A stretch of 49,187 bases of DNA from a virus, in IMG/VR virus record IMGVR_UViG_3300030107_005768, positions 2,385 to 51,571 of that record; one strand, 5' to 3'. The position numbers and the translations under genes are program-made. A model generated the notes under the pieces. The model was not told the DNA's origin. It ran no database searches and worked only from the letters and a program-made list of their open reading frames with translations. This document shows, piece by piece, positions 1 to 49,187 of the stretch (its first letter is position 1; every line of letters begins with the position of its first letter).

Positions 1-1046
1 CCACCCAAGTTGGCATTGTAATGTGCGTACTGAGGATCAAGAGAAGTCCAGTTAGCTAAACTTTGGTTAGTTCCAATACGCTTACCCCAGAAGAATGAGT
101 TCATCCATTCTCTCTGCCACATTGCTCCCAACTGGCGGTTACGCTCAGCAAGAGTAACATCCCCGAACTTAGCAAAGTAAGGGTTGTTGGCAGTAAGCTT
201 AGCAAACCATTCTTTGTAGAACTCATCCACACAAAGAGTGTAACGAGAAGTCTGAGTCCAGAACGGAACCACGCGATTCGGGTTCAGAGCAGGACGATTG
301 TTACACCAGCTCTCGTAATCGCTTACGTTGTTGGCTCCAATAACAGCAACACCCGCTTCGATATTGCCGTCAGATGTGCTGTCGCCATTGCTTACAGCTT
401 TGACTGCAACGTCCGTGAAAACAGGAGTACCAGCACCATCAACAGCAGCAGCAATAATCTCGAATTGAGTGCGTGTTGCTGCACCTGCAGAACTACGTCC
501 AAACGTGTGAAGCGTACCTCCGGGAACAAACCAGCTTGCATTCGGATCAAGGCTGTAACGGTTGTGCAACCTTAGAATCCTAGTAGCCCCGACAAGCTGA
601 GCGTCAGAAAGAGGATAAGTAGCGTTCCCGTTTGTAGCATTGTTGTTACCATAAAAAGTTGTCTGGTAACTCTGAACTATCGCCCAGTAGTCATCATTAA
701 TGATGCTCTTTTGAGAGGCCAAGATAAACGGCTCCATAATGGAGTCAGTACCTTGAATCTTTTTCTGGTTGATCAGTGCTCCCACGGGACGCGCAGAAGA
801 CATAAGCCAGTCGTATAAACCGTATGTCTTGGTTCCGCAGGCCTTTAGCTCCATATTAGTGGTCATCAAGGACTGCATGTCCCGATACTCACCAGCACTT
901 CCAGATTTAAAAATATCTAAAAGCCCGCTTGGAGTGGCATATGCTATGTTAGAACGAGTAATCGTTCCACATGAGTCGTAGTTGTTGGAGATAGCCGTAG
1001 AGCATCTGCTCCCATGATCCCCAAACAGTTGGTCTTGTGTAGGCAT
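1..1046 (-). CDS. Major capsid protein, N-terminal 348 codons (continues at the other end of the window)
   Basis: This gene starts at the ATG at 1046-1044, with a strong Shine-Dalgarno site (AGGAGG) just upstream, and runs off the left edge still open. If the ends are joined, the same frame continues at 49187 and stops at 49121-49123, giving 370 residues. The size, the abundance-type ribosome binding site and the place directly after portal and scaffold genes fit a major capsid protein. The C-terminal third has an aromatic-rich stretch (ERNRQLGAMWQREWMNSFFW) that I associate with capsid proteins of marine phages, although I cannot name the family. The capsid role is an inference from synteny plus this resemblance. 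Confidence 0.75.
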   Translation of the reverse strand, partial: MPTQDQLFGDHGSRCSTAISNNYDSCGTITRSNIAYATPSGLLDIFKSGSAGEYRDMQSLMTTNMELKACGTKTYGLYDWLMSSARPVGALINQKKIQGTDSIMEPFILASQKSIINDDYWAIVQSYQTTFYGNNNATNGNATYPLSDAQLVGATRILRLHNRYSLDPNASWFVPGGTLHTFGRSSAGAATRTQFEIIAAAVDGAGTPVFTDVAVKAVSNGDSTSDGNIEAGVAVIGANNVSDYESWCNNRPALNPNRVVPFWTQTSRYTLCVDEFYKEWFAKLTANNPYFAKFGDVTLAERNRQLGAMWQREWMNSFFWGKRIGTNQSLANWTSLDPQYAHYNANLG

Positions 1047-1079
1047 AATATATTCCTCCTAAAAGGTGGGAGGATTTTA

Positions 1080-2609
1080 TTAACCCCAAAGCATTTCCGC
1101 CAATTCTTTTTCTGGAGTTTTTATTTGGTCTGTTCCTGTGGTCAAATTTGGCGATGCTGCAGAGGCAGCATTAGACGACGGAGAGTTTGGTTTATTAGGA
1201 TTTTTTGTAGAATTGTTTTGCTTAGCTCGCGTCTTTTTCCCCGCAACAGGAGCCCCATATCTTTCCAGCATTTTCCTTGATTGCTCTATTTCAGAGTTAA
1301 CAGCGGATGTTAATTCCTTAATAAGCTCTGCTTTAGCAAGATTTGCATCTATAGTCCAATGCCTTGATTTTTCTGAAGCAGACATTCTTTTATATTCTGC
1401 ATTAGTCGCAAAACTCCTGCCCTCCCAAGATTGGCTTTCCCTTGGTAAGGACTTAACATAGTTCTCCTTACCTTCAACAAACTGTTTAATTGCTGAATGA
1501 TTTTCGTTTTTAGAGTTTGCAGCAAACAACCCACCGTCTCCTTGGTTTTGCTCTAGCTCGTAAACCATTGTGCTTAGTGTGTCAGCAGCCTGAGATACTT
1601 TATCAAAAATCAGAGGGTCGAACTTCTCTGCTTCTTCTAAACCCTTCTCAGACATTACTTTCTCCATTTCAGGACTGATAGCTTTAACCATTTCCTGAAC
1701 AGCTTCGTTGGCTTTTTCTTTAGCTTTAGGCCCGGATTCTGTCCTTTTAGATATTTTGTTCTCTAGCTCATCAATTCTTTCTTGGTATTTTCTTTCCATT
1801 TCACCAAGAACGTCAGACATCTCAACTTTCTTTTCAGCTTTCTTGAAATCTGACTTAGAATATTTCGGCTCGTTTTGGCTGTAAAAAGATTCATGCTCTT
1901 CCGATTCAGGGTCAAACTCCTCCCCGGGATTCTCTTCAAGCCACTGCCTTTGGTACTCTTTAGATTTCTCTACGAAATTTTTAAATCCCTCTTTAGCTCC
2001 TTTATATTTATTAGGGTTAGATTTTTCCATTTCACTGAAGATTTCGTAAGTTGCCTTATCGTCTTCATCTAACCCAATGTCTTCAGGAGCGGGAACTTCG
2101 TCAACAGAAGAATCTTTATTGCTCTGCTTTAAAGCCTCTGCTGCCGCTTGTCCTGCTAACTTAGCCATATCTTCATAAGAGGGAGCTGGCTCGCTCTTCC
2201 TTAGACGCTTTTTAGGCTTGTCTTCGCTTACTTCTTCTTCTTGCTCTTCAACTTGTTCTGTCTCTTGATCCTCATTCTGATCTTCTGCTGGTTCTGTTTC
2301 TTCAGGGGTATTATTTTCAGCTTCTTTTTCAGCCTTGGTTTCCATCCCCATCATCTTCCTTAGCTCTAAAAGGTTGTCATCAACCTCAGACTTAGGCTCA
2401 CTCTCTTCGACAGACTGCTCTTCCTGTTCTTTATCTGGAGATTCTTTTTCTCCTGTGTACTCTACAATATCAGGAGACTTAAACTCCACATGCTTAACAT
2501 TAGGGTCGTTTCTCTGAGCGCCTGATATTTCTTTTTCTGTGTCCATTGCTCCTTCAACTTCAATACCTTGATTGAGTTCCAATACTGGTTTGTCTGGTAA
2601 TCCTGCCAT
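1080..2609 (-). CDS. Scaffold-like head assembly protein
   Basis: This 509-residue protein is very acidic in its first 130 residues (long runs of Glu and Gln) and is followed by charged, helical, coiled-coil-like sequence up to about residue 320. The C-terminus is Ala/Ser/Pro-rich. Acidic, helical proteins encoded between portal and capsid genes are usually scaffolds, which bind the inner capsid face during procapsid assembly and then leave. It lies 34 bases upstream of the capsid gene in the same direction. Its ATG shares one base with the stop of the preceding gene (TAATG), so the two are probably translationally coupled. I see no protease motif. It could instead be an internal head protein. 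Confidence 0.6.
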   Translation of the reverse strand: MAGLPDKPVLELNQGIEVEGAMDTEKEISGAQRNDPNVKHVEFKSPDIVEYTGEKESPDKEQEEQSVEESEPKSEVDDNLLELRKMMGMETKAEKEAENNTPEETEPAEDQNEDQETEQVEEQEEEVSEDKPKKRLRKSEPAPSYEDMAKLAGQAAAEALKQSNKDSSVDEVPAPEDIGLDEDDKATYEIFSEMEKSNPNKYKGAKEGFKNFVEKSKEYQRQWLEENPGEEFDPESEEHESFYSQNEPKYSKSDFKKAEKKVEMSDVLGEMERKYQERIDELENKISKRTESGPKAKEKANEAVQEMVKAISPEMEKVMSEKGLEEAEKFDPLIFDKVSQAADTLSTMVYELEQNQGDGGLFAANSKNENHSAIKQFVEGKENYVKSLPRESQSWEGRSFATNAEYKRMSASEKSRHWTIDANLAKAELIKELTSAVNSEIEQSRKMLERYGAPVAGKKTRAKQNNSTKNPNKPNSPSSNAASAASPNLTTGTDQIKTPEKELAEMLWG

Positions 2610-2908
2610 TATTCTAAGTTAGGGTCTATTTCGAAACTAAGTTTGTATAGTTCCTTTTCTGGTTTGGAGTATTCATTAAGTATTTTAATGAAAGTTATTA
2701 GCTCGGAGGCACTAGATATATGCTGATTAGCCTCCCATTCTCTACTCTCTAAACGATTTAAACTAGCCTCTTTCCCACCTATAGCTTGGTGGAAGGCTAT
2801 TTCGTTCATTACATATTTCTTAAAGTCTTTGGCTCTGCTATCCCCGAGCCATTCTTTTACCTGAACTACCTCTTGGTCAGTTGTCGTGTTCTTTACGTAG
2901 TTAATCAA
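2609..2908 (-). CDS. Hypothetical protein of the head gene cluster
   Basis: This 99-residue protein is not recognised. It is mixed-charge and probably helical. It starts with a TTG codon that overlaps the portal stop (TTGA, 4 bases), and its own stop overlaps the scaffold start, so it is locked into the portal-scaffold-capsid operon. A head-assembly or small virion role is inferred from position only. Confidence 0.7.
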   Translation of the reverse strand: MINYVKNTTTDQEVVQVKEWLGDSRAKDFKKYVMNEIAFHQAIGGKEASLNRLESREWEANQHISSASELITFIKILNEYSKPEKELYKLSFEIDPNLE

Positions 2909-5259
2909 ATCGTATCTAATACTTGTGGCGTTGGCGGTTGGGGTTGTGGCTGTGGAGTACCACTGACCCTCTGCGCTAACTGTTCTATAATCTCTGCCTG
3001 CCTTAACAACTGATTGGCGTTGGCCTGTGATTGACCAGCAATTTGCTGAGTTATTCCGCCAACATCCTGAAGGACTTGCTGTCGTATAGCTTCACTAGAC
3101 TGAGCTAGTTGCTCTGCTACTTGTTGCTGTATCCCTTGAGCTGCTTGCTGGAACTGAGCCATAAGCTGCTCTTGCATTCCAGCTACCTGACCCTCATCGC
3201 CTGCTTGTTCAGCCGCCTGAAGTTCTTCTGCAGATTTAGCCATCTTAAGTCTGAAGTCCCGAGGAACTCCAGCTAGTTCAAATATCTGGTTAAGCAAACC
3301 AACTGCCTGCTCAGGGCCTACTACTTGAGCAACTAAAGGATTGCTCATTGCAGCCCCAAACAACTGAGACATAACATTAGCACTAGAAGGATTATTGATC
3401 CTATCCATTCCATCACGGACAGAAGAAAAGGACTCTAATGATATAGCAGTCTTATCTGTTATTTCCACAACAGGCTTCGATGTTATCCCTTCATCAGCGT
3501 CCTCAACAGTGAACCCTAGTCGCTCAAGCTTTTCTCTAGGAACAGGGGTCTGTAACTGAGCATAAAACTGAGATTCTCCGTAAGCCATCAGTCCATCATA
3601 TATCTGCTTTTTCCAAGCGTATACAGCCCTGTCTACAGCGGAACTTGTGAACTGCAATCTGTTGCTCGTGTAACTAGCAATACTTCTGACCTCTTCAGCG
3701 GTCTGCTCGTGAGACGCAGCTGCTCCAACCTCTTGGGCAGATAAAACAAGAACGCGCTCTAATATATCAAGTATAGACCTTACCCCAGTTATTACATCTG
3801 AGGTGTTCTGCTGCGGGAATTTAAACGAAGTAAAAGCTTTCTCTGGATCATGCTGACCTATTCTTGCTTTCCTTGATGAATACCCAACAAAATTCAGGGT
3901 GCTGTGCATGTTCTGACCAGCATCATTAATCTCCTCAACAGTTTCAGCCCCAACCTGATCTTCATCAACAAAGGTTAAGTTAGTTAGGTTCTGCTTAATG
4001 CTTAGTAGATATTGGGTTAACAAGTTTCCTACATGATCTTGGAAAGGAAGTATCTCTAATGATAGAGACGGATTAACTGTTTGCAGCTCGTTGCTATCGT
4101 ATCCGTAGTAAATAGACGGACAATAAGGCAGTGGCTCTGCGTATATGATTGTATCGTCCTGAGCTATGCAAAACCTAAACCAAACATCGTGGTCGTAATC
4201 AAACAGACCCATTTCTTTAGGGTTAAGCTTTTCAAAGTACTCAGTAACAAGAACGGAATAATCATCATACTCGCTAGTGTAATACTGTACGTCTTTCTCC
4301 CTGTCCAAAAGCAAAGCCCCGGATTCCTTTTGCAAAAACTTTACCACACCAGAGTAACCAGAGTTAATATACATCCCGAAGTTTGCGTTTGATGTAAGCC
4401 AGTCTATACTCCCTGTGGCTATCTTGTCTTTGTTGTAATATAAATCGTTATTACTTATGTCTCCGTATCTTTGGATAGTCCAATAGCCACTAAACTTACA
4501 GCCAGAATCAGAGTTAAAAGAACTGGGCCTATGCGATATATCCCAAAAGGTTCTTGCAGGGTGCGGCATATGGTATCGTATGCCCTCCTTAGTGTATGTT
4601 TCCTTCTCTGATCCGTCAGAATCTCTAACTAATTGCTTTTCGCTGTGCCAAGATTCTTTTGGAAACTGAAAGCAGTAGCCGTAATGAAGCATCTGGAAGA
4701 TACTTTGAGAAAGCGTGCTTGAGTAATCGTATTGTTGTGAAATTATTTGAACCCTGTCGGTAACAACCTCTCCCTTTATCCTGTTAACTTGAGTGCTTTT
4801 ATGCGGCTCGTACTTAAAAAGAGGGACTAGATTCCGATCATTAAATATTCTGGCCCACCTGATAGTCACATAGGCCTTAACCAATGGAACAAAGATGTTG
4901 TAGAACCTAGGAAGGTTAAGGGCTTTTGTTGTCTCACCCTTGGCAGACACATGATCTTCTATAAGGTGAGATACTCCCCAAGACTCCAAGGCATCGGCAA
5001 CCGAATCATCGTCTGCCTCCTTGCTCATTAGGCTATGAAGTAAGGTGGGGGAGATCTGCCTAAGCGGAGCGTTCCACGCCAAGTCTAAAGCATAGTACAG
5101 CTTGTGATCTCTTAAGCTACGAGAAACCCCTTCTTGGATCCTGTTTTGGATCCTGTTAACTAGCTTCTCTACCTTGTCGGACTTAACCTCCGCACTAAAA
5201 GCAGACTTTAGGGATTCCTGAGAATACCCGTGATCTTTTAAAATATCTAAATCTATCAT
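2905..5259 (-). CDS. Portal protein
   Basis: The 784-residue product has the length of podovirus-type portals and sits in the expected place upstream of scaffold and capsid. The portal forms the dodecameric ring through which DNA enters and leaves the head. The middle is mixed alpha/beta with many aromatic residues. The last 150 residues are Gln/Ala-rich and strongly helical, ending in a Pro/Gln tail (PQPQPQPPTPQ) like the extended C-terminal barrel of some portals. The ATG overlaps the stop of the preceding gene (ATGA). The call rests on size, position and general composition rather than a diagnostic motif. Confidence 0.75.
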   Translation of the reverse strand: MIDLDILKDHGYSQESLKSAFSAEVKSDKVEKLVNRIQNRIQEGVSRSLRDHKLYYALDLAWNAPLRQISPTLLHSLMSKEADDDSVADALESWGVSHLIEDHVSAKGETTKALNLPRFYNIFVPLVKAYVTIRWARIFNDRNLVPLFKYEPHKSTQVNRIKGEVVTDRVQIISQQYDYSSTLSQSIFQMLHYGYCFQFPKESWHSEKQLVRDSDGSEKETYTKEGIRYHMPHPARTFWDISHRPSSFNSDSGCKFSGYWTIQRYGDISNNDLYYNKDKIATGSIDWLTSNANFGMYINSGYSGVVKFLQKESGALLLDREKDVQYYTSEYDDYSVLVTEYFEKLNPKEMGLFDYDHDVWFRFCIAQDDTIIYAEPLPYCPSIYYGYDSNELQTVNPSLSLEILPFQDHVGNLLTQYLLSIKQNLTNLTFVDEDQVGAETVEEINDAGQNMHSTLNFVGYSSRKARIGQHDPEKAFTSFKFPQQNTSDVITGVRSILDILERVLVLSAQEVGAAASHEQTAEEVRSIASYTSNRLQFTSSAVDRAVYAWKKQIYDGLMAYGESQFYAQLQTPVPREKLERLGFTVEDADEGITSKPVVEITDKTAISLESFSSVRDGMDRINNPSSANVMSQLFGAAMSNPLVAQVVGPEQAVGLLNQIFELAGVPRDFRLKMAKSAEELQAAEQAGDEGQVAGMQEQLMAQFQQAAQGIQQQVAEQLAQSSEAIRQQVLQDVGGITQQIAGQSQANANQLLRQAEIIEQLAQRVSGTPQPQPQPPTPQVLDTI

Positions 5260-5540
5260 ATTAAAACTGGCTTTCCTTTTTTTTCTGCCCTGTCAACCGC
5301 TTCCTTTAATCTATTATATCTCTCCTTCAAAGAGCTTTGGCCATACAACTTTAGAAACATTTTAACAGGAACTCCTTCTTGAACTTCTCCTGTAGGGCCA
5401 TTGTACTGACCAAAAACAACAGTACCCTTCTCTAAGTCAAAGTCTGGCTTCAGTCTTTTGACGTGTATAGAGAAGGAATACCTTCCTTGCTTGTCTTTAT
5501 TAACAATAACTTTAATGTTATCTTCGGGCGCTTCCCTCAT
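5256..5540 (-). CDS. Hypothetical protein upstream of the portal
   Basis: This 94-residue basic protein is rich in beta-type sequence in its first half (KVIVNKDKQGRYSFSIHVKR) and helical at the end. Its stop overlaps the portal start by 4 bases, and an AGGACG ribosome binding site precedes the ATG. No family is recognised. Position suggests a role in head assembly. Confidence 0.65.
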   Translation of the reverse strand: MREAPEDNIKVIVNKDKQGRYSFSIHVKRLKPDFDLEKGTVVFGQYNGPTGEVQEGVPVKMFLKLYGQSSLKERYNRLKEAVDRAEKKGKPVLI

Positions 5541-5571
5541 TCGTCCTGAGTGAGATCTATTTGGCCTGCTA

Positions 5572-6114
5572 TCATTTTTTCTTTTTTAAAGGTCTAGTTA
5601 TTTTTTTCTGCGTAGCTAGTTTTTTAGCCCTGTAGAACTCAGGCCCCTTAGTCTCAGTTTTTTTCTTGGCGGCTTTAGAACCAACACGGCTCTTTATAGC
5701 CTTAACACCTTTACTGGCAACGCCCCCACCAATGCCAGTAACAGCTTTCTTAGCCCCAGTCTTAAGCCCCGTAACAGCTTTCTTAGCACCACTCTTAACC
5801 CCCTCAGCAATTTTTTTAACAGCCTTCCTGTTTTGTTTCTGCTTCTTTGTTGGGTTGTCTCCAAGCGTAACGCCCAAGCTGAATCTTTTTATTTTAGTCT
5901 CTATTCTTTTCTTATCCTCTCTAAGAAGATCCATCTTGTCGTTAAGAGCTTTAATCTTTTTATCTCTTCTTGCCCTGTCCACTGCAGAAGCTTCTCTTTT
6001 TGCAGCAGATTTTCGGGCATCAGAAATTTGGGATTTACGTTCTGAAATTTCTTTATCAGCTTTAGCTTTTAAAGCCTTAAGTCTTTCAAACCCGCCTAGT
6101 CTTTTATGAGCCAT
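5572..6114 (-). CDS. Lysine-rich basic protein, possibly DNA-binding
   Basis: This 180-residue protein is extremely basic. Residues 1-80 look like a charged coiled coil. Residues 105-140 contain a near-repeat, SGAKKAVTG / TGAKKAVTG, resembling the Lys/Ala repeats of histone H1-like proteins. It ends in poly-lysine. It could bind packaged DNA or be a minor head protein. No catalytic motif is visible. It is the first gene of this block, divergent from the terminase gene 100 bases away. Confidence 0.6.
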   Translation of the reverse strand: MAHKRLGGFERLKALKAKADKEISERKSQISDARKSAAKREASAVDRARRDKKIKALNDKMDLLREDKKRIETKIKRFSLGVTLGDNPTKKQKQNRKAVKKIAEGVKSGAKKAVTGLKTGAKKAVTGIGGGVASKGVKAIKSRVGSKAAKKKTETKGPEFYRAKKLATQKKITRPLKKKK

Positions 6115-6189
6115 AATATTTTAGTTCTCCGCAAAGCCACTATGTGTATCATTTGTCCCATGTCCAGTCTAGTCTTGGAATAAAAAAAA

Positions 6190-6210
6190 CGCGACACTAA
6201 TATCGCGGAG
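6190..6210 (+). promoter_or_regulatory. Hairpin abutting the terminase ribosome binding site
   Basis: CGCGA (6190-6194) pairs with TCGCG (6203-6207) across an 8-base loop. The last stem base is also the first base of the GGAG Shine-Dalgarno site, four bases before the terminase ATG. The hairpin could tune terminase translation. Confidence 0.35.
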
Positions 6211-6213
6211 CTT

Positions 6214-7680
6214 ATGAGCGAACAAGACGGCGGTATATGGATGCCGCGGCTAAGCCCTAAACAGTACGAAATCTTTAACTGCTACGAACGATACGTTCTG
6301 GTTTCAGGCCCTCGATACTCAGCTAAAACTTGGGGGGTTCTTCAAAGATTAATGAGACACGCATGGGAAACTCCCTTTGCCAGAATCGGCGTATTCACCA
6401 ATACGCTTAAAAACGCTAAGGTTGGAGTGTGGGACTTACTGTACCAGAAAATTGTACCAGAATGGACAGAGCAGCTAGAGGGCTGTGAACTAGAAACCCC
6501 CATGAAAATGGACGGAGCAACCAGAATGGAGCACTTTAGGGTGACCAACATGCACGGCGGGGTATCTGAGTTTCAGTTGCACTCGCTTAAAATCGAGGAC
6601 GAAATAGCCCAAAAGGTTAAAGGAACCGTGTTTTCCTGTATATTTGTATCCGAGCTAACAAACTTCAAAGAAGATTACGTTTTCCGATTCCCGAAAGGTC
6701 AGCTTCGTATGCCCGGAGTTCCTTACGACAGCCATATGTGGATAGCTGACACTAATCCGTGCGAGGATGAGGGTCAGGATTTTTGGGCTTATAAAATATG
6801 GTACGAAGAGGCGCAAAGAGATGATCACCCAAGCCCTCAATACCAAAAAAATCTGCACCTAATCGAAACAAAAGTAGCCGATAACACGTTCCTTGACCCT
6901 AGGGAGTTTGAGGATCTTAAAGCTACCTTCGCCCATGACCCAGATCTGTACGCTTCTTATGTAGATGGCAAGTGGGTCGAAACATCAAAGGATTCTTTCT
7001 TCACCGGAGTGTTTAACTCAAGGCATGTAGGAGGGAATAGTGAAGGTAAGTTTGAGAACTGGGATGTTTTGTTGCCCCAAGAAGACACCGATGTGCTGTA
7101 TACAGGTTGGGATTTAGGAGATAAAAACCATGCTGCAGTAATCGTGGAAAAGGTTATGACATCAACAGGGCCTGCGTTTAACTTGCTTGATGAGCTTGTA
7201 ATAATAGGGGAAGAGGTGTCGATTGAGGATTTTACCATAGCTTTTCAGGAAATGATGCGCGAATGGGAGGAGGTAAACGGCAAAAGATACCAGTGGATTC
7301 ACTGGTCTGACGCCAGCGCGGTGGATAGATTCAGGTCGGCTGCTGGAACTTGGGATGCAATGATAGTGTCTCAAGTTACAGGAGGAGAGATACAGCTCAG
7401 CCCGTGCCCCAAATTCGCTGAATCCGTCAGGTTGAGGGTTATGCTTACAAAGCAGCTGCTTACCGAAGGAAAACTAACAATAAGCGTAAAAGCAGAGGGG
7501 ATGATAGACTCGCTAAAAGGCGGGCTTAAAAAAACTAAAGGGAAAAGCAAGAGAACATACGTTAGGAACAACAAACACAAGCACGTATGGGACGCAGCAA
7601 CATACTGCATATTGGGAGAAATGTTCCACGATATTCAAATCGGAGGTGAAAGCCCATCAGCTAAGCTTCTCAGAATTTAA
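6214..7680 (+). CDS. terL: Terminase large subunit
   Basis: This 488-residue DNA-packaging motor combines an N-terminal ATPase with a C-terminal RNase H-like nuclease. The Walker A motif is SGPRYSAKT (31-39), and the Walker B-like strand CIFVSE ends in the catalytic Glu147. The nuclease acidic residues are visible as GWDLGD (Asp300), HWSDAS (Asp366) and HVWDAA (Asp460). Length is typical. It acts at the portal, translocating and cutting genomic DNA. Unusually, it lies on the strand opposite to the portal and capsid genes, and its 3' end overlaps the convergent small gene by 4 bases. The small subunit is not clearly identified; the genes at 9.2-10.1 kb are candidates. Confidence 0.93.
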   Translation: MSEQDGGIWMPRLSPKQYEIFNCYERYVLVSGPRYSAKTWGVLQRLMRHAWETPFARIGVFTNTLKNAKVGVWDLLYQKIVPEWTEQLEGCELETPMKMDGATRMEHFRVTNMHGGVSEFQLHSLKIEDEIAQKVKGTVFSCIFVSELTNFKEDYVFRFPKGQLRMPGVPYDSHMWIADTNPCEDEGQDFWAYKIWYEEAQRDDHPSPQYQKNLHLIETKVADNTFLDPREFEDLKATFAHDPDLYASYVDGKWVETSKDSFFTGVFNSRHVGGNSEGKFENWDVLLPQEDTDVLYTGWDLGDKNHAAVIVEKVMTSTGPAFNLLDELVIIGEEVSIEDFTIAFQEMMREWEEVNGKRYQWIHWSDASAVDRFRSAAGTWDAMIVSQVTGGEIQLSPCPKFAESVRLRVMLTKQLLTEGKLTISVKAEGMIDSLKGGLKKTKGKSKRTYVRNNKHKHVWDAATYCILGEMFHDIQIGGESPSAKLLRI

Positions 7681-7943
7681 GCGGCATGAAACTCACCGCC
7701 ACCTTCGCCATCTTCATCATCAAACTCTGAAGGATCTCCAGAGCCCTCGCTAAGCATATCAATCAAAACGGTTTTGGCGTACTCTGCCATACCCGCCGCA
7801 GTCAAAGCTCCACCATAAAACCTAAGACTAATGTATTCTTTTTCTTCTAGTTCACCGTTAGAAAGAACAACAAGTGCGTGTCCGAAATGTTCAGAAAGTA
7901 TGCTTGAAACTTTCCCCGCCATCTCTTTCTGGATCTCGGTCAT
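7677..7943 (-). CDS. Small protein with acidic tail, unknown function
   Basis: This 88-residue protein has a compact N-terminal part (residues 1-65) followed by an Asp/Glu/Gly-rich tail. It is convergent with terL, overlapping it by 4 bases, and follows the lysozyme gene after 3 bases. No family is recognised. Confidence 0.65.
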   Translation of the reverse strand: MTEIQKEMAGKVSSILSEHFGHALVVLSNGELEEKEYISLRFYGGALTAAGMAEYAKTVLIDMLSEGSGDPSEFDDEDGEGGGEFHAA

Positions 7944-7946
7944 GTA

Positions 7947-8585
7947 TTACCTTGTCTTTCTTATCCTAAAGTAAGATTGCCCATCACTTCCCCTTACAAC
8001 TCCCTCCCCAGTAGGAGCGGCCTTAACCTTTGGGGGGCTTTTCTTTTTCATATAGTTAACAGATTTGAACGCGGCTGCGTTTCTTTCCATTCGCGGAGCC
8101 ACCCCAGTACCCTCCTGTTTCGAAGTTCTGTACTCGGCATTGTTCAAGTATTCTTCAGCAGCGGCCCTGAAATCACCGCTGTTCATCAACCTCAAAGTTT
8201 TAGGACTACCTGACAGATCTCCCCTAAAAAAACCATCCACAACAGCATTCTGAGCTGATTTAGGCAGGTTATCAAAGTTCTTAACCTTCCTTCTCGCTAG
8301 GTTAATTTTAGATTTAATGTCATAATCAAACAATTTCTGCATCTGGGAATTGCTTAAAGGCATGCCACCAGACAAAATTACATTATAATTGTTGCCCACG
8401 ACCCTCTTCAACACAGGGTCGTTCTTTGTAACGAGATGACCAACTCCTATTGTCAGGTTTCCTTTGTGGTCTTTGTACGCATATCCGGGCCTTCCTTTCT
8501 TGCCCTTCCCTTCACTGCGAACAATATAGTCATACAGCGATTGAGCCTGCCCGGGCCTTGATCTTTTAATACTTGGATCTGCCAT
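7947..8585 (-). CDS. T4-type lysozyme-like endolysin (GH24 family)
   Basis: The 212-residue product carries the catalytic triad of phage lysozymes: Glu25 in YIVRSEG, Asp39 in YKDHKG and Thr45 in TIGVGHL, with the D-x5-T spacing of T4 lysozyme and a longer Glu-Asp loop. The protein should cleave the peptidoglycan glycan backbone. Residues 50-170 contain the expected helical lobe. The last 40 residues (KKKSPPKVKAAPTGEG onward) are a basic extension that may bind the cell wall. There is no signal peptide. No holin gene is evident beside it. A virion-associated role cannot be excluded because it lies among late genes. Confidence 0.85.
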   Translation of the reverse strand: MADPSIKRSRPGQAQSLYDYIVRSEGKGKKGRPGYAYKDHKGNLTIGVGHLVTKNDPVLKRVVGNNYNVILSGGMPLSNSQMQKLFDYDIKSKINLARRKVKNFDNLPKSAQNAVVDGFFRGDLSGSPKTLRLMNSGDFRAAAEEYLNNAEYRTSKQEGTGVAPRMERNAAAFKSVNYMKKKSPPKVKAAPTGEGVVRGSDGQSYFRIRKTR

Positions 8586-8591
8586 AGTAGT

Positions 8592-8882
8592 TTACCATTT
8601 AACTTTGTGGCTCCAGTACCTAGCAGAAAGCTTGGAAGGACTAGAATCCTGCGCGTTATGACGCGCATAATAAGATTTCTTTCGAGCCTTGTCTTTTGCG
8701 CTCGTAGGGTTTTTACCTGCACCCCTAACTCCTTGCTGCCCGAAACGAATAGTTTTTATTTTGTCACCTTGTTTAGCGACAACAACATGAGATTTTGTTG
8801 GGTGACTAGGGGTTCTTTTAGGTTTGTTGTAACCACTTACCCCCGCTTTAACCAACCTAGAATCTTTCTTTTTAGCCGCCAT
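8592..8882 (-). CDS. Small basic phage protein, unknown function
   Basis: This 96-residue Lys/Arg/Ser-rich protein has a conserved-looking core (IRFGQQGVRGAGKNPTSAKD, then RKKSYYARH). I have an impression of similar small basic proteins in marine phages but cannot name the family. The ATG shares one base with the upstream stop (TAATG). It lies 6 bases before the lysozyme gene. Confidence 0.7.
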   Translation of the reverse strand: MAAKKKDSRLVKAGVSGYNKPKRTPSHPTKSHVVVAKQGDKIKTIRFGQQGVRGAGKNPTSAKDKARKKSYYARHNAQDSSPSKLSARYWSHKVKW

Positions 8883-9049
8883 TACTTACCCACTTTCTTC
8901 ATAGCCATCTTATGGGACTCAGTAAATGTCTTACCCTCTGACATCAACTTCCTCATAGTGGACATATGCTTCTTTGTGTGGTGGACAGAGTGTCTCTTAA
9001 GAGTGTCCTCTTGCCTCTTTGTAAGAGCTTTCTTTTTTTTAATAGCCAT
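8882..9049 (-). CDS. 55-residue basic protein typical of marine phages
   Basis: This short gene reads MAIKKKKALTKRQEDTLKRH, followed by a His/Lys-rich segment and the end FTESHKMAMKKVGK. Proteins of this pattern (TKRQ...HTKKHM...GKTFT.AH..AM) recur in marine phages, by recollection and unverified. Its stop overlaps the next start by one base, and its start overlaps the preceding small gene by 11 bases. Function is unknown. Confidence 0.6.
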   Translation of the reverse strand: MAIKKKKALTKRQEDTLKRHSVHHTKKHMSTMRKLMSEGKTFTESHKMAMKKVGK

Positions 9050-9158
9050 AGCTACTTTTTTTCTTTGAAGGCTTTTTCTTCTTAGTTGAAGACTTCTTTA
9101 CTGTTCCAGCTTTTTTCTTAGAGGAACCCATCTTGTATCCTTTTCCGTATCCCGGCAT
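9039..9158 (-). CDS. 39-residue Lys/Ser/Gly-rich peptide
   Basis: The reading frame begins MPGYGKGYKMGSSKKKAGTV and ends in a Lys/Ser run. The MPGYGK start resembles small basic proteins seen in marine phages. It is tightly packed between neighbouring minus-strand genes. Function is unknown, and expression is inferred from the packing. Confidence 0.45.
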   Translation of the reverse strand: MPGYGKGYKMGSSKKKAGTVKKSSTKKKKPSKKKSSYGY

Positions 9159-9162
9159 TGTA

Positions 9163-9606
9163 TCAACTCCATTCGTCGGACTCTAGTAACTCCAGTATTG
9201 TGCCGTAGTTCTCTATGTCCTTCGCTGTGTCTAGCATAGGCTCGTTCAGCGCGGCTGGCGATTCTTTGTTTTCGATTCGGTTCCACGTTAAGTTCATCAT
9301 TCTCTGCAACTTATCGTTTAGCCGAAACCCAACACCAAGCATGTTCAACTCCTTCTTGTCCCAAGCCGCTATGTTCTTACTCCCATAGTCGCTTTGCTTC
9401 TTATCAAATAGTATTAAATTCTCGATTTTGTTTTTAGCCGCCTTCTTCGCCATCCCCGTTTTTAAATTCAGGGCTTGCGACAGAATCCCCGCGAGGAACG
9501 CTGTGCTCGGTTTGTGCTGCATTTTGTTCAGCGTTAATATTATCGCCTCCCTCGCCTGTTCCGTCGTCAGGCTTTCCTCCACTGATTGTGACTTGTTTTG
9601 GGTCAT
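9163..9606 (-). CDS. Hypothetical protein, candidate small terminase subunit or virion protein
   Basis: This 147-residue, mainly helical protein is unrecognised. Its first 58 codons overlap, in another frame, the disordered C-terminus of the preceding gene. That is a long overlap, but both products look protein-like. Position between small late genes makes a DNA-packaging role possible, with no motif to prove it. Confidence 0.6.
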   Translation of the reverse strand: MTQNKSQSVEESLTTEQAREAIILTLNKMQHKPSTAFLAGILSQALNLKTGMAKKAAKNKIENLILFDKKQSDYGSKNIAAWDKKELNMLGVGFRLNDKLQRMMNLTWNRIENKESPAALNEPMLDTAKDIENYGTILELLESDEWS

Positions 9607-10072
9607 TTATTTGTATGGGTGTAATTTGTTGCCCGGGCATAAAGCTGGCCTTCTTCTTTGTTTCCTCAGACTTCAATTGTTTATTGTTCACCATGTTTCC
9701 GCATATTTTAGCGGACTCTGTTAGCTGCTTAGAAACCTCTACTGCTTTGCTTATAGCCTGAAGCTTTATAGCGTCGTCATCAGACTCATACGCAATGTCA
9801 GATGCTAGCTGCATTAACGGCTCAAGCTTCTCTGCCGAGAGAAAGACATAGCCAATACTGGTCTTAACCACTCCCTCGTTCTCTATGAAGTCCCCAAGCT
9901 TCTTGAGCTCTGAGTATTTCTTTCTCTTGAGGGCTACTAGGCCAGTCCCAGCTGCCGCCTGTTTGGCTTCTTTGTCTGAAAACATTCCCTTAGTTGGTGG
10001 GACAATCGGTGTATCACCCTCAGGAATGTCCAAGTTTTTGTCGTCTTCCATTAAATTTCCCGTTTCACTCAT
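9434..10072 (-). CDS. Hypothetical protein with disordered C-terminus
   Basis: This protein has 212 residues if it starts at the ATG at 10072, which overlaps the preceding stop by 8 bases; an upstream ATG at 10099 gives 221. Residues 30-140 are helical (KEAKQAAAGTG, then a Lys-rich segment and LEPLMQLASDIAYESDDD). The last 60 are Gly/Asp/Asn-rich and probably disordered. The family is unknown. A small-terminase-like role is possible from position only. Confidence 0.6.
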   Translation of the reverse strand: MSETGNLMEDDKNLDIPEGDTPIVPPTKGMFSDKEAKQAAAGTGLVALKRKKYSELKKLGDFIENEGVVKTSIGYVFLSAEKLEPLMQLASDIAYESDDDAIKLQAISKAVEVSKQLTESAKICGNMVNNKQLKSEETKKKASFMPGQQITPIQINDPKQVTISGGKPDDGTGEGGDNINAEQNAAQTEHSVPRGDSVASPEFKNGDGEEGG

Positions 10073-10262
10073 CCCATCCAAACTCCAGATTGTTGTCACG
10101 CGCCCAGCAGGTAGCGTCCTTGTATTTAGTTTTTAGTGGCATATAGCACATACATCCTAACTCAGGATCCTTGTATTCACCGCAAGTTCTCCTCTTTTGG
10201 CTGAATATCGGACACTGAAAGCACTCTCGGTATCTCGCCGTTCGTGTGGTCGAGTCCACCAT
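10065..10262 (-). CDS. Small cysteine-rich, probably zinc-binding protein
   Basis: The 65-residue product has Cys pairs in the pattern C-x2-C ... C ... GCMC ... C, with a CYMPLKTK core. It resembles a widespread family of tiny phage proteins with C..CPF...C...CGCFM..K...C signatures that probably bind one zinc. The frame is open further upstream to 10442, but that part shadows the preceding gene, so I place the start at MVDSTTRT. It overlaps both neighbours. Function is unknown. Confidence 0.5.
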   Translation of the reverse strand: MVDSTTRTARYRECFQCPIFSQKRRTCGEYKDPELGCMCYMPLKTKYKDATCWARDNNLEFGWDE

Positions 10263-10956
10263 TTGCGTGTAAGGCATCCCGAAGATTGACCACCACATCA
10301 ACTGGCCCCCTGTTCTCAGGATGTGAGGGAGACACTTTACGGCCCCTAATGAACGGCACAAGGAAATGGCCCCCAGCAATGCGGCTGTTCCGAACTCCAC
10401 CGCACGGGATACTCGTTTGCGATATGAACGAACGATATACATCTATTAAATTGCCTTTCAGTTTGTAAACAACCCTAGCTACGTACCTGCAATAATCAGC
10501 CGCCGACAAGTTCTTTCTTTTATTCTTCTCGGATCTGATCATATTGCTCCACCAAGACTTCCTAGGTGCTACCTCAAGCCCCCAGTAGATATGGTCGTTC
10601 TTAAAAGCAAGTAGCCTAGTGTTACTCATTTCTGCCCAAAACCCTTTGTTTTTGGCTATTTCGACACAGGCATCATGCCCCTTGCCCTTGAAGTCTTGAC
10701 CTATGTTTTTGAACTCATCATGCAGTCCATTCTTCCAGTTAGCCCTGTAGGGTATGGGGTATATCTCTGCAAACCCTAGGTCTATGGATCGCTGCTGGTT
10801 AATCAACTGATCCAGCATTTTTTCCTGCATAACCTCCCAAACTAGCTTCATCTGAGGCAGGCTAATTACCCCGGTCTCAGATATACTTTTCAGAAGCTTT
10901 TCATCATAAAACATTTTTTTAGAAAAAAAAACTTGCAAGGCCTTTGCCGTGCACAT
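10177..10956 (-). CDS. Hypothetical protein, first gene of the leftward block
   Basis: This protein has 259 residues from the first ATG, or 245 from a second ATG at 10914 just after an A-rich tract; neither has a clear ribosome binding site. Residues 30-180 are helical with Trp-rich segments (WWSNMIRSEKNKRKN). No family is recognised. It is the promoter-proximal gene of the minus-strand block, facing the replication genes across the divergent region. Confidence 0.65.
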   Translation of the reverse strand: MCTAKALQVFFSKKMFYDEKLLKSISETGVISLPQMKLVWEVMQEKMLDQLINQQRSIDLGFAEIYPIPYRANWKNGLHDEFKNIGQDFKGKGHDACVEIAKNKGFWAEMSNTRLLAFKNDHIYWGLEVAPRKSWWSNMIRSEKNKRKNLSAADYCRYVARVVYKLKGNLIDVYRSFISQTSIPCGGVRNSRIAGGHFLVPFIRGRKVSPSHPENRGPVDVVVNLRDALHANGGLDHTNGEIPRVLSVSDIQPKEENLR

Positions 10957-11124
10957 AGGGTGCGTCCCGCAGAGGGTGGCAGGCCAAGGCAGATTAACGG
11001 CCTACCACAACAACAACAATAATTTTATCCCCCCTCGGGCTGAGGGCTCTAGCTAGTTCTGCTCACATCCTAGCGCCACCTCTGCACTCATACACTTGGC
11101 CCGGGTGGGGAGTTTTTTTTTGAA
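10957..11124. promoter_or_regulatory. Divergent intergenic region between leftward and rightward blocks
   Basis: This is the only place where the two main transcription blocks diverge, so promoters for both should lie here or just inside the flanking genes, but I recognise no clear -35/-10 pair. GTGGCAGGCC (10976-10985) can pair with GGCCTACCAC (10999-11008), nine of ten pairs. CCCTC/GAGGG forms a second small stem near 11032-11046. Confidence 0.4.
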
Positions 11125-11484
11125 ATGACAATACATCAGTTAAACCAAATCAACATTGACGCCCTGAGCTTTCGCATCTATGCAGCCTTGCTGTGTGAAA
11201 ACGACATGAGCCTCAACCGAATCGCAGCCAAAACAGGTGTCACTTGGAAGACAGTTAAGAGAAAAATCAATACACTGGAATCCAAGGGGCTTGTTATAAA
11301 AACAAATAACAGATCTAAAACTGACACCTACTCAGGAATAGACAGGACTATGGAAAATAACCTAAGCACTATGGAAAAAGACATAAGTAGTGTTGTGGAA
11401 AATAACACAACAACTGTGGAAAATGGCATAGGAGCTATGGAAAATGACCCAGAAACTATGGAAATTTACGAAAAATACTCGTGA
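11125..11484 (+). CDS. Winged-helix replication initiator-like protein (lambda O-type arrangement)
   Basis: This 119-residue protein has a helix-turn-helix/winged-helix domain in its first 60 residues (LNRIAAKTGVTWKTVKRKIN, then the wing KGLVIKTNN). From residue 76 it consists of heptad-like repeats beginning MEN/VEN. The DNA encoding them forms six repeats of 21-24 bases and is followed by an AT-rich stretch and a DnaB-type helicase gene. In lambda, the O gene contains the origin iterons and its product recruits helicase. By analogy this is the initiator. O itself is longer and has a helicase-loading C-terminus that is not obvious here, so it could instead be only a regulator. Confidence 0.6.
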   Translation: MTIHQLNQINIDALSFRIYAALLCENDMSLNRIAAKTGVTWKTVKRKINTLESKGLVIKTNNRSKTDTYSGIDRTMENNLSTMEKDISSVVENNTTTVENGIGAMENDPETMEIYEKYS

Positions 11485-11598
11485 AAACCAGAGTAATCAT
11501 ATATCACATATATATATTATATAGTACTAGTATCTCTAACACAAGTAAATAATCACATATATATCTCTAGTTAATTAATATCTCTAACACAAAGGAAA
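11350..11598. other. Candidate origin of replication: six iterons plus AT-rich unwinding region
   Basis: Copies of ACT(A/G)TGGAAAA begin, at the (A/G)TGG, at 11350, 11371, 11395, 11416, 11437 and 11458, spaced 21, 24, 21, 21 and 21 bases. Two of them read TGTGGAAAA, one mismatch from the reverse complement of the Escherichia coli DnaA box. Bases 11485-11598 are very AT-rich (repeated ATATAT) and would melt easily. The order of iterons, AT-rich DNA and helicase gene is that of the lambda origin. Confidence 0.6.
11503..11594. repeat. Two imperfect direct repeats of about 49 bases in the AT-rich region
   Basis: ATCACATATATAT occurs at 11503 and 11552, and TATCTCTAACACAA at 11531 and 11579, so a unit of about 49 bases is repeated. 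It lies between the iterons and the helicase gene and probably belongs to the origin. Confidence 0.6.
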
Positions 11599-12966
11599 AT
11601 GAGCAGAACAAAAACGCACCTAGAAGACATCAATGCAGAGAAGGCTCTGATAGGTTGCATCCTCCTAGACCCCGAAGTACTCGACAAGCTTCTCGGTAAA
11701 ACCGAGAAGCCACTGCAACTCTTCACAAGCTACAGCTGTAAGAATCTCCTAGTCGCTATGCTCAAGCTAAGCGACACAGGCAAGATGGTGGACAGAGTAA
11801 CCCTCTCCCACGAACTGCTGAAAGCTAACAAAGAAACCAACACCATCATCTTCATGGATGAATGCGAGTCGCTAACTCCATCATCCGCCAATTGGGAGTA
11901 CTACCTCGGGATCCTGAACGACCTACACAAAGCCAGAGAAACTAAACGTCTGTGCGATGAGGTATCACATAGAATATCTACAGATGGCAATGCTGAGCCT
12001 ACAGGGGTACTAGAAGAGCTTTTTGAAAGCGTAGAGGGTCTGTGTAGGGCAAAGGATAAAGAAACGTCTGTACGGGCTTATAAGGACGTTGCTCCCGAAG
12101 CTGTAGATTTCTTTCAGACATGCTTCGAAAATAAAGGTAAGGTAACTGGAGTAACAACTGGGCTCTCTAACCTAGACGAAATGATCAATGGCCTAAACAA
12201 AAACCACCTCAATATCGTAGCAGCTAGGCCTTCAGTAGGTAAAACATCCCTAGGTATCTGCATGGCAGATGCTGCCGCCAAGGCTGGCAAGAAAGTCCTG
12301 TTCTTCTCTCTGGAAATGTCAGCCTCCGAAATCATGATGAGATCTATCTGCTCTCACATGGATCTCAATTACAGAGACTGCCTCAACGGAGACCTGTCCC
12401 CAGAAGAACTAAAGAAGATAGCAGTAGGTATAGATCACGTATCCAAATACCCCATATTCATAGACGACTCCTCCTCCATCACTATCCACCAAATTAAATC
12501 AAAAGCTAAACGGTACAAACGTGACTTCGGAATAGACATGGTAATCGTAGACTACCTACAAATTATTACCACCAACCAGAAACACGAAACCCGTGACAGA
12601 GAAATAGCATCCTACTCCTCAGCACTAAAACAAATAGCAAGAGAACTAGGCGTACCCGTAGTCTGCCTATCACAACTATCCCGCGATGGAGCCAAGAATG
12701 ACCGCAAACCAAGACTAACCGACCTCAGAGATAGCGGCGCAATAGAACAAGACGCAGATGTAGTCATCATGATCCATAGAGATAATGCTGTTGACAATCA
12801 AATGGATAGACCATACCCATTGTCTCTCATCGTTGCCAAGCAGAGGAACGGGCCCGTAGGGGAAATAGAAGTGGAATTTGTACCTCAATACACAAAACTA
12901 AGAGTGCCATCCCTTATGAACTACCCAGACGCTCCTCCCACAGATTCTTTTGGGAACCCATTATAA
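11599..12966 (+). CDS. dnaB: DnaB-type replicative helicase
   Basis: This 455-residue superfamily 4 helicase unwinds the fork 5' to 3' as a ring. The N-terminal DnaB domain covers about residues 8-110. The RecA-like core has Walker A ARPSVGKTS (209-217), Walker B VIVDYLQ (Asp318), the LSQLSR sensor (357-362) and the LRDSGAIEQDAD segment (376-387). Length is close to bacterial DnaB. It stands next to the candidate origin, and because no phage DNA polymerase is seen, it probably brings the host replisome to phage DNA. The following gene overlaps it by 17 bases. Confidence 0.95.
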   Translation: MSRTKTHLEDINAEKALIGCILLDPEVLDKLLGKTEKPLQLFTSYSCKNLLVAMLKLSDTGKMVDRVTLSHELLKANKETNTIIFMDECESLTPSSANWEYYLGILNDLHKARETKRLCDEVSHRISTDGNAEPTGVLEELFESVEGLCRAKDKETSVRAYKDVAPEAVDFFQTCFENKGKVTGVTTGLSNLDEMINGLNKNHLNIVAARPSVGKTSLGICMADAAAKAGKKVLFFSLEMSASEIMMRSICSHMDLNYRDCLNGDLSPEELKKIAVGIDHVSKYPIFIDDSSSITIHQIKSKAKRYKRDFGIDMVIVDYLQIITTNQKHETRDREIASYSSALKQIARELGVPVVCLSQLSRDGAKNDRKPRLTDLRDSGAIEQDADVVIMIHRDNAVDNQMDRPYPLSLIVAKQRNGPVGEIEVEFVPQYTKLRVPSLMNYPDAPPTDSFGNPL

Positions 12967-13390
12967 CAAGCGATACGGAAGCGTAGCAGAATGCTTAGTA
13001 ACAGCTGAACTTCTCAAAAGAGATTGGTATGTCTCCACCCCAGAAGGAGATTATGCCCCCTATGATAGAATAATAACCAAAGGCATCTTCACCCACAAAA
13101 TACAAGTGAAGTCCGCCTCCAAATATAACCACCCCTCAGGTAACGAAAGATGCTACAAGTGGACTATCAGAGGCGGTCACGATAAAAAAACAATCCACGA
13201 CCTAAACGATATAGACTTCTATATCTTCCTAGGCCTCGCCAGCATGCACTTCCTAATCATTCCCTACGATATTATCTATGGAATGAAGACCATATCCGTT
13301 AATACAAAGAAAAAAGAAGACTCCAAATGGGGACTCTACGTAGGCGCATGGGGCCTTTTAGAGAATAAAGGCTACAAAGACATCACCTAG
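12950..13390 (+). CDS. PD-(D/E)XK nuclease
   Basis: This 146-residue protein starts with a TTG overlapping the helicase gene. It shows the nuclease core in order: Glu14 in GSVAECLV, Asp39 in PYDRII and QVK at 52-54, where Gln replaces the usual Glu, a known variant. The arrangement resembles archaeal Holliday-junction resolvases and the PD-(D/E)XK endonucleases associated with group I introns. It could process branched DNA during replication. The exact substrate is not readable from sequence. Confidence 0.75.
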   Translation: MGTHYNKRYGSVAECLVTAELLKRDWYVSTPEGDYAPYDRIITKGIFTHKIQVKSASKYNHPSGNERCYKWTIRGGHDKKTIHDLNDIDFYIFLGLASMHFLIIPYDIIYGMKTISVNTKKKEDSKWGLYVGAWGLLENKGYKDIT

Positions 13391-13508
13391 GCTTATTAAT
13401 TTGCCTAGCCTGCACTATAGCTCGCTCTATTATATCAATAGCCTTCTGATTTCCTATTGTCGCAACCTCTTCAAGAGCCAACTGTAGCGTTTTAATTAAG
13501 TCTGCCAT
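13383..13508 (-). CDS. Possible 41-residue peptide on the reverse strand
   Basis: A short frame reads MADLIKTLQLALEEVATIGN and ends in a helical segment. It is the only plausible minus-strand gene inside the rightward block and overlaps the end of the nuclease gene by 8 bases. It has no good ribosome binding site. It may be a real small regulator or chance. Confidence 0.3.
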   Translation of the reverse strand: MADLIKTLQLALEEVATIGNQKAIDIIERAIVQARQINKPR

Positions 13509-13582
13509 AGCTCAGACAGCCTAACACCTAGGCATCCCCCGAAAAAGTCGTTTCTAGAAATGGGCTTAAAGTCGCGCAAGCA

Positions 13583-13588
13583 GGTATA
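13583..13588 (+). promoter_or_regulatory. Weak candidate -10 promoter element
   Basis: TATACT is followed by TATATAT, upstream of the gene at 13800. No convincing -35 box lies at normal spacing. It is listed because it directly precedes an unusual C-rich tract. Confidence 0.25.
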
Positions 13589-13606
13589 CTATATATATTG
13601 GCGATA

Positions 13607-13633
13607 CCCCCCTATGCCCCCGCCCCACCCCCC
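13607..13633 (-). other. Potential G-quadruplex (four G-runs on the minus strand)
   Basis: Runs of six, five, four and six C (13607-13612, 13617-13621, 13623-13626, 13628-13633) are separated by loops of four, one and one base. The minus strand therefore fits a very stable G-quadruplex, and the plus strand could form an i-motif. It sits in the untranslated leader of the 13800 gene. Confidence 0.6.
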
Positions 13634-13799
13634 TCATTTTCCAGACATTCAGAATCCATTTCGCAACCCTACGCCAAACAATTGTTTTCCCTTTTCTGTT
13701 AAAACTGAAAACGGGAAGGGCAAACGGGACAAGTACCATAGTGGAAGGGGACGGCATCCCGCCGCGAACTTCCAACTTCTAACATTCAATCAAAATACA

Positions 13800-14270
13800 A
13801 TGGCAAAAAACCCAAGTATTACCACGGGCGGCGAGACATCGACCGATGTCGAAACACCGCGAACACCTAAAAGCCAAGATCAAAGCGAGCAAACGGCTCA
13901 GGCCCCTAATGGGGGCGATACTGGCGAAAACGGTTTAATCCTTCCACTTGATAAAAACGGCGACCTAGAACCTCGCTTCATTATCAAAGTAGAAAACGAA
14001 CATCCCAAAGCGTTCAGCGCTAAAGGCTGGAAAGAAACCCAGCTTGCAGTAATGGGGCACAAAGGGATGTTATCCGATTCCGAAAAAGCGTTAGTGGATA
14101 GAGTCTTTAAGAAATTGCAAGAGCATTCAAAACGCGAATCTCTTGGCCTCGTAACAGACTCCGACCATTCACAAGTTCGGAAAAATATGAGAGTCTTCAA
14201 TGACATTGAGCATACCGCTCAACGTATTGCAGACATCCGCACCATAAAAGACATCGAATATTCAAGCTAA
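13800..14270 (+). CDS. Hypothetical early protein
   Basis: This 156-residue protein starts at MAKNPSITTG. The frame is open back to 13560, but that extension runs through the C-rich tract and is Pro-rich nonsense, so I reject it. Residues 1-45 are Thr/Ser/Gln-rich and probably disordered. Residues 55-156 form a charged, mostly helical domain. No family is recognised. A terminator follows within 12 bases, so this gene ends a transcription unit. Confidence 0.6.
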   Translation: MAKNPSITTGGETSTDVETPRTPKSQDQSEQTAQAPNGGDTGENGLILPLDKNGDLEPRFIIKVENEHPKAFSAKGWKETQLAVMGHKGMLSDSEKALVDRVFKKLQEHSKRESLGLVTDSDHSQVRKNMRVFNDIEHTAQRIADIRTIKDIEYSS

Positions 14271-14281
14271 AATCAACAAAA

Positions 14282-14313
14282 GGTACACACTCTGCAAGGG
14301 GTGTGTCCTTTTT
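14282..14313 (+). terminator. Rho-independent terminator
   Basis: ACACACTC (14285-14292) pairs with GGGTGTGT (14299-14306), with one T-G wobble and loop TGCAAG. TTTTT follows at 14309-14313. It ends the helicase-nuclease transcription unit. Confidence 0.85.
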
Positions 14314-14329
14314 GCGTTTAACCAAAGTC

Positions 14330-15072
14330 TGTTTTCAAACATCAGCATAATATTTTTTATTATTCTGACGTTTTTACACCGACAAGTTGAGGTCTACTCA
14401 ACTGAGATGCGCTAACGGCGACCAACATCTCCAAGGTTTGTGTAACTGACAGGATACATGCCTGTCAGAAGATCTGTGACATGCCAGCGTGACGCTGTGC
14501 GTATGTTGTGTCAACGACAGGCATACGACGGGTTCCAACGGAACTAGCGGGAGCTGTGTGGCCCAATCGGGTCGGTTACTATTCGCATTTGCGCGATAGG
14601 CGGTTTAGTTAGCCGCAGAAGCCATAGACCAGTCAGAGGCGCTACTGCCAACGGAAACATGGTAGCGTGGTCGGTATAGGTTCTGGAGAGCAAATGAGCA
14701 CGGATAAGTAGTCGTGGCAAGGGTATGCGAAACCGAGAGGGCGTTCATCAACTTCGGGGTGAATAGTAGTGGCTATTGACGATGTGTCATTAGCTGCGAA
14801 GGGAGAGCTTCAGCGGAATAACCGCCGACAGACCTTTAGAAGAGTAAACTGATTCAGTACTTAGGTCGGTGCGACTTGTAAGTGTCGTACATGGAGTAAT
14901 CTCGGTGTTTAGCTTAGAGACACGGGCAGAACGTGTTCTTTAGGCTTTGTTGATTCCTTATAGCTGTCTGTTGTTTATTCAGGGGCACGGAGGTTCAATG
15001 GTTTGTGCATAGAGAGGCCGTCATTCAGATAGTCTCTGACCACTACACTGTTGGCCTCCGTGTCCTTTTTTT
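14330..15072 (+). ncRNA. Large structured non-coding RNA, about 740 bases (GOLLD/ROOL-like candidate)
   Basis: No convincing protein frame exists here, yet the DNA is visibly less AT-rich than its surroundings and full of perfect local stems: CTGACAGG/CCTGTCAG (14446-14468), CAGCG/CGCTG (14485-14497), CGTATG/CATACG (14500-14527), GTTCC/GGAAC (14532-14544), GCGG/CCGC (14813-14825), GTGCGAC/GTCGTAC with one wobble (14869-14890) and ACACG/CGTGT (14920-14936). The stretch is bounded by a terminator on the left and ends in a strong terminator on the right. Size, structure and phage context match large ornate RNAs such as GOLLD and ROOL, which occur in phages. I cannot match their consensus by eye, so the class is an inference. 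Confidence 0.6.
14983..15072 (+). terminator. Terminator closing the large structured RNA
   Basis: GGGCACGGAGG (14983-14993) pairs with CCTCCGTGTCC (15055-15065) over 11 pairs with one wobble. Seven T follow. The stem encloses 61 bases that can fold further (AGAGA/TCTCT), so this is also the 3' domain of the RNA. Confidence 0.75.
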
Positions 15073-15197
15073 GTGTCTACTCAGGGTGCAACTAGATCAT
15101 CGGTTATCAATAGGCTTTACGGGAGTTCGCCGCCCCAAAGAACCGTTGTTTGGCATCGTAAGAACTGTGAAGCAGGTAAAGGTGTAAGCGTTGGCAC

Positions 15198-15223
15198 TGA
15201 CATGGGCAACAATCCCCATGTCA
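15198..15223 (+). other. Perfect nine-pair hairpin in the leader of the small early genes
   Basis: TGACATGGG (15198-15206) pairs exactly with CCCATGTCA (15215-15223) over an 8-base loop. It lies in the gene-free 15073-15293 stretch, where I see no gene. It may stabilise or regulate the following transcript. Confidence 0.45.
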
Positions 15224-15243
15224 TCCAAGTATCACTGAGCATC

Positions 15244-15259
15244 TTGTGTAGATACACAA
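15244..15259. promoter_or_regulatory. Operator-like palindrome
   Basis: TTGTGT and ACACAA flank AGAT 35 bases before the start of the next gene. The symmetry suits a repressor site, but it could also be an RNA stem. No partner protein is known. Confidence 0.3.
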
Positions 15260-15293
15260 AAGGGACACAAAGTTCCTGATAGGAGAAACAACA

Positions 15294-15527
15294 ATGGGTA
15301 GAAGAAGAGACCACAAGGTCAAAGCAATAGTTAGGGAGTTCAGAGACGATGAGGGTCGCATGATTAGACATGTGACAATCGGTAGTGCCTCTGAGTACTT
15401 CAGCAACAAGACAAAGGACAGGAAGATGGATCCATCATGGGAGCAGCAAACTGTTCCTAAACAGAGAGGACGCAAGCCTAACAGGGATAGTTCTTACAGT
15501 GATTGGTTATACAAACACATGAGTTAA
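15294..15527 (+). CDS. Small basic early protein
   Basis: This 77-residue Arg/Lys-rich protein has an AGGAG ribosome binding site well placed before the ATG. No family is recognised. It is the first of a tight series of small rightward genes, which in phages commonly encode host-takeover factors. Confidence 0.7.
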   Translation: MGRRRDHKVKAIVREFRDDEGRMIRHVTIGSASEYFSNKTKDRKMDPSWEQQTVPKQRGRKPNRDSSYSDWLYKHMS

Positions 15528-15529
15528 AA

Positions 15530-15766
15530 ATGAAACCACCACAAAATCACGGAGAGTTAGTGACCTCTGTCCTTAAGGAGATGCAGAGATGGGGGCAAGG
15601 GTTTGCGCCTATAGAGGACAAGTCTATCAGCATAGTGGCTGAAGAGATGGACAAGAACTGTTCGCCTTACGACACGATGATGTTCCTGAGCAAGTTTATA
15701 GAGTATACAGCAGATATATACAAAGAGAAACACAAGCACGATGAAGTTCTTCGGAGAGATAGCTAA
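15530..15766 (+). CDS. Small hypothetical early protein
   Basis: This protein has 78 residues from MKPPQNHG, two bases after the previous stop. The frame extends upstream to 15503, but that would overlap the preceding gene and is less likely. It is helical and mixed-charge. No family is recognised. Confidence 0.65.
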   Translation: MKPPQNHGELVTSVLKEMQRWGQGFAPIEDKSISIVAEEMDKNCSPYDTMMFLSKFIEYTADIYKEKHKHDEVLRRDS

Positions 15767-15977
15767 GCGGACATCTAAAGGATGGCGAATGACAAAGGTT
15801 CACCCTTTAACAAGAGCAATCATTACTGTTCACCTTACGAAAGCAACAGTTGTGGTTGAGGGAACCAAGAATGGTAAAGACATAGCCATGTGGAAAGGTG
15901 CAAGGAAGAAGGGGTGGAGAGAAAGGTTTAAGGGGTTTGCTGTGGTTAGAGGTTATTATATTGAGGAAATATCATGA
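15741..15977 (+). CDS. Small basic hypothetical protein
   Basis: This 78-residue protein is Lys/Arg/Trp-rich, with a beta-type middle (IITVHLTKATVVVEG). It overlaps the previous gene by 26 bases and the next by 4. Function is unknown. Confidence 0.6.
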   Translation: MKFFGEIAKRTSKGWRMTKVHPLTRAIITVHLTKATVVVEGTKNGKDIAMWKGARKKGWRERFKGFAVVRGYYIEEIS

Positions 15978-16174
15978 GCGGAAAACATACAAACAAAAGG
16001 ATAGTTGCCTTAAATAGGGTCGGCAAAGCAGGGGCCTGCATGCAACAAATAAAGGCCGACACGATTGTAGAACTGTTAAATTCTGAGTCGTTAAACGGAG
16101 AAGCTATCTCAAAAATGTATGAGATAGCGAGCGACAGGGACAACATAGTTCCTATAGATGCTTACGAATTATGA
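15974..16174 (+). CDS. Small hypothetical protein
   Basis: This 66-residue helical protein starts with an ATGA overlap and ends with another, so it is translationally coupled to both neighbours. No family is recognised. Confidence 0.6.
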   Translation: MSGKHTNKRIVALNRVGKAGACMQQIKADTIVELLNSESLNGEAISKMYEIASDRDNIVPIDAYEL

Positions 16175-16362
16175 AGCTATTATTGAATAGTGGATTGGGA
16201 ATCAGACAGCAGATTAAAGCAGCTGCTACGTCTGAGGATTTGACTAATCTAGTCAAGGAGATCGCCACCGCTCTGGAGAGTGGCAAACTAACAGGCGTGC
16301 CTAGTAAGACTCAGGCGCGTTGGGCAAAAGCTGAAGAGAGAAGAAGAAAGGAGCTGTCATAA
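16171..16362 (+). CDS. Small helical hypothetical protein
   Basis: This 63-residue protein is predicted to be almost entirely helical, with a basic C-terminus (ARWAKAEERRRKELS). The start overlaps the preceding stop by 4 bases, and its stop shares a base with the next ATG. No family is recognised. Confidence 0.6.
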   Translation: MKLLLNSGLGIRQQIKAAATSEDLTNLVKEIATALESGKLTGVPSKTQARWAKAEERRRKELS

Positions 16363-16571
16363 TGGCTAAGTTAGATCACAAACAGTACAAGGGTTACTCT
16401 TTCATGGTAACCGTTAGTTCCCCTAAAGATGGGGAGAGGCACATTCAAATGCTTGAGGTTCCCTCCAAGGGGTCTTCACTTGAGAATGCTAGGCGTCTTG
16501 CCTTGGAGGAGTTGAGGAACTCTTTCCCTGAGAAGGATGGGCATGAGTTCATAGGGATGAGGGTCTTATGA
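16362..16571 (+). CDS. Small hypothetical protein
   Basis: This 69-residue protein has an apparent beta-beta-beta-helix pattern (YSFMVTVSS, HIQMLEV, then the helix LENARRLALEEL and GHEFIGMRVL). That resembles small ferredoxin-like or double-stranded-RNA-binding-like folds, but I cannot assign one. Confidence 0.6.
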   Translation: MAKLDHKQYKGYSFMVTVSSPKDGERHIQMLEVPSKGSSLENARRLALEELRNSFPEKDGHEFIGMRVL

Positions 16572-16657
16572 TACTTAATGTATTTGGTGTGGTTGCGTTA
16601 TTCGCAACCGTGCTATTCTTAACTTTAATCCTAGTAGATTGGTGGAAGGACTGGTGA
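16568..16657 (+). CDS. 29-residue single-pass membrane peptide
   Basis: The frame begins MILNVFGVVALFATVLFLTL and ends VDWWKDW: one hydrophobic helix capped by Trp and charged residues at the C-terminus. ATGA and TGATG overlaps couple it to both neighbours, which argues that it is translated. It could be a tiny membrane effector or holin-like peptide. The role is inferred only from the membrane segment. Confidence 0.55.
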   Translation: MILNVFGVVALFATVLFLTLILVDWWKDW

Positions 16658-16815
16658 TGCAGTTAAAGAAAAGAAACAGGCTCTCTAGTAAGCGAGCAGA
16701 ACGCAATGAAGTAGACCGGGGACAGTTAATGTTCAAGGACATCGTTGCAGAAAGACTGGTCTCCACTAAGGAGGGACTGGTGAAGTTCGCAAAGATAAAG
16801 GAGCTTCTAAGGTGA
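16657..16815 (+). CDS. 52-residue basic protein
   Basis: This short, Lys/Arg-rich helical protein begins MQLKKRNRLSSKRAERNEVD. Its ATG overlaps the stop of the membrane peptide (TGATG). No family is recognised. It ends 8 bases before the first copy of the three-way-junction RNA motif. Confidence 0.55.
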   Translation: MQLKKRNRLSSKRAERNEVDRGQLMFKDIVAERLVSTKEGLVKFAKIKELLR

Positions 16816-16823
16816 GACTTAAG

Positions 16824-16892
16824 ACTGATAGGTAGTCGTACTATTAAGAGGTACGTAGGTGTTGTTGTTACCTGTCATAGCCGCCTATCAGT
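16824..16892 (+). ncRNA. Three-way-junction RNA motif, copy 1
   Basis: The closing stem ACTGATAGG (16824-16832) / CCTATCAGT (16884-16892) is perfect. Inside are hairpin CGTAC/GTACG (16837-16855, loop TATTAAGAG) and hairpin AGGT/ACCT (16857-16873). The string GGTAGTCG-T-ACTATTAAGA recurs, with one change, at 17426. The motif ends 17 bases before the next ATG, which has no Shine-Dalgarno site, so it may act as a leader element. Confidence 0.6.
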
Positions 16893-16909
16893 TCTTTAAT
16901 ACAAATCAA

Positions 16910-17140
16910 ATGAACAATTCGATTCAATACTATTACGAGATCAGAAACCCCAGATCTAATTGGGGGCCGTTTTTAACGGAGCTAACAGCAGACAGACAAC
17001 TGGAAGACTTGCAATATAATGAAGCGTTATCTGGCCCTTTTAAAATATACAAAATTAAAAGCGCAAACAATTCATCTTTTCCTTATGCAGTCAAATCCGT
17101 TATCGGAACAAAAGAAAACGGACATTGGAATTTAATATGA
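16910..17140 (+). CDS. Hypothetical protein behind the RNA motif
   Basis: This protein has 76 residues from MNNSIQYYYEIRN. An upstream extension to 16859 lies inside the RNA motif and is rejected. It is Tyr/Asn-rich and of mixed alpha/beta type. No family and no clear ribosome binding site are seen. Translation may depend on the RNA structure just upstream. Confidence 0.5.
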   Translation: MNNSIQYYYEIRNPRSNWGPFLTELTADRQLEDLQYNEALSGPFKIYKIKSANNSSFPYAVKSVIGTKENGHWNLI

Positions 17141-17418
17141 ACCAGTTTGAAAAGAATAGTGTGCACCTAAACGGTGCGGGTTATAGGTTTGGCATAGCTA
17201 AGCTAGATGGAGCAGTAACAAAGTCGCTGTTGGAACCTAAGTTTGGAAAGCTAAACTCAGTAGCTATCGTGCCTGTGTGGGTGAACCCAGACAAAACTAA
17301 TGAAGAGATTTTATATGCCATCCTTGGTAGTGAGCCAAGGATAGGCGAGAACGATGAGGTATCTATACCTCAGAGCGAGGTAAAGAACCTCGTGTATTCA
17401 GAACCAGTAAAACTTTAG
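17137..17418 (+). CDS. Hypothetical early protein
   Basis: This protein has 93 residues from the ATG overlapping the previous stop (ATGA); a start 4 codons upstream is possible. It is beta-rich with a hydrophobic core (LNSVAIVPVWV). No family is recognised. Its stop touches the second copy of the RNA motif. Confidence 0.6.
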   Translation: MNQFEKNSVHLNGAGYRFGIAKLDGAVTKSLLEPKFGKLNSVAIVPVWVNPDKTNEEILYAILGSEPRIGENDEVSIPQSEVKNLVYSEPVKL

Positions 17419-17590
17419 GCACTCTGGTAGTCGCACTATTAAGATGTGCGGGGGAGTTTAGTAGTCGCCCTATGTCTCCGCCAGTGTGCCGATTATTTCC
17501 TGTCTGCTGAGTGGTAGACAGGGAACGTTTGCTTACGTATGGCAAGCGAAGGGGTCTCATGTTTCCTCCTGACATGAGGCCCCTTTTTTT
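17418..17590 (+). ncRNA. Structured RNA with three-way-junction motif, copy 2, and terminator
   Basis: The closing stem GGCACTCTGG (17418-17427) / CCAGTGTGCC (17481-17490) has one mismatch. The inner hairpin CGCAC/GTGCG (17432-17450, loop TATTAAGAT) differs from copy 1 by a compensated T-A to C-G change. GGAG/CTCC (17453-17479) forms the third arm. Further hairpins are CCTGTCT/AGACAGG (17499-17522) and CGTTTGC/GCAAGCG (17526-17548), and then an intrinsic terminator. This looks like a discrete phage small RNA or a long 3' structure. Confidence 0.65.
17551..17590 (+). terminator. Rho-independent terminator
   Basis: GGGGTCTCATGT (17551-17562) pairs with ACATGAGGCCCC (17572-17583) over twelve pairs including one wobble, with seven T after it. 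It separates the small-gene cluster from the genes leading into the ubiquitin-like cassette. Confidence 0.9.
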
Positions 17591-17613
17591 CAGGAGGACA
17601 GAAAGGTAATCCA

Positions 17614-17799
17614 ATGGATAATAATAATAATATACACAGCAGGAGACTGGTTACCGTAAACATAAAACAGGAACTGCAAAAGGAAGATACCGTTGTTAAG
17701 CCAGAGTATGAACCTCTTGTAATTCCTTTAGAGGAACTGGCTAAATGTTTAGGAATACAGAGACAAAACTTGGGAAGATACTTACCCAAGAACAATTAA
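17614..17799 (+). CDS. Small possibly DNA-binding protein
   Basis: The 61-residue protein has an AGGAGG-type site upstream (its distance from the ATG is longer than usual). Its C-terminal part (LEELAKCLGIQRQNLGRYLP) looks like a short helix-turn-helix of Cro/XRE or MerR type, though very small. It directly follows a terminator, so a promoter should lie between 17590 and 17614. Confidence 0.55.
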   Translation: MDNNNNIHSRRLVTVNIKQELQKEDTVVKPEYEPLVIPLEELAKCLGIQRQNLGRYLPKNN

Positions 17800-17801
17800 T
17801 C

Positions 17802-17963
17802 ATGGTGGAAAGAATACTATCATGCAACGAGCCGAGAAGGCTGCAGGCTATTAGAGAATACTACAGGCGACCAGATGTGTTGAAGAACATAAAGGCTGCA
17901 GGTTGGGACTCTGATCTATTAGCAAGAATAACAACTATTAATTACGACGATGGGAAATCATAA
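17802..17963 (+). CDS. 53-residue hypothetical protein
   Basis: It starts at MVERILSCNEPRRL, two bases after the previous stop. The frame is open to 17745 but would then overlap the preceding gene. It is basic and helical. No family is recognised. Confidence 0.5.
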   Translation: MVERILSCNEPRRLQAIREYYRRPDVLKNIKAAGWDSDLLARITTINYDDGKS

Positions 17964-18180
17964 AGCATACTCAATCGTAGACATTAGTAAGTCTATTGAA
18001 GAAAACAAACCTGTTACAACAGGTAAAGTTAAGGGCGCTATGATCTATGATCATAAGACAGGCGGAACTCTTCAGGTTATGAGAGAAGATAAATACGAAG
18101 AGTTTAAAAAGAAGAGCAATCGCAAAGGTCAATCGAGCACACTACGTAACGTGCTGCATGCAAATGGTAGACTGCAATGA
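17950..18180 (+). CDS. Hypothetical early protein
   Basis: This 76-residue protein has a beta-rich middle and a basic C-terminus (KKKSNRKGQSSTLRN). It overlaps the preceding gene by 14 bases and the following by 4. No family is recognised. Confidence 0.55.
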   Translation: MGNHKAYSIVDISKSIEENKPVTTGKVKGAMIYDHKTGGTLQVMREDKYEEFKKKSNRKGQSSTLRNVLHANGRLQ

Positions 18181-18434
18181 AGATAAGAAGCATGAAGCAC
18201 CTGCAAGCTGAGATACATTCAGCAGGAGTGCCAGTTAGGGTTGCTAAGTTTGGAGGGCAGTACCTGTTTTTTTGCAGGGGGATTGTTACCTATACAGGTA
18301 TAAGAAGTTTGTGGTGGGGAGACGTAGGTTGGTGGGTAGACCATGCTAGGTACGCACTAAAAACATCTACAGAATTTCAAGTCAATGTTGACTGGAAACA
18401 GGAGAGCCATGTCCCGGGCAATCCTGTCATGTAA
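18177..18434 (+). CDS. Trp-rich hypothetical protein
   Basis: This 85-residue protein contains a Trp-rich stretch (SLWWGDVGWWVDHARYAL). It is coupled to the preceding gene by an ATGA overlap and lies 23 bases before the ubiquitin-like gene. No family is recognised. Confidence 0.6.
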   Translation: MKIRSMKHLQAEIHSAGVPVRVAKFGGQYLFFCRGIVTYTGIRSLWWGDVGWWVDHARYALKTSTEFQVNVDWKQESHVPGNPVM

Positions 18435-18457
18435 CAAGGGGCAATAGGAAATGTGAT

Positions 18458-18898
18458 ATGATACATATTACTGTTCGTTATGGGTTGGAGCGCAGTGCTT
18501 CAATTGAAGTGGGTGAAGGTACGTCCATCGCTCAGGTGTTGGAGCAGGTTCGCCCTGCTCTTGGCTTTGGCTGCAACGTCAAGGCGTTAATCGGTGGTGC
18601 TGCTCAGCCAGACAGCAACACCGTTCGTGATGGAGATGTAATCTCTGTCGAGACCGCTGCCAATTCTAAGGCATCGGAGGTATCCGTAACAGTCCGCTAT
18701 GGACTGGAGCGGCAGGTAACCACATCTGTGCCAGAGGGTTCCTCTATTGAGGAAGTACTCGGCAAGGTGCGGGCAGCGTTGGGCTTTGGCGATAATGTCA
18801 AAGCGTTAATCGACGGGGCGGCTCAGCCCGTTACTAATGGAGTCGCTAATGGCGATGTCATTACCGTCGAGACAGCGGCAAATTCAAAGGCCGTTTAA
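18458..18898 (+). CDS. Tandem ubiquitin-like (beta-grasp) modifier protein
   Basis: The 146-residue product is two copies of one 73-residue unit (1-73 and 74-146). Each starts with a beta hairpin (ITVRYGLE / VTVRYGLE), then a helix (SIAQVLEQVR / SIEEVLGKVR), a short strand NVKALI and a final GDVI(S/T)VETAANSKA. This strand-strand-helix-strand order is the beta-grasp fold of ubiquitin, ThiS and PRTRC protein C. The downstream E2-, E1- and JAB-like genes support a protein modifier. Neither repeat ends in Gly-Gly; both end in an almost identical ANSKA tail, so the activated residue is unclear and processing may be needed. AGGAA lies 7 bases before the ATG. A strong hairpin follows. Confidence 0.75.
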   Translation: MIHITVRYGLERSASIEVGEGTSIAQVLEQVRPALGFGCNVKALIGGAAQPDSNTVRDGDVISVETAANSKASEVSVTVRYGLERQVTTSVPEGSSIEEVLGKVRAALGFGDNVKALIDGAAQPVTNGVANGDVITVETAANSKAV

Positions 18899-18910
18899 GT
18901 GTAGTCTTTA

Positions 18911-18958
18911 GGAGCAGAACAGCAACCCCCATGGGAAACCATGGGGGTTTTCTGTTCC
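18911..18958 (+). terminator. Strong hairpin (attenuator or terminator) after the modifier gene
   Basis: AACCCCCATGG (18924-18934) pairs perfectly with CCATGGGGGTT (18939-18949) over a GAAA tetraloop. An outer stem GAACAG/CTGTTC (18917-18957) extends it. Only four T follow, so it may terminate partially and make the modifier more abundant than the enzymes downstream. Confidence 0.7.
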
Positions 18959-18976
18959 TATAACTGATAAAATAAA

Positions 18977-19846
18977 ATGAATAATCAAAGAGATAATAGA
19001 ACATATAAAGATATAGTTGGTGGTGCACACCTGATAATAACAGATGAAGGTGTTTACGAGCCAAGACACGTCCTCCAATACAAGGGAACAATGGAAGAAC
19101 ATCTGCAGAAGTTTGTAGATGCTGCTCCAACTAGGCTGATGGACTTAGCAACTTACAACGGTAAGCCTATTCACGTTAGCTTCGTTCCGTCAGGTAGAGA
19201 AGACATGAGAGGAACGTATTATGTTAGCGTTGAGCTAAAGACACTAAGGTTCAACACTACATATGAAGTATGTACTGAAACAAATGGGGGCACAGTAACT
19301 GATAAGTGGATTGCTCCTACATTCAGAGAAATGAATGGTGAGGGTTACCAAACCTACTCACTAGACTGGCAAGTACCTAGCTCGCTACAGCTATACATAT
19401 CTTTCGAGATGGGCCAAGTCTCTGCAAGAGGATACCAAGCTGGAGAAGGCGCAGTGGGGACAGGAATGACTGCGTTCACCCCGCAGAACTCTTATCTGCA
19501 CTGTAAGATTAGAGAAAATTATATTGCTGAACATCGAATGCCCGAAGCTGCTAAAGGTTGGTTCCGACTACCAACTGGCAACGTGTATGAGGATGGTAAG
19601 ATATGTTTCGGAGCTTCATATGCAACAGAAGTAGGTCTTGTTGAATCAACCAAGGCAAATCTTGAGCTGTTCTACAGCACCCCTTGGAACAGTGACTTGA
19701 TAAGAGACTTGAGAACCAAGTCTAAAATGATGTTTCGATTTCATGCTGAGGACAACCAGCAGCTGCCTATCAAATGTGAAGCTGGAAAACTGCATGAGTT
19801 GATGGAGTCTTTTAATAGCCTAACCATGGAAAGGATACCGGTATGA
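18977..19846 (+). CDS. E2-like protein related to PRTRC protein B (Prok-E2 family D type)
   Basis: This 289-residue protein carries near residues 195-212 the motif WFRLPTGNVYEDGKICFG. This matches the signature of PRTRC system protein B and relatives (P-x-x-N-V-Y-x-D-G-x-V-C-x-G), which Aravind and colleagues proposed as divergent E2-fold conjugating enzymes. Cys210 is the candidate thioester residue. The N-terminal half is beta-rich (HLIITDEGVYEP; IHVSFVP; YYVSVELKTL). It would take an activated modifier from the E1-like protein. It is the first gene after the hairpin and overlaps the next by 4 bases. The fold assignment rests on motif and synteny. Confidence 0.65.
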   Translation: MNNQRDNRTYKDIVGGAHLIITDEGVYEPRHVLQYKGTMEEHLQKFVDAAPTRLMDLATYNGKPIHVSFVPSGREDMRGTYYVSVELKTLRFNTTYEVCTETNGGTVTDKWIAPTFREMNGEGYQTYSLDWQVPSSLQLYISFEMGQVSARGYQAGEGAVGTGMTAFTPQNSYLHCKIRENYIAEHRMPEAAKGWFRLPTGNVYEDGKICFGASYATEVGLVESTKANLELFYSTPWNSDLIRDLRTKSKMMFRFHAEDNQQLPIKCEAGKLHELMESFNSLTMERIPV

Positions 19847-20319
19847 ATATAAGTAAAATAATAATAAGGGACTTGATAAGTAGGCCCGTTGTTCGACAGG
19901 AAAATATAAGAGCTCAATTTGAGAATGTTCTTGCCGATCAGGGGAAGTATTACATCAACCTACAGAATTACAGTAGACAAGAAGATGTAGACAGGATGAA
20001 CCGAGAAGAATTGCTGTTGTTTTTACGCGCTCTTGTTTGTGCGGGGTACTTCTACAACCTGACGAATGAGCAGAGAGAGATTCTGACTGACCCGTACAAG
20101 GTGCTTCAAGAAAGAGTGCTGGGTGTAAAATCTGGGTCAATACAGCGCAAGTTTTTGCGCAATGTAATGCGTACAGATTCAGAGCACAGAGTATTCCACG
20201 ACCCGGATATTGATGAGCAAATTGATAATGTTCTTGCTGATCTTGAAAGCAGGGAACCTAATGAAGATATGGCGGCGCTTCAAGCTGCCTTTGATAATAT
20301 AGGAAATGATGATGAGTAG
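19843..20319 (+). CDS. Hypothetical protein of the ubiquitin-like cassette
   Basis: This 158-residue protein is helical, with an acidic C-terminus rich in Asp, Glu and Asn. It is not recognised. ATGA coupling to the E2-like gene and a 14-base overlap with the E1-like gene place it between two conjugation enzymes, so a role as adaptor, substrate or regulator is plausible. No catalytic motif or zinc-binding cluster is visible. Confidence 0.65.
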   Translation: MNISKIIIRDLISRPVVRQENIRAQFENVLADQGKYYINLQNYSRQEDVDRMNREELLLFLRALVCAGYFYNLTNEQREILTDPYKVLQERVLGVKSGSIQRKFLRNVMRTDSEHRVFHDPDIDEQIDNVLADLESREPNEDMAALQAAFDNIGNDDE

Positions 20320-21046
20320 GAACTATCATGTTATAGGAGCAGGCGGAGTGGGGAGTTGGTTACTCCCCGCTCTGGTTAAACTAGCTAAGCCACAAGACAA
20401 CATCTATCTATGGGATGGAGATACACTTGAACCTAAGAATATGGACAGGCAACTGTTCAGTCCGTCTGACATAGGTTCCAACAAAGCTGAGGCTTTGATG
20501 AGAAAGTATGCTCAGGAAGCAGCATGCAGTCTGTACGCAAAGAACGAGTACTTCACATGTAGTAAGGTAGACCTAAGTGATTACGACAAAGATGAAGTAG
20601 TTCTGTTTGGTTGCGCAGACAACCATCCCAGTCGAGCCGAGATACTATATGTGTGCGACAGGGATGGTGTGTGCTCTATCATTGGCGGCAATGGATATAC
20701 AGATGCCGATGGATATTATTATGATGCTTCATATGAGGGCACGCCATGTGACCCGAGGGTATACTATCCCGAAATCCTGACAGATAGAACTGGATCCCCA
20801 GTACATGCAGATGGTTGCACTGGTGAGGCTCAGAAAGAAACACCTCAACTTGTGCTGGCTAATATGTGGGCAGCGGCGCATATGCTACACCTTCTTTGGT
20901 ATCATGTTCTTGGAGGTATAGCTGAGTCTTTGCCTGAAGATATGAAGGAGCATATGCCTATGCTTTCTAGGAACTCAGCTTATATGTTTGAGACAGTAAA
21001 GAAAGGAGACCTAGATAAAAACAAAGAAGCAAGGACACTTGATTAA
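20306..21046 (+). CDS. ThiF/E1-like ubiquitin-activating enzyme (PRTRC ThiF type)
   Basis: The 246-residue product shows E1/ThiF motifs: the nucleotide-binding GAGGVG (11-16), LWDGDTLEPKNMDRQ with Asp37, Asp39, Asn45 and Arg48, the lysine in SNKAEAL (60), and Asp105/Asn106/Arg110 in CADNHPSRAE. DGCTGEAQKETPQ near 169-181 places a cysteine (171) where PRTRC ThiF proteins have one. It should adenylate the modifier C-terminus and possibly form a thioester. Three in-frame ATGs occur at 20306, 20309 and 20312; the third has the best spacing from AGGAA. It lacks the zinc tetrad typical of MoeB/ThiF. Confidence 0.85.
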   Translation: MMMSRNYHVIGAGGVGSWLLPALVKLAKPQDNIYLWDGDTLEPKNMDRQLFSPSDIGSNKAEALMRKYAQEAACSLYAKNEYFTCSKVDLSDYDKDEVVLFGCADNHPSRAEILYVCDRDGVCSIIGGNGYTDADGYYYDASYEGTPCDPRVYYPEILTDRTGSPVHADGCTGEAQKETPQLVLANMWAAAHMLHLLWYHVLGGIAESLPEDMKEHMPMLSRNSAYMFETVKKGDLDKNKEARTLD

Positions 21047-21897
21047 TGAAAGACATAAGAGAATGTATACGCTGCGGAGAAAGCAAACCTCTTACGGAAT
21101 ACCGAGGGGTAATTAAGCCAAGCGGTAATGTTTCTTACAGAAGAAAGTGCAAAGCTTGCATTCAATCTGAGCGCCGAGAGCGATACGCAAATGACCCAGC
21201 TTATCGGGAATATACTAAGGCTCGATCAATAGCATGTTACGCTAGACGGAGAGAGGATGCTGTTGCCCAGAAAGCTAAGTACCGAGAAGAGAACAGGGAA
21301 GAAATAAAAGAAAGAAAAAGGAAGGCGTATTATGCCGACATAGAAAAAAGCAGAAAAAAACTTAGAGATCGCTATGCAGCAGACCCAGACAGCGCGAAAA
21401 AACGTAGAGAACATAGGGCTAAAAATATTGAAAGAGAAAGGCTTGTGTCTAAGATGTATAGAGAAAAGAAAGGCGATGAGCTAAGGGAAAAAAATAGAGT
21501 TCAATCCTCTAAGTGGAGAGAAGCCAACAGGGAAAAATACAACGAAAAAAATCGAGAGTATTACAGGTCTAGTATTAAACGAAAAATAGGAATGAACCTT
21601 CGTAACCGTATCAATGCAATGGTCAGATACAAATCAGGTCTAAATAAAAGGGAGTCTTTAAGATTGCTGATAGGCTGCACTTTTGAGGAGTTTAAGATGA
21701 AGTTTGAATCTCAGTTCACAAAAAACATGACTTGGGAGAAGTTCCTAAATGGAGAGATACACATCGACCACATCAAGCCATGTGCTTCCTTCGATCTAAC
21801 AAAAGAGTCAGAGCAGAAAAAATGTTTTCACTACACAAACCTTCAACCCTTATGGGCTAAGGATAATCTTAGCAAGGGAGCTAAGATAGCAGCATAA
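21046..21897 (+). CDS. HNH endonuclease with N-terminal zinc finger
   Basis: This 283-residue protein has four features: a four-cysteine zinc finger (Cys7, Cys10, Cys35, Cys38), a long Lys/Arg/Glu-rich helical spacer (about 40-190), a DNA-binding-like segment, and a C-terminal HNH nuclease (HIDH at 239-242, Asn265 in TNLQPL, Asn274 in KDNLSKG). It looks like a free-standing homing-type endonuclease. The ATG overlaps the E1 stop by one base, so it sits exactly between cassette genes without breaking any. It is probably a selfish insertion, although a functional link cannot be excluded. Confidence 0.8.
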   Translation: MKDIRECIRCGESKPLTEYRGVIKPSGNVSYRRKCKACIQSERRERYANDPAYREYTKARSIACYARRREDAVAQKAKYREENREEIKERKRKAYYADIEKSRKKLRDRYAADPDSAKKRREHRAKNIERERLVSKMYREKKGDELREKNRVQSSKWREANREKYNEKNREYYRSSIKRKIGMNLRNRINAMVRYKSGLNKRESLRLLIGCTFEEFKMKFESQFTKNMTWEKFLNGEIHIDHIKPCASFDLTKESEQKKCFHYTNLQPLWAKDNLSKGAKIAA

Positions 21898-21901
21898 TTT
21901 T

Positions 21902-22525
21902 ATGGAACAGGTAACCATAGAGAGGGTACTTGACCAACCTCTAATAGAAATGGTCAAGCTAGCACCGACAAACCCCATGACAAGGGGACAGGTACGGGCA
22001 TCCACAAATCTGGTAATCCCAGATGAGGTGGTCACATCGGAAGGCATCATCGAGTATGTCTTGGAAAACTTCGACCCATCCAAAGCACCTAGTTCTCGTT
22101 GGGCGCGTGACCAAGAGCTTCAGGCTCAACGTCGACAAAGGGATGAGAGGCTTAGGGCAGATGCTGAAAGGAGGCAACGACTAGATAATGAAGCCTTGTT
22201 TATCGTAAATTGTGATGGAACCCAAAGCAGGGACTACACCTCTTATGAAACACACAGAGCTTTCTACTCAGTAAGAACAAGGTTTAGTGCTGGAGACTTT
22301 GATGGTTTAGAAAGCAAAGAAGAGGTGGTAGATAAGATTCGTGACATGATCACAGATCAAATGCACGAAGAAGGCTATCATGATGAAGAACATATGGACA
22401 CTCATAACACTGAGTTTGAAGACTCAGAGCCTATAGAGTTAGATGAGGACGCAGAAGAAATTTGGGAGAATAACAAAGATGCTATAGCTAGTGCTCTTGG
22501 TTTGACCCCGGAAGAAATGGAGTAA
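21902..22525 (+). CDS. Hypothetical protein of the ubiquitin-like cassette
   Basis: This 207-residue protein has a small N-terminal domain (1-70), an Arg/Gln/Glu-rich helix (RWARDQELQAQRRQRDERLR region, 66-95), a mixed domain (98-150) and a very acidic C-terminus. It is not recognised. It lies 4 bases before the JAB gene and may be its partner or a substrate. Confidence 0.65.
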   Translation: MEQVTIERVLDQPLIEMVKLAPTNPMTRGQVRASTNLVIPDEVVTSEGIIEYVLENFDPSKAPSSRWARDQELQAQRRQRDERLRADAERRQRLDNEALFIVNCDGTQSRDYTSYETHRAFYSVRTRFSAGDFDGLESKEEVVDKIRDMITDQMHEEGYHDEEHMDTHNTEFEDSEPIELDEDAEEIWENNKDAIASALGLTPEEME

Positions 22526-22529
22526 AATA

Positions 22530-23654
22530 ATGCAACTAATACTACACAAAGATACAGTATATGAGCCAGTAGAATCACAATTCTACACTGGCCACCAACC
22601 AGTAAAGATAGTCAAGGGAGAGCCAGCTCTCTCTTGGAAAGGCGGCAAGATCTCTATCGAAGAATGGAATAAGATTCTTTCTTTCTTCAAGTGGTCTTAC
22701 GACACGACAAAGAGCGAGACGCAAGTGCGTTTGCTCTATCACCCCGAACAAAACAACTGGAAGGCATGGGCTTTCCCTCAAGAAAGGGGCACGGGCATGA
22801 CCGCAAAGGAGGTCGATGGAGAAGAGAAAGACAAGCAACGTGAAATGTTTGAAGGGTACATTGTTAACGGCACTGTACATCATCACTGTTCTTCTACTGC
22901 TTTTCAGTCAGGGACAGACAAGGATAACGAGCAAAGCCAAGATGGCTTACATATCACGATAGGTAAGATGGACTCTGCAATGTATGACATACACGGCAGG
23001 GTGTGTCGGTCTGACTCTATGTACGACTGCGTTTACAAGCAGTGGTTTGAGTATCCCGAAGAGTGGGATGGTGTTATCCCTGAAAGATATATCAGCCATG
23101 CTGTTTCGGATATGCTTGTTACCCCGCCTGACGATCAAAGTTTTCCTGATCAGTGGAAAGACAACCTAATAGAGGTTAAGCGTCCTGTTGCCACAACTCA
23201 TTGGCGAGGCAATGGAGGTCAGCTGCCACTGTACGAAAGAGCAAACAGGTACGGGGCAACAAGCCACACAAAAACTACACCTGTTGTCGGTGGATTCTCT
23301 CAAAACAATCAGAAGCAGGAAGATCTTATTCCTGTAGAATATACAGACGCAGAGAAAGAAGATGCCGCTATGCAGGTAATGAAAGAATGGGTCGACACTT
23401 ATGGTGATGAGCTGAAGACAGATGCTGCCCAGATACCAGACCTTTGGGATTCTATATTGTTACACGAATACACAAAGGAACTTTCAGAACTGGTAACCGA
23501 ATACGGCATAGAAGAACTAGAGTTCGAACAGTACGCTGATAAACTTCAAGAGAAGATATTAGAAAAGGATCTCGAAGAAGATAATAAAACTGTAGAATAT
23601 GATCCTTACGAAGCTCAAGTGCAGTCTTACTATGGTGGTCATTATGGAGTATGA
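22530..23654 (+). CDS. JAB/JAMM metallopeptidase (PRTRC protein A-like, deubiquitinase-type)
   Basis: The first 165 residues of this 374-residue protein form a JAB domain with a complete JAMM motif: His117-x-His119, seven residues, then Ser127-x-x-Asp130 (VHHHCSSTAFQSGTD), followed by GLHITIG. Glu63 is a candidate for the upstream glutamate. The pattern AFxSGTDxxxE...GLHxxxG is that of PRTRC protein A. Such zinc enzymes cut isopeptide or peptide bonds behind ubiquitin-like domains, so it could mature the tandem modifier or remove it from targets. Residues 170-374 are an unrecognised helical, acidic extension. GGAG precedes the ATG, and the stop overlaps the next start. Confidence 0.8.
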   Translation: MQLILHKDTVYEPVESQFYTGHQPVKIVKGEPALSWKGGKISIEEWNKILSFFKWSYDTTKSETQVRLLYHPEQNNWKAWAFPQERGTGMTAKEVDGEEKDKQREMFEGYIVNGTVHHHCSSTAFQSGTDKDNEQSQDGLHITIGKMDSAMYDIHGRVCRSDSMYDCVYKQWFEYPEEWDGVIPERYISHAVSDMLVTPPDDQSFPDQWKDNLIEVKRPVATTHWRGNGGQLPLYERANRYGATSHTKTTPVVGGFSQNNQKQEDLIPVEYTDAEKEDAAMQVMKEWVDTYGDELKTDAAQIPDLWDSILLHEYTKELSELVTEYGIEELEFEQYADKLQEKILEKDLEEDNKTVEYDPYEAQVQSYYGGHYGV

Positions 23655-23869
23655 ACCCAACTCAACAGCAAACCACAGAAGATGGCGATCCTGTCCTGTT
23701 CTGGCTTGAAGTTGGGGAAGAGGGTTTAGATGAAATCCTACTGGAAAGTGGCATCGTACCGTGCCACCTCCACAGGAACTTAGCCACCGACAGATTAAGG
23801 GCGAACGCTCTGTCTTGGGTAAGAGAAGAAGTCCAAGCGTTTGCCGAAGAACTAAGAACAAATAATTAA
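23651..23869 (+). CDS. Small protein of the cassette
   Basis: This 72-residue acidic protein has an ATGA overlap with the JAB gene and abuts the next gene without a gap. It is helical. No family is recognised. Tight coupling suggests it works with its neighbours. Confidence 0.6.
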   Translation: MNPTQQQTTEDGDPVLFWLEVGEEGLDEILLESGIVPCHLHRNLATDRLRANALSWVREEVQAFAEELRTNN

Positions 23870-24874
23870 ATGGAAAAGCTTATATATGTAATGGATCCAG
23901 TCACAAGAAATCTGTCACTGGATGTTAGTAGATGCAGCGAAGCGTACAATATTCGCATGGGAAACAACAAATGGCGTAAGTCTCTGTATGATTTTACTAT
24001 ACCGCATAGTTTAAAAAACAGACACATGTTCCGAGACATGAGAATGGAAGGGATGTCTGAGCATCACCTTGAAAATACTTATGCCGAGCTTGTTGATGTC
24101 CTTCCAGATATGAGCAATAATGAGAATCACGATCGACATACAACACGAAGGCAGGAAAGGAGTCTCTTTCTTAGCCCGGAGGTTGGTTCTGATTGTGAAG
24201 AGTACCTAACCAATAGGGAGTCAATTCCTTACTGGAAATACATCAGGCTGTACTACAAGCGAAAGCAATACGAATGGCAAGAGAACGGAGGATACTCTTG
24301 TGTAGGCAGCGAAGACATTACCTTTGCTGTGTGGGGCAGGGACGGGAGAGTTAGGATAGCCCCATCAAGAATGATTCAAATAGGCAAGGGTATCAGCCTT
24401 TACAACAGGCTTAATGCTTTATTCGGGCTGAGCCATCACAGGTCTGCACTAGAGTCTGGGATTGGAAACTCTACCCCTTACTTCATGATTGAAAACGGCA
24501 TGCTTAGAATGGTTGTGCCAATTATAAACAAGCAAAACTCAACAAGGGTTCGTTACTACGGTGTATGGAGATCCCATATTCCTGTAATAGATGGAGACAT
24601 CTTTGATGTTAAGACTAATAAAATGAACTCAAGAGTCCTAGATGGGCTGCCACCTATGCAGGATATTTTGTCTGACATATCGCCAAACTATTCCATCCCT
24701 CAGAGACTGAGGAACCAGTTCCGCCAAGCCCCCAACAACCCATCAGTTAGGTCGGCAATAAGAGCAGAGATAAACCAAGTAGTCCCTGACAATGTGACAG
24801 ACGAACAGGGACTTAATAACTTTCTTTCAGGAAGTAGAACAATCATATCGGAAGAGGGGGTTTATTCTTTATGA
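23870..24874 (+). CDS. Hypothetical protein at the end of the cassette
   Basis: This 334-residue protein is not recognised. It is rich in Arg, Asn and Tyr, with an apparent beta-rich centre (150-240) and a C-terminus ending IISEEGVYSL. That resembles the IITDEGVYEP segment near the start of the E2-like protein and, more weakly, DTVYEP near the start of the JAB protein. It directly follows the JAB block in the same direction, so membership in the pathway is plausible but unproven. Confidence 0.65.
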   Translation: MEKLIYVMDPVTRNLSLDVSRCSEAYNIRMGNNKWRKSLYDFTIPHSLKNRHMFRDMRMEGMSEHHLENTYAELVDVLPDMSNNENHDRHTTRRQERSLFLSPEVGSDCEEYLTNRESIPYWKYIRLYYKRKQYEWQENGGYSCVGSEDITFAVWGRDGRVRIAPSRMIQIGKGISLYNRLNALFGLSHHRSALESGIGNSTPYFMIENGMLRMVVPIINKQNSTRVRYYGVWRSHIPVIDGDIFDVKTNKMNSRVLDGLPPMQDILSDISPNYSIPQRLRNQFRQAPNNPSVRSAIRAEINQVVPDNVTDEQGLNNFLSGSRTIISEEGVYSL

Positions 24875-25053
24875 GCAACGAAACAGTACACAAAATAAGA
24901 ACGGAGCTTCTTGTAGAACAGGAGAAGCTGAAGGCATCACAGTTAAGGACAAAGTTAAACCTTTTAATCCAAGACATGAACAGAATAGCCAAGCACACCA
25001 ACTGTCACTTCGCCGCAGCCGTGGCAAGAGACGCAATAGAAAGTAACAAATGA
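24871..25053 (+). CDS. Small helical protein
   Basis: This 60-residue protein is probably a coiled coil (LLVEQEKLKASQLRTKLNLL). It is coupled by ATGA overlaps on both sides. Function is unknown. Confidence 0.6.
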   Translation: MSNETVHKIRTELLVEQEKLKASQLRTKLNLLIQDMNRIAKHTNCHFAAAVARDAIESNK

Positions 25054-25256
25054 ACCCAATGGAGCAGAAGATACAAAAAGAATCCCATGCAGGTCACATC
25101 ATACTTGAAGATTGCATATACGAAGTGAAAGAGAAAATATCTAACAAGATAAAAGAAAACATCTTGTCTGGCAGGTGGCTCCCCGAAACAAAGGCGGAGC
25201 AGGAAATGTTAAAAGAACATTTAAAGTCAAAAAAAATTTGCAATAAGAAAAAATAA
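25050..25256 (+). CDS. Small hypothetical protein
   Basis: This 68-residue Lys/Glu-rich helical protein ends KKICNKKK. Its ATG overlaps the previous stop. No family is recognised. Confidence 0.55.
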   Translation: MNPMEQKIQKESHAGHIILEDCIYEVKEKISNKIKENILSGRWLPETKAEQEMLKEHLKSKKICNKKK

Positions 25257-25298
25257 CTGATAACTATTTCTTTTTTCTTATTCAGGATTCGTCTACCT

Positions 25299-25829
25299 GT
25301 GAGAGGTGGAATGAAAAAGAAAGTGAAAATGAGTACTAAATCAAACAACGGAGCTCCCTCTAATGGAGCTGTTATTCTTAATGTGGAATGTGTCTTGTCT
25401 GGGTACAAGGATGCAATCACATTGCAAAACGTAATCAGCGATATGGCTGAAAAGGTAACGATGCTGGCTTTGATTCCAGAACCAAGCTTGTGTTTTGGAT
25501 CTGAAGCTAGGGCTAAGTTTCTTGTAGAGGAATCAAAGGTTAAGCCTAAGGTTTCAAAGGCTAAGGCTTCCTCTTCTAAGAAGAGAAAGAAGACCACTGC
25601 TAAGCAGAAGTTCAAGCCCTCGTCTAAGATCAACGACAAGAGAGGGGTGTGGTTAACTGACTCAAAAGGGAAAGAGGTCATTGATCATAAAGCTACACTA
25701 GCTAACCTTGGCCTGTCAGAAGGCGAGCTTTTGGCTATGCCAACAAGGTTCGGTACTCTTGAGAACCATCTCAAGAACTCTGTGAGAGCCACACGGGCAT
25801 GGAGTAGAAAGAAAACTGCTAAGCGTTAA
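25299..25829 (+). CDS. Basic early protein with linker, unknown function
   Basis: This protein has up to 176 residues if the GTG at 25299 is used. ATGs at 25311, just after AGAGGTGG, or 25329 are better starts. Residues 25-80 are a mixed domain, 80-115 a Lys/Ser/Ala-rich linker (KPKVSKAKASSSKKRKKTTA), and 120-176 a second small domain. The linker resembles basic nucleic-acid-binding tails. A strong terminator follows 10 bases after the stop, so it may be a separately expressed, abundant protein. Confidence 0.6.
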   Translation: MRGGMKKKVKMSTKSNNGAPSNGAVILNVECVLSGYKDAITLQNVISDMAEKVTMLALIPEPSLCFGSEARAKFLVEESKVKPKVSKAKASSSKKRKKTTAKQKFKPSSKINDKRGVWLTDSKGKEVIDHKATLANLGLSEGELLAMPTRFGTLENHLKNSVRATRAWSRKKTAKR

Positions 25830-25838
25830 CCTAATCAA

Positions 25839-25868
25839 GCGGGGGTGGCGAAAGCCACCCTCGCTTTT
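25839..25868 (+). terminator. Rho-independent terminator
   Basis: GCGGGGGTGGC (25839-25849) pairs with GCCACCCTCGC (25854-25864) over a GAAA tetraloop, with one wobble. TTTT follows. The next gene begins 6 bases later. Confidence 0.85.
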
Positions 25869-25873
25869 CAGTC

Positions 25874-26122
25874 ATGAGTAAAATAGAACAAAATCTTTTA
25901 AACCAAACGCGAGAGATAATTGAGTCTTCAAAAGATACACTCATAAAGTGCATCGAAGACATGAACGAACACGCTCACAATCGAAACCTTCAAGGCGGAG
26001 ACGCAACTGATTGGGTTGTTAAATACCAAAAGATGCGCGACAAGTTGAATGACTGTGAAGATATTTTAGACGACCTAAAGGAAAAGTATTCAAACACATG
26101 CTTTACCTATGAAGATTCCTAA
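25874..26122 (+). CDS. Small helical hypothetical protein
   Basis: This 82-residue acidic, mostly helical protein (a possible coiled coil over residues 48-72) is unrecognised. Its ATG follows a terminator directly. It overlaps the next gene by 14 bases. Confidence 0.6.
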   Translation: MSKIEQNLLNQTREIIESSKDTLIKCIEDMNEHAHNRNLQGGDATDWVVKYQKMRDKLNDCEDILDDLKEKYSNTCFTYEDS

Positions 26123-26321
26123 AGGAACAACTCAGATACTACTAGAAACTGTATACAAAGAATCCACTAGGCGTTGCCTCATGGACGTTAAGGATATGGA
26201 CTGCATTGCTGGCGTGCCCGGAACTGTGGTTTTCCTTAAGAAAGATGTAGAGCTTGGCCGATTTGAATTCGATGGCAAGTGGCCAATAGAGGACAAAGAC
26301 AATGCCAAAAAAAATAAGTGA
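26109..26321 (+). CDS. Small hypothetical protein
   Basis: This 70-residue beta-rich protein (AGVPGTVVFLKKDVELGRFE) could be a small SH3- or OB-like barrel, but I cannot assign it. It overlaps both neighbours. Confidence 0.55.
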   Translation: MKIPKGTTQILLETVYKESTRRCLMDVKDMDCIAGVPGTVVFLKKDVELGRFEFDGKWPIEDKDNAKKNK

Positions 26322-26466
26322 AATGACTATGGAAGAAATCAGAATTTATATTGAGTCCAATATAAAAAACACAAGTGACATTACTGCCTCAAGAATATAC
26401 GAGGTAATGACTGGGCACTTGGCACAAACCAAAACAAAACAGAACAAGATAAGAGTAATAACATGA
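26302..26466 (+). CDS. 54-residue hypothetical protein
   Basis: The frame starts MPKKISEMTMEEIRIYIESN and is helical. It overlaps the preceding gene by 20 bases and couples to the next by ATGA. No family is recognised. Confidence 0.5.
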   Translation: MPKKISEMTMEEIRIYIESNIKNTSDITASRIYEVMTGHLAQTKTKQNKIRVIT

Positions 26467-26771
26467 GTGAAGAAAACATTGTCCCAATGGAGGACAGCAG
26501 CGAAGAGAACGAAAACTTGGAGCTGCAGGAAAAAGTAGCCAACGAACTAGGAACCAAGATCATTGATCTTGTCAGGGGAAGCGTCAAAGATGACCAGCTC
26601 CACCCAATGACAGCATCACTGTTACTGGCAGATGTAGCCGCAATGCACTGCTCCCCCGGGGGGTATGCTGGGGTGGCTATATACTTAGAAGCAATGGCAA
26701 GACACTGCAGGGCTGAAGCTGAACACCAACAATCAAAAGAAGAAGAAAGTAAAGAAGAAGAAAAAAACTAA
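26463..26771 (+). CDS. Acidic helical hypothetical protein
   Basis: This 102-residue protein has acidic ends and a helical hydrophobic centre (MTASLLLADVAAMHCSPGGY, then AGVAIYLEAMARHCRA). No family is recognised. Confidence 0.6.
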   Translation: MSEENIVPMEDSSEENENLELQEKVANELGTKIIDLVRGSVKDDQLHPMTASLLLADVAAMHCSPGGYAGVAIYLEAMARHCRAEAEHQQSKEEESKEEEKN

Positions 26772-26814
26772 AATAAAAGCTTGATTCTTTTTTAACTTAG
26801 ATCATAGTTCCTTC

Positions 26815-26958
26815 GTGCCTGTTATATCAATAACACCCGACACTCATAAGAAACTTAAGGAGGCCTGCAAATCAAACGGTCTTAAATTAACTTACGTTGC
26901 TAATGAAGCTGTCATTCAATACGTCAAAAGTTTGAACACGAAAAAGAACTCTAAGTGA
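26815..26958 (+). CDS. Small ribbon-helix-helix-like protein (GTG start)
   Basis: The 47-residue frame begins with GTG and reads (M)PVISITPDTHKKLKEACKS, followed by a second helix. A strand (VISI) and two helices (THKKLKEACKSNG; TYVANEAVIQYVKS) match the ribbon-helix-helix pattern of CopG/Arc-type regulators. The stop overlaps the next start by 4 bases (GTGA). No good ribosome binding site is seen. Confidence 0.45.
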   Translation: MPVISITPDTHKKLKEACKSNGLKLTYVANEAVIQYVKSLNTKKNSK

Positions 26959-27282
26959 ATGATCCATCTGGTGATTCAGGGGCATGGACACATAGCCAAC
27001 TTCAAGAACTGCAAGGCTTGTTGGAGGAATATGTTAGTCACAGTCCCAAAAGCAAAAAAGCAGATGAAGGCAATAGAGAAAGATTTCGTGTCACAATTGA
27101 CCTCCTTGTATCGGACAACAGAAGACGAGACCCAGACGGGGCAATCAATACAATCATGGATTGCCTCGTCAGTTCCGTTAGACGACTCCGTGAGGGAGAT
27201 CAACGAGATTGTGGTGCGAGTAAGACGCGCCCCCAAAGGAAACGAGGGGGCAATAGTGAAACTAGATAAAATAAGTAAGTGA
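26955..27282 (+). CDS. RusA-like Holliday-junction resolvase split between two frames
   Basis: Frame one starts at GTG 26955 and encodes the first part, with the RusA metal-site-like motif DNRRRDPDGAINTIMD (about residues 55-70). It then drifts into a basic tail ending at 27269. The +1 frame, open from 26959 to 27282, carries what looks like the missing end: VPLDDSVREINEIVVRV, then KGNEGAIVKL. RusA family proteins have R-R-D-x-D-N, about a dozen residues and then DD with such a tail. A full protein would need a +1 shift near 27160-27175. This is a true frameshift mutation, a recoding site or a sequence error. RusA cleaves Holliday junctions symmetrically as a dimer. Confidence 0.5.
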
Positions 27283-27283
27283 T

Positions 27284-28165
27284 ATGAGCCTAGAGTTCAA
27301 GAAAGCGACAAAGAAAAGCGCCAAGTTACGTGCTGGTATTTATGGCACGTCAGGTAGCGGAAAGACGTACACCTCGTTACTCATTGCTAAGGGCATGGGT
27401 GGAAAGGTTGCGTTCATTGACACAGAGCATGGAAGTGCGAGCAAGTATTCAGACTTGTTTGAATTTGATGTCTGTGAGCTGGACTCCTTTGATCCAAGGG
27501 AGCTTATTAAGGGATTGGAAAACATCCCTAACGTGTATGATACCGTTGTGATTGATTCCATGTCAGCATTCTGGCAAGGAGAGCAAGGTATCTTGCAGCA
27601 GGTGGAGAATGCAGGCAAGCGTTCGCAAGGAGGCAACTCCTTCAGAGCGTGGGCTGAAGTTTCTCCTACTCTAAACCGTATCAATGACTTGGTTATGGGA
27701 GCCCCATATCATGTCATTACAACACTCAGAGCTAAGACTGAGTATGTTGTTGAGCAAAACGCTAAAGGGAAAGCAGCACCTAGAAAGGTTGGTCTTGCCC
27801 CAGTGTACAAGGAAGGATGGGAATACAACCTAGACTTTGTTGCACGCATGGACAATGACAATGCGTTGATAGTTGAGAAGACTAGAATCCCTGATTTTGC
27901 TGGAGAGGTAATCAGCAAGCCAGACGAGAAGGTTGGTCAAAGACTGGCGGCTTGGCTTGGTGATGGAGCTAAAGTTCCTACCCCGATTGAAGAATTGGAA
28001 GTGCTGATTGCTGAGGTTACTACCCCTGAGAAGTTCATAGAAGTAGCGAACAGGAGGGGGCATTTAGAAGATGGAATAAAAGATCTGTCTTTAATACCGA
28101 ACGAGAAGGTTAACTTCTTCCTTAAGAACTGGAACGATATTGTTCCTATAATACAGGAAGCATAA
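27284..28165 (+). CDS. Sak4-like RecA-fold ATPase (single-strand annealing/recombination)
   Basis: This 293-residue protein has Walker A GTSGSGKT (21-28) and Walker B YDTVVIDS (85-92), within an N-terminal RecA-like core, and a helical C-terminal part (about 225-293). It matches the AAA ATPase family that includes the phage recombinase Sak4, which anneals single-stranded DNA with help from SSB. The gene context supports this: an exonuclease gene overlaps it by one base and an SSB gene follows. Confidence 0.85.
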   Translation: MSLEFKKATKKSAKLRAGIYGTSGSGKTYTSLLIAKGMGGKVAFIDTEHGSASKYSDLFEFDVCELDSFDPRELIKGLENIPNVYDTVVIDSMSAFWQGEQGILQQVENAGKRSQGGNSFRAWAEVSPTLNRINDLVMGAPYHVITTLRAKTEYVVEQNAKGKAAPRKVGLAPVYKEGWEYNLDFVARMDNDNALIVEKTRIPDFAGEVISKPDEKVGQRLAAWLGDGAKVPTPIEELEVLIAEVTTPEKFIEVANRRGHLEDGIKDLSLIPNEKVNFFLKNWNDIVPIIQEA

Positions 28166-28941
28166 TGGCATACGTAAAGCCAGACAACTCTGCTCACTGG
28201 TACACCGGTGATGGAGAGCCGAGACATACTAGGGATAACGGCAAACCAACTACCCTAAAAGATGCTAGAGTAGAGGGATTGTTCCCAAGTGTTACATCAA
28301 TACTGAACGTCTTGGCTAAGCCTGCTCTGGAGAGCTGGAAGATAGAACAGGGTATCCTGTCCGCCTTGCGGCTTAAACAGGGGGAGGATGAATCAACTGA
28401 TGACTTCGCAAAAAGAATTGTGCAAGACATGAAAGTTGCCACATCTTCTGCTGCCATATTCGGAACTAAAGTTCACAACGCTCTTGAACAGTACAACATC
28501 GACCGAACAGAACCCGATGAAGATGATGAGGTGTTGCCTTGGTTCAAAGAGTATCAACCTTGGTTCGATCAGAACATAACCAAGGTGCATCAAGCTGAAA
28601 CAGTACTTGTTAATCAGCAGTATGGTTATGCTGGGACTGTCGATCTGGTAGCAGATCATAACTTGTGGGGTAAGTGCGTCATAGACTTCAAGACTCAAGG
28701 AGTTAAGAGGAAGGCGAGATTCTACGAGACATGGATATACCAGTTGGCAGCTTACCAGCAGTGCATAGAGGGAGATCCTAAGTGTCTTTCTCTAGTAATA
28801 GATTCTAAGGCTCCATCTGAACCCGTTGAAAAACTATGGACTAAAGGTGAAGTCGAAGAAGGTTGGGCGATATTTAAATTGTCCAACGAGTTGTATCAGA
28901 AAACAAAAAACTACAAGCCTCCAGTCAAGGAGGTATTCTAA
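28165..28941 (+). CDS. PD-(D/E)XK exonuclease (RecB/Cas4-like)
   Basis: The 258-residue protein shows the expected motifs in order: GTKVH (His104), Glu145 in AETVLV, GTVDLVA (Asp160), IDFKT (Asp174, Lys176) and the QxxxY helix YQLAAYQQ (193-197). Such phage exonucleases resect double-stranded ends to give the single strands used by the annealing protein encoded just upstream (one-base overlap, TAATG). Confidence 0.88.
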   Translation: MAYVKPDNSAHWYTGDGEPRHTRDNGKPTTLKDARVEGLFPSVTSILNVLAKPALESWKIEQGILSALRLKQGEDESTDDFAKRIVQDMKVATSSAAIFGTKVHNALEQYNIDRTEPDEDDEVLPWFKEYQPWFDQNITKVHQAETVLVNQQYGYAGTVDLVADHNLWGKCVIDFKTQGVKRKARFYETWIYQLAAYQQCIEGDPKCLSLVIDSKAPSEPVEKLWTKGEVEEGWAIFKLSNELYQKTKNYKPPVKEVF

Positions 28942-28948
28942 ACATAAC

Positions 28949-29332
28949 ATGTATAACAAACTAATAGTAATGGGAAACCTAGTTCGCTCTCCTGAGGTTA
29001 AAGAAATAGGTAACGATAACACGGTCTGCAACTTCACAATAGCGGCGAACCGTAAGAGAGGAGACAATGAAGAGGTCGCTTACGTTGACTGTGCTTCCTT
29101 CGGGAAGCAGGGAGAGGTAATCGGCAAGCACGTCTCAAAGGGAGACCGCCTTCTGATTGAAGGCCGACTAAGAACAGAAAGCTGGGAAAGCGAAGGGAAG
29201 AAGCGCTCCAAGCTTAGTTGCATAGTTGAGCAATTCTCCTTTGCGAACGGCCCTAAAGGCCAGTCAGACTCTGAGTCTGCACAACAAACCCTGAGTGCTG
29301 CCACGCAGTCCACAGGTTCATCCCCGTTCTAA
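28949..29332 (+). CDS. ssb: Single-stranded DNA-binding protein
   Basis: This protein has 127 residues from MYNKLIVMGNLVRSPEVKEI, a standard SSB start. The OB fold spans about residues 1-103, including FTIAANRK, YVDCASFGKQ and KGDRLLIEGRL. The C-terminus is Ser/Gln/Thr-rich and ends in SSPF, close to the DDIPF-type tip but without the acidic residues, so contacts with host proteins may be altered. The frame is open to 28826, but the start at 28949 gives a normal SSB. Confidence 0.93.
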   Translation: MYNKLIVMGNLVRSPEVKEIGNDNTVCNFTIAANRKRGDNEEVAYVDCASFGKQGEVIGKHVSKGDRLLIEGRLRTESWESEGKKRSKLSCIVEQFSFANGPKGQSDSESAQQTLSAATQSTGSSPF

Positions 29333-29336
29333 CTAG

Positions 29337-29624
29337 ATGGGCAGGCCTGCCGCAAACAAGAATAGTGAAGCTGGTATGTCTGCCGTCATTGGGATGATAT
29401 TGAATGAGATCGGGGGTCGGGCTGTCCTGACCCCCGGTTCTGTTCAAGAGTTTATGGATCAATGCGAAGACACGAGGCACTTTGTTGACATTAAAACAGA
29501 AGGGTCTGGGGACTTAGTGATAACTTCGCTGCACGAAAAAAGAGACGGGACAATTGATAAAACTTATTTGGGGATAGATTACGACAAGGAGTATCCAAGG
29601 GGATGTCTGTCAGGGTTATCGTAA
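29337..29624 (+). CDS. Hypothetical protein
   Basis: This 95-residue protein starts 4 bases after ssb. It has a mixed alpha/beta pattern (MGMILNEI-type helix, then strands such as GDLVITSLHEKR). No family is recognised. Confidence 0.6.
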   Translation: MGRPAANKNSEAGMSAVIGMILNEIGGRAVLTPGSVQEFMDQCEDTRHFVDIKTEGSGDLVITSLHEKRDGTIDKTYLGIDYDKEYPRGCLSGLS

Positions 29625-29902
29625 AACATATTGATGGCAAATATAAATTGTATGTCAGGTCAGTTGGGACAGACAGCCCTGCTGGGGATAGGCTTGCAAG
29701 AGGGAAGGAGTTGCCTAATCATAAGTGGGAGTACGACAATGAATCCGAAGCTCAGCTAAATGCACTAGAGCTGCAGAGATACCTAGACACATACGAAAAC
29801 GACAAGCAGAAACGGGTAAGGAAAAACAAAAGGACAGAGGAACAAGAGCAGAAGTATAGAGATTATATTTCCAGACATAATGCGATTAATAGAAAAACTT
29901 GA
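29603..29902 (+). CDS. Hypothetical protein
   Basis: This 99-residue protein has a beta-rich N-terminal half (RVIVKHIDGKYKLYVRSVG) and a Lys/Arg/Glu-rich helical C-terminal half. It overlaps both neighbouring genes by about 22 bases. No family is recognised. Confidence 0.55.
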   Translation: MSVRVIVKHIDGKYKLYVRSVGTDSPAGDRLARGKELPNHKWEYDNESEAQLNALELQRYLDTYENDKQKRVRKNKRTEEQEQKYRDYISRHNAINRKT

Positions 29903-30203
29903 CAGGATGCCGCCGTTCCTTTGCAGGTTAATGGCAAGAAGGAATGGGAGATCGCCATCAAACAAAGAGCTATCCGCCGAAAGCGGGATACCTCTTACAA
30001 CATTAAGAAGAATATGTGAAAAGAAATCATGGGAAGATGTGCCTGTTGGGTTGGCTCAAAAATTTAGTACAGCATGCGGTGTTGACCTGTTAAGGCAGAC
30101 GAGAAGTTTAGAATATTTTAAGAGAAGGAAGTTCGCGCATATAAAGAAAAGCCCGAACCTAAAGTACTACAGCAAGTTGTTAAAATTATGGAAAGAAATG
30201 TGA
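29880..30203 (+). CDS. Helix-turn-helix DNA-binding protein
   Basis: This 107-residue basic protein has a helix-turn-helix at about residues 28-50 (SNKELSAESGIPLTTLRRIC). It directly precedes and overlaps the recombinase gene, where an excisionase or a lysogeny regulator is often found. It may control or assist the recombinase; this is inferred from position. Confidence 0.65.
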   Translation: MRLIEKLDRMPPFLCRLMARRNGRSPSNKELSAESGIPLTTLRRICEKKSWEDVPVGLAQKFSTACGVDLLRQTRSLEYFKRRKFAHIKKSPNLKYYSKLLKLWKEM

Positions 30204-31048
30204 GCACAAACGAACTAGCAGAGAAGGTAACGGAGTTCCTCATGGAGAGGAAGACTGACCAGCCTAACGTAATGAACTGGGCCCTCAAAATATTTAGGGA
30301 CTCAGCAGAGGAAGTGGACGCGCAAATAAACAAGGAAGATGTCTTCAGTTTAATTGACGGTCTTAGAGATAAGTACAAACCATCCAGTATAAACTACATA
30401 GCAAACAGCGTTAAGGGTTTCTTTAACTGGATGGACGAGAGGGGGTACACGGAGGGAAACATTATCAATAAATTTCCCAAGGGCTTTATTAAGCTACCCA
30501 AAAAAGAAGCAGTTCTTTTTACCGACAAAGACTACTGGGATATGCTGAAAGCATCTGAGGGGACAGACTGGAACTGTCTTATTAAGATTGGATGGAACAC
30601 AGGCATGCGGATAGGAGACTGTGCAAAGCTTCTTTGGTCTTCTGTTAAGATGGAAGAAAGAATGATTAGCTTGAAGCCATCAAAGACAACGGACTTCGAT
30701 ACTGCAGTTGAGATACCAATGAGCCCAGAGCTATACGAAACATTAAAAGCAAAAAGCGAAGTCAGGGAAGATGACAAGTACGTCATGAAAAGAATGGCGA
30801 TAATCGCAATGGTGGGGAACGGAAATATATCCCGTCATTTTAAGTACTTTCTGGACAAGGCAGGGCTGTACAAAAAGGGTAAAACATTCCACGCTTTCAG
30901 GAGAACAGCTATATCTAGGTGGCTGTCCCACCCTAATGCTGATATAATAACAGTAAAGCATTTAAGCGGACACAAAAGTATTAAAAGTTTACTTAGGTAT
31001 GTGCACCCAAGCATGGAGAAGAAGAAGTTAATAATGGGAATCGAATGA
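30188..31048 (+). CDS. int: Tyrosine recombinase / integrase
   Basis: This 286-residue protein has an N-terminal SAM-like arm (about 5-90) and a catalytic domain with the complete set: Arg141 (TGMRIGD), Lys166, His235-x-x-Arg238 (HAFRRT), His262 (SGHKS) and the nucleophile Tyr271 (RYVHP). It should carry out site-specific recombination, most likely integration at a host attachment site, or resolution of genome multimers. No att site is evident; the gene-free structured stretch at 31.9-32.15 kb is the nearest candidate. I see no clear CI-type repressor, so lysogeny is possible but not shown. Confidence 0.9.
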   Translation: MERNVSTNELAEKVTEFLMERKTDQPNVMNWALKIFRDSAEEVDAQINKEDVFSLIDGLRDKYKPSSINYIANSVKGFFNWMDERGYTEGNIINKFPKGFIKLPKKEAVLFTDKDYWDMLKASEGTDWNCLIKIGWNTGMRIGDCAKLLWSSVKMEERMISLKPSKTTDFDTAVEIPMSPELYETLKAKSEVREDDKYVMKRMAIIAMVGNGNISRHFKYFLDKAGLYKKGKTFHAFRRTAISRWLSHPNADIITVKHLSGHKSIKSLLRYVHPSMEKKKLIMGIE

Positions 31049-31614
31049 TACAGTACCCTACCATAGTTCTAGACGAACATGAAATGGCTCTTGCCGAGAA
31101 GAAAGCTCAAGAGCTTGTTAATTTCTTTTTACCTAGGATTAAGAGTAGGGGTAAATCGGGATCCAGCATACAGAATTTAGAAGAAAGAATTAAAAGGCTG
31201 AGGCAAGATCAGTTTACAGGACAGCTTGCTCAGCTAGGAGGGACGATGTACCTGACTGGCAGCGATCAGATGTACAAGCTGCAAAGGTGGAACTGCATGA
31301 GAACTCCAGACAGAGGGGACGGGGGATACGATATACCGGGTCTTAGCTTGGACTTCAAGGGGTCTAGGCTGAGGCCTACTAAAAAGCCTACCGACTATGT
31401 TCTTGCTGTCAGGGAAAACGAAAGGAAAGCAGACTGGACTTACGGTCTAGTCGTTGTTGACAAGTTCAAGGACAAAACCTTTTGCCATATAATGGGATGG
31501 GTGTCTGACGCAGAGATGCAAGGAAGGCTGGAAGAAAGCGGACAGTTTTCTGGGGCATATGTCACCACCAACTCGCAGCTACACCCTTTCCCAAACATGA
31601 AGTGGGAACTTTAA
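31045..31614 (+). CDS. Probable PD-(D/E)XK nuclease
   Basis: The 189-residue protein has a helical N-terminus and a core with Asp96 in GGYDIPGLSLDFKG followed by Asp103-x-Lys105, then strands YVLAVRENE and YGLVVVDKF. This is the order of a restriction-endonuclease-like site. Its end (FSGAYVTTNSQLHPF) is compatible with that fold. It is coupled to the recombinase gene by ATGA. The substrate is unknown. Confidence 0.6.
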   Translation: MIQYPTIVLDEHEMALAEKKAQELVNFFLPRIKSRGKSGSSIQNLEERIKRLRQDQFTGQLAQLGGTMYLTGSDQMYKLQRWNCMRTPDRGDGGYDIPGLSLDFKGSRLRPTKKPTDYVLAVRENERKADWTYGLVVVDKFKDKTFCHIMGWVSDAEMQGRLEESGQFSGAYVTTNSQLHPFPNMKWEL

Positions 31615-31616
31615 CA

Positions 31617-31865
31617 ATGAAAGCTAAACTAGGACAGTTAACTAAAGTGTTAAACAAATCCCGAAAGGGAAACGAAAGCACCACCTACAATGCAATGTGG
31701 GCGACAGAGGCTGGAAAGCCTTTCCCTATTCTCTTAACAGACAGGGAGCTGTATACAATAAGAGAGAGGGCAGAAGACCATAAAGAAGACATGCCTGCTT
31801 TGGATATACCAATACCAAAGAAGCCTTCTTTCTTTGGAAGATTTTTTAGACATTCTCGGAGATGA
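31617..31865 (+). CDS. Hypothetical protein
   Basis: This 82-residue protein starts at MKAKLGQLTK, just after the previous stop; an upstream GTG is possible. It is basic and ends SFFGRFFRHSRR. Its last codons form the 5' arm of a stem of the adjacent structured region. No family is recognised. Confidence 0.6.
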   Translation: MKAKLGQLTKVLNKSRKGNESTTYNAMWATEAGKPFPILLTDRELYTIRERAEDHKEDMPALDIPIPKKPSFFGRFFRHSRR

Positions 31866-32144
31866 ACCTATTAATCGGGCAACGATTCTCCGAGGCCCCG
31901 CCCCGTGAGTGCGGTGTGCGGGGCATTACTCTAAACACAGGGCGTATGGTGTCGCAGGAGATCTGCGGACAGAGGCCGAACGGTTTCTCTTTGGTTGCGT
32001 TGCCGTTCAATGCTATCGCCTATCATGAAACAAAGCCCTGTGTTACCCTTTAAAGTCTGGGTGTCTCACCCCACCAAATCCCGTTCCTCACGGGTTAAGT
32101 TGTGTTCAATGGTTAAGGACAGTTGAGACGAGGCATCCAGACTT
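31855..32144 (+). ncRNA. Structured non-coding region with several perfect stems
   Basis: Five stems of 6-10 pairs can form: CTCGGAGA/TCTCCGAG (31855-31894), GCCCCG/CGGGGC (31895-31924), AACACAGGGC/GCCCTGTGTT (31934-32044) enclosing CGCAG/CTGCG and GAACGG/CCGTTC (31978-32008), and AAGTCTGGGTGTCTC with GAGAC...ATCCAGACTT (32053-32144, one wobble and a five-base bulge) enclosing CCCG/CGGG. These nest without conflict. It could be a regulatory RNA, a leader for the next gene, a two-way terminator for the converging blocks or an attachment region. I match it to no known RNA class. Confidence 0.5.
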
Positions 32145-32153
32145 CTATTTAAA

Positions 32154-32510
32154 ATGAACAAAGGACTGCCAACTGAAGTAGACATCCTTAATCTTACTTA
32201 TAAGATTAACTGGATGAACCCACCTGAAGAATCGGGTGCGGAACAGTTGGGGTTATGCGACTTTAACTCGCAAACTATTTCAGTAACAAAGTCCCTGCCC
32301 AGACAATCAAGGGCAGAGACTTTGCTTCATGAAATAATACACGCAATCAATCACGGCATGGGAGCTCCATCTAAAATAGATGAGGAAAAGTTTACTGGTA
32401 AAATGTCTATAGGAATAGCCACGTCAGTAAAGCAAAGCCCTGAAGTTTGGAAGTGGCTAATGAGGGAGATAGCTTACAAGCCTAGTAAGCCCTCCTCAAA
32501 ACACCAGTAG
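32154..32510 (+). CDS. Small zinc metallopeptidase-like protein (HEXXH)
   Basis: The 118-residue product contains LLHEIIHAINHGMG with His59-Glu60 and His63, the zincin motif, and a possible third ligand at His67 or a later Glu. Size and motif resemble small phage zincins of the ImmA/IrrE or SprT-like kinds. Targets could be a host or phage repressor. It is the last rightward gene and its 3' end overlaps that of the giant gene by 29 bases. Confidence 0.75.
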   Translation: MNKGLPTEVDILNLTYKINWMNPPEESGAEQLGLCDFNSQTISVTKSLPRQSRAETLLHEIIHAINHGMGAPSKIDEEKFTGKMSIGIATSVKQSPEVWKWLMREIAYKPSKPSSKHQ

Positions 32511-35500
32511 AGTCTTTTCTGTTTTTAACCCTTATGCTTGGGGTGAAACTTGAAACCCCAAACGAAGGCTTAGATCCTCCTATCATTTCAAGGCCCCTGT
32601 AAAAGTTGTTCTCAACACGAAGGAACTCTTCTCTTTCAGCTTCGCTCATTTGATTGATAATCTTTCTTCTAAGCGCAGCAGTAGGTCTGCCTTTTAATGC
32701 AGCTCTGTATGCGTCCTTCCCGAAGTATAAAGACCTAACGTATGACTTAGGATCAGGTCTGTCTAATCTTCTAGCTTCAACCAAAGCCTTCTTATAATAA
32801 TCCCTAAACAAATCCCACTCTCCTAAAGCTGCATAGTTTGCCATAAGTGCAACCATAGGGGTCAACGGGGTTGCTGTTAACCCACCTCCAGAATAATTAC
32901 TAACCTTTATAACGTCCCTAGGAGCAAGCCTCCTTATTAGCCGAGAGTTATTTCTAATATCAACCGTGCCTGCTATTGAAGGGATCCTGTTAACCAGATA
33001 CCTAGAGTTGGGATATGTCTGCCTTATGTATGTCAGCAGGGCCCTTTCATATCCTTCCACATTTGAAGTGTTCCATAGCTGCCCTCCCAAATTAACAATA
33101 TCTCTTATTTTGTTTTGGACAAACAAGTCAGGCCCCATGCTGGACATGTTTTTCTGATCATTTAAAAATTGATTAGGTAAAGAATTAAGTATTGGGAACC
33201 CGCTTATCGCATAAAGCAAAGCTCTTCTTGACCCCTCTCCGACCGAATCAGCTTCCCACGGGTGCTTGCCTGTTTTTACCTCTCCAAATAAATATTTATA
33301 TATCTGCCTTAACAACTCCTCTTGTCCAGCCCAAGTCACCCCAGAAACAGCAGCCATACTTAAAGCGGTTAAAGCAAGTTGAGTGTTCAAGGAATCCAAA
33401 GCCCAGCCCTGCTTTCCTTTAATAGATTTAGAAAGATATTCTACAGAGTTGTGCGCAGCAGAAAGACTCCATCCGCTTAGTGCTAAAACTAATCCTATAT
33501 TAGGACTGTTCTTTATCGTTAATGGTCTGTTCGCTACAGTTGCAAGGTTCTCAGATGTTACTAGACCTATTCCAAGCTGAGCTCTTTGGTCAGTAGTTAA
33601 AAATGTAGCATCCTTGTTTGTGTCTAGTTCTTTGTAAAAGTTAAGAGCCTCTGCGTGGAAGTCCATCGCAGCATGGGTGAACATGTTTTCAAGTTGGCCA
33701 AGCTTAGATTCGTTTGCCTTAAAGAAAAAGTGTTCTCCAAAAACATCAACAGGTGTAAGAGTGTCTGCCTTATTAGGATCCTTAACCATTGAGTTTGGAT
33801 CATTATACCTTCTCCACAATGAGTCCCCATACTTCCTGTGTAAATCTTTCAGCCTCATCTCTATGTTAGAGGCTGCAGAGTTTGCCCAAGCAAAAGAAAC
33901 ATTGTTACCGATAGCATCAAAAAGCCTAGGGGTAGACATGCCCGGGATCTCAACGAGAAACATTGCCGCTCCATTATAAAGCTTAGAAAAGAATCTAGAC
34001 GTTGGGCTTTTAAGGCCAAGCTCATCAGCCCTTTCTATTCTGCCTCTCGTTTCAATTGAATCCAGATAAGCATCAATCTTTCCTTGGGCGTCTATTCGCA
34101 TGCCGTAGCCTGCATCTGTTAAAGCCCTTAGTGTGGAATTTATTTTATGCCTACCTATAACCATGTCCTTTACAAACGGCTGGTTAAGGAACTCGTCTAC
34201 AAACCTTATCAAAGCTTTCCTAGGTTTAAGTTGAGCCATGTGTCCCAAGCCATAAAGAGCACCCTTGGAAAATCCTATCCCAAAAGTAGCAGCTCCTTTA
34301 GACATCTCCTTTAAAACATCTAACGCAAAGCTTCCGTTCAGTCTGGCGTTCATTCCAAACATTGACTGCATTCGCATTGCCCCGCGCATTGGGGTTCCGA
34401 CAAGGTTAGCTATACCTGTTGTTAGTAACTGAATTGCAGCTCCTACCATGTCTCCAAACGCCCTTCTTAAAGGTCTGTTAGTCATCATTTCAAATCGAAT
34501 TTCTCGTCTTTGAAATGTTTTAAGATCCTCTATCTCCTTACTTACATTAGCAAGTAAGGCTTCTGCTCTTTCGTAATCTAAAAAGCTTTCACCATTAGCA
34601 GCACTCTGTTTCTTTTGTTTCAATAAATCATCTAAGAAACCATCTTCAGAAGCCTCTTTTCTTTCTTGAACAGCAGCATTTAACTCTCCTTGAACAGCAG
34701 ACATAGAAGCCATAAACGTATCTAAGTATTGGGTTCCTGCCTCTATTGCTATATTAGCCATCCCAACTGTATCAAAAGATCCGTAGTCGTAATAAAAATA
34801 ATTAGCTACAGCCTCTTGCCTAGCTGTTGTAAATGAAGAGTCGTGCTTAAGCTTTTGGTATTTGTAGTCTCTTGATGCTGTATCTAAAACAAAGTCTTTA
34901 GGTGGGTTAAGAAAATCCCTGAACCCTTTAGCTTGGGCCGTTATCTCTCTAAGTAATTCGTACAAAGACTCTTTGTTTGTTAGCTGTATCGGGGCGTCTT
35001 CCTCTCCAAGCTTTGTTACGTCTACAGATCTTTCTGAGAAGAAAGCAGCTAGGTCGGCCATGTCATTTATCTCCCCTGCAAGAACAGCTTTAGCAGCTTC
35101 GTCGTAAACCTCCTCGGTAAAGTATGGGTTAGTTCCGTTTGTTATTCTTCCCTCTCTGTTCTCAAGGAAAGGTAGTATTACCTTGTTAAACTTCTCGCTT
35201 ATCTTAGATACAAGTGAGTCTCCTCTTCCATCTTCTCTAGCGTAAAGCAGCAGCTTAGCTTCACGCTTCTCCTTGTCATCAATGTCTTCAATCGTGTCTA
35301 TATATTCCAGCTCTTTTGAAATGGAATCAAATAAGTTGCCAACTCTTGTTGCAAACATCATTGCAACACTATTAAAAGTTTTAGGAAGAGTTGTCGGGGT
35401 GTCTTGAAGTGGCTTCCTAGCTATAAATCTTTCTTTGCCCCCTCTTCTCCTTAGTGGTTCCTTGATTCTCCTAGGAGCTATAACCTTGCCCCTTCCTTCT

Positions 35501-38500
35501 TTAACGTCCATGTTAAAGAGCTCTCCAAATGCTTGGACTTGAAGCTCAAGGGCTATGACATCTTCTTTTGTGATTGTTTTAACATCGGTTAAGTCCGAGT
35601 TAGTTATAACCTCTCCTTCTTTAACAAGCTTGCCAGTTTGGTTTGCACTAGCAAAATATCTTCTTCCTATAATGTTAACCCAATCGGCAACACCTATTGG
35701 CCCCCTTCCAAATCCGTGAGATACCGCAGCATTCATCAATGCCTTAGCCATCTTTGCTTGGTGTTGTTCTCTCCAGTCCATTGCCCTTTCCAGAGTTAAG
35801 GCCCAGTTGTCGAGGTGGGTCATTGCAGCCTTGGCAGTAAATGTTCCAACTGCTGATAGAGTGTTTTGAAGCGGCCTTAGCAATCCAATATTAATAATCG
35901 GCTTCATTGCCTGACCACTGCGCATAGTCGGACTTAACATCTGAGCTGTTGCCCTCTCTCTTATCTCTGACCAAGCTGGGAGAAATGGATCATCTGGATT
36001 TTCTGCCATCCAATCGCTTAGATCTTGGATGTAAATAGATAGCTTCTTTAGTTGCTCTTCCCGTCCCTTTTTGTCGCTAAGCTTTTGCTCAAGCGCGAAA
36101 TTCTTTTCTGGATCTGGGTGCGGGAAATAAATCTTTTCTGTATCAAAGTCTATATCAACCTCTGGCTTAGCGTCTATAACCTTGGCAGCTTCTTTTCTTG
36201 CGGTGCTAAACTCTTCTGACTCAACAATTCTACCAGCAATTTCAGCAGCTACTATTGCGTCGTTTCTCTTTTTAATCTTAGCAAGTACGCTTCTTCTGAT
36301 AGAAAGGAACAGTCTGTTTGCTACAGCGAGGTCTCCTGTTGCTGAGTTATAATCTTTAAGCAGTTTATCTATAGCCTTCTTCTGTCCGTCTACTTTTCTT
36401 ATGACGCTCTTTCCACCTCTGGTTACAAACTCTTCATTAGTGTCGAACAAGTCTGCTATTTCTTTTTCGTACTCTGTGTACGCCTCAAAAGATTCTCTCA
36501 GTTGTTGCTCGGAAACTTCGTTAAGAAGCAAATCGTTCTGATGCTTTTTAAGTATATGGTCAGCGGCAAACTTAACTATAGGCGGAACCTCTGCGAACAT
36601 AGCTTCCATGTCGTCATCCAAAGATAAGTTTGTTTTTATGATCCCCTTGCCCCTAGTCCTGTAAGGCCTCAGATCTTTTTTGCCTAGGTATTTTTGGTGT
36701 ATCCCTTTTTCCACGATGTAGGTGAACACTAGGTCTTTCCAAGTAGCCTTCTCCCCGTCTCTGTTAACCCCCTTGTGAAGTATTATTTGTGCATCTTCGT
36801 TAAACCATACTTGGTTGTAGAAATCTTCTATTACTTTAAATATCTCTGGCCCAACAAGCTTGTCATCAAGCTGGCTAGTAAGCTGGTTCAAATCAAAACC
36901 ATATTGCTTCAGTCTTTCTATAGCCTCAGTTTCAGCAGCTCTTTCTTTAACCTTGCTAAACATTGATCTGACCATGGCCTTGAAAGAAAGAGCAGACTTC
37001 TTAGCAGCATCTTTAGTATCAAACTTGGACTTAACTTCTGACATTAAAGCCAGCAGGTCAGAAACATTATCATCAGACTTAACCTTGTCTGATTTTTCCT
37101 TAATCTTTCTGTAAGCTATGAGGTACTCCTCTGTGTTCTTGAAGAACTCTTTGCTCACCTGCTGCCACATTGATTCAGGAATAGCGTCTGGATTTCTCTC
37201 ACGAATCTTTGCAAGTTTTAGGTATCCTTCTGCACTAAAGATAACGCCCTTTGTAGTTTCTTCGTTCTCTTCAAGTATCTTTCTTATTGCCTCAGACTCG
37301 GAGACCCCAGCCCAGAACGAAGCTCTCTTGGATACTGTGGTAACATCATCCAGATCGGTAACAAACTCTCCCTCCTTGAATTTTGTTTTACCCATTAAGT
37401 TCCTGAACTCGTCCTCCTCGGACATGTCCTTCATTATCTTTTGGGACAGGTCGTATATCATGTTGTGGAATGAGCCTGCCTCATAAGAAACTCTTTGCCC
37501 TGCCTCTACGTTGGCCCCCTCTGGCCCGAGAACAGCTGTCCTTACGTTCCTGTCGATTGCCCTGTTAAGCTCCTTGGCTGTCATTATGGAAGCGTCCAGC
37601 TCAGGGCCAGCCTTGAACTTCATGCGCTCCACAGAGAACTCTCCAGACTTAAACTTAGAAACAACCTCGTCCACAAACTGCTTCTCTGCACTAACAAACC
37701 TAGCCTTCTTAAATACCCAATCAATAAGATCAGACAGGAATTGCTTAGCCCTAGCAACAAACCCTATAGGATTGTTCTGAGGGGTTAGATTAGTCAGGTC
37801 GTCCTGACCTTCCTTTGTCATGATGTAAGCAAAGAACTCGTTATCATTAATCAAGTGATACATGTCCTTAGCTCTGTCACCATACTGATCGAGGTACTGC
37901 TCAAACTTCTCAATCCCAAACTGTTCAGTTGAGTTGACGTTAGAGAGTATGTCTTCTGCTATCTCCAGCCTGTACCTTAAAGCCCCATCTTCTGTGCCTG
38001 ACAGAACACCTCTCAGAGCATCTCTACGCATATCACTAATGCGCTGCTGCATGTCAGCTGGCAAGAAGGCGTGCAAATAGTGAGACATCTCGTGAACAAA
38101 ACTGTCAGAGGTGTTGCCTTCAACTGGGATGAACACAGCCTTGATCGCCTCCATGAATGAACCACCAAGGTTAACGCCCTTGTCTGACCTGAGAGATGTG
38201 GTGATGTTTAAGGTTAGCTCATTGAGGTATTTGTCAGGAATGTTTCCAAGGAAAGCTATAGCTTTGTCTACAAAAGCGTCACCTAACCTAGGCCTGTTAT
38301 CCTCAAGGAGCTGGGCGATTCCGTCAGCACCAATAGAAGACCCAAGCTCCTTAACCTCTGTTGTGCTTTCCACACCCTCTTCAGCTAGAGCAGCATCCCA
38401 AGGCCTAGACCTGTCCATCGGCATGTCTATAGAAGGCCTGTCTGATTTAACAGTAGTATACCCATAGGGCATAGTCTGCTCTATGGTAGATGAAAGATAT

Positions 38501-41500
38501 TTACTTGGTATCCTATCTAAGCTGCTTTCCTGCCCTGACTTTATTGATAGTGTGGCTTTGTCCCCCTTCTCTATCGCCTCAACCTCCAGTTTTAATTTGT
38601 CGTACTCTAAATTAGATTCCCTTAGTTCTCGGTGTATCTCGTCAGACTTTGCTTGCAGCTCAGCAAGCTCGTCTTGAACACCCTTAAAGCTGCCAGCCCC
38701 CCTCTCCATAGCTATGCCTCGAGCACCTCTTTTTGCCCGATCAATAACATCTCTGCTTTCAGAGTAAGCTTTTTCAGCTGCCCTCTTTCTCTCTCCCGCT
38801 GCTTCAAATCTGTCAGCAAGTTCTGAGATGTCTGTCTGCTCTGCTTCAGGTTCAGCCTCTTCCTCAATTGGCGGTCTGAACGGAAGATCTAACCCCTTTT
38901 GAAGCCAGCTTAAAACTTCATCTTTCTTTGTAGTATCATTTAGGTCAGTAACCTTTTTAACAATAGACTCCCTGTCTATCATGCCCGCCTCATGGGTGAA
39001 GACCTGTATGAACTCTTCAAATATTGATTTTAATATCACCCGCTTAACAAACTCTTTACGCGCAGCGTTTTCATCCTCTCCTATTTCTGATTTGAGAGCA
39101 TCTATCTGCTCTACTATTTTAGATCTAATCCTTTCTTTTCTTTCTAAGAACTGATCTTCAGTTAGGTTGTTAGGTTTAACTGGGCCTAAGTAAGCTGCTG
39201 AATTAGAAAATATAGGATGCTCTAGTATCTTAAACGGATCTCTTAACTCGTATATCTTATAGAGCTTGTAGTAAACAGTTGCAGGTGTTTCAACTCTGTC
39301 TGTCCCCTTGATCGGAACCTGAACAAAACTTCCCTCCTCCCTGTATTGGTCTTCATTAAATTTGTTGGACAAGGTTATTAAAGTACCAAACATCCTACCG
39401 GGATCCATAGCCCTAGCGCCTCCCTTGTAAAACGAATCGAATATAACCTTAAAGTAAGCGCCCCTCTTTTTTAATTTTCTTTGAGTTAGCCCGAACTTTT
39501 TCCTAGTCCCTGTTGCCTTCATTGTGTCCCTGTAGGCAGACAGCAACTTGTTAAGTTGTTTTCTTTCTCTTCTGGCTTTCTTTGCCTCAAAAGATCCACT
39601 CTTACCTTCGTCTTGGTATGCAGCTATTTCTTTAGCAAGCTCCTTCTCTCTTCGCTTATATATAATTGCATCCCTAGATGTCATGCCCTCATCACTAGAA
39701 CGCATGAAAGCTCCCTTACGTTTGATTAAATTGAACTCGTTTTCTTTTATTTCCTTCTGGCTCAAAACATCGGTGACCATAATCCTGTCACCGAAACCAA
39801 GCATGAATCCCATCTCTTCATCGAACAACGTAACAGCAGAAGCCAGAGCGTCTCTATTTGTTTTGGCTTTTTTATACGGGTCTATATCAAGCTTAAGATC
39901 AGATAGCTTTAATGTTGTATTGTATGTAAGCCCACCAAAGTCAACGTAATCAACGGAAGATTCTGGTTCTGCAAACTTTTCTGGATTTGCTAATACAGCC
40001 TCAATACTAACATCAGAATTTGTAAGCTTCTTAACTCCTCCTCGTGGGCCAGCCCAACCTAAATCTTGCAGTAATAGCAAACCATCTTCAGTTTGCTTAG
40101 CCCTATCAATAAAAGCCTGAGTGGATTTCTTGATCTGAGAAAGAATAGTCTCAGCCTCTTTGTCTGCCGCTCTGAAAGCAGCAGCCAAGCTTATTTGGAG
40201 TTCCTCCGCTTTATCAAACTTTGCCAAGAACCTTTCAAGCTTGTCCTCTTTACTTTCAAATATGCTTGAGGCTTTTAGTTTATTGACGTTCTCCTCTCTT
40301 AACTCTTTATATAAATCATAAGCACGACCAGAAGTAACCATAGGGGAGGATCCCTCAAATGTTAAAAAGTCTGTGCCCCTAAGGCGAAGGAACTCGTTCC
40401 AAGACTCCATCATTTGAGCCTGATAACCTAAAAGCTTTTTAGTGAAGTCAAGCTCCTCTAAATTATTTGACTGTATGAGGGCAACCATCTTGCCCCTAGC
40501 TTCTCTCCACCTTTTATTGGCTCTTCCTATCGGTGTGTCTTGATCCGAATACTCGCCTTGCTTAAACCTCTCAGCCTCAGCCTCAGATTCGCTTTGTTGA
40601 AGAACATCACTAGGACTAACTTCACCGGTCGCAGCTGTTTCTCCTCCTGTCTCAACCCCCATCTTGTTGACCATATCTGAAGCCTCTTGAGCAAGGTCAA
40701 CTTCTTCGGATATATCAAGAGGAAGTATAGACTTATAAGATGCTGTGAACTTTTCAGTCTCTAACTCAATGCCCTCAGAATAAAACCATATATTACTGAG
40801 AACATCATCATACTCAGATCCCTTTTCAATAAACCCTTTTATACTTTCTACTATACTTAAAGCATCGGTAACGCGAATAGGAACAGCCTTACTGCTTTCA
40901 TCTATTGATTGATCTATGTATTCAACTTCAGACTCACCCTCTCCCTCCATTACTAAATCTATATCACCCAGCTTATCTTGTTTAGCTTCATAGGTTAAGC
41001 GCCTAGCTATAGCAGGAAGTATGGAAGCCTGAAGTGTTATTGTCTTTTCATCAATACCAACCTGAACCGACACTGCTTTTTTAAGTCGGTCTATTCTTTC
41101 CTTTAACTGATCCCTAATTTCTTTTGCCAGCTTTAAGTCTTCTTGCCTTAAACTTTGTCTAATCCAAGTTTTAGGAACAGTGAACATGGATTCACTTCGA
41201 TTGGCAGCAAAAGAAAAATACCTGTCCTTTAGAGGAACTTGATTAATGTTTTCCTTTGTTTTTAAATTGTTAGGATTAGATGGGTCGTTTTGTATTTCGT
41301 ACCTATCTTTACCTTTTCTTCCAGTATCAACAACAGTACCCATTTTAGGCAGGTCTATTGTTTGAGGTACGTCACCTTCAATTGTTGCGTTGAGCTTATT
41401 ATAGTAAGCCGTCAGAGAGTTCAGCTCACTTAACGAAGGCTCTACCTCGTTGATCTGGTTCTCTGTTATTGTTGCAAAGTGATCTAAGTGAAGTGTTATA

Positions 41501-44500
41501 GCGCTTTCTAGCAGAGCAGGTATCTCTACTATTTTAAAGTAAGCGACCTCTCTTCCGCTAACTTCAGATATATCCCTAAAGGCTTTTGTTTTCTTTTTCT
41601 TCAGCCTTAGATACCTAGGGTCTTTAACTAGAGCTATAGCGTTTGCTATAATTCCAGCTATCTGCTCCTTAGATGTGAACAGTTGCTCCCCGCCCTCACT
41701 ATTTAACAGCCTCTTAATCCTTTTGCTCTTAGAGTTTTTCTTTATCTGCTTTATGAATACTTCTCTATCAAGTCCTGACCAGCTTATATCCTTTAAGAAT
41801 CTAGGCCCTCCCTTTCCTGTTTCGTATTCCCAGTTTTGATATTGAAAGTTTCCGTTCTCGTCGAACAATAAAGACTCAGGTATGTGGGCAAACGTAACAA
41901 TGTCTTCCCTCCCCTCTATATTACTAGTTTGAAATCGTACTTGTTCTAATGCTTCTTTTTTAAGCCTGTAAGACAGGGCATCCATTTTTTTGCCCGGGGC
42001 TTTTATTGAAACAACATTTCCTTTTTGGCTGGAGAAATCTAGAACCGCCGAAAAGCTTTCGCTCATATCGTCAGATAAAAGCTCCAAGTCTCTGCCGTTC
42101 CACGATATGCGAAACCCAGTGTCCGTTCCTTTGTAGACATTTGAGTTCGCTGCTATAATTGTTCTTTCAGGATCCTTAGGATCTTTTGCTTGGAAGTCTA
42201 TATACTTAAGAAGCTTTTCCTGAACACCAGCTATAACTTGGTCAAAGTTAATTCCTTCTCCTTCTTTAAAAGAGTCAGGCCCTTCATTAACAACAGCATC
42301 AAACAGTCCGCCTATAAACTTTTCAGGATCATCTCCATATTGAGGAAGGTGAGCTGATACATTGTCTTTGTCTATCTCTGAAAGCTCCTTAACATATCTA
42401 AATACTATTTCTTTTTTTAATTCGGCATAAGAAAGTGAGCCCTGTCTTTTTGTTTTTCTTGTTTTAGAATTAAGCTCTCTTTCATCTCCTGCCCTTCTTG
42501 CGTCTCTAATAGCCTGCTTTATATCTATTGCAATTAGCTTTAACAGATTAGTTATTCTTTTAATTGCATATGGAAGCGCAGCTGTAACGTCCATTACTAT
42601 GCCGCTATCATCTTTAATCTGTTGTTTTATTGCCGCTTGATCCCCAGCAAGATCATCATCTAAAATCCTATTGGTAATTACACCTTTTTCTTTTGGTTTT
42701 TCTTTTGGTTTTGGGTTTGTAACAGCTTCTTTATCTAACTTAAGACTTGTGGTTTCACTTCTCTTTTCATGAGGGGAGGCGTCCTTTGTTGCTCTCCTGT
42801 TTTCTCCTTCAAATATAGATGAATAGCTGGCTTGCTTTGATTTAGTTTGAGTATCAACTTGCTGGTCTGTTTGGTTTTCTGCTTCCGCTAGCTTCGCTTC
42901 TTGTTCTTTTGTTGTCTTTTTGTTTTTAGCGAAAACAATAACACCTCCATTGCTAAGCGCGGAGTCACCCATGCTTTCAGAAATGGTGATCTGCTCCGTC
43001 CCGTCTTCATACAGAACATCCACCATAAATTTTCTTTCATCAGAACCAAAGTCTTCAAGTAGTTCTACTTTCTGTATAGCCCCTACCTTTCTTTTTTCTC
43101 CCGGTTGTCCTACCTCAATAATTGCGGAGTTAGATATAGTTTTTATGATCGCGTTAAATTTTGATTCAGACGTCCTGCCTGTTTGCTCTTCGGGATTAAT
43201 TCCTCTTTTATATGTTTTCCTAAAGCGAGACGGCTTAGCTTGTGTTAGCGGTTTTTTTGCTTCCTGTTTTTCCCTTGCCTCTATGTTTTGTTCAACTGTT
43301 CTTTTCTTTGTCCCTTTTATTGTAGCTCCCGCTTCTGTTTCTAAAGTTTCACGTATCTCTGCTTGCGCTTTGTTTTTATCTATTTCTGATCTTAGAATTT
43401 CTAGCTCAGCGTTTCTTTCCTGAGCAGACTTGGCATACTTTGGATCATCAGGATCTCTTCTTCTGAAATTCATTTCGGACTCAGCCTCTTGCTGAGTCCT
43501 AAATACTCTTGTTTTTCTTCTGCGTGTAACTATTAAGGGAACTTGGTCGTCATCATTAACACTTGAGGAAACAACCGACTCAAGAACATCCCCATTCTTT
43601 CCGACATTAGTAATGGTTGCTTCTACCTCCACAACCTCCCCAGCAGCGTTAACTATTCTGTGATAGTATTGCTGTCCTTTTTGGTACTGGGCATCAGGTG
43701 TATTATATGGTGCATTCTCTTCAGGAAGAATACTAGACTGCCTAGGGTCAACTTCAGGTTGAGTATACTCAGGTTGTCCTGCCTGAGTTGCAGCGGCCTC
43801 CTTGTTTTCTCTGGCTGCTGTTTCTAAATCTGACTGTGCTTGAGCTTCGCTGGCTTCCGCATCTTCGTACAAAGTCCCAACCCTCTCTTTGTATCTGGAA
43901 AGAAGGTTATTTGCTGTGTCCTGAAGTGCTTTTCTTTGGGTGTCGTTAAGAGCTGGAATAGTTTCGATTCTATCAGCAAGTCTTTGAAGCGCCTCCAGTT
44001 GCTCTTTCTTCGGTATAGTTTCTTCATCTTCTAATAGCTTTGATTCTTTTTGTAGTTGCTTTAACGCAAGGTTAAATTGTATCTCGCTACCCTCGGACTC
44101 TAATCTGTTTAATTCATCCAGTTTTTCTAGAACTGTTTGAACAGTTTTTCTGTCCGAATCCTCTTTGACCGCAGTGTAATAATTACCAGCACCGCCGATA
44201 GCACCGATAGGTGCAGAGCCAAAAGCACCCATGGCAGCGGCATCAAGAACACGCCAAACATTTTCCCCATTAACGATGTCATATGTACTGTCAGCTAATC
44301 TGTTAGCAACAAGCTGTAAAGACTCTTGCGCTAGTTCCGTTCCTCCTTCTACAAGCGCAGACCTTCCAGCGCCTTTTACAGCGCCAGCCATCATTTCTCT
44401 CCATATCTTTTTCTTTTCCCCAGCAGGGAGAGCATCAAAAAACGACTCAAAGGTTTTACCAATACCAAACCTTTCAAGCATGCCTGAAGCAATTCCAACT

Positions 44501-45237
44501 GGAATAGCAATACCCGGGGACTCAACCCCTGTTTCCTCTCTAACACCTCTGTACGTGTGCCCTGTGTTTTTAATTATAGATGGGACTGTTGCAACCCTAG
44601 CTATAGCCTGAGCTCCTTTAGATGCTATCTCTCTTTTGGTTGCGCTTTTTAAAGCACTCTTCCCAGCTATCCTAGCAGCAGCACCAACACCTCCAGTAGC
44701 TAATGCTGTTGGGATCATTGAGCCAATATAACCAAACATATATCCAGTTGCTTGGCTTAGGTATCCTGCAGCATCCCCAAAGCTACGTATATCACGCAGC
44801 GTTCTCATTGGGTATTTGTACGCTTCTCCTTCTAGGAAGTCGCCAGCTGCTTTAAATGATTCTTTCCCCGGGTCACCGGGGATTACATCAGCTATAGTTT
44901 CAGCAAAGCCTGCGTCACCAGCAAAGCCGCCAAGAAACCCAGCTTGGGCTCCAGTTAGAAATGGATTAGGAGGCGCTTGGCCTTCCTTCTCTTGATACTC
45001 TTGTAGCCTTTGGTCGTATGGAACATAGCCTCCTTCTGTTTGAGAGGTTGCTGCATCTTGTAATGCTCCAACAACCTTAAAAGGAACGGGGGCATACCAA
45101 GGGACAGTAGGCTCATTGCCCGAGAGGGAAGGAAGAGAGGTTGGAGCTACGCTTTGAGCCTGAGGATAGCTACCGATTCTGGTCGCATTACTGTTAGGCC
45201 CCGGCGGTAGACTTTTTTTTTGAGTTGGATCAGCCAT
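32482..45237 (-). CDS. Giant virion-associated (ejection/polyvalent-type) protein with zincin motif
   Basis: At 4251 residues, this single frame takes 26% of the genome. The first 60 residues are Pro/Ser-rich. About 95-195 is Gly/Ala-rich and hydrophobic, and VEGGTELAQESLQLV (296-310) recalls segments of phage polyvalent proteins. Long charged helical stretches follow. A metallopeptidase motif HEMSH lies at 2382-2386, with DNEFFAY (Glu2467) as a plausible third ligand. The last 900 residues again contain Ala/Gly-rich, membrane-like helices. It is the final late gene after the ejection-type genes, so it is probably packaged and injected. I recognise no RNA polymerase motifs, so it is not obviously an N4-type virion polymerase. 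Confidence 0.75.
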   Translation of the reverse strand: MADPTQKKSLPPGPNSNATRIGSYPQAQSVAPTSLPSLSGNEPTVPWYAPVPFKVVGALQDAATSQTEGGYVPYDQRLQEYQEKEGQAPPNPFLTGAQAGFLGGFAGDAGFAETIADVIPGDPGKESFKAAGDFLEGEAYKYPMRTLRDIRSFGDAAGYLSQATGYMFGYIGSMIPTALATGGVGAAARIAGKSALKSATKREIASKGAQAIARVATVPSIIKNTGHTYRGVREETGVESPGIAIPVGIASGMLERFGIGKTFESFFDALPAGEKKKIWREMMAGAVKGAGRSALVEGGTELAQESLQLVANRLADSTYDIVNGENVWRVLDAAAMGAFGSAPIGAIGGAGNYYTAVKEDSDRKTVQTVLEKLDELNRLESEGSEIQFNLALKQLQKESKLLEDEETIPKKEQLEALQRLADRIETIPALNDTQRKALQDTANNLLSRYKERVGTLYEDAEASEAQAQSDLETAARENKEAAATQAGQPEYTQPEVDPRQSSILPEENAPYNTPDAQYQKGQQYYHRIVNAAGEVVEVEATITNVGKNGDVLESVVSSSVNDDDQVPLIVTRRRKTRVFRTQQEAESEMNFRRRDPDDPKYAKSAQERNAELEILRSEIDKNKAQAEIRETLETEAGATIKGTKKRTVEQNIEAREKQEAKKPLTQAKPSRFRKTYKRGINPEEQTGRTSESKFNAIIKTISNSAIIEVGQPGEKRKVGAIQKVELLEDFGSDERKFMVDVLYEDGTEQITISESMGDSALSNGGVIVFAKNKKTTKEQEAKLAEAENQTDQQVDTQTKSKQASYSSIFEGENRRATKDASPHEKRSETTSLKLDKEAVTNPKPKEKPKEKGVITNRILDDDLAGDQAAIKQQIKDDSGIVMDVTAALPYAIKRITNLLKLIAIDIKQAIRDARRAGDERELNSKTRKTKRQGSLSYAELKKEIVFRYVKELSEIDKDNVSAHLPQYGDDPEKFIGGLFDAVVNEGPDSFKEGEGINFDQVIAGVQEKLLKYIDFQAKDPKDPERTIIAANSNVYKGTDTGFRISWNGRDLELLSDDMSESFSAVLDFSSQKGNVVSIKAPGKKMDALSYRLKKEALEQVRFQTSNIEGREDIVTFAHIPESLLFDENGNFQYQNWEYETGKGGPRFLKDISWSGLDREVFIKQIKKNSKSKRIKRLLNSEGGEQLFTSKEQIAGIIANAIALVKDPRYLRLKKKKTKAFRDISEVSGREVAYFKIVEIPALLESAITLHLDHFATITENQINEVEPSLSELNSLTAYYNKLNATIEGDVPQTIDLPKMGTVVDTGRKGKDRYEIQNDPSNPNNLKTKENINQVPLKDRYFSFAANRSESMFTVPKTWIRQSLRQEDLKLAKEIRDQLKERIDRLKKAVSVQVGIDEKTITLQASILPAIARRLTYEAKQDKLGDIDLVMEGEGESEVEYIDQSIDESSKAVPIRVTDALSIVESIKGFIEKGSEYDDVLSNIWFYSEGIELETEKFTASYKSILPLDISEEVDLAQEASDMVNKMGVETGGETAATGEVSPSDVLQQSESEAEAERFKQGEYSDQDTPIGRANKRWREARGKMVALIQSNNLEELDFTKKLLGYQAQMMESWNEFLRLRGTDFLTFEGSSPMVTSGRAYDLYKELREENVNKLKASSIFESKEDKLERFLAKFDKAEELQISLAAAFRAADKEAETILSQIKKSTQAFIDRAKQTEDGLLLLQDLGWAGPRGGVKKLTNSDVSIEAVLANPEKFAEPESSVDYVDFGGLTYNTTLKLSDLKLDIDPYKKAKTNRDALASAVTLFDEEMGFMLGFGDRIMVTDVLSQKEIKENEFNLIKRKGAFMRSSDEGMTSRDAIIYKRREKELAKEIAAYQDEGKSGSFEAKKARRERKQLNKLLSAYRDTMKATGTRKKFGLTQRKLKKRGAYFKVIFDSFYKGGARAMDPGRMFGTLITLSNKFNEDQYREEGSFVQVPIKGTDRVETPATVYYKLYKIYELRDPFKILEHPIFSNSAAYLGPVKPNNLTEDQFLERKERIRSKIVEQIDALKSEIGEDENAARKEFVKRVILKSIFEEFIQVFTHEAGMIDRESIVKKVTDLNDTTKKDEVLSWLQKGLDLPFRPPIEEEAEPEAEQTDISELADRFEAAGERKRAAEKAYSESRDVIDRAKRGARGIAMERGAGSFKGVQDELAELQAKSDEIHRELRESNLEYDKLKLEVEAIEKGDKATLSIKSGQESSLDRIPSKYLSSTIEQTMPYGYTTVKSDRPSIDMPMDRSRPWDAALAEEGVESTTEVKELGSSIGADGIAQLLEDNRPRLGDAFVDKAIAFLGNIPDKYLNELTLNITTSLRSDKGVNLGGSFMEAIKAVFIPVEGNTSDSFVHEMSHYLHAFLPADMQQRISDMRRDALRGVLSGTEDGALRYRLEIAEDILSNVNSTEQFGIEKFEQYLDQYGDRAKDMYHLINDNEFFAYIMTKEGQDDLTNLTPQNNPIGFVARAKQFLSDLIDWVFKKARFVSAEKQFVDEVVSKFKSGEFSVERMKFKAGPELDASIMTAKELNRAIDRNVRTAVLGPEGANVEAGQRVSYEAGSFHNMIYDLSQKIMKDMSEEDEFRNLMGKTKFKEGEFVTDLDDVTTVSKRASFWAGVSESEAIRKILEENEETTKGVIFSAEGYLKLAKIRERNPDAIPESMWQQVSKEFFKNTEEYLIAYRKIKEKSDKVKSDDNVSDLLALMSEVKSKFDTKDAAKKSALSFKAMVRSMFSKVKERAAETEAIERLKQYGFDLNQLTSQLDDKLVGPEIFKVIEDFYNQVWFNEDAQIILHKGVNRDGEKATWKDLVFTYIVEKGIHQKYLGKKDLRPYRTRGKGIIKTNLSLDDDMEAMFAEVPPIVKFAADHILKKHQNDLLLNEVSEQQLRESFEAYTEYEKEIADLFDTNEEFVTRGGKSVIRKVDGQKKAIDKLLKDYNSATGDLAVANRLFLSIRRSVLAKIKKRNDAIVAAEIAGRIVESEEFSTARKEAAKVIDAKPEVDIDFDTEKIYFPHPDPEKNFALEQKLSDKKGREEQLKKLSIYIQDLSDWMAENPDDPFLPAWSEIRERATAQMLSPTMRSGQAMKPIINIGLLRPLQNTLSAVGTFTAKAAMTHLDNWALTLERAMDWREQHQAKMAKALMNAAVSHGFGRGPIGVADWVNIIGRRYFASANQTGKLVKEGEVITNSDLTDVKTITKEDVIALELQVQAFGELFNMDVKEGRGKVIAPRRIKEPLRRRGGKERFIARKPLQDTPTTLPKTFNSVAMMFATRVGNLFDSISKELEYIDTIEDIDDKEKREAKLLLYAREDGRGDSLVSKISEKFNKVILPFLENREGRITNGTNPYFTEEVYDEAAKAVLAGEINDMADLAAFFSERSVDVTKLGEEDAPIQLTNKESLYELLREITAQAKGFRDFLNPPKDFVLDTASRDYKYQKLKHDSSFTTARQEAVANYFYYDYGSFDTVGMANIAIEAGTQYLDTFMASMSAVQGELNAAVQERKEASEDGFLDDLLKQKKQSAANGESFLDYERAEALLANVSKEIEDLKTFQRREIRFEMMTNRPLRRAFGDMVGAAIQLLTTGIANLVGTPMRGAMRMQSMFGMNARLNGSFALDVLKEMSKGAATFGIGFSKGALYGLGHMAQLKPRKALIRFVDEFLNQPFVKDMVIGRHKINSTLRALTDAGYGMRIDAQGKIDAYLDSIETRGRIERADELGLKSPTSRFFSKLYNGAAMFLVEIPGMSTPRLFDAIGNNVSFAWANSAASNIEMRLKDLHRKYGDSLWRRYNDPNSMVKDPNKADTLTPVDVFGEHFFFKANESKLGQLENMFTHAAMDFHAEALNFYKELDTNKDATFLTTDQRAQLGIGLVTSENLATVANRPLTIKNSPNIGLVLALSGWSLSAAHNSVEYLSKSIKGKQGWALDSLNTQLALTALSMAAVSGVTWAGQEELLRQIYKYLFGEVKTGKHPWEADSVGEGSRRALLYAISGFPILNSLPNQFLNDQKNMSSMGPDLFVQNKIRDIVNLGGQLWNTSNVEGYERALLTYIRQTYPNSRYLVNRIPSIAGTVDIRNNSRLIRRLAPRDVIKVSNYSGGGLTATPLTPMVALMANYAALGEWDLFRDYYKKALVEARRLDRPDPKSYVRSLYFGKDAYRAALKGRPTAALRRKIINQMSEAEREEFLRVENNFYRGLEMIGGSKPSFGVSSFTPSIRVKNRKDSTGVLRRAY

Positions 45238-45256
45238 GCTTACAAATATTAATCTG

Positions 45257-47056
45257 TTAATCTGTGTATTCTACGTCAGGGTAGGAAGAGGTAGTTGGAA
45301 CTGGAGATTGAAATGCAGGGGGAAGACCTAACAATTCTTCTCTGCTTGGCCTACTCCCATCACTTCTCATTAACGGAGTTTCCATTGCGGTGTTATAATA
45401 TGGGAGGAACCTAGTTACTGCGGTGTCCTCACCAAAAGTATCTAAAATAACAGGATCAGAAGTGGCCTGCCGAACTGGCCCCATCTCAGGAAAACTTCTA
45501 TCCATTAAGGGTTGCCTAGGAACAGACCCCATCTCCATAAGAGTACCCGGGGAAGTCGGGGGAGGTTCAACCCAAGAAGGATTATCCCTTAAAAAATCCT
45601 CATATGTATAATCTCCACCACCTGAGTTGCTTGGTGTACTTGGGATGTAATTAAAGTCCTCAGCAGGAGGACGAATCTGATCCAATCTCATCGGCCTATT
45701 TCCTTCAACTATAGGAGGAGCTCCCGCATCTTGAGCTTTCTCTTCTTCGAACATAGCTTTCTCGAAAGAATCTATATTAGGTATAGAAGGAGGAGCAACT
45801 GGTATGTCATTAAAGTTTTCAGCAGGAGGGCGCATCTGATCCAATCTCATGCGCCTATTGCCTTCAACTTCTGGAGGAGCTTCGTAGGTATACCCAGCGT
45901 CAGCCTGTAAACCAAAAGCATTCCTGTCAACTATCGCTTGATATTTGCCCAAATCAGGCCTTACCGATGCAGGAGCAGACTCTGGAATATTATTAGTCAT
46001 CTCCATCAACTGAGGGGGAGCAGACTGTCGGTTCAAAGGAGTGATGTACTCATCACTTGTTATAGGCGGTCTACCTCCTTGAGGCTGAACCCCAAGATAG
46101 CCCAAGGCCTGAGGCTGCACACCCGCTAACGGACTAGCCTGTTGCGGCTGAGATCCCATAGGAGTTACATACTCATCGCTTGTAATAGGAACGCTTGCTT
46201 GCTGTGGCTGCGCAGCAATTAATGGGCCTCCCGGTAATGTCTTTGGAGAGGTAGGCTCAGTTGCGCCAAAAGTAGCGGCGTCAATTTCGTCTGGGGTTCC
46301 CGGTTGTATTTTTCTTCCAGTGAATGGCCCTTCTTTGTATTGAGCTTTATAATATTTTATTTGGTCTCTTTGGGGAACAAAATCGTAATCTTCAGCACCC
46401 GACTCGTCATAAGTTAAACGAACACCATCAATGTTTTCCAATGCGGTTCTTGCCTTTTCATCTGCAGCCATAGCAAGATCAGCCTGCTCTACATAATTTC
46501 TAAGCCTGTTCCACATCTGGGCTCCTTGGTAAGATCCTGCAGCCATATCTTTCATTGGCTTCTCATCAAGGAATTCCTTATATATCTGAATCCTTCTTGC
46601 TGCTGTGTCATTGTCTGAAACCATAGGGGTAAATGGCACGCTCATGGCTCCAGTTTCGTCTGGAGAAGTCATAAGCTGTATCATTTCATCTATCTGTTCA
46701 TTTGTTTTACCAGCATATCTTCCCGGGCCAATCTGAGCATCAAGCTGTTTTACATTATAATTCCATACATTTCTTACGTCTTGAAGAACTCCATATTGTT
46801 TCTCAAATTTACTTTCGTTGTTTTTATTATTTTGTCTTTGCTTAAAGGCCTCCTCCTTGTCTATGGCTTTTGTTGCATTGAGCCTTTGCTCAAGAGTTTG
46901 GTTCAGGTAATCATAATACTTTTCCCTTTGGGCATCTTGTACTCGCGCTCTCTCCATAGCCATGAGACCAGAGAGTAAACTAGTATTAGGGGCTCCCGTT
47001 TGAATAGGGGCCTGCCTTTGAGGTTGAGATCTTTCGTCTACTATAAAAGTTGCCAT
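45257..47056 (-). CDS. Internal virion/ejection-type protein with internal repeats
   Basis: This 599-residue protein has a helical Gln/Arg-rich N-terminus (30-210) and a long Pro/Gln/Ser-rich, probably disordered rest. Two repeat pairs are visible: ITSDEYVTP (291-299) with ITSDEYITP (332-340), and a 22-residue unit EGNR-x-MRLDQ-x-RPPAE-x-FN-x-IP at 398-419 and 451-472. It is followed 19 bases later by the giant gene. Position and composition suggest a protein of the internal core or ejectosome. Function is inferred. Confidence 0.6.
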   Translation of the reverse strand: MATFIVDERSQPQRQAPIQTGAPNTSLLSGLMAMERARVQDAQREKYYDYLNQTLEQRLNATKAIDKEEAFKQRQNNKNNESKFEKQYGVLQDVRNVWNYNVKQLDAQIGPGRYAGKTNEQIDEMIQLMTSPDETGAMSVPFTPMVSDNDTAARRIQIYKEFLDEKPMKDMAAGSYQGAQMWNRLRNYVEQADLAMAADEKARTALENIDGVRLTYDESGAEDYDFVPQRDQIKYYKAQYKEGPFTGRKIQPGTPDEIDAATFGATEPTSPKTLPGGPLIAAQPQQASVPITSDEYVTPMGSQPQQASPLAGVQPQALGYLGVQPQGGRPPITSDEYITPLNRQSAPPQLMEMTNNIPESAPASVRPDLGKYQAIVDRNAFGLQADAGYTYEAPPEVEGNRRMRLDQMRPPAENFNDIPVAPPSIPNIDSFEKAMFEEEKAQDAGAPPIVEGNRPMRLDQIRPPAEDFNYIPSTPSNSGGGDYTYEDFLRDNPSWVEPPPTSPGTLMEMGSVPRQPLMDRSFPEMGPVRQATSDPVILDTFGEDTAVTRFLPYYNTAMETPLMRSDGSRPSREELLGLPPAFQSPVPTTSSYPDVEYTD

Positions 47057-47080
47057 GGTTTTCCTTTTAGTTATTTAGGT

Positions 47081-47965
47081 TTATTCTGCTGGGGGCTTCG
47101 GGGTTTTCTGAATAGGCTGAGGGTTGAATAAATTTCCCCAAGTGTTTGCTGGCGGTTCGTATCCCATATTGCCCATGTAAGCGTTGGTTAACGCTTGATT
47201 GGTATTTGCTTGTTGAAGACCTCCGACTGCACTTCCAACGGTCTGAAGCCCAGAGCCAAGCTTGTTAGCCCAGTTGTCTTTCTTTTCGATCATCGTGTTT
47301 GTTCCAGCGTTTTCGGCAGCAAGAGATCCCATCAACCTTTGGTTCGTTAGTAAGTTCCTTCTTCCGAGAACACCCATTGGAGCCTGCCTTGCGCCAGAAT
47401 AAGCACTAAACAATCCAAACCTTCTTGATGGATCGTTCAGCCCTATGTCTTGGAACCTCTGAATGTTGCCCAAGTTTAAGGCCCCTATACGCGCTTCTAC
47501 GCCACGATTCATAGCTCCTCTTTGGTTAGCCATCATCGCCGCCATAAAGGGGCTCATAGAGCCACCTGCTCCCATTAATGCCTGCTGTTGGTTGAAGCTA
47601 CGAGTGGTAGAGTCTATCGCATCTTGGTTGGCTGCACGAAGAGAGTCCCCGTACTGTCCAATCGCGGCCTGACTTCGCCTGAACTGCCTTCCCTCTGGCG
47701 TGTACTCGTCGTACAGATCCATTGATCTGTCATACACAGACCCAAGACCCCCGACCCTGCCAGATATATCTGCATAAGCAGAATCACCTGCGTCCCTGAG
47801 CTGGGACATATCTCCCTTCAGGTTCTTTTGGTCTGCATCTAAAGCAGCACCAATAGCTGCTGTCTTAGGCTTGCGCTTGATCTTGGTTTTAGTCTTTCCG
47901 AATAAACCTTTGACCAAGCCCCCTGCTACTTGTGCTCCTGCTGCGAATGCTGCTGGTGATGGCAT
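47081..47965 (-). CDS. Internal virion protein (gp14-like position)
   Basis: This 294-residue protein begins with a Gly/Ala-rich hydrophobic segment followed by a basic patch (KTKTKIKRKPKT), then Gln/Met/Ala-rich helices. Proteins of this composition, encoded just before large internal proteins in podoviruses, are ejected first and form a channel (compare T7 gp14). Sequence identity cannot be judged here; the call is by composition and order. Confidence 0.6.
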   Translation of the reverse strand: MPSPAAFAAGAQVAGGLVKGLFGKTKTKIKRKPKTAAIGAALDADQKNLKGDMSQLRDAGDSAYADISGRVGGLGSVYDRSMDLYDEYTPEGRQFRRSQAAIGQYGDSLRAANQDAIDSTTRSFNQQQALMGAGGSMSPFMAAMMANQRGAMNRGVEARIGALNLGNIQRFQDIGLNDPSRRFGLFSAYSGARQAPMGVLGRRNLLTNQRLMGSLAAENAGTNTMIEKKDNWANKLGSGLQTVGSAVGGLQQANTNQALTNAYMGNMGYEPPANTWGNLFNPQPIQKTPKPPAE

Positions 47966-47976
47966 AATAATTCTCC

Positions 47977-48189
47977 TTAGTCGTCTTCTTGTTTAATTGC
48001 TATAAGCTGGGAAGTAAAGTAACTCTCCATCCTATCAAAGTATTCTGTTAGTTCCTCCTGATATTTTAACATAGAGGGGAACCTTTTTAAAAGGTCTTCT
48101 GGCATTTTAGGCGCTTCTAGCCCACTAGACTCAACAATAGAAGAGCTATCTAAAGCCATGCGTGCTATTTGCTGACTAGCATCTGCCAT
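47977..48189 (-). CDS. Small helical virion-cluster protein
   Basis: This 70-residue acidic, helical protein's ATG shares one base with the preceding stop, and it lies 11 bases before the internal virion gene. No family is recognised. Confidence 0.6.
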   Translation of the reverse strand: MADASQQIARMALDSSSIVESSGLEAPKMPEDLLKRFPSMLKYQEELTEYFDRMESYFTSQLIAIKQEDD

Positions 48190-49118
48190 TATTTCTCTGC
48201 CTTTCTCATGCTTAAAGTAACCCTAGTAACCGTAGCTGGCCCATCCCCAGTAAGCTTCAACTGGTAGCCAAGGTATCGGCCTCTGGTAATGTTATTAAAG
48301 TATGCTTTATCATCTGGGTTGATATTATTATTTATAATGTTTGAGTTGGTTGCAGCAGACTGGTCATCCAATACTTGCGTGCCGCTCAACTCCGTGTAGT
48401 TAATCCCAGATAGTAATTGGTCAGGTTGGTTGGCTTTTCCAAATTTCATTGTAGCCGTAACAGCCGTGGAGTTAGTCCCCGAATATTCCAAGGTGACACG
48501 CTGCAACATCTTCTCATCATCTGTATCAAAATGAAGAGCCCCTGACTCAAGCTTACTTTGATACCCCGAAGATGTGTATGAACTACCGTTGTAAATATCG
48601 CGCTTATAGTAATCTTCTTCGTATTGCTTTAAGCACTTGTCATTAGAACTAGCCATAACAAACGTGCTGCCCTCTGTTCCATCTTCGCAGAAGTGTTCAA
48701 ACCTCATGTTGCCCAGCTTTCCGCAAAGACTATTAGCATCCGTGCTTAAAGATGTGTTCTCTGTTGAGTTTATCAAACTCGGAAACTCGCTGGTACTACC
48801 TGTTCTCCCAACTACATAGGGATCACCTTGCATTATATCGCTAAGAGAATCATCGCAGTTACAGATACTTACATCATGGCTATCAACAATAGTCTCAACC
48901 AAGAAATCTCTAAGAGACATCTGGTTGTAAGACTGATAGTTGACCATAGCTGTAAAACCATGATCCATATAACTAGCATGACCAAACTCTAGGTTGTAAA
49001 CCAATGTGCGATCAGGCGCGTCACTGCTCCCTGTCTCATCAGAACGCCAAGAAAAGAACAACTCCTTCGTGCGTGGGTTATATCCAGCTACTGGTATCTT
49101 ATGTCTATTCTCAGCCAT
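48189..49118 (-). CDS. Virion structural protein, probably neck or tail
   Basis: This 309-residue, Ser/Thr/Asn/Tyr-rich protein has the beta-rich look of a tail or connector protein. It begins in an odd way, with IPVAGYNPRTKELFFSWRSD directly after a short leader, and ends RGRYLGYQLKLTGDGPATVT, a pattern I associate with the C-terminal beta domain of podovirus tail tube proteins. It is much shorter than a full tail tubular protein B. The start is two bases after the capsid stop. A tail role is inferred from order and style. Confidence 0.55.
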   Translation of the reverse strand: MAENRHKIPVAGYNPRTKELFFSWRSDETGSSDAPDRTLVYNLEFGHASYMDHGFTAMVNYQSYNQMSLRDFLVETIVDSHDVSICNCDDSLSDIMQGDPYVVGRTGSTSEFPSLINSTENTSLSTDANSLCGKLGNMRFEHFCEDGTEGSTFVMASSNDKCLKQYEEDYYKRDIYNGSSYTSSGYQSKLESGALHFDTDDEKMLQRVTLEYSGTNSTAVTATMKFGKANQPDQLLSGINYTELSGTQVLDDQSAATNSNIINNNINPDDKAYFNNITRGRYLGYQLKLTGDGPATVTRVTLSMRKAEK

Positions 49119-49120
49119 AG

Positions 49121-49187
49121 TTAAATACTTGGGTAAACATTAAGCCATTTATATTCAGAGTAACCAGTAGAAGGCGATGACGCACTG
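49121..49187 (-). CDS. Major capsid protein, C-terminal end (continuation of the gene at 1-1046)
   Basis: With base 49187 joined to base 1, the capsid frame continues as GSASSPSTGYSEYKWLNVYP plus two residues and ends in TAA at 49121-49123. This gives a 370-residue protein and a two-base gap to the next start. Without the join, this stretch would be the end of an unknown gene. Confidence 0.7.
   Translation of the reverse strand, partial: SASSPSTGYSEYKWLNVYPSI

Follow-up and report, generated by a model that had tools for sequence, protein, structure and literature searches.

A predicted ubiquitin-like conjugation cassette with an alanine-ended modifier in a family of phages

What is known of ubiquitin-like conjugation in bacteria comes mainly from plasmid operons and from antiphage defence; the locus described here lies in a phage. 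In the 49,187-nucleotide stretch of DNA that we analysed (the window), the plus strand from 18458 to 24874 encodes a tandem beta-grasp modifier (UBL), an E2 of the Prok-E2_D type, a ThiF-type E1 and a JAMM protease (JAB). The source record belongs to a bacterial virus, with genes for a terminase large subunit, an endolysin, DnaB and an integrase. A first-pass annotation had read these parts as a full conjugation set carried by a phage; the open reading frames put each named part where it had been placed, all on the plus strand, in the order UBL-E2-158-E1-HNH-207-JAB, and the claim of a full set is strongly supported by profiles, conserved catalytic residues and the fold of the modifier (Table 1). 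The earlier gene list was one short, having missed a ninth, HNH/endonuclease VII-like gene.

Table 1. Features of the cassette, in window coordinates
Feature	Position	Strand	Evidence
Modifier (UBL), two tandem ubiquitin-like domains	18458..18898	+	AlphaFold, Foldseek, homologue conservation
Terminator-like hairpin: 11-bp stem, GAAA loop, T-rich tail	18924..18949	+	
E2-like conjugating enzyme, Prok-E2_D type, putative catalytic Cys210	18977..19846	+	Profiles, conservation
158-aa protein, E2-E1 junction	19843..20319	+	Same-place ORFs in relatives
E1-like ThiF adenylyltransferase	20306..21046	+	ThiF profiles, conserved motifs
HNH/endonuclease VII-like gene, between E1 and 207-aa genes	21046..21897	+	phrog_1035, E 3e-11
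207-aa protein with ~48-residue domain (residues 10-57)	21902..22525	+	Family members between E1 and JAB
JAB/JAMM metalloprotease, complete site	22530..23654	+	Clade-free profile, invariant residues
72-aa protein	23651..23869	+	Restricted to closest relatives
334-aa protein, second ~48-residue domain copy at C terminus (residues 276-320)	23870..24874	+	

In the AlphaFold2 model of the modifier, each repeat is predicted to run beta-beta-alpha-beta-beta-beta, and the best Foldseek match in the PDB is linear di-ubiquitin (E 1.3e-9, probability 1.00), with ISG15 also found (E about 1e-8, probability 1.00), which bears out the earlier beta-grasp assignment. Matches in public profile libraries are too weak to be used alone (BilA, E 0.001; IQUB, 5e-4), and two UBLs of the clade match Pfam ThiS. 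Ubiquitin-like tags described so far usually end in glycine. Here, both domains close with A-N-S-K-A (residues 68-72 and 141-145), followed by the Ser of the linker after domain 1 and by a single Val after domain 2, the protein ending AANSKAV. Among 45 homologues K144 is invariant and A145 nearly so, and A-x-x-K-A with its terminal alanine is present in 60 of 63 clade UBLs. Thirty-six of these 60 stop exactly at the alanine and 24 carry 1-30 more residues, tails that would fit proteolytic trimming. To our knowledge, the alanine end is the first systematic departure from glycine in a modifier with its own E1, E2 and JAMM; a limited literature search found no paper on an alanine-ended modifier and no report of phage-encoded ubiquitin-like conjugation.

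The enzymes were compared with public families and with profiles for E1, E2 and JAB from which all close relatives of the window were left out (clade-free profiles). The E1 matches ThiF (E 1.4e-13), PRTRC_ThiF (1.3e-13, yet 50.9 bits against a family cut-off of 144.75) and its clade-free profile (E 6e-43), and is homologous to PRTRC_ThiF despite the sub-cut-off score. Its motifs are GxGG, D37/D39, N45, R48-Q49, K60, D105 and Cys171, the last being, by alignment, the putative thioester cysteine; G11, G13, G14, D37, D39, N45, R48, Q49, K60, D105 and C171 are all conserved in 65 of 65 sequences. In public libraries the JAB matches PRTRC_A alone, too weakly (0.036) to stand by itself, but its clade-free profile recognizes it at E 3e-36; its predicted role is to mature the modifier and to take it off again. 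The JAB site, E63-H117-x-H119-x7-S127-xx-D130, is invariant (65/65), and the active sites that the first-pass annotation had read in E1 and JAB are both conserved in homologues. The E2 matches Pfam Prok-E2_D over residues 186-248 (E 9.3e-4), PRTRC_B at 0.061 and its clade-free profile at E 3.1e-9, with Cys210 and Asn202 kept in 64 of 64 clade members. Its AlphaFold model is confident (pLDDT 85, pTM 0.78); a Foldseek search of the PDB with the full model gave no E2 enzyme among the good matches, the TSG101 UEV domain ranking 35 (E 2.1), and a search of BFVD returned one uncultured phage protein. Neither the E2 nor the JAB profile matched a solved structure, and it is sequence that supports an E2 fold for the 18977 product. 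Catalytic residues are conserved near-perfectly across the clade, and the cassette is apparently catalytically intact.

The order UBL-E2-E1-JAB recurs in other phages and is kept in 64 distinct loci; one locus, which has a second E1, is the sole apparent exception. In the tree, a branch with support 100 separates the clade E1s from the rest, except for the E1 of the second-E1 locus. Searches of named phages by tblastn with the JAB, the E2 and the 334-aa protein gave no match; genome contigs yielded no locus with the E1 as query and 12 loci with the JAB, and the MAG-binned loci, which may be prophages, have one terminase among 40 neighbouring proteins. We conclude that the cassette belongs to a phage family and is not a member of PRTRC. 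PRTRC systems, which we equate with operon type 6d, do share with it a separate UBL, a Cys-bearing E2 (Prok-E2_D), a ThiF-type E1 and a JAB, the enzymes being homologous by profile. The type 6d operon was described by Iyer, Burroughs and Aravind in 2006 (PMC1779556). Its UBL has a highly conserved C-terminal Gly (PRTRC-like UBLs end TGTKG), whereas that of the window clade has Ala; in its E2 a His downstream of the Cys is absolutely conserved, and the corresponding column in the clade reads N-x-D-L (N238 in 60/64, D240 in 63/64, L241 in 64/64). Its JAB has an N-terminal domain with conserved Arg and Trp that the window JAB lacks, and the latter bears a long C-terminal extension, unlike PRTRC/6d. 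The RRxW motif of PRTRC_A (L009, L011), which we take to be this Arg/Trp feature, has no counterpart in the window JAB. The order on PRTRC plasmids is C-F-B-A-ThiF (UBL-F-E2-JAB-E1), as against UBL-E2-x-E1-(new protein)-JAB in window-type loci, and for the largely helical protein F of PRTRC/6d, hhalign with shallow profiles gave no match in the 158-aa and 334-aa families. PRTRC/6d also has a ParB-related gene; ParB_N has no match in the window's 51.6-kb, possibly incomplete record, in line with the earlier remark that no ParB was seen. The first-pass description of the parts as PRTRC-type stands as distant homology of E1, E2 and JAB and falls for the terminal Gly, the downstream His, the Arg/Trp domain, the gene order and ParB.

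Related, unannotated cassettes with a glycine-ended modifier, which we call the G type, are present in the cultured phages Vibrio D69, Salmonella Arash, Bacillus KLEB27-3 and Burkholderia BgVeeders33. As in the window, their E1, E2 and JAB genes adjoin one another, and an FN-x-DL motif is common to the window E2 and those of D69, Arash and KLEB27-3. Their UBLs (three repeats in D69, four in KLEB27-3, one also present in BgVeeders33, none identified beside the Arash enzymes) end TGTKG, VGTKG or AGVKG rather than in Ala, their order UBL-...-E2-JAB-E1 differs from that of the window, and no protein with the ~48-residue domain was found in them. Bil (BilABCD) shares a tandem ISG15-like modifier, E1, E2 and JAB (PMC11354881), but the Bil E2 has a C-E-H-H arrangement that the window E2 lacks, and the window E1 is a single short domain, unlike Bil. 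The polyUbl (6e) systems likewise have tandem UBL repeats, of 70-75 residues; there, a JAB fused to the E1 is the usual arrangement and the E2-like domain has no Cys (PMC1779556), whereas the window parts are all separate and the E2 has its Cys.

The ~48-residue domain (pattern LI..aP.NP..R..., near the N terminus of the 207-aa protein) is new; Pfam has no family for it or for the E2-E1 junction proteins (43 members). A gene encoding it lies between E1 and JAB in 27 of 64 loci and is missing from 37, so that the 207 family cannot be required in all. The 334-aa protein occurs in L166 as well as in the window clade. Aligned by hhalign with F-type proteins, the families of the 158-aa and 334-aa proteins gave a probability below 1% with shallow profiles, and hhalign lent no support to reading the 334-aa protein as a second E2 or as the helical protein of PRTRC.

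The only real gap in the cassette separates the UBL and E2 genes and holds the hairpin; comparable hairpins occupy it in 36 of 65 clade loci versus 23 of 1300 shuffled gaps. A terminator-like hairpin behind the modifier gene suggests that the modifier is made in excess. Families downstream of clade cassettes include exonuclease, RecT, Sak4, ParB-like and helicase, and the window's neighbours at 27284-29332 are a Sak4-like ATPase, an exonuclease and an SSB-like ORF. Because they adjoin this recombination/replication module, the cassette genes are probably expressed early, judging from their neighbourhood; a promoter search gave none above shuffled sequence.

We think it likely that in this cassette the phage encodes a system that attaches a ubiquitin-like modifier to host or phage proteins and removes it, and propose the following scheme for its catalytic steps, the direction in which the modifier is passed on, the site of maturation, the timing and the targets. 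The JAB would cut the tandem modifier after each A-x-x-K-A, releasing single modifiers that end in alanine; the E1 would adenylate this residue and then load the modifier on Cys171, from which Cys210 of the E2 would accept it and hand it to target proteins, and the JAB would take it off again. The proteins with the ~48-residue domain may be adaptors, regulators or recurrent targets, and a leaky terminator after the modifier gene could keep the modifier more abundant than the enzymes. Made early, the cassette would act on proteins of the host or the phage while the cell is being taken over, and might thereby weaken host defence. Several points count against this scheme: the E2 has neither the classical nor the PRTRC His, E1 substrates seldom end in anything but glycine, Foldseek recovered no E2 for the E2 model, and the E2 and JAB profiles match no solved structure.

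A rather unlikely alternative is lysogen-borne defence, in which Bil-like tagging of competing phages' virions protects the host of the prophage. The tandem ISG15-like modifier, the four kinds of part shared with Bil, the weak BilA match and the integrase in the same record would suit it, but BilB, BilC and BilD profiles have no match in the cassette, which in many phages lies in the early/recombination region rather than an accessory site, and G-type relatives reside in large phages, Arash and KLEB27-3 among them. We also consider self-modification unlikely, in which virion or replication proteins of the phage itself would be tagged as a means of controlling assembly or replication. Such tagging would be made reversible by the JAB, recombination genes do adjoin the cassette, and a host-independent role would explain its spread over many phages; however, the cassette is unlinked to the structural genes, which lie elsewhere and mostly on the opposite strand, and its place in the early region is a mild argument against a main role in virion tagging, which the first-pass annotation had put forward beside host modification and counter-defence as possible roles. 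A sulfur carrier in small-molecule biosynthesis, with E1 and UBL forming a thiocarboxylate like ThiF/ThiS or MoeB/MoaD, would account for the ThiF-like E1 and the two ThiS matches but is improbable given the dedicated E2 with its invariant Cys, the JAB that is always present, the missing C-terminal Gly and a cassette free of sulfurtransferase or biosynthetic genes. That the contigs are plasmids or host islands with an ordinary plasmid PRTRC-like system is barely credible: large plasmids are the typical PRTRC setting and some IMG/VR contigs may be wrongly filed as viruses, but the window record has the phage genes named above without a ParB match, and G-type cassettes occur in complete cultured phages.

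For the conjugation system that we favour, a phage family with a complete, ordered cassette reverses the defence picture and makes viral protein tagging testable; with a constant set of parts and trimmed tails, maturation and activation could be tested with few purified proteins. More tentatively, the cassette may form a class of its own, defined by attachment through an alanine end, a ~48-residue adaptor family and early host modification that glycine-specific host enzymes cannot undo.

The earlier suggestion that the four unrecognized interleaved proteins are targets or new components fits the 207-aa protein, a conserved component, and the 334-aa protein, which has the same domain. The 72-aa protein is confined to the closest relatives. 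The 158-aa protein has positional equivalents only: many relatives have small, unrelated-looking ORFs at the E2-E1 junction, and we rejected a single conserved family there since same-place equivalents barely align. The HNH gene is missing from many relatives (among them L157, L158, L160 and L135) and differs in sequence among the nearest ones, L002 and L003 having another version; it is outside the conserved core and probably encodes a mobile, free-standing endonuclease that entered the operon by insertion.

The window spans positions 2385 to 51571 of a virus record 51.6 kb long, which carries phage hallmark genes: terminase large subunit (E 1e-23), endolysin, DnaB-type helicase, Sak4-like annealing protein, exonuclease and tyrosine integrase. 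From 18458 to 24874, all on the + strand, its ubiquitin-like (Ubl) cassette encodes the tandem modifier (UBL), E2, a 158-residue protein, the ThiF-type E1, an HNH/endonuclease VII-like protein, a 207-residue protein, the JAB protease and proteins of 72 and 334 residues. These genes overlap or almost abut, the sole real gap being the 78 bases between UBL and E2. The first-pass annotation had placed the four Ubl parts here correctly, leaving the HNH gene unmentioned, and had called the set PRTRC-type. Its E1, E2 and JAB are indeed homologous to those of PRTRC, a plasmid Ubl system, but several features that define PRTRC do not hold for the window system, which we therefore class as a novel form of prokaryotic Ubl conjugation outside PRTRC. 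Several defining features of the antiphage Bil systems are likewise not shared.

Public profile libraries recognized E1 clearly (ThiF, 1.4e-13), E2 marginally (Prok-E2_D, 9e-4) and JAB insignificantly (PRTRC_A, 0.036), so we built profiles from PRTRC proteins of plasmids, from cultured phages and from IMG/VR loci, excluding all close window relatives. These matched E1 at E 6e-43, JAB at 3e-36 and E2 at 3e-9 over residues 184-245 around Cys210. Within the clade of window-type loci, the E1 and JAB motif residues are conserved in 65 of 65 proteins each (JAMM residues E63, H117, H119, S127 and D130; E1 residues G11, G13, G14, D37, D39, N45, R48, Q49, K60, D105, R110 and Cys171), as are E2 residues N202, C210, G212 and L241 in 64 of 64. 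Because only D105 and C171 are invariant among 15 diverse aligned E1s, we take C171 as the putative thioester cysteine. Foldseek matched the predicted E2 model (54 homologues; pLDDT 85, pTM 0.78) to no E2 enzyme in the PDB, a UEV domain ranking 35th (E 2.1), and the proposed E2 fold thus rests on sequence homology.

The modifier, predicted from 45 homologues, has two beta-beta-alpha-beta-beta-beta domains with a low-confidence end behind each, and matches 189 solved structures at E < 0.001 (best: linear di-ubiquitin and ISG15), which agrees with its earlier description as a tandem beta-grasp protein. The C-terminal glycine of type 6d modifiers is highly conserved (PMC1779556), and those we gathered end mostly in TGTKG, VGTKG, AGTKG and similar. 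At the aligned position both window repeats have A-N-S-K-A, the next residue being Ser in the linker and Val at the end. The terminal position is Ala in 60 of 63 distinct clade modifiers and Gln or Asn in three; after the Ala come a stop codon (36 modifiers), one residue (13) or two or more, up to 30 (11). A constant K-A before a variable, dispensable tail would resemble a maturation site, for which JAB is the obvious candidate protease. In Bacillus phage KLEB27-3, gp199, annotated as hypothetical, consists of four near-identical ubiquitin-like repeats, each ending AGVKG, and reads as a natural poly-modifier precursor.

The closest relatives are three IMG/VR contigs laid out as the window, one ending inside E1. 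Scans with JAB and E1 alignments yielded 64 distinct loci with window-type UBL, E2, E1 and JAB; a survey of gene order, proposed with the first reading, found the best matches in this same order in 63. The exception is L247, a MAG contig labelled Opitutus: there a second, PRTRC-like E1 located elsewhere gives the best match, and the cassette's own E1 occupies the usual place. An E1 tree of 78 sequences, from a short search and with some long branches, sets alanine-type E1s on one side of a long branch (SH-aLRT 100), save that second E1. An extra protein separates E1 and JAB in 27 loci (group M); in the other 37, mostly short contigs, the two overlap or adjoin, four having a gap of about 1.6 kb. 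Of 12 loci from bacterial genome collections, nine are in Verrucomicrobiota-labelled MAGs, a weak hint of host, since binning may misplace phage contigs. In three loci (Acinetobacter phage ME3, L161 and L162) endonuclease-like ORFs lie between split gene pieces, probably introns or homing elements at active-site codons.

Features and side observations (window numbering, or positions within each comparison locus)
Feature	Locus	Position	Strand	Remark
Terminator-like hairpin	window	18924-18949		immediately 3' of modifier gene; 11-bp stem, GAAA loop, T-rich tail
HNH/endonuclease VII-like gene	window	21046-21897	+	phrog_1035, E 3e-11
HNH gene, same site	L002	8777-9883
HNH gene, same site	L003	8725-9927
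4251-aa ORF	window	32482-45237	-	a quarter of the window; possible giant virion-associated protein
Split JAB	L007 (phage ME3)	2751-5861		broken immediately before catalytic HxH (ORF ends ...MDIH or ...CDVH)
Split JAB and E1	L161	1890-7891		JAB as in L007; E1 broken at D-x-D...RQ
Split JAB and E1	L162	1976-7792		as L161
Alanine-type cassette	L247	5356-14377		split E1 and JAB ORFs, few kb from second E1
gp199	L008 (phage KLEB27-3)	736-1443
E1	L005 (Vibrio phage D69)	6001-6957		annotated start 6202
E1 and neighbors	L020 (Xanthomonas phage PhiXhv-12)	2736-6612
JAB-like and E1-domain proteins	L018 (phage cr106_1)	4204-6636

That interleaved proteins might be new components gains weight from a domain of about 48 residues common to the 207-residue N terminus and the 334-residue C terminus (roughly L-I-x-L-x-x-x-A-P-x-N-P-x-x-R, then P-D/E and a tryptophan-bearing end; profile matches E 0.0015 and, in reverse, 0.0046). 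Its family profile matches about 40 distinct proteins of 180-470 residues, and a Pfam search with 43 members and junction proteins matched no family. Every group M locus has one such protein between E1 and JAB (L173 and L175 have two); a further one follows JAB in the window clade and in L166. Being so strictly co-located, it counts as a component of the conjugation system, perhaps as adaptor, regulator or standing target. The HNH gene varies among close relatives and is absent from others, and is therefore best read as a mobile endonuclease inserted in the cassette. The copies in the window, L002 and L003 have near-identical C termini and differing zinc-binding N-terminal parts, which suggests that targeting modules have been swapped.

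The UBL-E2 gap of 36 of 65 clade loci, 20 of them among the 28 formed by group M plus the window, contains a hairpin of 7 bp or more with a T-rich stretch behind it, against 23 of 1300 shuffled gaps preserving base composition only; the hairpin sequence differs from phage to phage. The simplest reading is a leaky terminator giving a modifier surplus, although the pattern would be no different if an ordinary terminator were followed by a second promoter serving E2. Because group M genes downstream include exonuclease, RecT, Sak4, helicase and ParB-like families, the cassette appears to belong to an early recombination/replication block; window structural genes lie elsewhere, mostly on the opposite strand. 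Conjugation followed by JAB-mediated removal is the probable activity, judging from the anatomy. Among roles, we lean slightly toward modification of the host or for counter-defence. Lysogen defence is possible, an integrase being present. Given the early location, host takeover or control of the phage's own DNA metabolism is more likely than virion tagging.

Our literature search, whose coverage was partial and beyond which other papers may report them, found no account of phage-encoded Ubl cassettes. Full or near-full sets of the glycine type occur in Vibrio D69, Salmonella Arash, Bacillus KLEB27-3 and Burkholderia BgVeeders33, all cultured phages, where the proteins mostly bear hypothetical or structural annotations, so phage carriage extends beyond the window clade. 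In D69 the annotated E1 start omits the nucleotide-binding N terminus, which tblastn places from 6001, partly beneath an opposite-strand gene call; this looks like an annotation error or frame problem. In PhiXhv-12 a ThiF-like E1 has two neighbors, a small protein with SGG at the end of its C-terminal part and the 892-aa-class gp829, in which an E2-like stretch (G-x-LCLGSFH) is accompanied by a C terminus very rich in Cys. This may be another Ubl system, one that carries its own zinc domain. In the crAss-like phage cr106_1 (Crassvirales), a JAB-like protein (HSHNNMSTFFSGTD) adjoins a ThiF-like E1-domain protein with an N-terminal extension.
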